Source: Podochytrium sp. JEL0797
Taxonomy: Eukaryota > Chytridiomycota > Chytridiomycetes > Chytridiales > Chytriomycetaceae
Length of the DNA: 64,000 nucleotides
Assembly (NCBI GenBank): GCA_027596195.1
Contig: JADGJG010000024.1
Span: forward strand, 1 to 64,000
Reading direction: 5' to 3'
A program made the position numbers and the translations under genes. Shown here piece by piece: positions 1-64,000 of the stretch; the first letter of the stretch is position 1; every line of letters starts with the position of its first letter. Below the pieces are notes generated by a model. It was not told where the DNA came from and made no database searches. It saw only the letters and a program-made list of their open reading frames with translations.

Positions 1-1165
1 TCGGCACATGCTTATACCCCGTCCTCGGATCCACCCCAGCAACCCCCAACCCCCTCCCCGCCCCACCACCAACACCCGCCCCCAAACTCTTGAGCGCCAC
101 ACTCTCATGCTTAACCCCGCCATCAAACACCCCATAAGAACTCCCCACACTCGTCTCACTCTCACTCCCCGTCGCAGCCCCCCCAACACTCCCACCCACC
201 AACTCCATCGCAGACCCGCTGCGTGCTTGATCCCCCGTTCTCCTGCGATACAAACTGTGGAAGAAATCGATGCGTCGAAACAAGGTGGCAGCCGGTTGTT
301 CCCTCCTCACGCTCTCGATATCCACCGAATCCGCCGGCGGACGCGGGAGTGAGGGCATGGCGCGGTGGTATTTGGGGCGTTTGCCCATGATGATGAAGAA
401 GGAGATGATGGTCGTGAGCCAGTACCATAGTGCAGAGGTCACATCCGCACTTAAGCCTGTGCGTGTGTTTGAGTGGAACGGATTTTCCGAGTCAGTGACG
501 GTGTACAAGAAGGGGTTATGTAATGAAATACGAAACCTGCACGCACGACACCGAGTTGAAGCTGCACGCATGCGATTAAAAGCACCAATCGGCCAAACCA
601 GCGGTGGAATTTGACGTTGATTGGCGTACGGGTCCTCGCTTGGTCCCAAGTAAAGGCAGTGTAGAGACCTAATTGGAACAGACACTTTAGATTAATCCTT
701 GTGATGGCGTGTGGCTACTGTGGCTTCGAATTCCATCAATCAAAAAACCAAGATTGCGTTACCGGCACCCAACTGGATCGGAATTGCAACAAGGACCAGA
801 ATAGTACCAATCCCAGCATGAACAGAAGGAAACCGGAACGGTGATTCAAGAATCTATCGAATCGAAATCAACACACACGGATCGAATCCCACTGCCTCAA
901 AAACGCTACACACCTGCTCAATCACCCACACACCCAGCACAACCAGAGCCACTAGCAACATGTGGATCCCGCCGTGGAGATACATCCAGTAGGGCTTCTT
1001 CTGGAGATGGCGTGCCGCAAAGATGCCCACAACGGGAAGCACGGCGAATGCGAGGAACATGCATAGCCCGTGGATCACAATAAGCTGTGTTTGCGTGTTG
1101 TCATCGTATGGAAGGTCACCGGGGATCTGAGGGAGTGGTGCTTCGGAGGCCGTCAGACTGCTCAT
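1..1165 (-). CDS. Cytochrome b561-type transmembrane protein, 3' end beyond window
   Basis: Minus-strand gene read as four exons (893-1165, 763-853, about 555-651, 1 to about 458). The start is the ATG at 1165 (MSSLTASEAP...); the frame is open upstream of it but has no other ATG. Five hydrophobic segments follow in order: one starting LIVIHGLCMF, YLHGGIHMLLVALVV, VHAGIGTILVLVAIP, HRWFGRLVLLIACVQ and ALWYWLTTIISFFIM. The spaced histidines (IHG, HGGIH, VHAG, HRWFG) are the pattern of cytochrome b561 haem ligands, so a transmembrane electron-transfer role (ascorbate/ferric reductase class) follows from family knowledge. A hydrophilic Gly/Ser-rich cytoplasmic tail stays open to base 1. No DOMON domain is visible upstream, where the next gene's 3' end lies. 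Exon edges are by eye and one intron would be only about 39 bp. Confidence 0.72.
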
Positions 1166-1308
1166 TTTTGGGCTTTCGAAAAGTTGAATTCCCAAATCAC
1201 CCCCGCACCGACCTCATGAACCCCCTTTTTACGAAATCTTTCCAAAGCAAACATTTATTCCATCCACTAAAAATCAATAACAACAAGAGCTATATGCTCG
1301 GGCTCAAA

Positions 1309-3844
1309 TCAAAGAACCTTCACCATCTCCTCACACAACACCTTGGCCGCCCCCTCATCCTTGACCCTCGTATTATACTGACAAGGCACCCCGTCCTTCA
1401 CCCCCACAAACCCCACAGTCTTCCCCTTCACCGTCGGATTCATCCCGGCAAAGGTCGCCATATTCAACAAAACCCGTCCACTCCCATCCGCCCTCAAAAT
1501 CAACCGCGCCTTCCCCGTCGCAGCATTCAAATTGACCTTGAGCACACCTTTGCCAACGTCATCCCACTTGTTTTCCTTCTTGTTGAGAACGTACATTTTC
1601 GTCATGACTTCGTGCGTGGTCGTTTCGTCGGCTTCTCCGGCCCCGCGCATGAGTTGGGCAGTGTCGATCTGTTCGTCGGGGGTGGGTTCGTCGTCTTCGT
1701 CGTTGGTTTCGGCGGTGGTGGTGGCGGCGGGTTGTTGGGGGGCCGCGAGGCTTCCGAATCCGCCGAATCCGCCGAACGCAGGGGTCGCAGATGCGGAGGG
1801 TGCGGGTGTCGATCCGAATCCGTTTGAGCCACCGGCGTTCATGGATCCAAACGAGAATCCACCCGTTGTGGAGGCAGGCGGGGCGGCAGCAGCGGGCGCA
1901 CCGAATGAGAACGTCGACGCGGGTTTGACGGGCGACGACGCATTTTCAGTGGAAGAAGCGGCAGCTGGTGCGGCGGGTTTGCCAAAAGAGAAGCCGCCGC
2001 CGGAAGTTGTTGGAGCTGCTGTAGAACCAAAGGAAAAGCCGCCTGTGGGTGGAGTGGCGGCGGCGGGCTGGCCAAAGGAGAATCCACCAGCGGAAGGCGC
2101 CGGGACGGTTGGAGATGCAGCGGGTGGGGCACCAAACGAGAAACCGCCAGCCGCAGGTTTGGGAGCGGCACCACCGAACGAGAAACCTCCAGATGTCGAC
2201 GATGCAGCAGCTGCAGGAGCACTACCACCAAACGTAAACCCACCCGTCGAACTCGCAGCCGCAGAAGAAGCCGCCGCACCAAACGAGAATCCGCTCGTGG
2301 AAGCCGGAGGAGCAGCCGCCCCAGCCGAAGAAGAACCAAACAAAGAGACAGGAGCCTTTGCCTCCACCGCCGCACCGGGCCTCGGCTCTTCACACGCCAT
2401 ACACTTCACTTTATCCGCAGGGTTGTTGACCATGCAAATATCGCACACCCACGGTCCAGCAGGAGCGGGAGCAGACGCAGCCGCTGAAGATCCCGGCTTG
2501 TCCATCTCGCACGCCATACACTTCACCTTGTCCGCAGGGTTGTTGACCATGCACGTATCACACACCCACGGCCCAGCAGGAGCAGAAACAGCCGCTGACG
2601 AGCCCGGCTTGTCCGTCTCGCACGCCATACACTTGATCTTGTCGGACGGATTCGAGACCAAACATTCGTTGCACGTCCATTGCGGTCCAGCAGCGGCAGC
2701 CGGTTTGGGCGTCGAAGCAAAAGCGGCGGGTTTCGGTGTCGCAGCCTCAACAGTCGCAGTGGAAGGTGTAAACGAAAATCCTCCCGAGACAGGCTTCTCC
2801 ACAGTCTCGCCGACAGCAGGCTTCACAGGGGTAGTAGCCACAGCACCAGAACCAAACTGAAATCCACCAGACCCGAAAGAAGCTGGCGCACCAACCTTCT
2901 CAACAACCACCTTCTCAACAATTTTCTCACCCGCACCCTCCCTCTTCCTCTCCCTCAAAATCTCCACCCCCTTCGCATTCTTGACCAAAACCTCCTTATA
3001 CTTCACAACATACTGCTCCGCAGTCGAACAGAAATCCGCAAAAGGGTCCTTGTCCATCGAGTCGCGAAGGAACTTCAAAAACGACTCGTTGAGTCCGCGA
3101 AGGGATTGCGCGAGGAGACGGGTTTCGGGGGTCGATTTTTCAGTGCTCTCGGACGGGGGGGTGGTGGGAGCGGGTGTGGGTTTGGGAGTTGGAGCAGCAA
3201 GTGCAGGGGCGGGAGCGGGAGTGGGAATCGCGGGAGTCATGGGCTGGAACGTGAATGTTGGCGGTTTGGTGGTGGGAGTGGTAGCAGCGAAGGTGGGTTG
3301 AGTGGTGGGTGGGAGTTCGGGGACCTTTGTGGGGACGGGGGCGGCGGTGGGAACGCGCGGGGCAGGAGCAGGGGAAGCGAAGGAAAATTGGGGGGGTTGT
3401 TGTTGTCCAAAGGAGAAGGAGGGGGCAGCGGGAGCCGCAGTGGCTGGAACATTCGAAGGGGTGAATGAGAAGGGCGTGGATGAGGACGAGAAGGAAAAGG
3501 CGTTCGAAGGAGGTGGAACAGGCGCGGGTTGCGAAGGTTTTGGCGTCGAAGAAGAAACGAGCGAAATGCCCCCAAAGAGAGAAGTCTTTGGCGCAGCAGT
3601 GGCGGAGGAGGAGGAAGGAGTGGCTGCTGCCTGGATAGAAAATAAATAAATAAAATAAAAAAATAAATAAAAAAAACAAAAAAAAACCCACCGCCCTTCG
3701 CCTTGGTGCTGCAATAACCCTCTTTTGAAGCTGCTCCGCACTGGCCTGCTTGAAGGGTCCCACGGGTTCATCCTCATCGTCGTCCATGGCGTGACCCACG
3801 TTCTCGGACGTGAGGTAGTTCTTGGCCTGGCGCTTGGAGGACAT
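1309..3844 (-). CDS. Nup50/Nup2-type nuclear basket nucleoporin with three RanBP2 zinc fingers
   Basis: Two exons (3692-3844; 1309-3630) separated by a 61-bp GT-AG intron give 824 residues. Exon 1 (MSSKRQAKNYLTSENV... VGPFKQASAEQLQKRVI) resembles the conserved Nup50 N-terminus. The body is rich in FSFG/GGFSFG repeats. Three RanBP2-type fingers in the middle have the signatures WTCNECLVSNP, WVCDTCMVNNP and WVCDICMVNNP, each followed by KCMACE. The last 120 or so residues form a Ran-binding domain (KMYVLNKKENKWDDVGKG, LRADGSGRVLLN). Expected role: FG/Ran-binding nucleoporin of the nuclear basket, in importin-alpha/Ran-dependent transport. The FG region and RanBD match Nup2/Nup50, while the zinc fingers are more typical of Nup153, so the architecture is composite. 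The start is fixed by the conserved N-terminus. Confidence 0.88.
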
Positions 3845-4075
3845 CACAGTTTTTCGGAAAGAAAAAAACACTCTCGGACATCCTGTTATCAAAAAACATC
3901 CTTTATTCGGATAGCATCGACCCACTCTGTTCCTTATTACTGAGGAAAATACCACTTCACCAACCTAGAAAAAACAAAAACTCCCTCACACCCCAACAAC
4001 AAAAAGTTACTCCCAACAACAACCCCACACCATCATCAACCCCCCAACCACCCACACACACCCCAATTTAAAAAC

Positions 4076-7000
4076 TCAACTAAACATCCCCGAAGGCTTA
4101 TTCATCTTCTCCCTCAAATACCCCAAAAACAGTGGATAACTATTCCCACTCTCGAGCTTGTCCTCCACCAAATGCGATAAAAACTGCATCCGCAGCGCCG
4201 CGTCCCCGTCTTCCTTGACGACATGCACGCATGGGAACGTTGTCATCATGAGAGTGCGTGTTTGTTGGAGGTTGCTAATGAGGTTGTTGACGCGTTGGTT
4301 CCATTCGTTCGGGAGGTGTGGGAGGGTTGTCTGTTTTTTTTTGTCGGGCGAGTCGGAGAAGTGAGACGCAAAGAAGGGGGGAAGGGAAGTGGAAAGAGCC
4401 AAAACAAAGACACGCGGAGCGAGTTCCAGTGCGATTAAGATCAAACCGGGCATCGCATAAACTCGCTTCCCACAAAACACACACACAGACACTAACAAAA
4501 ACACAAAAACACACACACCTTCCCCGGAACAATTCCATCATAAACCGGCTGCCCAAACACCAACCGACACAAATCCGCATCAATCGCCCTCCCGACCCAC
4601 AAGTACAAATCGGATCCATCATCCAACAAGTACAATCCATGACGCTCAAGCTTCTCACTCGACAGATTCAAGACCGGTGGGAACACGACTTGTCCCGTGG
4701 CTTCATCCACGGTTCCCGCGTGACTATCCATGCTGTGGAGTGCCCAGAAACGCGCGTAGACGTTCGGGACGAACGCTTCGGCCGGGTACACGCACATCAT
4801 GGCCTGCGCAAACGAGCGAATATCGCTGGGAATGATTCCGCTCGTTCTAAACGACGTCTATACCACGGCAAATTAGCAACAAAAAAAATTCCCCCCCACC
4901 CCCCAAAAAAAACTCACATGCTTCAAAACACTCATCACAAGCACCGGTAAACACTTCAAATTCTCAGGAACAAGCAACATCCCATTCTGCCCACTACTCG
5001 TGAACGCATTCTTGTACGCCACAATCAACTCCACCAACCTCCCCACCATCTCCTCCCTCGCCGCTTCAATGTTACTACTCAAACACTTCTCCACCCCCTT
5101 CTTACTCCACAACGCCGCAATTGCATACGCATCCGCGCGTGTGTACACGTCCCCGATCCCATCACACACGGGAACAGTCAATGTAAGCACTCTTATCCTC
5201 CTCTCCCCGTTACTATTCGTATGCAACAGCGCCGTCTGGAAACACGCCGTCGCTGAAGGCAACGTGTCCGTAATCTCCATCTCAATTCCATAAGAGTTGT
5301 CCGGATTCACAGCAGGCAGCGCCAACAAGTCTGTACTACGCAAGAAAAAGTTGCCATGGTACCGCGTCATACGGATCCCCTTGCTCGCGCGAACACGGAG
5401 CACAGCTTCAAGCGCGAGCGGGCGCGTGAAAAAGTTAGACAGCTCCGTATCGAATTTAGTCACTTCATGCGGATTCGTGTGCGCGTTGAACGTGGGGTAA
5501 TAATACGTCGCCCCCCCAGTAACGCGCGAAAGTCCCGTAAGTGTCGCGAGGTCGAGGTAATTCGACGTGAAGCAGAACACGTCGATAGCAACCTGTGTGC
5601 GCGAGCAGTCCACGGCAAAGGATTTGTAAAACGGCGAGGAAGGTTGCAGGAGTGTGACTTCTTTGGGTGTGCCCAACAGTTTGGGGTCTTCGCGCATTTT
5701 GAGTTCGCCTTCACTGAGGTTCGGGAGGGTGGTTTGGAAAATGACGATTTTGCCTCCAATCGCGTTCTGTGTTTGGTGGAGTGGAAACCAAATGGGTTTA
5801 GAAGTTGATCACGGAGGGAAGTTTGAAGAAAAAGCAAAAAAAACGAACAATCATCTTGAATCCCATCTGCAACGCACGTCCCAACGCGTTGCGCGAGTTG
5901 TTGGTGCCCTTGAACATGCCCGGCAATCCCATGAGCAACTTTTCAATCACGGTGCGCGACTCGGTCAACGTGACCAACAAGTCTTCGGGCAACGGCAAGA
6001 ACGCGTCCTCAATGTCAGAGACAACGAGAATCTGGGGTTCCGAGAGCGAAGCCTGGAAGAAGAAAGAAAAAAAACGCAGATAAGAACAAAAAGTCGAACG
6101 AGTCGAACACCGAACTCACATTCAAATTGAAAAAATGCAAACAGCTATCCACCGCCACAAAAGCAACTTTCGTCCTCCCATCCGAATTCGGCACTTTATC
6201 CAAATGCTTGAGAATCGACTGAGCAACAGATTCGACCATGCCGCTTTGGACAGCCGCAAACGACACGTCAATCACAAAGAAAAGCACAACCGGTTGCGGC
6301 GGGCGGACCATGTATTCTTGAGGCGCAATGTATTCCACGACCGAGTGGGTCAATTCGAAACGCTTCATGCGATCGACTTGTTGGCGGGTTTCCGTGTCCC
6401 AATCAAAGAATCCGGGAACTGCAGAAAACAGGAGACGAAAAAAAGCATGTTCCGAGTTAGAATTTCTTTCAAGGATCCCGTCCTGGATCCCATCGAACCA
6501 ATCGCAGCTCCAACCAAACAAGCAAAAAAACCATGCATGACTCACCCTCGTTCGTCAAAAAACACATGTTACACTTCCACCTCGTCCCCTGCTCCACAAA
6601 CTGAACCCACGGATTGATATACGTCCTACACCTACGACACCTCACAATCTGCGGCGGGTTCACGACCGGAACCGGTTCCTCACCAGGCAAAATGCTTCGA
6701 TACGGCGTCACAATCAGACCGAACGGAACTTTGGATTTGCTCAGAACGGCTTGGGTTTGCGGGATCGAGTTGAGGGTGCATCGCTTGTAGGAGGGTGGGC
6801 AGATGGCGTGTGGGGATTGGGAGATGGAGGATTGGAAGGACATGTTGGGCGGGGTTGTGAGGTTCAGGAGGTCCACGGCGGAAGGGGGGCGTTGGAGGAG
6901 GTTCGTGATGTTGGATGGCTTTTGTGCATTTGTCGAGTTAATGTTTGTGTCGGGATCGATCGAGAAATAAAAAACACATACGGCTTGTCCCTGCTGTTGC

Positions 7001-7872
7001 TGCTGTTGTCCACCCATATTCATGTTCTGCATCCCATTCTGCAACTGATTCATTCCCTGCTGAGGCATCATTCCGTTAGCTGACATGGGTCCTCCGTAAC
7101 CCGGTTGAACAGGCTGGATCGGTTGTCCAAACGCAGGAGGTCCCGGTGGTTGCAGTTGCTGTTGTTGGGGTGGGGCACCACCAAACTGTGGGGGACGAGG
7201 AGCTCCAAACTGGGGAACACCGGCAGGTTGGATGAATTGCGGGGGTTGTGGGGCCTGTTCAATATAAAGGCAAGCACGTCAATCAAGTTATTATATTCAC
7301 CGAAAGGTGGTAGCATACCTGCATCATTGGATTCTGTGGACCCATTTGCTGGTGTTGTCCCATTTGCTGTTGTTGCTGGAACGCGGCAGGACCGGGAGGG
7401 GCGTACTGGTTCTGTTGTTGTGGTTGGGGCTGGGGATACGCTCTCCGTCCCGGTGCAGCCTGGGCGGGTGGGGCCTGCATCTGTTGGACTGGCTGGACCG
7501 GCTGCATCAGGGGCTGCTGCTGTGGGATGGGTTGCTGCATTGAACCAGGCTGCTGCTGCATCGGCTGCATTGGACGCATCAAAGGCCTCTGGTTCGCGCC
7601 CATCATCTGCCCCTGGTTGTTCATTGGCTGCCCTAGTGGCCTCCCCTGGCTGTGCTGTGGCACGCCCTGGTGAGGCGGACGCATCCCCATCGGTGCTTCT
7701 AAGAACAAGCTCTCGTTAAAAAAACACGCCGCCTACAACGAAAACAAAACTTACGAGGCCGAAATCCTCCTGCGCCAGGTGGTCGCATTGCTCCAGGGGC
7801 ACCTGCCATGCCAGGTTGTGGCTGTGGTGGTGGTCGCTGCGGTTGCAGCGGGGGTCCTGGCTGCGAAGACAT
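4076..7872 (-). CDS. SEC24: COPII coat cargo adaptor SEC24
   Basis: Nine minus-strand exons (approx. 7755-7872, 7319-7698, 6982-7254, 6546-6918, 6120-6418, 5849-6052, 4918-5766, 4519-4857, 4076-4330), all with GT-AG introns. The Gln/Pro-rich N-terminus (MSSQPGPPLQPQ) is followed by the Sec23/24 zinc finger (RCRRCRTYINP... KCNMCFL), the trunk (ARPPQPVVLFFVID-like segment; SEPQILVVSDIED; KIVIFQTTLPNL; REDPKLLGTPKE), beta-sandwich and helical parts, and a C-terminal gelsolin-like domain (LYLWVGRAIDADLC). Together with Sec23 it forms the inner COPII coat and selects cargo at ER exit sites. The gene looks intact from start to stop (MFS-stop at 4076). The donor after GFKMI is GTTCGT, weaker than the others. 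Confidence 0.93.
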
Positions 7873-8061
7873 TCTCGGCTTTTTTTAAAGCCTGGTCGTG
7901 GTGCCTGGTCCCAAAGATCGATGACGTGGGAGTTGCATCCAAACCACTTTCAACTTGGCTACACAATAAAACCATCTATTAATTCTCATTCTGATCAATA
8001 ATTGGAAAACTGATGCGATACGCGCCCCTTCACCGGCTTTCTCTTGACCCCCCCCCGGCTA

Positions 8062-8155
8062 ACACCACAGCTTCTATTGCTTCTCCCCCACCACTCAAAT
8101 CTGCCTTCACCGCTGCAGAGTTCCTCGGCGAAGTGGACTCTTTTAAAGAACTATT
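8062..8155 (-). pseudogene. Duplicated 3' tail of the neighbouring RhoGAP gene
   Basis: This stretch is a diverged copy of 9289-9381, the coding 3' end of the RhoGAP gene at 9267-11080. Read on the minus strand both encode a LKE(P/S)TSPR(D/N)SAAVKAD segment. The copy has no surrounding gene and its frame is not continued. It is a short segmental duplicate lying about 1.1 kb downstream of its source. Confidence 0.7.
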
Positions 8156-8329
8156 CCGTTTTTCAGAGGTTATTAACTCGCTTTTTTAAAGTTAGATTTC
8201 TACCAGCATGCGGGAAGCAGCGCAACACAAGCTATGCATAGAGAGAATGGCATTGATGGCAAGGATGCACTGTATGCGGAGAATCAATGATTGAGAGAAG
8301 ACAAACAATCAAATTGAAAAGAGGGAATT

Positions 8330-8735
8330 TGGATTAAGCTGCCCCAGTTCGTGAGGAATCTCCCCACTGAAATCATTACCATGCAGCTTCAATGTACGAA
8401 GCTGAGGCAAACTCCCACATGCAAGGTTCATAGAGCATCAATAGATTCCGGAGAGATCGCAAATTGGCCAGACCTCTTTTGGGCAGAAAAAGCTGAGGAT
8501 TCTGTCCACGACTTCGCGCGGGCAGTTGGGTATATCTAAGTTCCATTCGCGCAGAAGTACTCAACAGATAGCACCGGGTAATTTTGACAATCTTTCTCTT
8601 CCAGCACCCATTGTTCAAGCATTTGCGGCCAACTAATTGAATCAATAATTTTGGATTTATTACGCGATATGTATGAAAAGTTCTTGTGTGGCTTGATTGC
8701 AATTCGATTTTTAATATTCAGAGCCCGTATCAATG
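8330..8735 (-). pseudogene. Leucine-rich-repeat gene relic
   Basis: One minus-strand frame gives a good LRR unit around 8335-8430 (SLPQLRTLKLHGNDFSGEIP then HELGQL). Partial LRR-like text in other frames lies upstream of it (GLANLRSLRNLL near 8430-8480). The frames are broken by stops and shifts and no start or complete repeat array can be assembled. LRR family membership rests on the LxxLxLxxNxFSGxIP spacing. Best read as a decayed fragment; a short-exon gene with unseen introns is less likely. Confidence 0.45.
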
Positions 8736-8739
8736 CTCC

Positions 8740-9240
8740 ACATTCCGTCCTTCTTAATCTTACTAAACAGCCAACTCTCCAGCTTCACAACTACACTCGA
8801 ATCTCGCTCGTGCTCGTATAATGCTTTCCCAACATCAACGCGTCGCCAACCTCGACATGCCCGCCCCAAAACAAATGCGTACCGTCAAAGTTCTTTTTGA
8901 CATCAAACCTAAGCTCTGATGACAATTCTTGATGCATGAAGAGTTTGAATTCGTAAAAGGCGAAGCGAGGAACCGCGTGATGATTGGGTGATTTGGGATC
9001 GATAGGAAAGTCGAATTGTTAGCCTTATTTTTCTCAAACTCCAATCTTTCACCAATTCCCTGATAACCGTATCCAACTGCGTAAATGCCCCACCGTGTTT
9101 GGCAAGATCGGAACATGTCCATCCGTTGAGCCAGTTTGGGAATTTTAAAAAAATTCTTACGCTGCTAACTTTCTATCACTTGTTGGAAAACTAAAAAAAC
9201 GCGTCCCATCATCCGTCTTTCTCTTTTCCTATCCGAGAGT
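8740..9240. other. Spacer with an unrecognised minus-strand open stretch
   Basis: No recognised gene. On the minus strand, about 8800-9000 can be read as RFAFYEFKLFMHQELSSE followed by LRFDVKKNFDGTHLFWGGHV, ending at a stop. It is protein-like in composition but matches no family I know and has no clear start. It may be another relic like its neighbour at 8330-8735. The remaining sequence is AT-rich and featureless. Confidence 0.3.
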
Positions 9241-9266
9241 CAAATTAAATATAACATTTATTTCAA

Positions 9267-11080
9267 TCAAGAGCTCGACACCTTCTCAACAGCCACAGCT
9301 TCTACTGCTACTACCCCACCACTCGTATCTGCTTTCACTGCTGCAGAATCCCTCGGCGAAGTGGGTTCTTTTAAAGAAATATCCCCTTTCACGACAACCG
9401 ATGTCTTTGGTGTGATGGAATTCGTTTTCCGCAGGACCGACCCTTCGTATACTTTTCGACTTCCAGAGGCGGGCGGATCAGGAACCCATGGTGTTGTTCC
9501 TCCAATGACAGCTCCTGGAGTCGCACCAGGTATAGTGAGAGAGGATCTACCAGCAACGGTTGACGCTCTTCCTCCAGCAATAGATCCTTTGCTCTTGGCA
9601 GCTTCCAACACCTTGTCCCCCCCCTCGGCCCCACCTATTGCCGTCGCCGCCGTGACATCATCGTGGCTCTCTCGTGCGATTTTGGGAAAATATTTGGGCT
9701 TCTTTTGCTGTCGCGTAATGTATCCCGAATCCAAGATTTCAAACGGTTTCACATCCATGGCAGAGATTGCGAATTGCTCGTGATTCTCAATCATGAATTC
9801 CAAGACGAACGAACAGCTTTGGAACTCCTCTAATGTAGTTGAAAAGGAACAAGATAAGTACGATGATCGCCCACTCAATTTCGTCTTGCTCTTTACCCAA
9901 CGCTTGCTTTTCCGATTTGGGTTTCAAAATGTTTGGCGAAAATATCCGTGCCAAGTTGTTGGATGTCATTTGGTTCACGTCAGCATGTTCAACGACCATG
10001 GACAGGAGTTCGAGAAGCTGTTGCATGAGAACGAGGTGTGGGGGTGGGAGTAGCATCAACAACCATCGAAACACTTTGATACGCAATCCATTGTCCACGG
10101 GAATTTCTAACCAGAAATGAAAGTGATTTATTAGCAATAGCGCACACGTGCTAATATTCTAAAAACAGAAGGCACTCACCCAACGACTTTATGAAATACA
10201 TATACAAATCCGACGTCAACAACGGCTCCGGCAGCCCCCTCACATACTTTTTCAAAAAGTCCGCCACATCATACACTGTATACCCTTCAAAGTTAAACCC
10301 AAGTCCATACTTTGGCCCAGCGTCGAACTGTATCGCGAGTTGCGCCATGCGCCTTTCACTGCCGTTGACGCGAAAGAGGCCGTTGCTTTTGAGGCCGTTG
10401 AGTTTGAGATAGTTTATACATTCGTGCGCGATTATGGGGATGCGGCAGAGGTTGAAGGTGGTTTCGGAGCCGATGGGCATGGATGCGTATTCGATGGATT
10501 TGCAGAGGGCTACGCTCATTACTGGAAGATATGAATGTCCAGAATTGTGGGTTTTTGCATAGGAAATGGGAGTATGTTTTAGAAAAGTGTTCCATCGTTC
10601 GTTGTCGGGTGGTTCCGGGAGGGGGGGGGGGGGGGGGGGGAAAAAAACCACAACCAACAAGTTCCTCCTTGGCCTCCTTTGGTGTCTTTTTCCATTTGGC
10701 CCACCACTTTTTCTTTCGCGGGATATAAAACGCGGCTTCCTGCACGTGTTTGAGCACATCCGTCGCAATCAACGGTTTGATATTCTGCTCCTGATATGTC
10801 GTTCGAAGCCGCTGGATCGCGCTGGATCCGAGCGTGTCGATTTCTTCTTGTGTGAAGGTGCCGTACCAGATGGGATCGGTTGATCCTTTGAAGGTGGGAG
10901 TGTGGTTGTGGTAACAATGAGGTTTGTGATTTCGTGAGACGCGCAAGTTTGGTCACCTCGTCGCGACGCGCCGGATCCGACGGACCCCGGTTTGCCTGTT
11001 TTCGGGTCTATATTTTCTAGAGGACTTGTAACCATCTCGCTACGCGATCGTTCGAGTGAGTGCCTTGATCCTGCTTTCAT
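9267..11080 (-). CDS. RhoGAP-domain protein
   Basis: Minus-strand gene of about five exons (from about 10948-11080 with the ATG at 11080, through about 10880-10650, 10523-10191, 10108-9875 and 9846-9267). The RhoGAP domain spans the middle exons: IPIIAHECINYLKLNGLKSN, then GLFRVNGSERRM with the catalytic arginine finger, VADFLKKYVRGLPEPLL, and the helix with HADVNQMTSNNLARIFSPN ending in the conserved NLA..F.PN. It should stimulate GTP hydrolysis by Rho-family GTPases. An upstream segment (KSTDPIWYGTFTQEEID-like; AAFYIPRKKKWWAKWKK) is unassigned. The C-terminal 190 residues are low complexity. One intron carries a run of more than 20 G on the plus strand (around 10620). An alternative start with the same frame lies at 11158. 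Confidence 0.82.
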
Positions 11081-11237
11081 GGAGGGAAATCTTCCAAAAT
11101 TGGAAGCTTGTCGGCATTTTTGCCCATATTTAACAGGGGGGTTTTCCCCTCCCACCAACCATCACGGGAGGGCATCACGAAATCTACAGCAAAAGTCGAA
11201 AGTGTTGTTCGGTACGCGAAACAAAAAAAACAATAAA

Positions 11238-14073
11238 TCACAAGACAAACAAGAACGCCAGATCCTCCTCCGAAAGCTTGGCCAACGCTTCCATATCTTT
11301 CCCCACCGTTGACTGGAATAACATCTTTTTCTTTTCCTGCAGCTGCAAGATGCGCGATTCGATCGAGTTTTCGATAATCAACCGAGTGATGCGGATCGGG
11401 CGGTGTTGGCCAAGACGATGAATTCGGTCAAACGCTTGGTCTTCCACTACATAGAAACATTTAGATGTAATAAATAATAAATAAAGAAATACAAACCTGC
11501 CGGATTCCACCACGGATCCAAAATAAACACACGACTCGCTTCCGTCAAATTCAACGCGACCCCGCCCGCCTTCAAACTAACCAAAAAGATGGTCACGTTC
11601 GGATCCGTCATGAAACTGTTGATGACGGTTTGTCGCGCTTGCGGGGTCATTCGACCGTCGAGAGAAAACACAATCGATTTCATGGTCGCATCTTCGCGTT
11701 GCATGATGGTGAGCTCTTCCACCAGTGCTAAATCAAACCGTCGCCTCATTAGTGCGCACATTTTAAAATTCTCACACATGGCACAAAAAAAGAATCACAC
11801 CTTCAATCTTGGTACTACTCCTCCACTTGGACATATCAATATAATTCACAATCGAAGTCTTGGCCCCTTCCTTCCCCTTCACACCTTCATACTCTTGTTG
11901 AGACAAGTCAATCGACATGGGCTTGAAACAGACCGGACAGTTGCACGCTTGTCCCTCGGGACATGATAAAATGTATTCACGCGCGTCTTCGCGACAAAAC
12001 ACGTGCTTGCATTTCGAGAGGATGGCGTCTTCGGCAATTTCTTGGCAAAGTCCGCACACGAGGGATTCGTTGGCTTGATTTGCTTTCATGTCGAGTTTGG
12101 TTGTGACGAGAACTGCAGAGCCAAAATCAAATGATTCAAAAATCAGTGACATGCTCAAATACCCCCCCCCCCCTCCCCCCCCCGATCGCTTGTCTCAAAA
12201 CACACAAAAAAACTTACGAGGATGATTCACAGCCAACCGCATGCGGCTCAACAACGAGAAAATGGACGCATAATTGTTCAACACCGTATTCGACGCGACA
12301 TAAGTCGAAAATTGCCGCTTCGAATTATCATACAGCGAATTGTACAGCTCTTCCTCCGCTTGATTGAAAACGTCGCGACGAACCACAACCACTCGCGGTG
12401 GTAGCCCCAAGTCGTCCGCGCGTTCGAGTTTGGTTCTTCGCAGCATGATACGGTCGAGCAGGATTCCAAGCTTGTTGAAAGCGACAAGACCTTCCCCAGT
12501 TCCCCCGTAGTTTTGAATCGGTTTGAGAATCTCGGCGTTCCACCAGCAAAAGTGGCTGTGACTGATGTGTCCGCAGTGATCTGGAAAATCGGTGTTCAAA
12601 GGTGTGACATTCCCCCCACACGAATTTCGGAATTTCGTTGGCATTACCACAATGTCGCCGATTCGAAAACGCCCACGTATGCATCTTGCAAGGACACTGT
12701 CGACAAAAATAATACGAGAACGGATCTGCGTCCAAGAACCGAATCAAAGAATACAACTCCCCAACCCGATTCTGCAGCGGTGTGCCCGTCACGCTCCATT
12801 TGAAAGACTCCTTAAAAACTTTTTCCTTATCCATTTCGCCTTTGCGTTTGAAACCCGATTGTTGCTTGCGGTAGAGAGATTCGACGATTGCAAAGGTGGT
12901 GAGGACAACGTCGAATTCTTCGAGCTTCTTGGCAGACGTCTCGCGGTTGGTGCCTGTATGCAGTGCGGGGCTGAGGAGGAGCCGCCAAAGAAGAGGCGAA
13001 CAGGCAGCTTATAATTACCGTTAAATACGCAAATCTTCAACAAATTCGGAGTCACGCGCTCATTGAACTCCGACAACCACTGAAGAATGGCAACCGTCGG
13101 CGTCAAAATCAGATTCGGTTTCGTTCCGCTCGACGACACAATCAACGAAATGATTTGGATCGTTTTCCCCATGCCCATCTGTTGTCGAGGAAATGAGAAT
13201 CGCGAGCAGCGGTGAAAACGAAATAAGAGGCTGACCTCGTCCGCCAAGATTCCTCCATTAAAACGACTCTGCTCTTGTTTTAACAGCCAATGCACGCCTT
13301 CCAACTGAAACGGGAGCAGCTTGATCAACACGTTTGGTGGTTGCGGGCAATCCTCCGGAATCTCAATGGTTGGCAAGGCCGCCAACTCGTCCCACACGGT
13401 TCTCAGTTCCGGGTGATGTACCCACAGTCTCTCCTACATATTGGGCAGAACTTCAGTACCTCGGATGCCGTCAATCCCGCAAGAGGAATCATACATTTTG
13501 AGCCGTCCTCAGTTGTTCAGGAGTTTTGCGTGTTGGTGCCGCACGACGTCGAGCAGGAGCCACAGGAGCGGGACGGACCTGATCAAAGTCGTCTTCTTCA
13601 ATGGCCTCAGCGCCATTCGCTTCCGCAGCTTCGTCTTCGGGGAGTGGAGCATCGGGTTCGATCGCCTCCTGGGCTCCACCACCGAGCATTCGTTCAAACT
13701 GATTCGGTGCGCGCTGGCGACGGCGGGGTTGGGGTCTTGCGGCACGTGGGGGATCGATCGGCACTTGTGGGGCAGTAGCAGGAATCTCATCCTCCAACTC
13801 ATCCACATCCTCTTCGTCCTCGCTGCTCTCGCTCGACTCGACAAACTCGGACTCGTCTGATTCATCGTCTTCTGAGTCGATCTTGTTTCTCTGCTCCTTC
13901 GGAACCACTACCTCCGACGCTTCCGACTGCGAGTCTTGGCTCACGTCAAAGTCGCTGTCTGAGCCAAACACGTCCGAAATGCGCCGCTTTGCGCCAGTCA
14001 CTTTCTGGTTCATGGTGCGGGTGGAGCGCCGAGGAGGTGTGGACGATGATGCGCTAAGCATTTTCGGGGCCAT
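11238..14073 (-). CDS. RAD16-like SNF2/RING repair ATPase, missing helicase motifs
   Basis: Multi-exon minus-strand gene starting at the ATG at 14073 ([17 protein letters not shown]), with an acidic/basic N-terminal region. SNF2 signatures follow: [32 protein letters not shown] (Walker A), a segment with [31 protein letters not shown], and [14 protein letters not shown] (the Rad16 hallmark). A C3HC4 RING (CGLCQE... CKHVFC... CPVC) sits between the helicase lobes. The C-terminal lobe has [38 protein letters not shown] and [12 protein letters not shown]. In yeast, Rad7-Rad16 acts in global-genome nucleotide excision repair. Oddly, the DEAH box (motif II) that should precede SVTGTPLQN and about 25 residues between KSIVFS and LDGRM are absent. 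The product would probably lack ATPase activity, unless these are assembly gaps. Confidence 0.85.
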
Positions 14074-14172
14074 TTTGTATTTCAAATCTGTGATCACAGA
14101 AAAGAAAGAATAAATTCCGTCTTAATTTTTTCTTAAATATAGGCAGACGCGGAAGAAATTGTATCCATTCTG

Positions 14173-14195
14173 ATTGGGTCGATCCCTGATTGGCG
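14173..14195 (+). promoter_or_regulatory. Upstream repeated motif, copy 1
   Basis: A 23-bp motif with core CGATCCCTGATTGGC, 86 bp before the ATG of the first secreted paralog. The same motif recurs at 15283 and 16200, so it probably belongs to the duplicated promoter unit. Role inferred only from position. Confidence 0.5.
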
Positions 14196-14258
14196 ATTGG
14201 CGTGCCATTGTTTCGCCATTCCTTGCATTTTACACACAGATTAATGAATTGCGGCATC

Positions 14259-15140
14259 ATGCTTTATTGTCGACATCTCTTATTTCTGCCCTTGATCGCT
14301 CGGCTGTCCGCATCTGCTCCAGTTCTCAATTTCGGTGCTATCGGTCCCCCAATAACGACACGAGAGATCGTGATTGCAAAGAGGCAATTGGATATCTTTG
14401 GAGAAATCATTGGGGATATCGTGGGGGTAGTGGAGGCAATCATTGATGATGTAATCAACCTTGTTGATGTGGTCGAAGGAGTGGCCCTCCCAGCGGCTTC
14501 GTCACAACAAAACGCGACGAGTATACCCATCGGCACATTCATGTGCCAAAATAATACGCTGTTTGAAATGCAGGCCTCGGGAAGTACGACAGCGGCGTGG
14601 AAAGCGCAAGTAACGTGCAGCGCGCCAACCACGTGTTTCGTTTCGCTTGCCGCAAACCTGACTCAGACAGGGTGTCGCGCTGCCCCGCAAGTGAATGCCG
14701 CTGTACTGGTACAACAGGCGGCAAGCACGGGCCCAACCACAACTACCACCACAACGCTGACAAGCAGTACTTCGAGCACAAGCACCAGTTCTACTTCAAC
14801 TTCGAATACCACAACAACGCGTACAAGCAGTACCACTTCGAGCACAAGCACGAGTTCCACTTCATCATCCAAAACCACCACAACTACTTCGAGCACAAGC
14901 ACGAGTTCCACTTCAACTTCCAAGACTACAACAACGCGTACAAGCAGTACCACTTCGAGCACAAGCACGAGTTCCACTTCGACTTCCAAGACCACAACAA
15001 CGCGTACAAGCAGTACCATTTCGAGCACAAGCGCGAGCTCCACTTCATCATCCAAAACCACCACAACGCGCACAAGCAGTTCTTCGACCACAAGCACGAG
15101 TTCCACTTCATTGTCCAAGACTACGACAACGCGAAATTGA
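14259..15140 (+). CDS. Secreted Ser/Thr-rich protein, paralog A
   Basis: Single-exon gene with a signal peptide (MLYCRHLLFLPLIARLSASA), a KR site near residue 45 that suits Kex2 processing, a hydrophobic amphipathic stretch (LDIFGEIIGDIVGVVEAIID), a Cys-containing core (SIPIGTFMCQNN, VTCSAPTTCFVSL, TQTGCRAAPQ), and about 130 residues of Ser/Thr repeats encoded by roughly 66-bp DNA repeats. The tail is probably O-glycosylated and may act as a cell-wall stalk. The Cys core loosely resembles fungal chitin-binding modules (CBM19), but one expected Cys (after LFEMQ) is missing, so that reading is weak. The start at 14259 matches the paralog's start; an in-frame earlier ATG at 14190 would bury the signal peptide. 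Confidence 0.75.
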   Translation: MLYCRHLLFLPLIARLSASAPVLNFGAIGPPITTREIVIAKRQLDIFGEIIGDIVGVVEAIIDDVINLVDVVEGVALPAASSQQNATSIPIGTFMCQNNTLFEMQASGSTTAAWKAQVTCSAPTTCFVSLAANLTQTGCRAAPQVNAAVLVQQAASTGPTTTTTTTLTSSTSSTSTSSTSTSNTTTTRTSSTTSSTSTSSTSSSKTTTTTSSTSTSSTSTSKTTTTRTSSTTSSTSTSSTSTSKTTTTRTSSTISSTSASSTSSSKTTTTRTSSSSTTSTSSTSLSKTTTTRN

Positions 15141-15282
15141 TTTTCTCTCTCTCTTTCCTTTTTCAATTTATTCTTTGATTGGGGGAAATAAGAAATATAA
15201 TGTTATTCATACCCGTCGCTTCAATTCCTGGCATCACAATTTGCCCTCATAATAACCCCTAGTTGGTAATTTGATCGATTTT

Positions 15283-15305
15283 GATTGGGTCGATCCCTGA
15301 TTGGC
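15283..15305 (+). promoter_or_regulatory. Upstream repeated motif, copy 2
   Basis: Identical in its core to the motif at 14173 and lying 123 bp before the second paralog's ATG. This supports a tandem duplication that included the promoter. Confidence 0.5.
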
Positions 15306-15405
15306 AATGTTGAGCCATTTTTGAGCCGTCCATTGTTGAAACCATTTTCCACATCCACCCGTTATTTTTTCATTGATAATTTCGCCCACCCCTGACTGTG
15401 ACACC

Positions 15406-16134
15406 ATGCTTTACTGTCGCTATCTCGTATTTCTGCCCTTGGTCGCTAGACTGTCTGGATCTGCTCCCGTTCTCAACCCGGGTGCTATCGATGCCCCAAT
15501 GCCGGCGGACAGACAGGAAGGAACTTTGATGGCAAAGCGGCAAATAGATATCTTCGGGTTTGTGGCGGCAGTCATTAATGATATAGTCCTCCTTATCGAC
15601 GTGGTGAATGGAATGAACCTTCCGTCGTCGGTGCAAACAAACGCGACGAGTATACCCATCGGCACATACATGTGTCAAAATCAGACGCTGTTTGAAATGC
15701 AGGCTACGGGAAATACAACCGCAGCGTGGACAGCACAATTAACCTGCAGCGCGGCAACCACGTGTTTCATTTCGCTTGCGGCAAACCAGACCCAGATTGG
15801 GTGCCGCAGTTCCCCGCAAGTGAATGCCACTCTAACGGTAACCCCCCAATTATTGAAGGCCGCTCTACTAGTACCGCAAGTGGCGGCAAGTGCAAGCCCA
15901 ACCACCACAACAACCACGACAATGCCTAAAAGCAGTTCCACTTTGAGCACAAAGACCTCGACAACGACGACAAGCAGTTCCACTTCGACCACAACCACAC
16001 GTTCCACTTCATTGTCCAAGACCACGACAACAACCCTAAGCACAAGCAAGAGTTCCACTTTATCGTCCACGACGTCGGCAACCCCAAATATTGTGTCTGG
16101 TTTACTCACTTTCTTGGGATTTGGAGGACAATAA
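15406..16134 (+). CDS. Secreted Ser/Thr-rich protein, paralog B
   Basis: Single-exon paralog of the gene at 14259. It shares the signal peptide (MLYCRYLVFLPLVARLSGSA), the KRQ-IDIFGF processing region, the core (SIPIGTYMCQNQTLFEMQA, CSAATTCFISLAANQTQIGC) and the Ser/Thr-rich tail. It differs by a hydrophobic C-terminus (NIVSGLLTFLGFGGQ) that paralog A lacks; this could be a GPI-like or membrane-contact end, though it is short. The intergenic space repeats the upstream motif, so the pair arose by tandem duplication. Function is unknown beyond secretion; a cell-surface or wall role is an inference from composition. Confidence 0.75.
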   Translation: MLYCRYLVFLPLVARLSGSAPVLNPGAIDAPMPADRQEGTLMAKRQIDIFGFVAAVINDIVLLIDVVNGMNLPSSVQTNATSIPIGTYMCQNQTLFEMQATGNTTAAWTAQLTCSAATTCFISLAANQTQIGCRSSPQVNATLTVTPQLLKAALLVPQVAASASPTTTTTTTMPKSSSTLSTKTSTTTTSSSTSTTTTRSTSLSKTTTTTLSTSKSSTLSSTTSATPNIVSGLLTFLGFGGQ

Positions 16135-16199
16135 AATCAAGGAAGGATACATTATTAAAGGCTTTGAACAACCTTCCAAGTCGTGATTTAATCGAACTC

Positions 16200-16222
16200 G
16201 ATTGGGTTGATCCCTGATTGGC
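16200..16222 (+). promoter_or_regulatory. Upstream repeated motif, copy 3 (orphan)
   Basis: Third copy of the 23-bp motif with one T/C difference, now downstream of paralog B with no paralog following it. It may mark a third promoter copy whose gene was lost, or an edge of the repeat unit. Confidence 0.4.
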
Positions 16223-16437
16223 AATGAGTTTTCCATTCTGTTAACGTTCATCTCGAGCTTCTTTTCAATGTTGAAGTAAAATCGGTGTACACTCGCTTTC
16301 TTTCTGAAGCCCAGCCCCACTGCGCCGTTTCTTTTCAAACGCGTTTCAAACCCACCAAATCTTGTTTATGCGTTCAAATTATAACAAACACAGAGAACGC
16401 AAACGATTCCTCTACTCAAAACTCTTCCCAAGTATTA

Positions 16438-17690
16438 TCCGTGTCCCAATCACTCTGGCCCTGCCCCAACCTCAACATGGTCATTGGGTGTGTATTCTTG
16501 ACACAGAAGCCATTGACTCACACTCGTTCAGACCAAGCGGTACCGGAAAGAGCACCATCGTGTGCGCAATCGCACTTGGCTAAGGAGGAAAGCCCGAGGT
16601 GAGTCTGTGCCAACGTGAATCCCCCTTCCTCCTCCTTCCTCAACTCGCCAAAAAAATCAAAACAAATATTCCCGGACATTTAATCATGGAGATCAGCGAG
16701 TTTGTCAAAAAGAACCAGGACCAGGCAACCATCGAGATTGAACTCAAAACAAACGAAGGCAAAAGTGTCATTGTCGAACAATCCTTCAAGAACACGGGCG
16801 CGTGGAAGCAGGATGGTGCGTGATTTATCTAGCTACATTTGTGGTTACTGAATCACCCTTCCCTCTTTGATCCAGGCCGAGGATGCAGCGAGAAGCAAGT
16901 CCGCGAATTCATCAAAAAACTCAACATCCACATCGGCAATCTGTGCCAATTCTTGCCTCAAGACAAAATCTCTGAAAACCAACGTAAAGTCACTTCTTCA
17001 TATTCCCACTCCCCTTTCCATCTTCGTTTAACGCCTCAATAATAGATGACTCCCGAAAAACTCCTCAAAGAAACCGAACGCGCCGTTCGCGACTCGAGCC
17101 TTCTCATTAGTCACGAGACGCTTATTGAGAAGGGAAAGAAGGTCCAAGAACTCGAAAAGGTTTTACATTGTTTTTTCACCGATTCCTTCGTATTGACTCC
17201 CACCCCCCCCTCATTCAGACCTTCGCCATCGACACCACCACCCTCGCGACCCTCCTCCAAAAACAATCCGCCCTCCACGAACAAGTCGAACGTCTCCGCG
17301 AACGCGAAAAACACCTGCACGAAGCCAAACTCCTCCAAATGGCGATCCCACTTGCGGCCTACGACCAAATCCGCGACGAATTCCGCATCATCAAGAACTA
17401 AAAAGAAGCGATTGAAGCTCGAAAGCGCGATTGTGAGGAAAAGGTGCGCCCTGTGAGTGAGATCATGGCCGCGTTGAAGGCTGGGGCTGAGGAGGCGAGG
17501 TTGGAGTGGAAACAGGCGCAGGGGGTGTATTCGAATGAGATGAGGAAGGTGTCCAAGATTATAAGTGACCTTGATCATAGTGAGGAGAGTGAAAAGTCGC
17601 ATACGCGGGATGTCAAGGTGGCCAAGAAGGAGGGTGGGGATCATGAGGCGCGGGTTCAGAGCGCGTTGCAGAAGCGCAATAAGGTGCAAT
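16438..17690 (+). pseudogene. SMC5: SMC5 pseudogene (N-terminal third)
   Basis: Spliced pieces match the SMC5 head and first coiled coil: SIIRV, CPNLNMVIG then PSGTGKSTIVCAIALG (Walker A), EISEFVKKNQDQATIEIELK, LNIHIGNLCQFLPQDK, MTPEKLLKETERAV, and a coiled coil ending near QSALQKRNK. Damage is clear. The Leu codon expected after CAIALG is TAA; a second TAA follows EFRIIKN; and the segment between SIIRV and PNLNMVIG is shortened and out of frame. Everything after the first third of the protein is missing because the retroelement begins within about ten bases. A functional SMC5 should exist elsewhere, since the Smc5/6 complex is conserved in fungi. Confidence 0.85.
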
Positions 17691-17694
17691 CAAC

Positions 17695-20600
17695 ATGCTC
17701 ACCAAAGCTGAGCCAACTCTCATGCAAGAGTGGAAGGTAGACCCACTCAACCCAAACGACAACACCACTCCACACCCTCCATCCGCACCCCCCATCCATC
17801 CCCACCACCATCCCCTGAGCACCCAACCCCCAACACACTTGAGAGAGACAAACGAACCGAACCAAAACAACGCCGGATGGCAGACACTTGCAAGGCAAGA
17901 AACAACTGAGAAACAACAACACTTGTGAAGCAAGAAACTGGACACACTTGTGAGGCAACGCCTACACGGCAAGAAACTGGAAACCACTGTGACAAGAAAC
18001 GAGATACACACGAGGAAGCGAATCCATACCCACACTCCCCGCCCGAAAAATTTCATCACCACTTTGTTACCCACTACCCCCGCCACCATCAACAAACTGA
18101 AACAAACCCCCCACTGACCAAATAGAAAGAACTCAAGGGTCACCTTGCTGCCAAAGGATGGAGATGCACCATGGACGAAAGCCTCATCAACGAGGACAAG
18201 AATCCCGGCACCACCGAGGAAGTCGCTAGAACCACCATCCACACAAAGGGAATCGCCGAGGAAGACGTTGACGAGTACCTCAACGAGAACTACGTCGCCC
18301 ACACCACCAAAAACAACGACGTCGAGACAACGAAGTTCTACGCGTACATGAAGGAGGAGGGGAGCAAGACGTTCCCCGGCTCCACAGACGAGGCCCTCGC
18401 GGCCCTCCGCGAAGGATCGAGACATGTGGCGACTTCGCTGAAGGCCCTAACGAGTGAGGCCCACAACCTCCCAGAACTCATCTTCGTTCTCGACCGTCTT
18501 GTAAGCCCCAACTGCAAAAATCGTGATGAACAAATGTAACTGAAAAGAATCAAAACACAGACCGAAACCAAAGCCGCCGCCAACTGCGCACGCCTCGTCG
18601 ATGCGGTCGTCAACTTCGTCTCGGACGAGTCCAAGTCACACTCCGACAATGTCTTGGACTTCGCGGAAAAAGTCACTGTCGCCCGCAGCGTCTGTGGCAA
18701 GATGCCAATCTACGCGGAACAACTGAAGCCCAAGAATATCTACGTCCTGTTCTGGAACACGCGTGGCAAGGACCTCGACTCGATCGTCGAGATACACAAG
18801 GCTCAGCCCTACCACGAGAAAACCAACAACCTCACCCACGCCTACGCCAAAGTGATGGAAGTCGCCGAGAAGTGGGACGCGAAGAAAATGGTGAAGTCTG
18901 CCGATGCTGCCCCACCCCAGCAGGTCGCCGCAACCGCATTTGGTAAACAACACCCCACCCCAACACCGCAAACCCGCGAAACAAACCTAACCACCAACCC
19001 CACTCCAGACCCCAATTACCCCCATGACCCCCACGCAGACCACCACCCCAGTTCCCGATCCCAAAGTATCTCGGCAAATTCCTTGCCGATGGAAGACCCA
19101 ACCCCTTCGCTGCATCCCCAGCCACCAACCCCGCTCCCCACCAAGGCGGAGGCCCATCGAGAAACCCGCAACAAGGAGCCCCACACACCCACCCATATGA
19201 GCCCATCGTCTGTTACATGTGTGGAAAGAGCGGCCACATTGCGAGGAACTGCCCCAACAAGGCTGCCAACCTTGCCAACAGCCTCGAATCCACCGACGTC
19301 CCCGATTACGAGTGGAACCACGAGACCCATTCGTGGATCCCCAAAGCCAACAACGCGTATGAAACCGAGCCAATGGAGAGCACGGACCCCACCAACGGCC
19401 AACCTAGCTGGATGCAGTATGATGCCCAGCAGAACCCGGAGGATTTTCAGTGAGCCAGACACCTGCGCTGGCGAATCAAGACCCTCCCCCACCCAATCAC
19501 CACCACCACGCCACCGCCGACCTGGACTCCCCAGATATCGATGGCATCACCAAGCTAGTCGCCACCATGACCACTGACGCAACCAAAACCGAGTCCAAGG
19601 CCGTCCTCATCGACACTGGAGCCAACCTCGCGATTGTCAACGACCGCCGTTACTTCGTAGGTAAGCAGGGCCTGGCCCACCCCCCATCCGACTGGATGGG
19701 AGCCTTCCCGCCATGGCAGTACCAGTGCGACAGAGAACTGAAGGCAATGATGAACAACGGCAGCTTTGTCGAAATATTCGACCACACCATCGGCTTCTAC
19801 TACGACGACATGGTCATCTTCCGCACCAGCGTCGAACGCAATGGGCACCGCAGATCTGGCATCGTGCGCAAAACACTCGACTACGACATCCGCCGCGCCT
19901 ATCTCGACGCCACACTCGAAACCGCAGACAACCTCTCCCGCTGAACAACACCCCCCCTCACTCCTTTTTCCTCCACCTTACTTTCCTTAAAAAGAAAATA
20001 AACGACGAGGTTTTTATCGCACACCTTTTCCTTTTCTAAATCTCTCGGAACCAACCAACAGAATTACGCGAACACCCACCAACACCCATCGGCAAAGCCG
20101 CCAACAGCTCACCAATTCTGTCACACGGCGAAGGCCACGCCATCATCCCTGGAAGAGGAACCAACGGCGAAATCGTGAACGTGCACCTGTGGAACGCATA
20201 CCTGTCCCCCTCCTCACCAGCCACACTCATCCCCATGGCGACCCTGCACAAGCAAAACCTCTATTTCTACGGATTCGATGAAAAGGAAACCATGATTGGC
20301 ACCCATCGCGAAGGAATCTCACCATGTCGCGACGACATGATTATCAAAATCGATGTCAAATTCAACCTGCCATTCATGCCAACCATGAACTCCCCACCAC
20401 AAACAACCCAGTTCTACGGCGACACGTACTCCAAATTCATCAAAATCCGCCCATCGGCCAGCACCACCTTGTCCACCAAGTTCTTTGAGAACCTGAAAGA
20501 AGGAATGCTCGCCAACTCGCGACACCTCCACAAAACAATGGGCCACGCGCCTGTTGAGATGTTGAGATTCATGCAGCGCCACCGCACCACTGCGGACATG

Positions 20601-23600
20601 CCAATGTCGACCATCTTGGAGATCGACTGCACGGATTGCACGCGAGGTAAAACAAAAATTTCAATGAACACGACGGTGTCTCGGAATCCCACATCAAAAC
20701 GGTCTGCAGAATCATGCGCACACTCATTGCCGGTGCCCCCAACCTATGCGCCAAAGACTGGGACCTCGCACTCCCACACGCGAACGCAACCAAGAACACG
20801 CACCCAGGTACAAACAACCAACGAAAACAAAACAACCCCCAACTCACACAAAAACGCAACACAGTCGCCTCCCGGTCATTCCTCTCCCCCAAAGAAGAAT
20901 TCTCTGGCGTCGCGCCACACGTCATGCAGCTACAAGTGTTCGGTGCTGGCGTCGAGTACCAACTAGAAAAGACGGACAACACCAAATTCAACGCGATCAC
21001 TGGGAAAGCCTCCACACGCACGAAACTTGACGCAAAAACGGCGACCACCATATACATCGGCCACACTTCCCGCTCCACTGTCAAACTGATCGACGTTGCC
21101 TCCGGGAAAATAATCCTCCGGCGAGAAGCCGACTGCACGCACCTGCCCACCAAGTTCTACAAAATCCCCTCACGACCAGTCGACACTGACGAAGCAACGA
21201 ACCTCAACATCCTACCCGAGATTGAAGGAAACCAGTTTGAAGGATTCACGGCGGAAGACTTCGACGCGTGCAACGAGGAAATCACGAGATACCTCAAACG
21301 GAAAGACAGCTTCTCGCGTGGCCCAATGAGCGCCCAAACTCTCACAGACATGGGTTCCTCACCCCTCATGCCCCAACCATCCCGGTCAACCACCAAACGC
21401 AAAAACCCGGCCCAACCAAAATGTGCCCCCAAGAGAACCAAGAATACCCCCACCACCACCATCAGCCCACCACCACCCCCACCAACTATCTCCGCGATAT
21501 CCTCTACGATCAGAATCGACCTCAACGAGCCCAGCACCGACCTAACGGACGTGTCCGATCCGGAAACCTCGGAAAACGAATCAGACGACGACTGGACACC
21601 CGGAATGGCGAATGCAGCGACCCAAATCAGGTACCAAACCCAACACACATCAAACAAACACTCAACGCAAAAACCCAGCATCATCAACCCCGAGAAACGC
21701 TTCTCCCAGTCATCAACATTCGCCGACGACCCCAACAACGACGACACCGCCGAATTCGCAATCAAACGCATCCTCGGCCTCAGTGTCTTCAACCCGTTCA
21801 CCCAACTCCCCAGCTTGAACCCTCTCGACGACGCACTACCAAAATACGTCCCCCCCGAACACGCCAACCCCAAAAACCTCGCCGAAGCCATGGCCGGCCC
21901 ATATGCGAAATTCTGGATACGAGCCATGAACAAAGAATACGAATCACTCACGGAAATGGGCACATGGCGTCCCCGCGCAATCAACACCCTCCCGTACGGA
22001 ACCAACATTACGGGATGCAAGGAAGTGTTCAAAGTGAGACTGAACATCGACGGCACCGTGGAACGATTCAAAGTGCGATGCGTCGCACAGGTATGACAAA
22101 TGAAATGGAAATGAATTGAAAATTGAAACAAACAAAAACCAGGGATTCACTCAAAAGCATGGCATCGACTACTTCGAGACGTACTCCCCAGTGATCAGTC
22201 GCGCAACTCTCCGGCTCTTCCTCTCCCTCACTGCTCAGCACGGCTGGTGCACGAAGCAAATCGACATCTCGAGCGCGTACCTCAACGGCACCCTGGAAGA
22301 AGAGATCTACATGCGACCACCGAAAGGACTCAACCTCGCCCCAGGGACCGTTCTCCAACTAGTAAAGGGACTCTACGGATTGAAGGTGATTTTATTCCCA
22401 TCCCCAACAACCCCGCTGAAACACCCCACACCAAACAATCCCGCTGAAACACCCCCACAAACAACAGCAAGCCGGCAGAGTCTGGTACAACACACTCGTC
22501 TCCCACCTCAAGTCCACAGGATACACGCAATCCCGCGCAGACCCCTGCATCTTCTTCCGCAGACACAACGGCAAGGTCATATTCCTCAACATCTACGTCG
22601 ACGATATCTGCTTCTTCGGCAACGCAACCATGATCGACCAAGCCATCATCGACATCCAAGCCAAATCGGCTTCCAGCCCTGATGGATTCAAAATCCGTGA
22701 CCTCGGAAAGATTTCACTCTGCCTCGGAATCGAAGTCGAACGCGATGCCTCCGGAATCTGGATCCACCAGTCCAAATACATCCATACGATGATGGACCGC
22801 GTCAAAGATTACATCCGAACCCCCCCAAATCCCAACCATGCCCTCAACCACAACCCCAACCACGTCCCCAACCACAAACGATCCAACCCACTCCGCGTGA
22901 GCAAATCCCACCGCTTCCGAAACGCACCCCGCCCCAACGTTCAAATCCGGCATCCCAATGCATGTCTCAACGAAAATGAGCCCGCGTTACGATCCCAACC
23001 ATGAGCTGTATGACCCCACCCAGGATGCACACATCGATAAGGAACTATTCCAGGAGCTGTTGGGTACATTCAACTACCTCACAATCTGCACGCGACCAGA
23101 CATTGCCCTCGCACTCTCAATGCTCGCCACATTCACAAACGACCCAGCCCACAAACATTGGACAGCTCTACTCCACAGATACCGATACGTTGAATCCACA
23201 AAGTATTACGCGATCTTCTACTCTGCAAACCACCCGACCGCCGACCCGGAAGGATGTGCCGATGCCTCCTTCGCCCTCCACCACGACAAACGATCCCAAA
23301 TCGGATACCTGACCACCAACGCAGGAGGAGCCATATCTTGGAAGTCTACGAAGCCGAGCGCCACCATCCTATCATCGACAGAAGCCGAATACATCGCAGT
23401 TTCCGAACTCGGACGCGAAATCCAATCCCTAGTGAACATCTACGTGTCTTGCGAACTGAAACTGACAGGTCCGATTCGAGTGAAGGAAGACAACCGCGGA
23501 GTTTTGAGCATGTGCGTCAGCGATACCTACACCAACCGCTCCAAGCACATCAGCATGTACTACCACCACATTCGCGATTCGGTCCAACATCGCATCGTGC

Positions 23601-23824
23601 AAGCCATTGACACGCATTCTGCGGACCAGACGGCCGACGCACTCACCAAGCCCACTGGACTCAACAAGTTCCCCAGGTTCCGATATGAGATGGGCGTACG
23701 GGAACTGCCAGAGGAATACCGGATTCGTATTGGAAAGGCGATGGAGAACATGAGCATTGGGGAGATGGCTCAGGTGCTTTGCGGATTGAGACTGGGGGTT
23801 GAGATGGGTACGTTCCAAGCTTGA
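17695..23824 (+). pseudogene. Intron-containing Copia gag-pol, copy 1 (frameshifted)
   Basis: Plus-strand reading. Gag starts at 17695 and has a zinc knuckle CYMCGKSGHIARNC near 19211. The protease has VLIDTGANLAIVN (about 19605). The pre-integrase HHCC-like region has LHKTMGH... CTDCTRG (about 20525-20645). The RT has ISSAYLNGTLEEEIYMRPPK and the catalytic NIYVDDICFFG. RNase H has ISWKSTKPSATILSSTEAEY. Introns with good GT-AG ends and matching phases: 17737-18125, 18501-18560, 19661-20061, 20818-20864, 22091-22142 and 22386-22467. The integrase core between CTDCTRG and DGVSESHIKT is missing, so the two catalytic Asp are gone. A +1 shift near 22905-22925 breaks the frame between RT and RNase H. 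It cannot encode a complete polyprotein. Confidence 0.85.
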
Positions 23825-23910
23825 GAGGGTGCACCACGTCTAGGATTTGAGAGGGTGTGTTGAGATGACAAATCCTGTTTTGCTATTTTGGGCACTTTGT
23901 GTCGGAGAAT
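17695..23910 (+). mobile_element. Copia-type retroelement, copy 1 (LTRs not seen)
   Basis: Element carrying gag, protease, pre-integrase, RT and RNase H in the Copia (Ty1/Pseudoviridae) order. No long terminal repeat is visible at either side. The gag ATG lies a few bases after SMC5-derived sequence, so the 5' LTR and leader are absent. Bases 18655-23910 are repeated head-to-tail as copy 2. At least six introns interrupt the coding region, so duplication took place at DNA level. Confidence 0.85.
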
Positions 23911-26900
23911 TGGACTTCGCGGAAAAAGTCACTGTCGCCCGCAGCGTCTGTGGCAAGATGCCGATCTACGCGGAACAACTGAAGCCCAAGAATATCTACG
24001 TCCTGTTCTGGAACACGCGTGGCAAGGACCTCGACTCGATCGTCGAGATACACAAGGCTCAGCCCTACCACGAGAAAACCAACAACCTCACCCACGCCTA
24101 CGCCAAAGTGATGGAAGTCGCCGAGAAGTGGGACGCGAAGAAAAAGGTGAAGTCTGCCGATGCTGCCCCACCCCAGCAGGTCGCCGCAACCGCATTTGGT
24201 AAACAACACCCCACCCCAACACCGCAAACCCGCGAAACAAACCTAACCACCAACCCCACTCCAGACCCCAATTACCCCCAGGACCCCCACGCAGACCACC
24301 ACCCCAGTTCCCGATCCCAACGTATCTCGGCAAATTCCTTGCCGATGGAAGACCCAACCCCTTCGCTGCATCCCCAGCCACCAACCCCGCTCCCCACCAA
24401 GGCGGAGGCCCATCGAGAAACCCGCAACAAGGAGCCCCACACACCCACCCATACGAGCCCATCGTCTGTTACACGTGTGGAAAGAGCGGCCACATTGCGA
24501 GGAACTGCCCCAACAAGGCTGCCAACCTTGCCAACAGCCTCGAATCCACCGACGTCCCCGATTACGAGTGGAACCACGAGACCCATTCGTGGATCCCCAA
24601 AGCCAACAACGCGTATGAAACCGAGCCAATGGAGAGCACGGACCCCACCAACGGCCAACCTAGCTGGATGCAGTATGATGCCCAGCAGAACCCGGAGGAT
24701 TTTCAGTGAGCCAGACACCTGCGCTGGCGAATCAAGACCCTCCCCCACCCAATCACCACCACCACGCCACCGCCGACCTGGACTCCCCAGATATCGATGG
24801 CATCACCAACCTAGTCGCCACCATGACCACTGACGCAACCAAAACCGAGTCCAAGGCCGTCCTCATCGACACTGGAGCCAACCTCGCGATTGTCAACGAC
24901 CGCCGTTACTTCGTAGGTAAGCAGGGCCTGGCCCACCCCCCATCCGACTGGATGGGAGCCTTCCCGCCATGGCAGTACCAGTGCGACAGAGAACTGAAGG
25001 CAATGATGAACAACGGCAGCTTTGTCGAAATATTCGACCACACCATCGGCTTCTACTACGACGACATGGTCATCTCCCGCACCAGCATCGAACGCAACGG
25101 GCACCGCAGATCTGGCATCGTGCGCAAAACACTCGACTACGACATCCGCCGCGCCTATCTCGACGCCACACTCGAAACCGCAGACAACCTCTCCCGCTGA
25201 ACAACACCCCCCCCCACTCCTTTTTCCTCTACCTTACTTTCCTTAAAAAGAAAATAAAACGACGAGGTTTTTATTGCACACCTTTTCCTTTTCTAAATCT
25301 CTCGGAACCAACCAACAGAATTACGCGAACACCCACCAACACCCATCGGCAAAGCCGCCAACAGCTCACCAATTCTGTCACACGGCGAAGGCCACGCCAT
25401 CATCCCTGGAAGAGGAACCAACGGCGAAATCGTGAACGTGCACCTGTGGAACGCATACCTGTCCCCCTCCTCACCAGCCACACTCATCCCCATGGCAACC
25501 CTGTACAAGCAAAACCTCTACTTCTACGGATTCGATGAAAAGGAAACCATGATTGGCACCCATCGCGAAGGAATCTCACCATGTCGCGACGACATGATTA
25601 TCAAAATCGATGTCAAATTCAACCTGCCATTCATGCCAACCATGAACTCCCCACCACAAACAACCCAGTTCTACGGCGACACGTACTCCAAATTCATCAA
25701 AATCCGCCCATCGGCCAGCACCACCTTGTCCACCAAGTTCTTTGAGAACCTGAAAGAAGGAATGCTCGCCAACTTGCGACACCTCCACAAAACAATGGGC
25801 CACGTGCCTGTTGAGATGTTGAGATTCATGCAGCGCCACCGCACCACTGCGGACATGCCAATGTCGACCATCTTGGAGATCGACTGCACGGATTGCACGC
25901 GAGGTAAAACAAAAATTTCAATGAACACGACGGTGTCTCGGAATCCCACATCAAAACGGTCTGCAGAATCATGCGCACACTCATTGCCGGTGCCCCCAAC
26001 CTATGCGCCAAAGACTGGGACCTCGCACTCCCACACGCGAACGCAACCAAGAACACGCACCCAGGTACAAACAACCAACGAAAACAAAACAACCCCCAAC
26101 TCACACAAAAACGCAACACAGTCGCCTCCCGGTCATTCCTCTCCCCCAAAGAAGAATTCTCTGGCGTCGCGCCACACGTCATGCAGCTACAAGTGTTCGG
26201 TGCTGGCGTCGAGTACCAACTAGAAAAGACGGACAACACCAAATTCAACGCGATCACTGGGAAAGCCTCCACACGCACGAAACTTGACGCAAAAACGGCG
26301 ACCACCATATACATCGGCCACACTTCCCGCTCCACTGTCAAACTGATCGACGTTGCCTCCGGGAAAATAATCCTCCGGCGAGAAGCCGACTGCACGCACC
26401 TGCCCACCAAGTTCTACAAAATCCCCTCACGACCAGTCGACACTGACGAAGCAACGAACCTCAACATCCTACCCGAGATTGAAGGAAACCAGTTTGAAGG
26501 ATTCACGGCGGAAGACTTCGACGCGTGCAACGAGGAAATCACGAGATACCTCAAACGGAAAGACAGCTTCTCGCGTGGCCCAATGAGCGCCCAAACTCTC
26601 ACAGACATGGGTTCCTCACCCCTCATGCCCCAACCATCCCGGTCAACCACCAAACGCAAAAACCCGGCCCAACCAAAATGTGCCCCCAAGAGAACCAAGA
26701 ATACCCCCACCACCACCATCAGCCCACCACCACCCCCACCAACTATCTCCGCGATATCCTCTACGATCAGAATCGACCTCAACGAGCCCAGCACCGACCT
26801 AACGGACGTGTCCGATCCGGAAACCTCGGAAAACGAATCAGACGACGACTGGACACCCGGAATGGCGAATGCAGCGACCCAAACCAGGTACCAAACCCAA

Positions 26901-29079
26901 CACACATCAAACAAACACTCAACGCAAAAACCCAGCATCATCAACCCCGAGAAACGCTTCTCCCAGTCATCAACATTCGCCGACGACCCCAACAACGACG
27001 ACACCGCCGAATTCGCAATCAAACGCATCCTCGGCCTCAGTGTCTTCAACCCGTTCACCCAACTCCCCAGCTTGAACCCTCTCGACGACGTACTACCAAA
27101 ATACGTCCCCCCGAACACACCAACCCCAAAAACCTCGCCGAAGCCATGGCCGGCCCATATGCGAAATTCTGGATACGAGCCATGAACAAAGAATACGAAT
27201 CACTCACGGAAATGGGCACATGGCGTCCCCGCGCAATCAACACCCTCCCGTACGGAACCAACATTACGGGATGCAAGGAAGTGTTCAAAGTGAAACTGAA
27301 CATCGACGGCACCGTGGAACGATTCAAAGTGCGATGCGTCGCGCAGGTATGACAAATGAAATGGAAATGAATTGAAAATTGAAACAAACAAAAACCAGGG
27401 ATTCACTCAAAAGCATGGCATCGACTACTTCGAGACGTACTCCCCAGTGATCAGTCGCGCAACTCTCCGGCTCTTCCTCTCCCTCACTGCTCAGCACGGC
27501 TGGTGTACGAAGCAAATCGACATCTCGAGCGCGTACCTCAACGGAACCCTGGAAGAAGAGATCTACATGCGACCACCGAAAGGACTCAACCTCGCCCCAG
27601 GGACCGTTCTCCAACTAGTAAAGGGACTCTACGGATTGAAGGTGATTTTATTCCCATCCCCAACAACCCCGCTGAAACACCCCACACCAAACAATCCCGC
27701 TGAAACACCCCCACAAACAACAGCAAGCCGGCAGAGTCTGGTACAACACACTCGTCTCCCACCTCAAGTCCACAGGATACACGCAATCCCGCGCAGACCC
27801 CTGCATCTTCTTCCGCAGACACAACGGCAAAGTCGTATTCCTCAACATCTACGTCGACGATATCTGCTTCTTCGGCGACGCAACCATGATCGACCAAGCC
27901 ATCATCGACATCCAAGCCAAATCGGCTTCCAGCCCTGACGGATTCAAAATCCGTGACCTCGGAAAGATTTCACTCTGCCTCGGAATCGAAGTCGAACGCG
28001 ACGCCTCCGGAATCTGGATCCACCAGTCCAAATACATCCATACGATGATGGACCGCGTCAAAGATTACATCCGAACCCCCCCAAATCCCAACCACGCCCT
28101 CAACCACAACCCCAACCACGTCCCCAACCACAAACGATCCAACCCACTCCGCGTGAACAAACCCCACCCTTCCGAAACGCACCCCGCCCCAATGTTCAAA
28201 TCCGGCATCCCGATGCAAGTCTCAACGAAAATGAGCCCGCGTTACGATCCCAACCACGAGCTGTATGACCCCACCCAGGATGCACATGTCGATAAGGAAC
28301 TATTCCAGGAGCTGTTGGGTACATTCAACTACCTCACAATCTGCACGCGACCAGACATTGCCCTCGCACTCTCAATGCTCGCCACATTCACAAACGACCC
28401 GGCCCACAAACATTGGACAGCTCTACTCCACGGATACCGATACGTTGAATCCACAAAGTATTACGCGATCTTCTACTCTGCAAACCACCCGACCGCCGAC
28501 CCGGAAGGATGTGCCGATGCCTCCTTCGCCCTCCACCACGACAAACGATCCCAAATCGGATACCTGACCACCAACGCAGGAGGAGCCATATCTTGGAAGT
28601 CTACGAAGCCGAGCGCCACCATCCTATCATCGACAGAAGCCGAATACATCGCAGTTTCCGAACTCGGACGCGAAATCCAATCCCTAGTGAACATCTACGT
28701 GTCTTGCGAACTGAAACTGACAGGTCCGATTCGAGTGAAGGAAGACAACCGCGGAGTTTTGAGCATGTGCGTCAGCGATACCTACACCAACCGCTCCAAG
28801 CACATCAGCATGTACTACCACCACATTCGCGATTTGGTCCAACATCGCATCGTGCAAGCCATTGACACGCGTTCTGCGGACCAGACGGCCGACGCACTCA
28901 CCAAGCCCACTGGACTCAACAAGTTCCCCAGGTTCCGATATGAGATGGGCGTACGGGAACTGCCAGAGGAATACCGGATTCGTATTGGAAAGGCGATGGA
29001 GAACATGAGCATTGGGGAGATGGCTCAGGTGCTTTGCGGATTGAGACTGGGGGTTGAGATGGGTACGTTCCAAGCTTGA
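23911..29079 (+). pseudogene. Copia gag-pol, copy 2 (lacks gag N-terminus, frameshifted before RT)
   Basis: Same domains and the same intron positions as copy 1, starting in gag and keeping the zinc knuckle (CYTCGKSGH), protease, pre-integrase, RT, RNase H and the missing integrase core. One C fewer in the C-run near 27110 shifts the frame upstream of RT. In contrast, the join between RT and RNase H is open here, giving 397 continuous codons at 27886-29079. Copy 1 is broken at RT-RNase H and copy 2 before RT, so the lesions arose after duplication. Confidence 0.85.
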
Positions 29080-29165
29080 GAGGGTGCACCACGTCTAGGA
29101 TTTGAGAGGGTGTGTTGAGATGACAAATCCTGTTTTGCTATTTTGGGCACTTTGTGTCGGAGAAT
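23911..29165 (+). mobile_element. Copia-type retroelement, copy 2 (tandem, 5'-truncated)
   Basis: Direct repeat of 18655-23910 (offset 5,255-5,257), joined to copy 1 with no spacer. It begins inside gag at TGGACTTCGCGG and ends at the same 3' point (GTGTCGGAGAAT) as copy 1. Scattered substitutions and several one-base indels separate the copies. Confidence 0.9.
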
Positions 29166-30009
29166 AAAGACTTACCGATTTCATCCAAGAAACATCGCCA
29201 CACAATTTCAAAAGATAAGACGAGAGAATGTGTTCTAATAATAAAGAGGGATTCTAGACCAAAATCACGATTCCCATCGCATACCTCCAAGAGACTTCAG
29301 AACCCGTTATCGTAGGGTTCAACAATTTCCCTTCTTTGCAAGTGCTATTGCAATTTCCTTTAGCTCCCAAGCGATTCTGACACAAGCTGGAAATGTTTTC
29401 AAATTGAAAGTCGAATTTCGACACTTGGGATCACAAGAATCAGAATACACCTCCTTACGCCCTCTTTTGCAGCCTTTCTCACTCTCGTTTCGTAAGTTTC
29501 AAATTGAAATTCGACTTTCGACACACTTTTGAGGGTCGACAGAAAAAGGTGAGGTTAGTCGCTCTCAAAGATCCATCCTACCTGGAACAATGGGAGAACA
29601 ACGTTGAGACGACGCGAAAATTTTTTCCTCACCTCACCTTTTTCTGTGGCCCCCACTTTTGATACGTGAGATCAAAACAAACTGACGACACCTCGTTTCA
29701 CCACCATCTCTTTCCCAATCTAGTTATTTTGTCGCATGGAACTTTTTGCAAACTCCCCCGCAATTCTGATCCGGGTTTGAAAAGTTTTCGAATGAAATTT
29801 CGACCTTGCTTGCAATTATCGTCTCACGGGCGCCAGCCTATTTGAAAATATGCTACACTTCATTAACTGGTTTATTACATCATTGAAGTTCAGGCGGACA
29901 CTTGTTTCGGAAAAGCAATTCGGGGAATTATGTCAATTAGCGATGAATTCATCCGCAAACATGCGCGGTAATTCATAATTGTTGTCGTTTCATCTTGGAT
30001 AAGGATTCG
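29166..30009. other. AT-rich spacer with a hairpin and short direct repeats
   Basis: No gene seen. Two related 27-bp blocks lie exactly 100 bp apart (29398-29424 and 29498-29524, two mismatches), with a shorter relative at 29787-29805. A 17-bp perfect inverted repeat lies at 29539-29555 and 29631-29647. The SMC5 gene cut off at 17,690 does not resume here. Confidence 0.6.
29539..29647. repeat. 17-bp inverted repeat, potential hairpin
   Basis: ACAGAAAAAGGTGAGGT at 29539-29555 is the exact reverse complement of 29631-29647, with a 75-base loop. Partial complementarity continues outward for a few bases (GGG..C). It could be a small foldback remnant or a terminal inverted repeat of a tiny element. 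Confidence 0.6.
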
Positions 30010-30017
30010 TATAAATA
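30010..30017 (+). promoter_or_regulatory. TATA box of the small secreted repeat gene
   Basis: TATAAATA lies about 136 bp before the ATG at 30153. It is a consensus TATA box in a plausible position, which suggests a regulated, highly expressed promoter. No other promoter element was identified. Confidence 0.55.
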
Positions 30018-30152
30018 GCAGCTTTTTTAGCCTGAACAATTTATTTTAAACTCTTACAGCGCAAATTACGATCCTGCACCTCCTCTATTCCTTTTATCAG
30101 CCTCCTGCAACTCACCTCTAACAGCCAGACTATTCTCAAAACCATCGCATCC

Positions 30153-30572
30153 ATGCATTCGACTTCATTTTTCGCTGCCATCTTGGCCAGTGCCTTCTTG
30201 CACCAAGCCTCTTCTGCTCCAATCTTTGCCAGCGATCCAATGGACAGCGTTATTCGTCGTGCGCCCTCCGCAAACGTGTTCTTCCCGAATGGCAATGTTG
30301 GTGCTCCGAAAAAGGAAGGAAACGTTTTCTTCCCTGATCAAGTGGAGGGTGCCGCGGCTGGATTCACAGCTCAACCGCCCACCGAAAAAGTTTTCTTCCT
30401 AGATCAAGTGGAGGGTGCCGCGGCTGGATTCACAGCTCGACCGCTCAACGAAAATGTTTTCTTACCAGATCAAGTGGAGGGTGCCGCGGCTGGTTTCACA
30501 GCTCAACCGGCCAACGAAAATGTTTTCTTCCCCGATCAAGTGGAGGCTGTCGAAGGTGGTTTTGCCAGATAA
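30153..30572 (+). CDS. Small secreted protein with 22-residue tandem repeats
   Basis: 139 residues in a single exon. The N-terminus is a signal peptide (MHSTSFFAAILASAFLHQASSA). A dibasic RR at about residue 35-36 could be a Kex2 site. Three full and one partial 22-residue repeat follow, each NVFFPDQVEGAAAGFTAQP-like, encoded by 66-bp DNA repeats starting at 30321, 30387, 30453 and 30519. A degenerate NVFFPNGN unit precedes them. There are no cysteines and no dibasic site between repeats, so it does not look like a typical Kex2-cleaved repeat precursor. I do not recognise the family. Possible roles are an effector-like or wall-associated secreted peptide; this is only an inference from signal peptide, size and repeats. 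Confidence 0.75.
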   Translation: MHSTSFFAAILASAFLHQASSAPIFASDPMDSVIRRAPSANVFFPNGNVGAPKKEGNVFFPDQVEGAAAGFTAQPPTEKVFFLDQVEGAAAGFTARPLNENVFLPDQVEGAAAGFTAQPANENVFFPDQVEAVEGGFAR

Positions 30573-30899
30573 GCAGTGTTTCTGAGACCTTGTTTTTCTT
30601 TTCTTTCCTTCATTGAAAATTCAAAAATATATTTTTGTGGCTTCAAACAAAGAATCCGTGTATTCATATATTTATATCCACAATTTATTATTTAAATGAC
30701 TCGAAAGAGGGCATAAAAAAAGGGGGAAGGCATCAAATCGGATTTTGACAATGGCATTCCATTGAAGCGTCCGTTTTCTTCAAACTTAATCACTTCTTAA
30801 TTCGCTACTATTCTTTCACCGAAAGAGGAGAAGAAAGAAATAAACAAGAGATTGCCAACGAAAGATTGGCACAACAGATTTTCTCGCCAACACGAACAA

Positions 30900-33800
30900 A
30901 TGACTCCACCGCCGCCGCCGCCTCCCAAGGCCGCAGCCAAAGCGCCGCCTGGCCCCGCGTCCCCGGGAACTACAACCGCACCGCCGGCACCTGTTCAGGA
31001 ATCGTTTGACGCCGAGGGCGGATTTGCGATGGATTTTGGCGACGATCTCGACTTTGGCGACTCGCAGCCCAACAACGGCGAGGGTGTGTCTGGGCAGTAT
31101 GGCGAAAGTGTGCCTGGGCAGTATGCCGGGGGTGATCCGTGGTTTGCAAACAACCCGGACGTGTACGCGACGGACTCGTATAACGAACAGTACGAGAACG
31201 GCCTGGCGACCAGCCCCAACATCAACAACCCTAACCCTGCGGATATGCCACCAACTCCCTCCGCCGAGTCTTCAAAACCGCCGCCCGTGGTGACCGCAAG
31301 GGGTGCGTGTTGTGCATTGTGACTGGAACTGGCACTAACCAAAGACGTGTTTTTTTTCGCCAGCCGCTACTGGTGCCCCGCTCTCAGGAACCGTGGGTCA
31401 TCCACTCTATGGCTCAAATGTCGCAATCCCAGACCAGCCAAACGACCCAACCAACCCGAATAACGAACAATTCAACATTGGGTACCCGTCCGGCGGCGCG
31501 TACAACTCGGATCTCGCTGCTGCCATGCCCAATGGCAACACTGATACTACCACCTCGACCACCGCCACGTCTATAGTCGAGACAAATCTGGTTGCCTCGT
31601 ATAAATGGAACATTTCGGGTGAGTTTGCCGGCGAGGGCGAGTTTAATTGAGTCAACCTGTGAGAGCGAGCTGGAATCGAATCGAACAGCGAGCGCGAGTA
31701 CATGTCGTGTGGAAGTATTCGTATGGTGCGAATTGGGGCAGAATTGACCAGTATGGGCGGAATCGACCGAATCGAAATTGACACGTCACAACTCGAGTTT
31801 TCTCAATCAACGAAACAAAGAGTGAATATTTGTTGGGCTAGCTGGATATTTCTGTTGGAGGTGCAGGATTCGAAGTCCCAAACAGCTGGCACCCATTTTT
31901 CGCGCCAACCCCTTTATTTTCCAAGTGCCAAATCTAACCATCTCCTCTCCCCTTCCCCCCAGACTTCTCTACTTTGTCGGACGAAAAGATTGTGTCCCCA
32001 CCATTTGGATCCGCTGATCACCCGTGGCAAATGGTCGTGTATCCGAACGGCGCGGCCGGCAGCGACGGCATGTACCTCAGCGCGTTCCTGCGGCCCCTCA
32101 AAACCACCAAAGAGATTGAAATGGGTGAAGACTGGTTCCGCCCCGTCGTACGGTTCACGATCCGAATCCACAAACCCCTCGCCCCACCCAGCGAATCGCG
32201 AGGATATGGATACTCTGAAGACGACGACACCCCACCCCAAGAAGAAACCTACTCATACACCATCGGCCCAACCCACCCAACCGCCACAACCCCAGACGAC
32301 ATTCTCATCCAAGACTTTTCCGTCATGTCCGAATTCAACGGCTTCACCGACCTCGTTCCAGGATGGGGCTTCACCGCCCTCCTCGAACTCACCAACCTTT
32401 CCACAGCCCTCGGCCTCTCCAACTGCCTCACCCTCAGCGCCAGCATCGAGAGCATCACCTCCGTTGACTGGATCACCCAATCCTTCACCTGGGACCTCCA
32501 CAACGCGCCCCACCTCATTTCCCAAGGCACCAAAATCCAAAGCCCCTCATTCGGCCCCGCCCCAGACTGCTGGACAATCTCACTCGTCCCCAACGCATCA
32601 GAAGGATACCTCGGCGGATTCCTCGAACCCTCCCCACTCACCGCAACCAACCCGCCACGCCGCATCAGTTCCTTCACAATCAAGATCCAATCGCCACAAA
32701 CCGAGTACGGATACACACACTCTCCGTCACATGTTGCCTCGAAAACACTCACGGGCGGGTTCACGTTCCGCGAGGGGGGTATGAACACGGGATGGGAGAA
32801 GCTTGTGCAGATGGATCAGGTGGAAGGGTGTTTGGACTCGACGGGGGTGTTGAGGGTGGAGGTGGAGGTGACGTGGATCGCGGGGGGTGGGGATGTGGTG
32901 GGTGGGGTTGTGACGACTGGTGGTGGAGAAGTGGGGTATGGCGGTGAAGTTGGTGGTGGTGGTGGAGTGGAGGAAACTCAGGTTGTTGCTCGAATCGAGG
33001 AAGCTGTGAGTGAGTGGAGTGGAAAAGTGGAGGCATTGGAACGCGACAAAGCGGCCGCATTGACGAAAGTGAGCGAGTTGGAAACGTGTTTGACGGAAAC
33101 GATTGATCTTGTGGGTCAGGAAACGGCCAAATCGGAGGACCTCAAAGTCGAGTTGGACGCAGCCAGGGAGCGGAACGCTGCTTGTGCCGTGTGGCAGGAA
33201 AAATTGGCTGTTGCGAAGGCGCGGATTGCGGCGTTGAGGGCAGGATTTGAGGAAGGTGTGGAAACGGCGTGGGATGAGTCCAAGGTGGGACTCGCCGTAT
33301 ATACTGCGGAGGAGCAGCAAGACAACTTTTTCGTGCTCAAGGCCAAGATGTTGGCTTATGCGGCGGACTTGACGGTGGCTCGAGAGCGGATTCACGAGTT
33401 GCATGACGAGTTGACGGATGCGAAACTGTTTGGACAGGGAAACAAATCGCCTGCGCTGCACCGTCAAAAGTCTTTTATCAATGAGTCGTCTGAGGTGCCG
33501 ATTTCGGTTCAGGAAGCGATGGAGCAGGCGCAAGCTGAAATTGAGGACTCTCGAAACGTCATGAACGACTTTTACCAACGCGGGCCGTTTTCGAACGATT
33601 GGAACCAGGAAGTGTTGGAAAAGAGCGCTTCGTTGGCGGATCTTACGAGTTGAGTGTTTTTTTTCCTGCGCGCATTCTTTTAGCTAATTTCCAAACAACA
33701 AAACACAGTGGCTTTTGCACAACTCTCCTTCAACAAAGCCGCAGTCCTCGACTCATGCCTGCACCACGAACCCGAGAGCTTCCCCAACCAAAACCCAAAC

Positions 33801-36445
33801 TCGCACGTAGCGTACCAACTCTCCGAAATCGACCAACTCCTCGCCCAAGTCGAATCCCAAATCGCATACCTACGATCCCCCACCACCCAACAACAACAAC
33901 AATACACAGGCTACTCTTCCCCTTCCTTCAACCCCACCAACACAGCCATGAGCCCCACCTCAGGAGCCTACGCAATGCCCACCCTCCCCTCCTCCTTCGC
34001 AACGCCCGACCAACAATCCCGCATCCACGAGCTCGAAGTGCAACTCGAACATTTCAAAACGCAAACCGAAATGATGTCCCAAGAAATCGCCAAAAAGGAC
34101 CGCGTCGAAGAGATCCGCGCAGCCACATTGGAGAGCGCGAGTATGGCGAGTCCGTCGAGTCCGTGGCCTGCGGGCGGGGTGATGCGTATGGGTGGTGGCG
34201 GGAGTGTTGTTGGGTCGACGGGTGTGATGGCAGCGAGAGGGAGAGGGAATGAACCACCTGGAGTGTGGACTCCAGTGGAGAAGGATGGTGGACCTGTTTC
34301 CGCAGCCGAGTTGACGGTAAAGAAAAACCACCCCCCCTTTTTCGTGTATCCGTTCCTCCCCACATCTCTCATCCACCAAACCCACCCACATCGCAAAAAC
34401 AGAAACTCCTCTCCACCCTCCAAAAAACAACTCACTCCTCCACCCTCCGCACAACCCTCTCCCTCATCACCCTCCTCCTCGCCACATTCCTCTCGTACGC
34501 AACCCTCCACATCCACTGCGCCCACCCCCAAAACGAATCCACGACCCTCTGCCTCACCGCTGTGCCCATCTACACATCCCTCTCGTCCGCATGGCACACG
34601 GCGGCGCAGAAATTCGTCCTCGAAGTCGTCCCGTACACAACCGATTCTCTGCACCACGCGACCGTAGAAGTCGCACACGTCATTGACCGTGTAGACAAGA
34701 AAGTAAAATCGGACTGGGACCGTGCAGAACGCGAGCGGCTCGAAAAATCCGCTCGAGAGAAGGAACGTTGGGCGTTGGAGAAGGCGGAGAAGCTCGGCCA
34801 AGAGCGCGTGAAGGCGATGGAAGCGGAACTTATCGCGCGGGAGAAGGCGATGGTGGAGAAGTGGGAGGCGGAGGGGAAGCTTCGTGAGGCGGAGAGGCTG
34901 GGGAAAGAGGAGGAGGCGCGGAAGGCGCTGGAGGTTTGGGTTGAGGGGGAGAGGCGGAAGAGGGTGGAGGAGATGGAGAGAGCGGCGCAGAAGGTTCGGG
35001 TGGAGAGTGCGGAGAGTAAGAATGTTGAGGCGGTTCCGTCGGGTTCGCAGGATCAAGTGGTGCCGTCGTCATTGACGGTAGCATCTGTGTCTTCTGCTGC
35101 GTCGGTTGTTTCGGAGGCTGCGAAAGTGGTTGAGAAGCGGGACACGAATGTGGCGTTTAGCAGTGAATCCAGCAGCGCGAGTGCGACGCCAAAGTCGTCT
35201 CCAGTCGTCTCGGGTTCTGCTGGTAAGTGATGTTTGTGTGTGATTTCTAGTACTATTTGCTAAACAGACCAACGCACGCCAGCTTCCTCTGCAGCGCCTT
35301 CGTCTTCGGCGCCCGTATCATCGTCTACAAGCGCGACAGCATCAGCAACCACCGCAACAATAGCGACATCCATAGCCTCGCCACCCGTGGTTGCCGCGTC
35401 CGCCTCCAAACGCCCCTCGATTGTTGATGGCGGGTCGGCCACCCCACTAGCACCACCCACCGCGCCCAAAATGACGGGCGCCCCACCTCCACCGAGTGTG
35501 CCGAAAGCGCAACGACCGCCTGCACCCCCCGTGGCAGGAGCAGCAGCATCATCGGCGGTGTCGTTGTCGAAAGAAAGTAGTCCGGCGGGAGCTTCCTCGA
35601 GTGTTGTTGAACCTGCGGTGGAGTCTGTGTCGGAGTATATCGCCTCGACGGCGGTCTCGTCGCCATTGTCCGAGTCTGAAACTCGAGCTCAACCCGGTGG
35701 TCCAGCCACCACTGCAGTTTCAATCGCGTCGGTTTCTATCACTGAGTCTACTACAAGCGCAAGCACAAAGATTGTATCAGCACAGACGAGCAGTGCAACA
35801 ACGGAAACAAATGCGTCCGATTCATCCGCCGCGACTTTAACCACCACGGCGTCTCCCGACACAAAATTGGCGAGTGGAACCTCATCAGTTTCTTCATCCC
35901 CGTCAATTTCGTCACCACCATCCACAACTTCGACTTCTACTTCGACTACGGCGTCATCGACCACGGCCATTTCGTTGCCAACGGGGGGATCCGAAACACT
36001 CACGACGGATGAAAACGTGAGTGATTTCACGGCCATCAAGGCAGTATCAGCTGGAGTCTCTGCCTCCGCTGGCGCAGTGACGAGTGTATCTGCGTCACCA
36101 TCGTTGTCAGGGCCAACAGCCCCGGTGTATACTGGATCCATCGTTGGCGGAGACGCGGTGACGAGTGAATCCGAAGTGGAGGAAGGGTATGAAGGCACGC
36201 TTTCGGTGGCGGTTGCAACGCCTGTAGTGGTGGCAGGAGTTTCGGGAGAGGAGAGCGAAGTTTTGGAAGAGACGGAAGAGGGTGGAGATTGGCATGACCA
36301 GAGTGGGACTGAAACGGGAGTGTCTGTTGCAACGGCAACATCAACAGCATCTGCTGATGCTGAGGTGGATACGGAGACGGAGACGGAGACGGGTGTGGGA
36401 GGAACGGAGGAGGAAGATGAGGGTGGAGTGAGAAATGAACTGTGA
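30900..36445 (+). CDS. Double-MATH-domain, coiled-coil, single-pass membrane protein
   Basis: Six exons (30900-31302, 31364-31618, 31963-33648, 33709-34316, 34403-35222, 35268-36445) with phase-consistent GT-AG introns give 1,649 residues. Order: Pro-rich N-terminus (MTPPPPPPPKAAAK), first MATH/TRAF-like domain spanning introns 2-3 (YKWNIS, DFSTLSDEKIVSPPFG, WQMVVYPNGAAG, MYLSAFLRP), second diverged MATH-like domain (SFTWDLHN, IQSPSFGPAPDCWTISLVPN, GGFLEP), coiled coil, a further coiled coil, a hydrophobic helix (LRTTLSLITLLLATFLSYATL), a highly charged coiled coil, and a Ser/Thr/Ala-rich tail. MATH domains bind peptide ligands, often in ubiquitin pathways, but no BTB, USP or RING partner is seen. 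Function is unknown; a membrane-tethered adaptor is a guess. The first ATG downstream of the promoter region, at 30900, was chosen. Confidence 0.8.
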
Positions 36446-36689
36446 ATGTGTGCGAACCGCGAGAAAGAGAAAAACGAACGTGAAGGATAATACTGCTGGC
36501 TGGGCTACTTTATTTTTTTTCTTTTTTCTTTACAAGTAAATGAATTAAGGTTAATCAAGAGAAGGGGGAGAACGTCTTCCTTTCTTGGGTGTAGGTGAGA
36601 TTGCTGCGAGAATTTGCGGAAATCAATTTCATCGGCGATCTCCATCCAGATCTTCATGAACGAGCAGCGGATCAGCGGCGACAAGGGGC
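36446..36689. other. Short intergenic spacer
   Basis: T-rich 3' region of the MATH gene and upstream region of the F-box gene. No motif was recognised. Confidence 0.6.
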
Positions 36690-36695
36690 TTGGCG

Positions 36696-39684
36696 ATGGT
36701 GAGAGCTATTCCCCTAGAGCTCCTAGCTAAGACTTGTCCTAGACACGCCACGCACTCTTCTGCCCTCACGCTGTGTTGCCCTTGTGCTGCGCCATGCGCT
36801 GCGCCAATCGAACGAAAGCACCGAGCTTCTCCTTGTGTGCCGAAAGTGGCTGCGTCTCGGCGCCGCGCAACTCTACCGCGCACTGCACTTTGACGCTGCC
36901 TTTGGTGCGCGGCGCCTCGCGCGCCTGACAACCACGCTGCTCGACAAGGACGCACTGCTGCCCTATGCCCTGTTTGTGCGCAGTGTCGCTGTTGTGTCTT
37001 CTAGGGACGCTTCCCTAGTGTCTTCCATAGTGTCTCCTAGCGACGCCTCTCTAGAGGTTTCTCTCGAGTCCCCTAGCAGCCCACTCCAGTCCCCTAGTCA
37101 GACACTCGATGAATCCATCCTCATTGGCGACATCGACACGCTTCTACAGCTCACACCGCATCTCGCCTCATTTGCCTGGACCGCAGACCCCGCCGCCACG
37201 TCCGTGGTGCTCCACTCTCTGGCCGACCACGCAAAGCGCCTCACGCGGCTGTCGCTCAGAGAGTGTCCGCTGGCTTCGGATGCCCTGGCTGTGGCCCTGT
37301 GCCATTCGTGCGTGCGTTTGACCCACGTCGATCTGTCCTTCACCCTGCTGTCGCCCAGAGCCGCCGTTTCCATTATTGCCCTGCTGCCACATTTGGTGAC
37401 GCTGAACATGGAGGGCCTGGAGGCCCACGAGATCGATTTCTGCAATGACTATCTGGACAGTTCCCCCTCCTCCCCGCGGCCCTTGCGTCTCCTGAACCTC
37501 AGAAACTGCGTTGCTCTCAGCGATTCCCACATCCGCTCCATAGTTCAAATCTGTCCGCTCCTCGACGCTATTCTGATTGACGGCTGCTCCTCCCTGTCCA
37601 ACGACGCCGTCGTCGCCATTTCCCAGGCTTGTCCGAATCTGCATTCTCTGGACATGAGTTTCATCCCGGCCCTCTCGGATCTGGCCATGTATTCCATTGC
37701 TCTCTGTCTGTCCGATTCGATTCGATATCTGGCCCTGTCGGGCTGCGCGAAAGTCGGACCCGCCGGCGTCCAGATGCTGATTGACAGGGCCTACGCACTC
37801 AAAAGGACAACCGGTGCCTTGAAGCAGCTCGTTCTGCACGGATGCTTGCTCATTCTCGACAGCTATTTATGTGCCTTCGACGATTCGAGGACCGGCGAGT
37901 TGGAGTGCATGTTGGAGGAGGCCGAAATCATGAAAGCCGTGGGCGCCTCTGCTGCAACTATTTCTCCCCCTCGAACCGTTGCAATTTCCCCACCGCGGCC
38001 CCATGCACTATTCGATTCAGAAATGGACGCGTTCGCTACCCCCTCTGCGGTTCATGCGTCCTCAAGATCCTTCGCAACAAATCCCCCCAAATCCCCCGAA
38101 GACTATAACCTCGACTCGACCGAACTCTGGATGCTGGCGTCCTACAACATGCGTGCCCAAATCAACCCCACGAGTTTCGAACCCACTCTATTTACAAACA
38201 CGGCCGATTCTGTTTCAAGCGGGAGCAGCACTCGCTCAAGCGTGCTTTCCATGGAAACAATTCACGAACCCCCGCCGCCTTCTCCCTCTCCCGCTGCCAA
38301 AGAGCTCAAACGCATGAGTTCGCATTCGAGTTCGAGCACAGTGACCCTTTCAAACAGCGGAACCTCGAAAGGAACGAGGCTCCCAACCCCGGGCGTTTCC
38401 GCACCCACCACCACGTCCAAACTACCTGCGACTTCGAAACTGCGTGAATCCGTGCTCGCCAAAACCCACCGCAGCACCGCTCCCAACTCTGCCCTTGCCC
38501 CAAAATCATCTTTCCTCCCGTCTCCGCGACCCTCTCGAACCTCCACCCCAACCCCTTCCACCTCTTTCAAAGCTCCCTCCAAAATCAACTTCAACGCCTC
38601 CACCAACAAACCAAACTCGATCCGAACCCCACTCGCAAAATCCGGATCCCGCATCTCCGCCATCACCCTCTCGTCCTACAGCCAGCCGCCTCCCTCCAAA
38701 GACCCCGCTTCCTCTTTCTCCACCCGCTCCGCCACACCCACGACCACGACTACTACCGCAAGTTCCGGATACAAACCACGCACGTTCAAGAAATTCAACA
38801 ACGACACGGCCACAGAATACGTGCCCTCAAAACCTCCCCCATCCCGTTCTACCGTAACAAGCACCCCATCTCGCCTCGGAACCCCGCAACCCACCAGCAC
38901 CGCCGCCCCTCGCAGCACCCCGTCTGCCTCGTTCAAGCCAGGCTCCTCGTTAGCCCGACTCGGTGGCGGACCTAGGAAACCACTGTCCTCCTCAACGTCC
39001 TCCCCGGCATTCACACCCTCACGCACCCTCCCCGTCCCCTCTTCCTCCTCCCTCGCCTCCACAACCACCACAACACCAGCCCCAAAACCACGTGGCCTCG
39101 GAAGCGCACTCAAACCCCCACCCAGCTCCACATTCACCCAACCCCAACCCCCCACCCCTCACTCCACCACCTCCGCCCAACTCATTCAAGGAGACCTCGA
39201 CGCCTCCTTCCTCGTCACAAGCCCCACCTCCCTCGACTCCCCTACCACCCTCCAAGAACCCGACACAGACCCCGACTCCGGGTTCGACCGATGGCGACGA
39301 CGAAGCATGAGTCTCGGAAACCTCTCTACAACAGGTCTCCCCGTCTCTGCAGCGGCATCATCAACCCCCACCAACAAGACCCCAGGCCGCGCGACCCCCA
39401 CCGCCACCACAACTCCATCCTCAGGCCTGGACCGATGGCGCCGCACCGTCCACACCACCGCATCACCAGCACCCCCCAGCACCGGGTTGGACAAATGGAG
39501 GAAATCAGTGTCAAGCGAAGACTTGGGTGTATCCGCCGCGAGTCCTACGGGAGGGTTGGATCGGTGGAGGAAGAGTGTTGGAGCGGGTGGGAGTGGGATT
39601 CCTGGGCCTGGTGCGAGTGGTGGGAGTACTGGTGTTGGAGGTGGGAATCTTGGGAGTCGGTTGAGACCGACGCGGTTGCGATGA
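36696..39684 (+). CDS. F-box/LRR (AMN1-like) protein with repeated G-D-W-R tail motifs
   Basis: The main frame, open from about 36727 to 39684, encodes LLLVCRKWLRLGAAQLYRAL (second half of an F-box) and then Cys-rich LRRs (LTHVDLSFTLLSPRA, RLLNLRNCVALSDSHI, LIDGCSSLSNDAV, LHSLDMSFIPALSD, YLALSGCAKVGPAGV) as in AMN1/FBXL proteins. A very long Ser/Thr/Pro-rich tail ends in four GFDRWRR / GLDRWRR / GLDKWRK / GLDRWRK motifs. The first half of the F-box (MVRAIPLELLAK from the ATG at 36696) is in another frame, so a short intron or frameshift around 36725-36785 is unresolved. Expected role: substrate receptor of an SCF ubiquitin ligase. Its 3' end is duplicated at 61449-61877. Confidence 0.75.
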
Positions 39685-39961
39685 AGAAGGAGGAATGATT
39701 GGGCTGTTTTTTGTTAATTGTTTTTTTTTGTCTGTTTTGCATTTTAAGTAGTACCCATGAAGAATAGAGGTGGTTTTATTTTTACTGGGAGCGCGTGTTT
39801 CTGTTTTGAGCCACGGTGCAATCAATATCTAGATTTGGCAAAAAAAGAGGTATGTATATCTTAAATTTTGTTTTGATTTCACTGTGCGTCTTGCTGGAGA
39901 AGCAACTTCGCTGACCTTCAGTTTCGAACCTTGATTTGAAATCGACGAAAAAACCTAGTTT
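39685..39961. other. 3' flank of the F-box gene up to the tandem array
   Basis: The first about 95 bp (to about 39778) match the duplicated tail at 61800-61877. The rest is AT-rich unique sequence reaching the left edge of the 9.5-kb unit. No gene, terminal inverted repeat or target-site duplication was recognised. Confidence 0.6.
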
Positions 39962-40392
39962 AGTACTGTCCCATATTATTGAACGGAGTGCGTCGTTTTC
40001 CCATCTTTTTTTTGTATTTTCAGTATCGCACAATGGGGGTTTGGAGAAGGAAATTATGAGACAATGGATTGTGAAAATAAGTTGGACCCCATCAGATCAA
40101 GACTATCAGAGCTGTTTCTTCTCATCTCTGCGAATCTCCGCCATACACGGGCTGGCAAGTCTGGAAGAGTCGAGACTGGCACAAGAAACCTGTGGCAAAA
40201 TAAGATTGCCTCAACAGCAGGCCTAAACAGCCTCGCTGCTTAGGGTCTATTGTGCCGCCTCTTCTTTGATGGACTTGCCAACGCGTTGATTTGCGAATCT
40301 GTTAACCCTTAAAATGGGGGTTTTCATTTTCGAAGCTTCCCACGACACAGCATATCGTGTGAATTTTAAAAATATTCCTCGTCAAAGCCAAC
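39962..40392 (+). promoter_or_regulatory. Leader region of the Fanzor gene, copy 1
   Basis: 431 bases before the ATG. It contains a T-run ending TTTTCAG at about 40021, which could be a 5'UTR splice acceptor, and a strong hairpin at 40222-40244. A 60-residue open stretch lies at about 40040-40226 but has no recognisable features. Confidence 0.4.
40222..40244 (+). other. Leader hairpin, copy 1
   Basis: CCTAA-A-CAGC, loop CTC, GCTG-C-TTAGG: a nine-pair stem with one A/C mismatch and a three-base loop, about 150 bp before the ATG. It would fold in RNA or single-stranded DNA. It is identical in copy 2. Role unknown; it may be part of a structured noncoding RNA. Confidence 0.6.
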
Positions 40393-43300
40393 ATGTTCCC
40401 ATTCACTGGTGGTGCCAACAAGGACAAGGGCAAGGGAAGAGCAACCGCGACTCTTCAGAATGATTACATGGACGTTGATCGTGAAAACGAGATTGTATGA
40501 CTTGGCGTTTACATTCTTTTGGTGATTGTGAATTGACTTGTTTTTGTTTTGATTCGAAACAGGAAAACGCGAATGCTTCCGCACTGGCTCTTGGGATTCA
40601 TTTTTCTCGAAATCCTGATTCTCAGGAACCTGGGTTCCCGTATGGTTCCAGCTCTGGGTCCGGGTCCGTGTCGGCTTCCGCGGCATCTAATTCCGTCATC
40701 CCACCTCAAAAGAAGCGCAAAGTCGCCACAGTAATCCTTGACCAGTTCACGAAGCCGAACCAGAAAGCAAACGTTATCAACAACGTGAGTTTACACATTC
40801 CCAAGAAACCCCCTGTTTAACTCCGTACTCGTTGACCAGTTCAAGAAGCCAAACCCGAAAGCCAACGCGAGCAACAATGTATGCCAAGCACCTTCCACCC
40901 CCCTATTAAAATTGTACCAGTACATTGTTTCAGAACCAAAGGAATCAACGCGATCGTATTCTTGTACTTTCGACGGCTGTGGGAAAGTGCTCACGTCTGC
41001 GAGTGGGATGAAGAGTCATATGAAGAGCCATCCAGAATTCAACGGCCCGCCTACGGTGAGAAGACTTGATTGCTGTGCTTTATCTTTTGTTGATCACATG
41101 TTTCCAGGTGACTGTCGTGGCAGCTTCAGGCGAGACGATCAAGTTTTGTTGCTCTGCATGTGACCAATGTCTCGCGACCGCAGCCAACCGTTGGACTCAC
41201 TTCCAGAAGATGCATGGTGATGATGGTGTAGAGCCCCTCTTTGTGAGTTGTTTATTTCTTTGTGGTTACAAATGTTCACCCCCCCCCCTTTCAACATTCG
41301 ACACAGACATTCACGGAAGCTGCCAAGAAAGAGACAAAGACTTTTCCTTGTCCCCATTCGACGTGCCCAGAGAAATTCACGTCTGCTAACCAACTCAAGA
41401 AGCACCGCCAAAACCGCCACAAGGAGTTTTTTGGACCAGCCATCAAGCCACCAGCCGTCCCCAAGAAGCCTCTTTTGATCTTGGAAAGCGTCCATAACTG
41501 GATTCACGCTGCTGACAAGGATGAGTTCAAGCCGTCCGTTCGAGATTTCTACCATTTCTACTTCTCAGCGACTGCCCTCACGGATTCTCGCGCTCTTGCC
41601 GCCGAAGGAAAAGCGGCGACACTCAATGTGAGTTATTTCATTGAGCAAGGGAGCCAATGAATACGATCAGTTTCTCATTATTGCCCACTGTTTCGCAGGT
41701 TACTGCCAAATTGAGCCACGAACAATGCGTCATGAGGATGAACGACCGTTATCGCGAAATTGTCAAAAAGCAGCCGTACCAAGCCGAGATTTATGTCATC
41801 CTCGCGCGACTTGTTGATGAATTCGGTGACTCTGTCGAGTTTGTCTTGACGTTGGTCCACGCGCTCTGCGACATCAACGGTTTTCGTGGGCCAAAGGCAC
41901 AACACGGTCTCTTCTGCGACAGTGTCGCTCGTCCTTCGGCGTCGATTGTGGAGGAATCGAAGGTCCCAGTTTTTGATTTCACTCGCGACAAAATCGAAGT
42001 CATCCTCGAAACTTTGCGGGGCTTGGTGGCTGAACGTATGCAGCGGTTTACGAACACTGGCGAAGTAGAGCCCAAGATTGAGTGTTTGGTATTGCTGGGG
42101 ATGGAGCACATTCAAGAATGGTGAGGACTTGGCTTTTTTTTTGAGAAATTTTTTTTGATTTCGATTTCTCACACCTGCTTTGTTTTCAAGTCCAGGAAAC
42201 CTTGTTGAAAACATCCAACGCGACTCCATCCAAAATATCTGCAAGTCTCGTCCTCCTCTGGCCCTTGGCTCTGGCTCTGCAGCAAGCTGCTCCACTGTGC
42301 CCCAGTGCATCCTTGGTTCCGGGTCAGATTCCCAAAACCCAGTGTCCTCTGGTTCTGCCGCAAGTTGCTCTACTGCACCCCAGTGCAGCCTTGGTCCCAC
42401 CTCTGCCGCCGCAGCTGACGCGTCTGGGCCCCGCCAAAAGATTTGCCAAATCAACGGTGATAAATTCATGGGTTCTTGCGTTGTCGGATTTTTCGACGCC
42501 ACCAAACCAGACGAGGTCTTCACGGTCGTCACTTGGTCTGATGCTTCCATCCCCACTGCCTCCTGCATCAAGTTGGTCAACGACGTGGCCCAATGTCTCT
42601 GTGGCATGCAACCCCCTCCAGAAGATGTGACACTCGCAATCGGCGAAATCAAGCAGATGTGTGGCTTGGATTTTTCCGCCCCATTCCTCGGTCACCTCAC
42701 CCCCCAGTTACGCGAAATCAACGACTGCCTCTTTTCCTACAACTTGTACACGCTGCTGTGCGCTGGTTGCAAATTGGAAGGTGTTGCTGCCATTGGGAGA
42801 GACGCGCAGGACTTCTGGGGTGTTGGAGGGCAATTCTCCGCGAAGGAGGACCAAGGGTGGTTTGGGAGGATGCAAGAGTTCCAAGTGCATGTGTCATCGT
42901 ACCTCCACAACGCCACGCTGAGCTACACCCCGGACTTGAAGGACTCGCTCGCTGGGAAGCAGGGTTTCACACCGTCGATGAAGCGAGTCGTCGCTCGAAT
43001 TCTTCTCGATGAAATTGCCTCGAACCCTGTGCTGTTCAAGTTGTTCTCCGAACACGACCGTCCAAGCGCGATGCGTCGCGTGTTTTCCCACATGAAGGAG
43101 GACATTGTGGGGAATTCTGTGGGCAGTGCGAAATGGGCGCGGTGCCTCGGGCTCTTCTCGGACTTTGATGATCTTCAAATGCACCGCGCCTCGGACAAGA
43201 TGGTCGTTGGTTGCATGTGGGGTGGCATGGGGTGGAACGAGCCCGTCAAATTCGACAAGAAGGAGATGCAAGATATGATCAAGAGTCGAGCTGCTGATGG

Positions 43301-46300
43301 GATTCGTCTTGGGTTTGGATTCGAGAAAGTTTCGGACAAGAAGCCGGAGAGGAGACACCCCAAGGTGGAGGAGGAGAATGGTTCGGATGAGATTGGGTTG
43401 TTTGTTGGTGGTTCTCTGGTCCCGTACGACGAGTTTTGCAAGATCCACGCGGCAGCTCGAATGCTGGTCGAGTCTGGTGTTGTCCTACATCAAGGGCTCA
43501 TCAAGGGACTCCAGCGTTTGGACAAGACCCTACAGTCGTTCCCGAACCTCAAGTTCCTGCATTGCTTGACGAGGACACTGGCTCGGATTCCCAACTGTTT
43601 TGCTGTTCCTTGTGCCATAGTTTTTCAGGGCCGGACCCAGTCCGGCGTGAGCACCTTGAGCACCATGCTGGATTCTCTCGAGGCGAAAACCAAGTCCATC
43701 CCCCAAGAAGCGAAGCTCGAGGCTGTCAAGTTGAAGCTCGGTGTTTCCAACTTGGAGGATTGGCAAGCAGTCTTGGTTATCCACGAGGACCCCGCAACAC
43801 GCGTTCGTCAACTCATCAAAAGCTACTTTGTCGTTCCACGCTCGAGAAATCAGGGCTCCATGACCACGACCCAATTTGATGCAGCATCTGTCGAGCGTAT
43901 GGTGGGGGCAGGGGTGTTGTTCGAAGGAGGAGGGGTGATGATTTCTTATTTGGTCGCAGGTGTGAAGTACGTTGGAGTTGTGAAATTGGGCGAGAAGCAG
44001 ATGGGGAAGCTTCGAGAGGCTGCGGACAAGTATCGGACAACTTTGGGACCTATCAGTGCGTTTGATTTGAAGTCGAAGGATCCACCAAAGCACTCCAAGG
44101 GAGCGGAGGTGTCGGTTGCGATGGATGGTGGTTGGGAAGATGTGGGAGCTGGTGGGTGGAAGACGGTCGCGCCCGACGCGGGTGCCAAGGTTCGCACAAA
44201 CTGGCTCGAGTCCGAAGTATCCTTCGAATCCAGCTCCCCTGTCATTCACATCGGCAAGTCGGTGCACACGTCGTTTCACGACCTCACTGACTTGATCGGC
44301 AAGCTGGTCCACTCCGATGTCATCAAATCTCCCTACTTTCAACCCAACTGCTCTACTACCACTTTGGCCCTCAACTGCTTTCTGTCCTTGTACAGTCCAT
44401 ACAAACGCATGGATACCAAGACAGTCGATGTCGCACCAGTTCGTCGCACGAAAGCGGAGATGGAGGAGTTGTGTGTTGCCGTGAGATCGTTCAAGTCATT
44501 TCAGCGATCGGGCGCACTCCCGCAGTCACTCGCGAGTGTCAAGAATCCATCAGTGACCTTCATGGTGGATCTCAACCACGCGTCCAAGGCAGATGCTGCT
44601 CTCACGAGGGTCCACGGAACGGAGGTTGCTGCTTACATTCGTGTTCCAGACACCATTAGCGACTTTTTCACGCTCAAAACAAACCGCGACACTCCTGACG
44701 ACAACTGCAAGCAGACCACCTACCGCAGAGCCACTCTTGTTGCCGCGTCACCCAAAACGCAGCCGGAAACGTCTCCGAAAACGCCACCCGAAACCAACAA
44801 GGTCCGCTTCCACCCCAAGGACCGTCACTCTTTGTCGATCGGAAAGATTGTCTTGGGAGCGGCGCAACTCATGTTCAAAGCGCTCAAGGTGATCCAGCCT
44901 CCACACCTACGACTGCTACCTGTGAAGAAGAATGCGAAGGAGAAGGAGAAGGAAAAGGCGAAGGAGAATTCGAACAGTTTCTCTCTTCTTGGTTTGTGTA
45001 ATTTTATTCGGATTCTTTTGTTGCAACACTGTCTGATGATGAATATCTGGCTCTTTTTTGCAGCCGATGACGACGTTATGCCCACAGATCAGGCCCATTC
45101 CACCGACAGGTCAAACGAGAACCGTTGCTCTCTTCTTGGTTTGTGTGATTTTTATTCGGATTCTTTTGCTGCAACACTTTCTGATGTCACGAATTCCTTG
45201 TTCTTTTTGCAGTCGATGACAACGCCATGTCCACGGATCTGGCTGATTCCACTGACAAGCCAACCAAGAAGCTTGGAACTCCGATTCCTAAGGCGCCACA
45301 TGGTTTGTCTTGTTGATTCTTTTTGATTTGGTTTCGTTGACTCAATGCTAATTCTGTTTTTTCCCAGCGCCACCTTCCGTGCCTCTCGCTGAGCCCGCTG
45401 ATACCAGCGCTGAACGTTCAACGACGCTCGAGGACATGCATACGCATTACGTGATGCCCGGGAATCACGAGGCGAATACGGTGTTGGGGATCTCTGGGGG
45501 TCTCATTTTCACGGGTGCGTGCGTTTTTGACATGTCATTTTTTTATTTACAAACAAACGGTCTGATGCAAACTCCCTTTCCACAGTGTCAGCCAACAACT
45601 TTACGTTGCTGAATTCTGAGGCCCATGTCGACAAGAAAAAGAACAAGAAAAAGAAAGCGAACATGATGGACGTTGATGTGAACGAGGCGGAGGCTCATGT
45701 TGAGGCAATTGATGCTGTCGATGCCGCTTTGGCAAATGCGCCCGTGATGCCTGTGAACGCGGGTTCCGAGTCGAATCCGGTGTGCACGAAGATTGTCAAA
45801 CTGGAGGAAACGTATGGAGCGAGTCTCGCCATCGCCGGGTCCGTGACGGACCTCCGCGAGTTCAACGACCGGATCGTTCGGAAGGTTCTGTTGATGGGAG
45901 ATGCCGCGAACGGAGAAACGATTTCCGTTAACTGCAGCACCGGTGTCGTGGAGGTCGAGCAAGTCGGTGCAGCAGCTCCAGTGGAACACGAATTCGTGCG
46001 GGTCTTAAAGGACTTTGTCGGGAAGAGGGGGGTTCTTGCGAGTTTGAAACCATTGGACAAGTTGGCGTTCGAAACTCTCGCGAGTGCCTCCGTTGACGCG
46101 AATGAGTTACTTGGGATTCTGAGGATATCTGTCAGAGACTCTCGTCTGCTTGCCTTTGTCCAGTTTGTGTACAGCTTGGAGGACATTGACCATGCCGACA
46201 GCAGCACGCTCAGCCTCGTCTCCATGATTGCCCTCTTGACCAGCACCAGCAACACTCTGATCAAGTCCATCTCCGTGTCCAACAACTCTCCATCTGTTCA

Positions 46301-49300
46301 CGAAGCCACGATCCGCGATCTGTTGGCCTCTGGAGTTCCATTCCTTGTCGTGCCGTCCCACAACGGAGTTTCTGTCGTCTTCAAGTACCTATGTGGTGAC
46401 ATGAAACCCGTCGAGTTGGCGTGCCGTTTGATTCGGGAGGCTGTTTCCCAGATGCAAATCATTTGCGGGTTGACGGTCGCGGAAGTTGCTGCGGTGGAGA
46501 GTGTTTTACGCGCGTCAAGCGGGCCAGCATTGGATCCCTTGAGTTTGAGAGGCTCGCAGTTGAAGGAGTTTGCGAAAGCGCTGGATTTGAAGCTGTTGGG
46601 GGGGGAATCTGCAGAGAGGATGACGACAAGGGTGTTCCGATTCTTTGACAAGGAGATGTTGAGGCTGCAGGGCGAAGGCATCAATGTCGAAACTCATCGC
46701 GAGGCTGCCGTGAAGGAGGCTGTTGATTTGTTGGTCTCCAAGACGCATGAGCCGTTGTTCCAAGCCACTTTGGACGTTACGGTGCATGTCACGGAACCCG
46801 GCGAGTTTGATCCTCTCCTCTCCTTCCACGTCAAGTACTCCAACATGTCTGAAGTCATGGCCAAAAGCACTTCCATGCTGCTCACCCGCGAGCCTTTGGA
46901 TGAGATTGCAAAACTCAACTTTGTCTCCAAACCACCCCAGTATGAGTGCCGCTACCCCACTTGCTGCAAAGACTCTGCTGGGAAGGAAAAGAAACCGCCA
47001 AGCTTTACCACCTTGTCAAACTGCAAACAACATATCATGAGACATCGGGAAAGGGAGGAACCTGGCTCTGTGCGCCCGAATCCGGAGTATGTGAAATTGG
47101 ACCCCCCAGCACCGAATACGCCGCCTGCTGTTGGAGGAGATGCGATGGACGTGGATGGAGTCGAAGTCGGGGGTGGTGCTAGTGCGGGTGGTCCAGTTGC
47201 CAAGGATGCCAAGCCTCTTCAAACGACTCTCAACGTCCTTGTGTCCAAGTCTGGGTCTGACGCCATGTTTGGAATCTTGAACACTGCCGCCTCGTTTGAC
47301 GTCAAGCCTTCCGACATTCCCGACAAGGTGGCCCAGTTTGCGTCTCGCACAAACCACCATTGGAATCTCTCTGTGCTCAACCGTAGCAACAACAACAAGT
47401 CTGAAGCACCCGCCATTTCCGCTGAAGAAGTCAAGCTCAACAGGCCGTACAGGATGTCTGCTTTGGAGGCGGACAAGATTTTCGACTTTGCCAGATTTGG
47501 GGAGTGGACATTGAACCATTTGTTGTCGGCAAAGCACGGGTTTACGAATCTTTTGGCCGACGGGGAGAACAAGAGAGAGACGGATTTGTTCTCCGCCATT
47601 CATCGCAACAACATCAAGTCGGACTTTGGGAACTTCAAGGACAAGCTGCTGAAGGCGAAAGGTATTTTGATTCTGTATTCGTTGCGTTTTATTGGACTCT
47701 CTTCTTACACTTAATCCACACGCAGACAACAAACCCGTGATCGAAAAACTCCGCAGTTTCCATCGCTCGAACTACATCAACGGTCGACGGATTTTCGGAC
47801 TTCCACCGCAACAGTTCCACCTCACGCCTGTCAACAACATTTCGGTCGAGTTCAAGGGCCACGATGGATTCCACGAGCTCAAGAGCACGAAAGCGCGCGA
47901 CGTCTGCTACACTGACTCCTGGGCTGGTGGAAAGAAACTGCGGTCCAAAATCGAGGCGCAAAAAGTCCGCGTCACGCTTGCCGTTCCTTTGTCCAAACCC
48001 CGAATCACGATTGAGATGAATGTCGATGGACATCAGCAGCCAAAGAACCTCGAGACAGTGGTGGACCAGTATCTGAATCTGGTGCGAGGAGAGAATCAGG
48101 ACTTTGATTTCGCCTCGGCGCAAGTCATGTTCTGCCCAGAGACCAACCAACTGCGGTTTCACGTTCCCATGAAGCCCAACGACTCGAAACGCGCTCTGCC
48201 GAATCCAGTGGAAGTGAAGCCTCTCGCTAAGCACACGTGCAGTGGCAACTGCCTGGACTGCATCAAGATTCGGACGGACTTCAAGGAGCGGACGGTGAAG
48301 GAAGGCTCGTTCGAACCGTTCCGATTCGAGAAGCATGGTGAGTTTGTGCATCCTGGTCTCAAGGGGTTCAATGGGATGGGGATGTTGCGGGTGAAGCTGA
48401 GCGGGAACCAGTGGAACGCCTCGGACAAGAGTGCAGTGGGTGCGGACATTGGGCACCACACGCCATACCTGATGTGCGACACGGCGCTCAACTTTTTTGA
48501 ATTCGGACGTGAGGGTGCGCAGCAGTTGCCGTACTTGTTGCAGTGTCGCTCGGCGTGCCAGTCGTTGCTGGACAAGGGTATCAACACGACGGCGGCTGTG
48601 GTGGAGGCGACTCGGAAGGCTGCTGAAGCGCGGCTGAAGCGGGACAACGGCAAGGCTTTACCTGCGGAGGATCGCGCGAAGCTCGAGACGGCAGTGGTGA
48701 AGGCGGCGGAGGACTTGGCCAAGGAGCGAAAGACGGCCAAGGAGCGCATCGACAAGGACGCCGAGGACGAGCAGCGCAAGAACCAGGTCGCCTACGACGA
48801 GCTGCGCAAGGCCAAGTTCGCTCAGCACTATCGCGCGCGCGTGGGTCACAACGGGCGCGAGCCGCCCACGCACGTGCACATCGGACCCTTCGTGCCGCGC
48901 TCGTTGTCGGCCCGCATTGCCTTGTACGACAAGAAGATTGACGCGTTTGCTGCCAGGCTGAAGGACGTGGTTGTGCGCTTCACAAGTGTGTTTGACGTGG
49001 TGGCGTTTCCGGACTACAAAGTATTTTTATTTTCTGTTTTTTCTGATTAGTGGATCCGTGTAATCTACCCTGATACTTTCCATACTCACTTTCTACTACA
49101 CACAGACAAACACTGCGTTCAAGCGACTCGGCTTCGCGAGTATTCGTGACGCCGTCAAGCGCGAGAAGGACAAGCGCGGAGGGCTGTTTGTTCTGATCAA
49201 CGAGGCCTTCACGACGTGTCTGTGTCCCCTCTGCGGCAGCGACTCGAATCCGGGCCGAAGCCGGTATTTCATATGCACCGATCCCGCCTGTGGCTTCCGC

Positions 49301-49423
49301 TGCGACCGTGACTCCAAGTCCGCCCTGCTCATCCTCCTGATGTTGCTCCTCGTTCCAAAGACGAAAAGTTTAGCCAGTTCCCCAGTTGACGTCTTCGAAA
49401 GGCAGGGTTCCAATCGATTTTAA
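40393..49423 (+). CDS. Giant C2H2 zinc-finger protein with C-terminal Fanzor (TnpB-like) nuclease, copy 1
   Basis: Fourteen exons by eye (40393-40494, 40563-40784, 40840-40878, 40921-41055, 41108-41242, 41307-41627, 41699-42120, 42191-44991, 45064-45138, 45213-45302, 45368-45514, 45586-47661, 47726-49020, 49106-49423) join in one frame of 2,726 codons. Features by residue: NLS PPQKKRKV (81-88); C2H2 fingers C136/C141/H154/H158, C181/C184/H197/H202 and C226/C231/H244/H249; about 1,700 unassigned residues; a C2H2-like finger C1951/C1956/H1979/H1983; then a TnpB/Fanzor module. RuvC-I is AVGADIG (D2429), followed by a long charged helical region, FDVVAFPDYK at the usual RuvC-II place, NEAFTT (E2653), zinc ribbon CPLCG...C (2660-2682) and DRDSKSA (D2687). 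Fanzors are RNA-guided DNA endonucleases found in eukaryotic mobile elements. Activity and guide RNA are not shown here. Confidence 0.8.
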
Positions 49424-49494
49424 TCGTGAGTTGAACTTTTTTTTCGTTTCTCGAAGCCAAAAAATAATGTTCTTCCCCCCCATCTTGCACAGTC
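49424..49494 (+). other. Post-stop tail of unit copy 1, intron-like
   Basis: Only 71 bp separate the stop from the next unit. It opens with a donor-like GTGAGT (49427) and closes with CACAG two bases before the unit boundary, like a spliceosomal intron in the 3'UTR. In TnpB/Fanzor elements the guide RNA usually comes from this end; no obvious structured RNA is visible in so short a stretch. Confidence 0.4.
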
Positions 49495-49754
49495 AGTACT
49501 GTCCCATATTATTGAACGGAGTGCGTCGTTTTCCCATCTTTTTTTTGTATTTTCAGTATCGCACAATGGGGGTTTGGAGAAGGAAATTATGAGACAATGG
49601 ATTGTGAAAATAAGTTGGACCCCATCAGATCAAGACCATCAGAGCTGTTTCTTCTCATCTCTGCGAATCTCCGCCATACACGGGCTGGCAAGTCTGGAAG
49701 AGTCGAGACCGGCACAAGAAACCTGTGGCAAAATAAGATTGCCTCAACAGCAGG

Positions 49755-49777
49755 CCTAAACAGCCTCGCTGCTTAGG
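49755..49777 (+). other. Leader hairpin, copy 2
   Basis: Identical to the hairpin at 40222-40244, at the same distance from the ATG. Confidence 0.6.
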
Positions 49778-49925
49778 GTCTATTGTGCCGCCTCTTCTTT
49801 GATGGACTTGCCAACGCGTTGATTTGCGAATCTGTTAACCCTTAAAATGGGGGTTTTCATTTTCGAAGCTTCCCACGACACAGCATATCGTGTGAATTTT
49901 AAAAATATTCCTCGTCAAAGCCAAC

Positions 49926-52900
49926 ATGTTCCCATTCACTGGTGGTGCCAACAAGGACAAGGGCAAGGGAAGAGCAACCGCGACTCTTCAGAATGATTAC
50001 ATGGACGTTGATCGTGAAAACGAGATTGTATGACTTGGCGTTTACATTCTTTTGGTGATTGTGAATTGACTTGTTTTTGTTTTGATTCGAAACAGGAAAA
50101 CGCGAATGCTTCCGCACTGGCTCTTGGGATTCATTTTTCTCGAAATCCTGATTCTCAGGAACCTGGGTTCCCGTATGGTTCCAGCTCTGGGTCCGGGTCC
50201 GTGTCGGCTTCCGCGGCATCTAATTCCGTCATCCCACCTCAAAAGAAGCGCAAAGTCGCCACAGTAATCCTTGACCAGTTCACGAAGCCGAACCAGAAAG
50301 CAAACGTTATCAACAACGTGAGTTTACACATTCCCAAGACCCCCCCCCCTCCATGCCCCTGTTTAACTCCGTACTCGTTGACCAGTTCAAGAAGCCAAAC
50401 CCGAAAGCCAACGCGAGCAACAATGTATGCCAAGCACCTTCCACCCCCCACTTAAAAATGTACCAGTACATTGTTTCAGAACCAAAGGAATCAACGCGAT
50501 CGTATTCTTGTACTTTCGACGGCTGTGGGAAAGTGCTCACGTCTGCGAGTGGGATGAAGAGTCATATGAAGAGCCATCCAGAATTCAACGGCCCGCCTAC
50601 GGTGAGAAGACTTGATTGCTGTGCTTTATCTTTTGTTGATCACATGTTTCCAGGTGACTGTCGTGGCAGCTTCAGGCGAGACGATCAAGTTTTGTTGCTC
50701 TGCATGTGACCAATGTCTCGCGACCGCAGCCAACCGTTGGACTCACTTCCAGAAGATGCATGGTGATGATGGTGTAGAGCCCCTCTTTGTGAGTTGTTTA
50801 TTTCTTTGTGGTTACAAATGTTCACCCCCCCCCCTTTCAACATTCGACACAGACATTCACGGAAGCTGCCAAGAAAGAGACAAAGACTTTTCCTTGTCCC
50901 CATTCGACGTGCCCAGAGAAATTCACGTCTGCTAACCAACTCAAGAAGCACCGCCAAAACCGCCACAAGGAGTTTTTTGGACCAGCCATCAAGCCACCAG
51001 CCGTCCCCAAGAAGCCTCTTTTGATCTTGGAAAGCGTCCATAACTGGATTCACGCTGCTGACAAGGATGAGTTCAAGCCGTCCGTTCGAGATTTCTACCA
51101 TTTCTACTTCTCAGCGACTGCCCTCACGGATTCTCGCGCTCTTGCCGCCGAAGGAAAAGCGGCGACACTCAATGTGAGTTATTTCATTGAGCAAGGGAGC
51201 CAATGAATACGATCAGTTTCTCATTATTGCCCACTGTTTCGCAGGTTACTGCCAAATTGAGCCACGAACAATGCGTCATGAGGATGAACGACCGTTATCG
51301 CGAAATTGTCAAAAAGCAGCCGTACCAAGCCGAGATTTATGTCATCCTCGCGCGACTTGTTGATGAATTCGGTGACTCTGTCGAGTTTGTCTTGACGTTG
51401 GTCCACGCGCTCTGCGACATCAACGGTTTTCGTGGGCCAAAGGCACAACACGGTCTCTTCTGCGACAGTGTCGCTCGTCCTTCGGCGTCGATTGTGGAGG
51501 AATCGAAGGTCCCAGTTTTTGATTTCACTCGCGACAAAATCGAAGTCATCCTCGAAACTTTGCGGGGCTTGGTGGCTGAACGTATGCAGCGGTTTACGAA
51601 CACTGGCGAAGTAGAGCCCAAGATTGAGTGTTTGGTATTGCTGGGGATGGAGCACATTCAAGAATGGTGAGGACTTGGCTTTTTTTTTGAGAAATTTTTT
51701 TTGATTTCGATTTCTCACACCTGCTTTGTTTTCAAGTCCAGGAAACCTTGTTGAAAACATCCAACGCGACTCCATCCAAAATATCTGCAAGTCTCGTCCT
51801 CCTCTGGCCCTTGGCTCTGGCTCTGCAGCAAGCTGCTCCACTGTGCCCCAGTGCATCCTTGGTTCCGGGTCAGATTCCCAAAACCCAGTGTCCTCTGGTT
51901 CTGCCGCAAGTTGCTCTACTGCACCCCAGTGCAGCCTTGGTCCCACCTCTGCCGCCGCAGCTGACGCGTCTGGGCCCCGCCAAAAGATTTGCCAAATCAA
52001 CGGTGATAAATTCATGGGTTCTTGCGTTGTCGGATTTTTCGACGCCACCAAACCAGACGAGGTCTTCACGGTCGTCACTTGGTCTGATGCTTCCATCCCC
52101 ACTGCCTCCTGCATCAAGTTGGTCAACGACGTGGCCCAATGTCTCTGTGGCATGCAACCCCCTCCAGAAGATGTGACACTCGCAATCGGCGAAATCAAGC
52201 AGATGTGTGGCTTGGATTTTTCCGCCCCATTCCTCGGTCACCTCACCCCCCAGTTACGCGAAATCAACGACTGCCTCTTTTCCTACAACTTGTACACGCT
52301 GCTGTGCGCTGGTTGCAAATTGGAAGGTGTTGCTGCCATTGGGAGAGACGCGCAGGACTTCTGGGGTGTTGGAGGGCAATTCTCCGCGAAGGAGGACCAA
52401 GGGTGGTTTGGGAGGATGCAAGAGTTCCAAGTGCATGTGTCATCGTACCTCCACAACGCCACGCTGAGCTACACCCCGGACTTGAAGGACTCGCTCGCTG
52501 GGAAGCAGGGTTTCACACCGTCGATGAAGCGAGTCGTCGCTCGAATTCTTCTCGATGAAATTGCCTCGAACCCTGTGCTGTTCAAGTTGTTCTCCGAACA
52601 CGACCGTCCAAGCGCGATGCGTCGCGTGTTTTCCCACATGAAGGAGGACATTGTGGGGAATTCTGTGGGCAGTGCGAAATGGGCGCGGTGCCTCGGGCTC
52701 TTCTCGGACTTTGATGATCTTCAAATGCACCGCGCCTCGGACAAGATGGTCGTTGGTTGCATGTGGGGTGGCATGGGGTGGAACGAGCCCGTCAAATTCG
52801 ACAAGAAGGAGATGCAAGATATGATCAAGAGTCGAGCTGCTGATGGGATTCGTCTTGGGTTTGGATTCGAGAAAGTTTCGGACAAGAAGCCGGAGAGGAG

Positions 52901-55900
52901 ACACCCCAAGGTGGAGGAGGAGAATGGTTCGGATGAGATTGGGTTGTTTGTTGGTGGTTCTCTGGTCCCGTACGACGAGTTTTGCAAGATCCACGCGGCA
53001 GCTCGAATGCTGGTCGAGTCTGGTGTTGTCCTACATCAAGGGCTCATCAAGGGACTCCAGCGTTTGGACAAGACCCTACAGTCGTTCCCGAACCTCAAGT
53101 TCCTGCATTGCTTGACGAGGACACTGGCTCGGATTCCCAACTGTTTTGCTGTTCCTTGTGCCATAGTTTTTCAGGGCCGGACCCAGTCCGGCGTGAGCAC
53201 CTTGAGCACCATGCTGGATTCTCTCGAGGCGAAAACCAAGTCCATCCCCCAAGAAGCGAAGCTCGAGGCTGTCAAGTTGAAGCTCGGTGTTTCCAACTTG
53301 GAGGATTGGCAAGCAGTCTTGGTTATCCACGAGGACCCCGCAACACGCGTTCGTCAACTCATCAAAAGCTACTTTGTCGTTCCACGCTCGAGAAATCAGG
53401 GCTCCATGACCACGACCCAATTTGATGCAGCATCTGTCGAGCGTATGGTGGGGGCAGGGGTGTTGTTCGAAGGAGGAGGGGTGATGATTTCTTATTTGGT
53501 CGCAGGTGTGAAGTACGTTGGAGTTGTGAAATTGGGCGAGAAGCAGATGGGGAAGCTTCGAGAGGCTGCGGACAAGTATCGGACAACTTTGGGACCTATC
53601 AGTGCGTTTGATTTGAAGTCGAAGGATCCACCAAAGCACTCCAAGGGAGCGGAGGTGTCGGTTGCGATGGATGGTGGTTGGGAAGATGTGGGAGCTGGTG
53701 GGTGGAAGACGGTCGCGCCCGACGCGGGTGCCAAGGTTCGCACAAACTGGCTCGAGTCCGAAGTATCCTTCGAATCCAGCTCCCCTGTCATTCACATCGG
53801 CAAGTCGGTGCACACGTCGTTTCACGACCTCACTGACTTGATCGGCAAGCTGGTCCACTCCGATGTCATCAAATCTCCCTACTTTCAACCCAACTGCTCT
53901 ACTACCACTTTGGCCCTCAACTGCTTTCTGTCCTTGTACAGTCCATACAAACGCATGGATACCAAGACAGTCGATGTCGCACCAGTTCGTCGCACGAAAG
54001 CGGAGATGGAGGAGTTGTGTGTTGCCGTGAGATCGTTCAAGTCATTTCAGCGATCGGGCGCACTCCCGCAGTCACTCGCGAGTGTCAAGAATCCATCAGT
54101 GACCTTCATGGTGGATCTCAACCACGCGTCCAAGGCAGATGCTGCTCTCACGAGGGTCCACGGAACGGAGGTTGCTGCTTACATTCGTGTTCCAGACACC
54201 ATTAGCGACTTTTTCACGCTCAAAACAAACCGCGACACTCCTGACGACAACTGCAAGCAGACCACCTACCGCAGAGCCACTCTTGTTGCCGCGTCACCCA
54301 AAACGCAGCCGGAAACGTCTCCGAAAACGCCACCCGAAACCAACAAGGTCCGCTTCCACCCCAAGGACCGTCACTCTTTGTCGATCGGAAAGATTGTCTT
54401 GGGAGCGGCGCAACTCATGTTCAAAGCGCTCAAGGTGATCCAGCCTCCACACCTACGACTGCTACCTGTGAAGAAGAATGCGAAGGAGAAGGAGAAGGAA
54501 AAGGCGAAGGAGAATTCGAACAGTTTCTCTCTTCTTGGTTTGTGTAATTTTATTCGGATTCTTTTGTTGCAACACTGTCTGATGATGAATATCTGGCTCT
54601 TTTTTGCAGCCGATGACGACGTTATGCCCACAGATCAGGCCCATTCCACCGACAGGTCAAACGAGAACCGTTGCTCTCTTCTTGGTTTGTGTGATTTTTA
54701 TTCGGATTCTTTTGCTGCAACACTTTCTGATGTCACGAATTCCTTGTTCTTTTTGCAGTCGATGACAACGCCATGTCCACGGATCTGGCTGATTCCACTG
54801 ACAAGCCAACCAAGAAGCTTGGAACTCCGATTCCTAAGGCGCCACATGGTTTGTCTTGTTGATTCTTTTTGATTTGGTTTCGTTGACTCAATGCTAATTC
54901 TGTTTTTTCCCAGCGCCACCTTCCGTGCCTCTCGCTGAGCCCGCTGATACCAGCGCTGAACGTTCAACGACGCTCGAGGACATGCATACGCATTACGTGA
55001 TGCCCGGGAATCACGAGGCGAATACGGTGTTGGGGATCTCTGGGGGTCTCATTTTCACGGGTGCGTGCGTTTTTGACATGTCATTTTTTTATTTACAAAC
55101 AAACGGTCTGATGCAAACTCCCTTTCCACAGTGTCAGCCAACAACTTTACGTTGCTGAATTCTGAGGCCCATGTCGACAAGAAAAAGAACAAGAAAAAGA
55201 AAGCGAACATGATGGACGTTGATGTGAACGAGGCGGAGGCTCATGTTGAGGCAATTGATGCTGTCGATGCCGCTTTGGCAAATGCGCCCGTGATGCCTGT
55301 GAACGCGGGTTCCGAGTCGAATCCGGTGTGCACGAAGATTGTCAAACTGGAGGAAACGTATGGAGCGAGTCTCGCCATCGCCGGGTCCGTGACGGACCTC
55401 CGCGAGTTCAACGACCGGATCGTTCGGAAGGTTCTGTTGATGGGAGATGCCGCGAACGGAGAAACGATTTCCGTTAACTGCAGCACCGGTGTCGTGGAGG
55501 TCGAGCAAGTCGGTGCAGCAGCTCCAGTGGAACACGAATTCGTGCGGGTCTTAAAGGACTTTGTCGGGAAGAGGGGGGTTCTTGCGAGTTTGAAACCATT
55601 GGACAAGTTGGCGTTCGAAACTCTCGCGAGTGCCTCCGTTGACGCGAATGAGTTACTTGGGATTCTGAGGATATCTGTCAGAGACTCTCGTCTGCTTGCC
55701 TTTGTCCAGTTTGTGTACAGCTTGGAGGACATTGACCATGCCGACAGCAGCACGCTCAGCCTCGTCTCCATGATTGCCCTCTTGACCAGCACCAGCAACA
55801 CTCTGATCAAGTCCATCTCCGTGTCCAACAACTCTCCATCTGTTCACGAAGCCACGATCCGCGATCTGTTGGCCTCTGGAGTTCCATTCCTTGTCGTGCC

Positions 55901-58900
55901 GTCCCACAACGGAGTTTCTGTCGTCTTCAAGTACCTATGTGGTGACATGAAACCCGTCGAGTTGGCGTGCCGTTTGATTCGGGAGGCTGTTTCCCAGATG
56001 CAAATCATTTGCGGGTTGACGGTCGCGGAAGTTGCTGCGGTGGAGAGTGTTTTACGCGCGTCAAGCGGGCCAGCATTGGATCCCTTGAGTTTGAGAGGCT
56101 CGCAGTTGAAGGAGTTTGCGAAAGCGCTGGATTTGAAGCTGTTGGGGGGGGAATCTGCAGAGAGGATGACGACAAGGGTGTTCCGATTCTTTGACAAGGA
56201 GATGTTGAGGCTGCAGGGCGAAGGCATCAATGTCGAAACTCATCGCGAGGCTGCCGTGAAGGAGGCTGTTGATTTGTTGGTCTCCAAGACGCATGAGCCG
56301 TTGTTCCAAGCCACTTTGGACGTTACGGTGCATGTCACGGAACCCGGCGAGTTTGATCCTCTCCTCTCCTTCCACGTCAAGTACTCCAACATGTCTGAAG
56401 TCATGGCCAAAAGCACTTCCATGCTGCTCACCCGCGAGCCTTTGGATGAGATTGCAAAACTCAACTTTGTCTCCAAACCACCCCAGTATGAGTGCCGCTA
56501 CCCCACTTGCTGCAAAGACTCTGCTGGGAAGGAAAAGAAACCGCCAAGCTTTACCACCTTGTCAAACTGCAAACAACATATCATGAGACATCGGGAAAGG
56601 GAGGAACCTGGCTCTGTGCGCCCGAATCCGGAGTATGTGAAATTGGACCCCCCAGCACCGAATACGCCGCCTGCTGTTGGAGGAGATGCGATGGACGTGG
56701 ATGGAGTCGAAGTCGGGGGTGGTGCTAGTGCGGGTGGTCCAGTTGCCAAGGATGCCAAGCCTCTTCAAACGACTCTCAACGTCCTTGTGTCCAAGTCTGG
56801 GTCTGACGCCATGTTTGGAATCTTGAACACTGCCGCCTCGTTTGACGTCAAGCCTTCCGACATTCCCGACAAGGTGGCCCAGTTTGCGTCTCGCACAAAC
56901 CACCATTGGAATCTCTCTGTGCTCAACCGTAGCAACAACAACAAGTCTGAAGCACCCGCCATTTCCGCTGAAGAAGTCAAGCTCAACAGGCCGTACAGGA
57001 TGTCTGCTTTGGAGGCGGACAAGATTTTCGACTTTGCCAGATTTGGGGAGTGGACATTGAACCATTTGTTGTCGGCAAAGCACGGGTTTACGAATCTTTT
57101 GGCCGACGGGGAGAACAAGAGAGAGACGGATTTGTTCTCCGCCATTCATCGCAACAACATCAAGTCGGACTTTGGGAACTTCAAGGACAAGCTGCTGAAG
57201 GCGAAAGGTATTTTGATTCTGTATTCGTTGCGTTTTATTGGACTCTCTTCTTACACTTAATCCACACGCAGACAACAAACCCGTGATCGAAAAACTCCGC
57301 AGTTTCCATCGCTCGAACTACATCAACGGTCGACGGATTTTCGGACTTCCACCGCAACAGTTCCACCTCACGCCTGTCAACAACATTTCGGTCGAGTTCA
57401 AGGGCCACGATGGATTCCACGAGCTCAAGAGCACGAAAGCGCGCGACGTCTGCTACACTGACTCCTGGGCTGGTGGAAAGAAACTGCGGTCCAAAATCGA
57501 GGCGCAAAAAGTCCGCGTCACGCTTGCCGTTCCTTTGTCCAAACCCCGAATCACGATTGAGATGAATGTCGATGGACATCAGCAGCCAAAGAACCTCGAG
57601 ACAGTGGTGGACCAGTATCTGAATCTGGTGCGAGGAGAGAATCAGGACTTTGATTTCGCCTCGGCGCAAGTCATGTTCTGCCCAGAGACCAACCAACTGC
57701 GGTTTCACGTTCCCATGAAGCCCAACGACTCGAAACGCGCTCTGCCGAATCCAGTGGAAGTGAAGCCTCTCGCCAAGCACACGTGCAGTGGCAACTGCCC
57801 GGACTGCATCAAGATTCGGACGGACTTCAAGGAGCGGACGGTGAAGGAAGGCTCGTTCGAACCGTTCCGATTCGAGAAGCATGGTGAGTTTGTGCATCCT
57901 GGTCTCAAGGGGTTCAATGGGATGGGGATGTTGCGGGTGAAGCTGAGCGGGAACCAGTGGAACGCCTCGGACAAGAGTGCAGTGGGTGCGGACATTGGGC
58001 ACCACACGCCATACCTGATGTGCGACACGGCGCTCAACTTTTTTGAATTCGGACGTGAGGGTGCGCAGCAGTTGCCGTACTTGTTGCAGTGTCGCTCGGC
58101 GTGCCAGTCGTTGCTGGACAAGGGTATCAACACGACGGCGGCTGTGGTGGAGGCGACTCGGAAGGCTGCTGAAGCGCGGCTGAAGCGGGACAACGGCAAG
58201 GCTTTACCTGCGGAGGATCGCGCGAAGCTCGAGACGGCAGTGGTGAAGGCGGCGGAGGACTTGGCCAAGGAGCGAAAGACGGCCAAGGAGCGCATCGACA
58301 AGGACGCCGAGGACGAGCAGCGCAAGAACCAGGTCGCCTACGACGAGCTGCGCAAGGCCAAGTTCGCTCAGCACTATCGCGCGCGTGTGGGTCACAACGG
58401 GCGCGAGCCGCCCACGCACGTGCACATCGGACCCTTCGTGCCGCGCTCGTTGTCGGCCCGCATTGCCTTGTACGACAAGAAGATTGACGCGTTTGCTGCC
58501 AGGCTGAAGGACGTGGTTGTGCGCTTCACAAGTGTGTTTGACGTGGTGGCGTTTCCGGACTACAAAGTATTTTTATTTTCTGTTTTTTCTGATTAGTGGA
58601 TCCGTGTAATCTACCCTGATACTTTCCATACTCACTTTCTACTACACACAGACAAACACTGCGTTCAAGCGACTCGGCTTCGCGAGTATTCGTGACGCCG
58701 TCAAGCGCGAGAAGGACAAGCGCGGAGGGCTGTTTGCTCTGATCAACGAGGCCTTCACGACGTGTCTGTGTCCCCTCTGCGGCAGCGACTCGAATCCGGG
58801 CCGAAGCCGGTATTTCATATGCACCGATCCCGCCTGTGGCTTCCGCTGCGACCGTGACTCCAAGTCCGCCCTGCTCATCCTCCTGATGTTGCTCCTCGTT

Positions 58901-58969
58901 CCAAAGACGAAAAGTTTAGCCAGTTCCCCAGTTGACGTCTTCGAAAGGCAGGGTTCCAATCGATTTTAA
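49926..58969 (+). CDS. Giant C2H2 zinc-finger protein with C-terminal Fanzor nuclease, copy 2
   Basis: Same 14-exon structure as copy 1 (coordinates +9,533 before intron 2, +9,546 after it) and the same uninterrupted coding length. Coding differences that I could see: Leu in copy 1 is Pro here in the CSGNC(L/P)DC motif (about 57800), which lies upstream of RuvC-I, and Val is Ala just before the NEAFTT catalytic glutamate motif (58736). Other changes are silent or intronic. No stop or frameshift was seen, so both copies appear able to make full-length protein. The C-terminal RuvC residues and zinc ribbon are identical. Copy 2's right end abuts unique sequence, so it is the copy whose flank could supply a guide if the guide RNA extends past the unit end. 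Confidence 0.8.
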
Positions 58970-59040
58970 TCGTGAGTTGAACTTTTTTTTCGTTTCTCGA
59001 AGCCAAAAAATAATGTTCTTCCCCCCCATCTTGCACAGTC

Positions 59041-59165
59041 ACGTACCTATTTTCCCTTTTTTGAATATGAAATATTTTCGAATTCTTTCGCAGAGAGTGG
59101 TTGCAGTAAAGTTTATTCCTCTTTCTTGATTAACTCCCTCCCACGATATCGCGCATCCTACAATT
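59041..59165. other. Right flank of the array
   Basis: 125 bp of unique AT-rich sequence between the array and the stop of the ADP-ribosylglycohydrolase gene. No repeat of the array's left flank is seen, so no target-site duplication was found. Confidence 0.6.
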
Positions 59166-60431
59166 TCACTGCAACAACATATTTGCCAAAAGCTCACTTC
59201 GTTCTTTCAACCACCCAACATCCCTGAGCCCTTCCACCCACTCCTTCGGCAAATTCTTTTCACCAACAAAAGCCCCCATCAACGCGCCTGCAACCGCGCC
59301 ATTCGTATCCGCATCACCGCCCTCCAAAATCAACTCCAACAATATGCGCCGAAACTCTCGTCCCACAGCCACTCTCGAACTTCCATCCAACCCGATTCCA
59401 CCGTCGTCCAAAACCATGGACATCCGCATCAAACAGAACACACCACTCCCCAAGCATTTGTACGTGAATCCGATGCTGGATCCTTCATCCAACTCAAAGT
59501 CCGCGAGGGTGGAAGTCGGGTCAATGGCCATCGAAATGTACCTGTCCAAGGCTGCGGGGTCGCGCAGGTGGGTGCGGCATCTGGCCGTCACCGCGAGGAT
59601 CGTTTCCATGAGGAAGCGGGTGCGCCCCACGACGAAATCACAACCCGCCAGAAAGATGGCAATCAAGCGACAAACAATGCGACACGACGCAATGCACCGG
59701 TCATCGGCATGGGTGACTGTGCAGACACGGTCCGCATTGCCCTCGACCACAGCTTCGTCCCAAAAAAAGGGAACAGCACATACAGCCGTCCGCATGATGG
59801 CCCCGTTCGAGGCCATGTTGTTTGCGTAATGGTGTTGGATGTCGGTGGCGGCTTGCGCTGGATTCTCTAAAAACCGGGGATGACTCAAAACGGACCCAAC
59901 CGTGAGTCCAATTCCGTAAGCTGGTTTCGAGAGTTCCTGGATACCGTGGAAGGACCACGCGTAGAGTCTGGAGGCGAACAATTTCGGGTCCACCGTCTTG
60001 GTTCCGGGTCGGGATGCGTACGACACGAGGATGGTATCCAGGATGAGCAAAGCTTGGTCCGTGTCATCGGTCCACGAGCCCTCCTTGAATTTGGACCGAT
60101 GTCTGTCTTGCAGAAATGGATGCGATTGCGCTTCGTCGTCGTCGTCCTCGTCGTTGGATTGTTTTCCGAATCGAATTTTCGAAGACGGGTAAACGTGGGC
60201 AATCTGCTTCTTGTTCAAGAACTCTGTGGAGAGGCCGAATGCGTCGCCCAGCGCAGTGCCGACGAGCAGCCCAGCGATCCTGGTGCGAAGTTGGTCGTTC
60301 GAGAGTCGCGTGGCGCCTTGGGGCAGACGGCACTGGCTGAGTGTGATTTGCTCCGCCTCGGTGAAGGTTTCTTTGATGGGGATCACGTCCGGGATGGGAC
60401 GAAAGGGCTGAATGGGAGGTTGATTTCCCAT
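59166..60431 (-). CDS. ADP-ribosylglycohydrolase family protein
   Basis: Single-exon gene of 421 residues. The ADP-ribosylglycohydrolase (DraG/ARH) fold is shown by GLLVGTALGDAFGLSTEF near the N-terminus, SWTDDTDQALLIL (metal-binding TDDT), ASNGAIMRTAV, and the C-terminal GGDADTNGAVAGALMGAFVG (second metal site D-x-D-T-N). These motifs bind the two Mg ions that activate water for removal of ADP-ribose from proteins. The insert QSNDEDDDDEAQ is acidic and probably a loop. Length is normal for the family and all key motifs are intact. The start MGNQPPIQPF is the first ATG after a T/A-rich leader. It lies close to the nuclease array, but no functional link is evident. Confidence 0.93.
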   Translation of the reverse strand: MGNQPPIQPFRPIPDVIPIKETFTEAEQITLSQCRLPQGATRLSNDQLRTRIAGLLVGTALGDAFGLSTEFLNKKQIAHVYPSSKIRFGKQSNDEDDDDEAQSHPFLQDRHRSKFKEGSWTDDTDQALLILDTILVSYASRPGTKTVDPKLFASRLYAWSFHGIQELSKPAYGIGLTVGSVLSHPRFLENPAQAATDIQHHYANNMASNGAIMRTAVCAVPFFWDEAVVEGNADRVCTVTHADDRCIASCRIVCRLIAIFLAGCDFVVGRTRFLMETILAVTARCRTHLRDPAALDRYISMAIDPTSTLADFELDEGSSIGFTYKCLGSGVFCLMRMSMVLDDGGIGLDGSSRVAVGREFRRILLELILEGGDADTNGAVAGALMGAFVGEKNLPKEWVEGLRDVGWLKERSELLANMLLQ

Positions 60432-60511
60432 TTGATTGATAAAAATTTCAAAAAAAAATTTTTTTTCTCATGATTTGGGAGCAAAAAAGAAGAGTGAGCA
60501 GCGCAAAGCAC

Positions 60512-60766
60512 TCAAAGAAGGAGGCGATAAGCGGAGACAGCGGTGAAGATGGCAGTGATTGTGAGAAGTGACTTGGCCTTGATCCGTCGCGAACGGTTGC
60601 CAGCTTGGACTGGGAATCGAATGGCCCGGCAAGTGGGAGACAACGTGGTTGGCTTGGAGGCCAAGGGTCGGCCGGTAGTAAAGAAACAATGGGAAGACGT
60701 GGACCTATGTGCCCGAAGATGGGAGTGACCGCACGAGGAAAATCCTGGAAAATCCCACGAGCCCAT
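60512..60766 (-). CDS. Possible small membrane protein (weak)
   Basis: An 84-codon open stretch, MGSWDFPGFSSCG... ending in a basic segment (AGNRSRRIKAK) and a hydrophobic C-terminus (SLLTITAIFTAVSAYRLLL). It is about as long as small organellar assembly factors, but I recognise no family. An overlapping plus-strand stretch (60543-60728) is an equally unproven alternative. Kept only because of the basic-plus-hydrophobic end. Confidence 0.25.
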   Translation of the reverse strand: MGSWDFPGFSSCGHSHLRAHRSTSSHCFFTTGRPLASKPTTLSPTCRAIRFPVQAGNRSRRIKAKSLLTITAIFTAVSAYRLLL

Positions 60767-61016
60767 TTTGTGTATTGACCGACTCTAAAGCAAGTTTTAG
60801 ACTATGAGTGTTACGTGTCGGTTACGTGTCAAAACCAATTATAGTGGGTTGATTCCCTCTGATTCCCACAAACTTGAGAGGGGAAACGCGTCATTCAATT
60901 GCTTTTGCGCCGGTGAATTTCACAACGGGGCTGCTTACCGTTATTTGAAAGTTAAGATATACAGCTCCGCTACCTCCGCGCGAAAGCAGGCAAGCCGAGG
61001 TAATGGAGGTGCTCAC

Positions 61017-61436
61017 AATGAAAACGCGACTCGCGGCGTTGCGGACCGGGAATGTGAGCGTGATGTGGGCAGGTGGAGGTTTGGGGGAGTCAGTAAGGTA
61101 CGCAATTGTAGTCGAAGTGACGTTGAGTAGGTGGTGTCCCGGAAAGAGCTGCAATTCTAAGGGAAAAGGGGGGGGGATTAGTACGTCCATCCGCCCCATG
61201 CCAAGCAAAATCAAATCAAACACAACATCCTTGTCCCCAAACACACTCTTCAATTGAGAAATGTAGTCTTGCGCAAAGCTGGCAGTTTCGGATTCAGATC
61301 ACGCGCCGTTTTCGGAAGTAAGCAGGGCATCGTTGATGGGGTGGATTTGGTTTGATGGAATGGAAACCTTATAGAGGAGTTCCTTGCGCAAAAAGCAGAT
61401 GTTGGAGTCTGGGTGGTTGTTTAGTACACATCTGGA
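61017..61436 (-). pseudogene. 6-phosphogluconolactonase pseudogene fragment
   Basis: Minus-strand reading gives RCVLNNHPDSN, LLYKVSIPSNQIHPIND, AQDYISQLKSVFGDKDVVFD, LILLGMG, then after a likely intron LFPGHHLLNVTSTTIAYLTD, SPKPPPAHITLTFPVRNAAS and RVFIV. This is the middle of the 6-phosphogluconolactonase (Sol/PGL) family, the second enzyme of the oxidative pentose phosphate pathway. There is an in-frame TGA after SENGA, a one-base loss around the GMG-(A)DG substrate motif, and the HTCS part is missing. The 5' third is cut off at about 61436 by a duplicated F-box gene tail, and the 3' end is not found. Confidence 0.8.
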
Positions 61437-61448
61437 TGAAATCATGAA

Positions 61449-61877
61449 AACGAAGAGTCTCGGAAACCTCTCGACAACAGGTCTCCCAATCTCTGCAGCG
61501 GGATCATCAACCCCCACCATGACCCCTGACCGCGCGACCACTCCCACCAACAAGACCCCAGGCCGCGCGACCCCCACCGCCACCACAACTCCATCCTCAG
61601 GTCTCGACCGATGGCGCCGCACTGTTCACATCACTGCGTCACCAGCACCCCCCCACTGACGGAGGGTTAATAGATCGGTGGAGGAAAAGTGTTGGGGCGG
61701 GTTGGAGTGAGATTCCTGGGCCTGCTGCGAGTGGTGGGAGTACTGGTGTTGGAGGTGGGAATCTTGGGAGTTGGTTGAGGCCGACGCGGTTGCGGTGATG
61801 GGGGGGGGGTGGGAATTGTTTTTTTGTTTGTTTTGCATTTTACATAAGTAGTACCCATGAAGAATAGAGGTGGTTTG
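61449..61877 (+). pseudogene. Duplicated 3' end of the F-box/LRR gene
   Basis: Diverged copy of 39299-39778, including the end of the coding region (SLGNLSTTGLP, NKTPGRATPTATTTPSSG, LDRWRRTVH) and about 95 bp of 3' untranslated sequence (GTACCCATGAAGAATAGAGG). It carries an insertion of a duplicated TPT/ATTPTNK stretch, a deletion over the third tail motif, and a stop after SPAPPH. It has no promoter or F-box and is joined to the broken 6-phosphogluconolactonase gene. Confidence 0.85.
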
Positions 61878-62073
61878 TTAGTGGTTTGTTTTGCTCAATT
61901 TTAAGTTTGTTAGTGGATGTTTCCATTTCTCGAATTCTCCTTCAATTTTTGCCCTTCACTGAACTGCACCCCCCTCCCCTTCACTGCCATCTTCTCTTTT
62001 TAAAATGCCATTCCTCTGATTATTACTGATATTTGCAAAAAACAAAACAGAAAAAACTGGAATCAAAAAAAAA
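61878..62073. other. AT-rich spacer
   Basis: No gene or repeat recognised beyond homopolymer A and C runs. Confidence 0.6.
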
Positions 62074-62925
62074 TCACATGCAAACATGCCCCGAAATCCG
62101 TTCATGCCTCCTCAACTCCTGCGCCCTGCGATACTTTGCGTCACACCCCTCCACCAAACACACAAACGGCTTCTCCCCTGAATGACTCACTAAATGACTT
62201 TGCAGGTGGTGTTTCCTTCTGAACCGCTTGACACACCCGGGGACTGTGCAGAGATATTTGCCAGGAAGCGGTTGCGGTGTATTGAGTTGCGCCACGCTGG
62301 TGATTCCCGCGTTTTGTCCCCGCTGGAGGACCGGAGAAGCGACGAGTGGGGGTGGTGGTGGCGCAGCGGTGGCAGCATCAAAGTGGGACGGAGTGGTGTT
62401 GGCGTATGGGTGAGTTGGGAGGGAAAGAGAGGACAGAGAAGAGGAAGGAGGATTTGATTCCGACTTGTTATATTCTTGGTGTGAAGCAAAGTAGTTCGGG
62501 TGGTACACAGGCCAGCTGTGGCTCTTGACGGTGGAATAACTGGTGGGGTGTGGAAACGAGTAACTCGAATTCGGAAATAGATGGGGGTAGTTGCTGTGGT
62601 TGTGTTGAGTTGCAGTGATAAGGCCGAGGTGGGCCTTTAGGTGAATCGAGATTTTGGGGGTTGCTGGAGGAGTCTGGTAAATGAGGTGGGAGATTCCAGG
62701 GAGAGGTGTAATGGTGCGTGCTGGTAGAAGAGGTGGTTGTTTGAGTGGTAACTCAGGAGGCTGCAAAGGAGAGGTCTTGTCGCAAGAAACAAAGGACAAC
62801 TGTCCGTCAGACGGGATAGCTTCTGCTTCGGAATCGGATGCGATGGGAAGCAGAAGGCTTTGGATGTTCATCATGTCGGGCTCTTTGGTGTAGTGAAATT
62901 TCGAATTGACTTTTTGAATCGACAT
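62074..62925 (-). CDS. Two-finger C2H2 zinc-finger protein
   Basis: Single-exon gene of 283 residues starting MSIQKVNSKFHYTKEP. The first 210 residues are Ser/Pro/His-rich and disordered. The C-terminus has two adjacent C2H2 fingers: CTVPGCVKRFRRKHHLQSH (C-x4-C, HxxxH) then a linker HSGEKPFVC, and CLVEGCDAKYRRAQELRRH with a terminal HERISGH. The TGEKP-like linker indicates DNA binding, so a transcription factor is likely. The layout resembles stress/development regulators of fungi, but no specific orthology is claimed. It is not related to the nuclease's fingers beyond the general fold. Confidence 0.82.
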   Translation of the reverse strand: MSIQKVNSKFHYTKEPDMMNIQSLLLPIASDSEAEAIPSDGQLSFVSCDKTSPLQPPELPLKQPPLLPARTITPLPGISHLIYQTPPATPKISIHLKAHLGLITATQHNHSNYPHLFPNSSYSFPHPTSYSTVKSHSWPVYHPNYFASHQEYNKSESNPPSSSLSSLSLPTHPYANTTPSHFDAATAAPPPPPLVASPVLQRGQNAGITSVAQLNTPQPLPGKYLCTVPGCVKRFRRKHHLQSHLVSHSGEKPFVCLVEGCDAKYRRAQELRRHERISGHVCM

Positions 62926-63051
62926 GCAAAAAATTCATAATTAATTTTTTGATCGCGAGTTTGACATGTTCGGATCACGTTCGGAATAAATTCAAACGAA
63001 ATTATTTTTTAAATTCCAGAGAAACAAACAAAACAGAGACAAAATTTATCT

Positions 63052-64000
63052 TCATTTTTTTCCCTCTTCCTCTTTCTCATTCGCGGCAACAACCGCAGGT
63101 TTCCCCCCAAACATCCACCCAATCCAAGTCGCCTTCCCCTCCTTTTTGACACCTTCGTTTTCCAAATCCTTTTGATAAAATCCAAGAATATCATCTTGAA
63201 CTAGAAAATCATCATCCGTGAGCGCCGCCGCGGAATCCGGCGCAGGAACGACAACAGAACCACCAAGAGCACCAACAACCGATGGAAGAGCATCAACAGA
63301 ACCACCCACAACACCACCAACAGATGGAGGAGCAACAACAACCGCAGGATTCGGACTCGACCTCGAAGGACCAACAGAAGAAACGCGCGTTTTTTCCACA
63401 GTCGAAACACCACCATAAGACACAGACTCAACCGCTGCGATTGGGCTCTTTTTGGATCGACTCAGAGAAGTCCAAATAGACGTAGCGACGACAGGTGATG
63501 GAGGAGTATCGCGTTGGAGTTGTGGGACGGGCGGGAGTGGCTCTGAGGGGGTTGCCAAGGGTTTGGGAGACGCAGAAAGCCCCGTTGAAACGAGACTGCG
63601 AGCGCGTGGGGGTCGCACACGTGGGGCTACTTTTGAAGTTGGAGATGCGTGGGCAGGTTGATTCATGTGAAGAAGAGCCGGCACAACAGGGGGTCGAGGA
63701 TGAGTGGTTGCAACTGGAGAAGGGTGAGGGGAGAATTGCGGAGGCTTGGATCCGTCGGAACCTTGTCGGATTGGCGGGGGAGCTGGCTGACCCGGAACAA
63801 AGCCAGCTGGGATCGCAGATGGCGACGGCAGAGAATGTACTGGTTGGACTTGGACCATCGGGAATTCGTTCGTCAACGGAACGGGAGGAGTTGCTGGCTT
63901 TCCGGCGTTCTTGAATTCGGGGAACATCTCGTCCAGAGAATTTGCATACAAATCCAAAATCGCGTCGCCGTTGGATGCTGGAGTCGGGTCCACAACTTCT
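63052..64000 (-). CDS. Pro/Ser/Val-rich protein, 5' end beyond window
   Basis: Minus-strand frame open from the right edge to the stop at 63052. No ATG is seen in the window part (it begins at a GTG codon within EVVDPTPASNG), so the start lies outside. The first part has ILDLYANSLDEMFPEF, the middle is Pro/Ser/Val-rich low complexity, and the C-terminus is DDDFLVQDDILGFYQKDLEN followed by a charged end (ANEKEEEGKK). No domain was recognised. The conserved-looking acidic C-terminal helix may be a binding motif; function unknown. Confidence 0.6.
   Translation of the reverse strand, partial: EVVDPTPASNGDAILDLYANSLDEMFPEFKNAGKPATPPVPLTNEFPMVQVQPVHSLPSPSAIPAGFVPGQPAPPPIRQGSDGSKPPQFSPHPSPVATTHPRPPVVPALLHMNQPAHASPTSKVAPRVRPPRARSLVSTGLSASPKPLATPSEPLPPVPQLQRDTPPSPVVATSIWTSLSRSKKSPIAAVESVSYGGVSTVEKTRVSSVGPSRSSPNPAVVVAPPSVGGVVGGSVDALPSVVGALGGSVVVPAPDSAAALTDDDFLVQDDILGFYQKDLENEGVKKEGKATWIGWMFGGKPAVVAANEKEEEGKK

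Follow-up and report, generated by a model that had tools for sequence, protein, structure and literature searches.

Published excerpts on Fanzor1 proteins give their size as mostly 600-700 residues (PMC11423790), reaching about 800 residues (PMC10711439), a range that describes the known members and does not define the family. SPu-1 from Spizellomyces punctatus has 633 residues in one open frame and 33-bp terminal inverted repeats (TIRs), according to the excerpt of PMC3627910. The same text gives the motif common to Fanzor and TnpB proteins as D-X(125,275)-[TS][TS]-X-X-C4-X(5,50)-RD and describes Fanzor1 in mariner elements, including units that carry Fanzor only (PMC3627910). The catalytic Glu of Fanzor1 is placed on a loop between strand 5 and the TNB domain in the portion of PMC11423790 that was consulted, and metal coordination in SpuFz1 is assigned to E541, D383, N385 and D606 (PMC10432273, in excerpt). 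The latter excerpt also describes ghost loci of S. punctatus, in which a guide-RNA region stands without a Fanzor gene, and a GtFz1 guide RNA that overlaps 17 C-terminal codons (PMC10432273).

A locus of the chytrid Podochytrium sp. JEL0797 is compared here with these systems. It lies in a stretch of 64,000 nucleotides, hereafter the window; the parts of the gene and of its unit given below are on the forward strand. The protein predicted from the gene model at 40393..49423 has 2,725 residues, which is outside the size range of the known Fanzors and about four times their usual size. A first-pass annotation of the DNA, made without database searches, had already called the size unusual and set the factor at about three; the published sizes agree with the former and raise the latter.

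Gene model

The 14 exons that had been spliced by eye into a single frame of about 2,725 residues were rebuilt. With matching phases they give one open frame of 2,725 codons, in which the sole stop is the terminal one (40393-49423), and all 13 introns start with GT and end with AG. The acceptor is CAG in 12 of them and AAG in intron 7 (42190), and intron 3 measures only 42 bases. Exon 8 (42191..44991, residues 459-1392) is without a known domain. Exon 12 (45586..47661, residues 1497-2188) has relatives at two other loci of the genome, C277 and C318. Exon 13 (47726..49020, residues 2189-2620) comprises RuvC and a part that is presumably WED-like, a label which we assume and which no tool returned, and exon 14 (49106..49423, residues 2621-2725) contains a TNB domain at 49133-49330.

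Codon usage was scored with five other long open frames of the same genome as the training set. The proposed frame reaches 106 bits in exon 8, 127 in exon 12 and 59 in exon 13, and in all three the remaining two forward frames score negative and hold 10-28 stops each. One frame of the minus strand per exon is also positive (60, 80 and 42 bits, respectively), but contains 18, 6 and 10 stops. A single given frame would remain open by chance with an estimated probability of about 7e-18 in exon 8, 2e-13 in exon 12 and 1e-8 in exon 13, values that are uncorrected for the number of frames and places tried. The small exons 1, 3, 4 and 9 have coding scores of about zero, which are not separable from noise. 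A simple gene predictor, which had the same five frames as its training set and was run with three intron penalties, joined the region to 49423 each time. Its start varied with the penalty (40460, 41210 or 41738), and among exons 1-5 it recovered exon 3 alone, at one penalty only. Intron 8 was read through at the two higher penalties, and alternative donors were placed near 45144 and 47685.

The C-terminal nuclease domain

The first-pass annotation had assigned the C-terminus to the TnpB/Fanzor nucleases, and this assignment is supported by Pfam, PADLOC, PHROGs and a profile search of the PDB. Exon 14 matches the TNB/OrfB zinc-ribbon family of Pfam (PF07282; E 2.3e-9, 37.7 bits, cut-off 26.3). 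The C-terminus also matches a transposase model of PHROGs (7.9e-9) and the Cas12f model of PADLOC (9.2e-8); guided_TnpB of NCBIfam was found with an E value of 1.7e-6, but its 27.6 bits fall far below the cut-off of 100. When a profile of three giant C-termini was searched against the PDB, the best match was the TnpB-like L79 (5.5e-8), followed by a transposase (4.8e-5). The remaining 11 of the 13 matches at E <= 1 are weaker and mostly represent Cas12 or IS605-type chains, one being clearly unrelated. Within residues 2190-2725 the TnpB/Fanzor match is located in exon 14. The first-pass annotation had stated that a profile search without such a match would refute it, and this did not occur. 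Searched by itself, exon 13 gave no match in Pfam or NCBIfam at E <= 1, and its structure, modelled from the single sequence, came out poor (pLDDT 39.5). Fanzor1 has WED and REC domains ahead of RuvC; neither these searches with exon 13 nor a PDB search with exon 12 gave a match that would mark them.

The published motif is present in the giant protein, with 226 residues between D2429 and T2656 and 5 between C2682 and RD, and a slightly laxer form of it occurred in none of 2,000 sequences obtained by shuffling residues 2189-2725. Alignment places the RuvC Asp at D2429 (48445..48447), a Glu before the zinc ribbon at E2653 (49202..49204) and the RD motif at R2688-D2689 (49307..49312); the C4 zinc ribbon spans residues 2660-2682 (49223..49291). 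D2429, E2653, the four ribbon Cys, R2688 and D2689 do not vary among the three aligned giants, which are copy 1 of the gene, C277 and C335. E2653 coincides with the position described for the catalytic Glu in the excerpt of PMC11423790, and all three members of the Fanzor1 RuvC triad, that is D, E between strand 5 and TNB, and D, were located by sequence alignment only. Two ordinary Fanzors of the same genome can be aligned convincingly with the giant protein over 50-52 columns only, around the TNB domain.

At the position that we take to be RuvC-II of TnpB, the giant protein reads PDYK and not Glu. This is no objection to the assignment, because in structures of Fanzor the Glu sits on a loop preceding TNB, and SpuFz1 uses E541. 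Membership of the giant gene in the TnpB/Fanzor superfamily is secure, and a placement in Fanzor1 is likely.

A candidate guide RNA at the 3' end

A block that extends over the stop codon (49357..49446) is a candidate guide-RNA scaffold. It is kept in two truncated derivatives, C762 and C214, which retain the 3' end of the mobile unit and little else of the gene. As these derivatives are 92% alike where aligned, they are close to one observation. The block is identical to theirs at 83/90 and 84/90 positions, excluding an 11-base insertion in C214, and its flanks at 27/47 and 26/47 positions upstream and at 28/48 and 20/48 downstream. It was conserved though both C762 and C214 lost the stop codon, and a similar closing stem is predicted for copy 1 and the two derivatives. 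The predicted fold energies are no better than those of shuffles (z -0.4 to -1.0, with -0.6 for the block of copy 1, and 0.13 for the whole tail). No covarying pairs occur in the block in an alignment of three rows, one of which is too short, and Rfam gave no match in the window or in the 3' tail. Unlike the arrangement in SpuFz1, the block ends about 50 bases short of the right end of the unit.

A splice or termination signal would be another cause of this conservation, and that the block marks a 3' intron, with GTGAGT at 49427 and CACAG at 49493 as its borders, is quite possible at somewhat less than even odds. Both tandem copies contain the donor and an AG acceptor, and inspection by eye shows them in C762 and C214 as well. 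The conserved stretch, however, covers 90 bases, which is beyond the extent of a splice site, and it encloses both arms of the similar predicted stem, though these show no covariation.

Relatives and the extent of the protein

Diverged relatives of the giant gene are present in the same genome, an observation that the first-pass annotation did not contain. In the assembly searched (24.4 Mb, 995 contigs), which looks intron-rich and fungus-like, 12 TNB matches were detected at E <= 0.001; 11 are above the cut-off, and two are those of the window itself. C277 and C335 reach 40.8 and 40.5 bits, respectively, with the TNB model of Pfam. C277 is colinear with residues 1865-2701 (E 1e-69; 29% and 34% identity by tblastn), and the match begins where C277 is cut by the start of its contig. 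It harbors an intron that agrees in site and phase with intron 12 of the giant gene, between exons 12 and 13; spliced at this intron, C277 gives 908 codons with one stop. Because C277 is colinear and keeps the site and phase of this intron, at least the last 860 or so residues are one old protein. The comparison with C277 yields pN/pS of 0.465/0.713 for the upstream part and 0.448/0.721 for the nuclease part, values which, with pS near saturation, point to purifying selection on both.

C335 has only the RuvC/TNB part in common with the giant gene (25% identity), and homology outside this part has a probability of at most 6%. A chain of open exons upstream leads to a C335 model of about 2,170 residues with an uncertain 5' end, which contains no C2H2 pattern apart from the zinc ribbon. 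C106 is an ordinary frame of 579 residues, and C459, C396 and C322 belong to a second family with large models. Degraded relatives also occur, namely C136, which contains stops, and the fragments C318 and C660. The latter is the one diverged fragment of exon 8 elsewhere in the genome, and for C660 and C318 the predictor gave no giant gene on the matching strand.

No relative of the full-length protein was detected at E <= 0.001 among the 7,997 database proteins sharing most 5-residue words with it. The same threshold gave none for the profile of the three giant C-termini among 8,000 candidates scored, and none for residues 2590-2725 among 103 candidates from long proteins, shared 5-residue words being required in both cases. 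This absence is weak, because the searches need such words. Three scans of viral contigs, for which the queries were the C-terminal alignment, exon 8 and exon 12, gave no relative.

These results bear on the claim that fingers and nuclease are fused in one protein. It holds for residues 1865-2725, for which C277 provides colinearity and a kept intron 12. Independent support starts at residue 1865; for the residues before it, fusion is a prediction of the gene model, according to which the full-length product of 14 exons is probably one polypeptide. The predictor scored a single gene at 316.6 and three cuts into two genes almost as high, at 312.9, 311.2 and 310.4. In a two-gene arrangement, a zinc-finger gene of exons 1-8 would end near 45316-45326 and a separate Fanzor-like gene of about 1,200 residues would start in or near exons 11-12. 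We consider this unlikely. In its favor, the frame of exon 8 is open across introns 8 and 9 up to a stop at 45326, a paralogue displays the fusion for residues 1865-2725 only, and such a Fanzor-like protein would by itself still be larger than the known Fanzors. However, the best cut, with the first gene ending at 45316 and the second starting at 45227, overlaps itself, and the non-overlapping one that scored 311.2 (end at 45316, start at 45454) has 137 bases between the genes to accommodate a terminator and a promoter. In addition, exons 9-11 join in phase via GT-AG sites, and a duplication of 150 bases that spans exon and intron (44972-45121 and 45119-45270, 82% in self-comparison) retained donor and acceptor in both copies.

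The N-terminal part

An NLS and three C2H2 fingers had been read from the N-terminus, and the corresponding patterns are all present, starting at residues 81, 136, 180 and 226, with Pfam scores of the fingers below the cut-offs. The string PPQKKRKV in exon 2 (40701..40724, residues 81-88) resembles an NLS, which is presumably its function. Fingers 1 (40963..41031, residues 136-158) and 3 (41349..41420, residues 226-249) score 24.2 and 19.8 bits with zf-C2H2 of Pfam (cut-off 25.2). The C2H2-like pattern 2 between them (41147..41215, residues 180-202) matches only a different zinc-finger model, and that weakly (15.4, cut-off 27). All three are about 2,200 residues away from the RuvC Asp.

A fourth C2H2 pattern, absent from the first-pass annotation, is located at 46947..47045 (residues 1951-1983). 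It contains an insertion in the giant gene and has the standard form in C277.

Neither exon 8 nor exon 12 has a match above chance level among the families of Pfam, NCBIfam, PADLOC and PHROGs (best E 0.12), or to a PDB sequence at E <= 1. The interpretable features of the N-terminal 2,200 or so residues are the C2H2 patterns and the NLS-like string only, and no relatives of this part were detected among Fanzors.

Tandem arrangement and mobility

The giant gene is part of a 9.5-kb unit that is repeated directly in tandem, and this repeat of the whole unit had not been recorded in the first-pass annotation. In a blastn self-comparison, copy 1 (39962..49499) and copy 2 (49495..59046) are 99.7% identical over 9,552 aligned columns. 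Between them there are 11 substitutions; in addition, 13 bases are inserted in intron 2, and the right end differs by a single base. The second copy of the giant gene lies at 49926..58969, as obtained by shifting the coordinates of copy 1. Its exons 8-12 are identical, and the exons as a whole differ by four substitutions, two synonymous and two non-synonymous, without a stop.

GTAC occurs at 39963, 49496 and 59043, so that both outer ends of the tandem and its junction contain TA within this sequence, as would fit the duplication of a target site. The right flank is single-copy and thus offers no empty site for comparison. Terminal inverted repeats with a 7-base seed were not found between 39900-40400 and 49300-49520 of copy 1, and by eye the ends of the unit have ACTGT alone in common.

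It is doubtful that the tandem is a product of assembly in which two haplotypes were placed head to tail, so that the giant gene would occur once per genome. The window contains a second tandem pair (18654-23910 and 23910-29165, 99.1%), and five of six fetched ends of a pogo-like family lie near contig ends; therefore, the assembly breaks at repeats. Against an artefact, the junction falls exactly on GTAC like both outer ends, as a target-site repeat would give. The gene model is unaffected by this question.

No DDE transposase was matched in the eight exon pieces scanned (exons 4-8 and 12-14). The same genome harbors a pogo-like family (DDE_1, E 3.2e-25), the 5' part of which matches 10 places including the window, where a left-end relic of 70 bases (39877..39946) is situated 15 bases left of copy 1. 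Four of the six fetched pogo ends start with TA followed by CTGTG, like C335 and C322; the Fanzor unit starts with TA followed by CTGTCCC, and in the relic beside copy 1 CA replaces TA. At C335, the transposase gene of a pogo-like copy precedes the giant Fanzor-like model by about 1 kb. No inverted repeats that link the unit to the pogo family were found. By analogy, the unit is perhaps moved in trans by a transposase of the pogo/mariner type.

Proposed function of the giant protein

The locus is best read as encoding a giant nuclease of the TnpB/Fanzor superfamily borne by a mobile unit. For this explanation as a whole, including a single polypeptide, docking, guided cut and mobility in trans, we estimate a probability of about 0.58. 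As a new form of Fanzor, the gene is giant, extends very far at the N-terminus and occurs in two tandem copies. Three observations form the basis of this reading: the TNB ribbon with the D/E/D positions of RuvC, the fusion of a C2H2 finger and linker to this part in a diverged paralogue, and the second tandem copy.

The 14 exons would be translated into one polypeptide that enters the nucleus through the NLS. The C2H2 fingers may then anchor the protein to the ends of its own element, to other DNA, or to RNA or another protein. As in ordinary Fanzors, the C-terminal RuvC domain would cut DNA, guided by RNA from the 3' end of the unit. The unit, which has no visible transposase, could be moved in trans by a transposase of the pogo/mariner type encoded in this genome, and cutting might help to keep or regain copies. 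Both RNA-guided cleavage and protein-guided DNA recognition, which the first-pass annotation had combined in one protein, are what we infer from such analogies.

A two-address nuclease appears quite unlikely; here a protein of about 2,700 residues would dock through the NLS, four C2H2 fingers and the huge N-terminal part, the fingers would hold the DNA of its own element, the guide RNA of the same element would find the target for the RuvC cut at the C-terminus, and truncated ghost units would supply further guides. A decaying or inactive Fanzor relic, in which the domain is recognisable and the giant protein not active, is improbable: the genome holds the degraded relatives C136, C318 and C660, and PDYK occupies the presumed RuvC-II position of TnpB, but copy 1 is open over all its codons, the exons of copy 2 differ by substitutions that introduce no stop, the comparison with C277 gives a pN well below pS, and E2653 stands at the catalytic Glu position of Fanzor1 in the loop before TNB.

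Comparison with known systems

No report of a Fanzor with C2H2 fingers was found in the open-access literature searched, which lacks most subscription journals. By title, the articles listed there on Fanzor, zinc finger and fusion are mostly reviews of gene editing. If the giant nuclease is a single protein, Fanzors are not only compact nucleases, and one lineage would have grown about fourfold, gaining modules that bind DNA or partners. It would then also provide a natural model of how an RNA-guided cutter can be tethered, and the reason for the persistence of Fanzors in transposons without transposase would become testable.

The giant protein resembles TnpB and Cas12f in its TNB domain and RuvC positions. 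These proteins are prokaryotic, have several hundred residues and are without fingers or introns. Within the genome, the giant C277 is colinear with the protein from residue 1865, and C335 has the RuvC/TNB part in common with it. Fanzor1 proteins in Tc/mariner elements such as PUl-4 and PGv-1 share with the giant unit the occurrence of Fanzor-only units and, at its ends, TA; elements of this type carry TIRs identical to those of confirmed mariners, as far as the excerpt of PMC3627910 describes them, and such TIRs were not found in the giant unit. Compared with SpuFz1/SPu-1, the giant gene differs in its 2,725 residues, its 14 exons, its C2H2 fingers and in that no TIR was found, and it is alike in the D...[TS][TS]xxC4...RD motif, the Glu before the ribbon, the setting in a mobile element and the ghost-like derivatives that keep the 3' end.

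Small duplications and flanks of the tandem units

The giant Fanzor-like gene contains an internal tandem duplication of 150 bases, comprising an exon and an intron (window positions 44972-45121 and 45119-45270, 82% identity), and the splice sites are intact in both copies. A short duplication of the same identity (82%) surrounds exon 3 (40731-40786 and 40825-40880).

To the left of the two 9.5-kb mobile-element units lies a leucine-rich-repeat-like frame, the 3' end of which (39309-39776) is repeated to their right (61455-61876) with 73% identity. This right-hand recurrence looks like a relic. Copy 2 is adjoined by an ADP-ribosylglycohydrolase gene on the reverse strand (59166-60467, match 4.5e-52).

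A second tandem duplication in the window, unrelated to that of the 9.5-kb units, extends over 18654-23910 and 23910-29165 with 99.1% identity. One of the four frames scanned in this pair (18654-29165) gave a weak retroviral SH3-like match that was below the cut-off (E 0.0028).

Related elements in the genome

The 5' part of the pogo-like DDE_1 transposon family is matched at 10 places, namely window positions 39877-39946 and contigs C582, C48, C281, C665, C107, C322, C335, C443 and C917. Contig ends are close by for five of the six matches examined.

Fanzor-like frames of the ordinary type are located at 6321-8060 of L017 (contig C106) and 1253-1906 of L018 (contig C227). Large Fanzor-like genes at the loci L027 (contig C459), L022/L048 (C396) and L047 (C322) form another family in this genome, with C-termini like WDRD-NAARNI. 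Their models comprise 1,742, 811 and 1,213 residues, respectively, as given by a crude predictor whose models may extend into adjoining genes.
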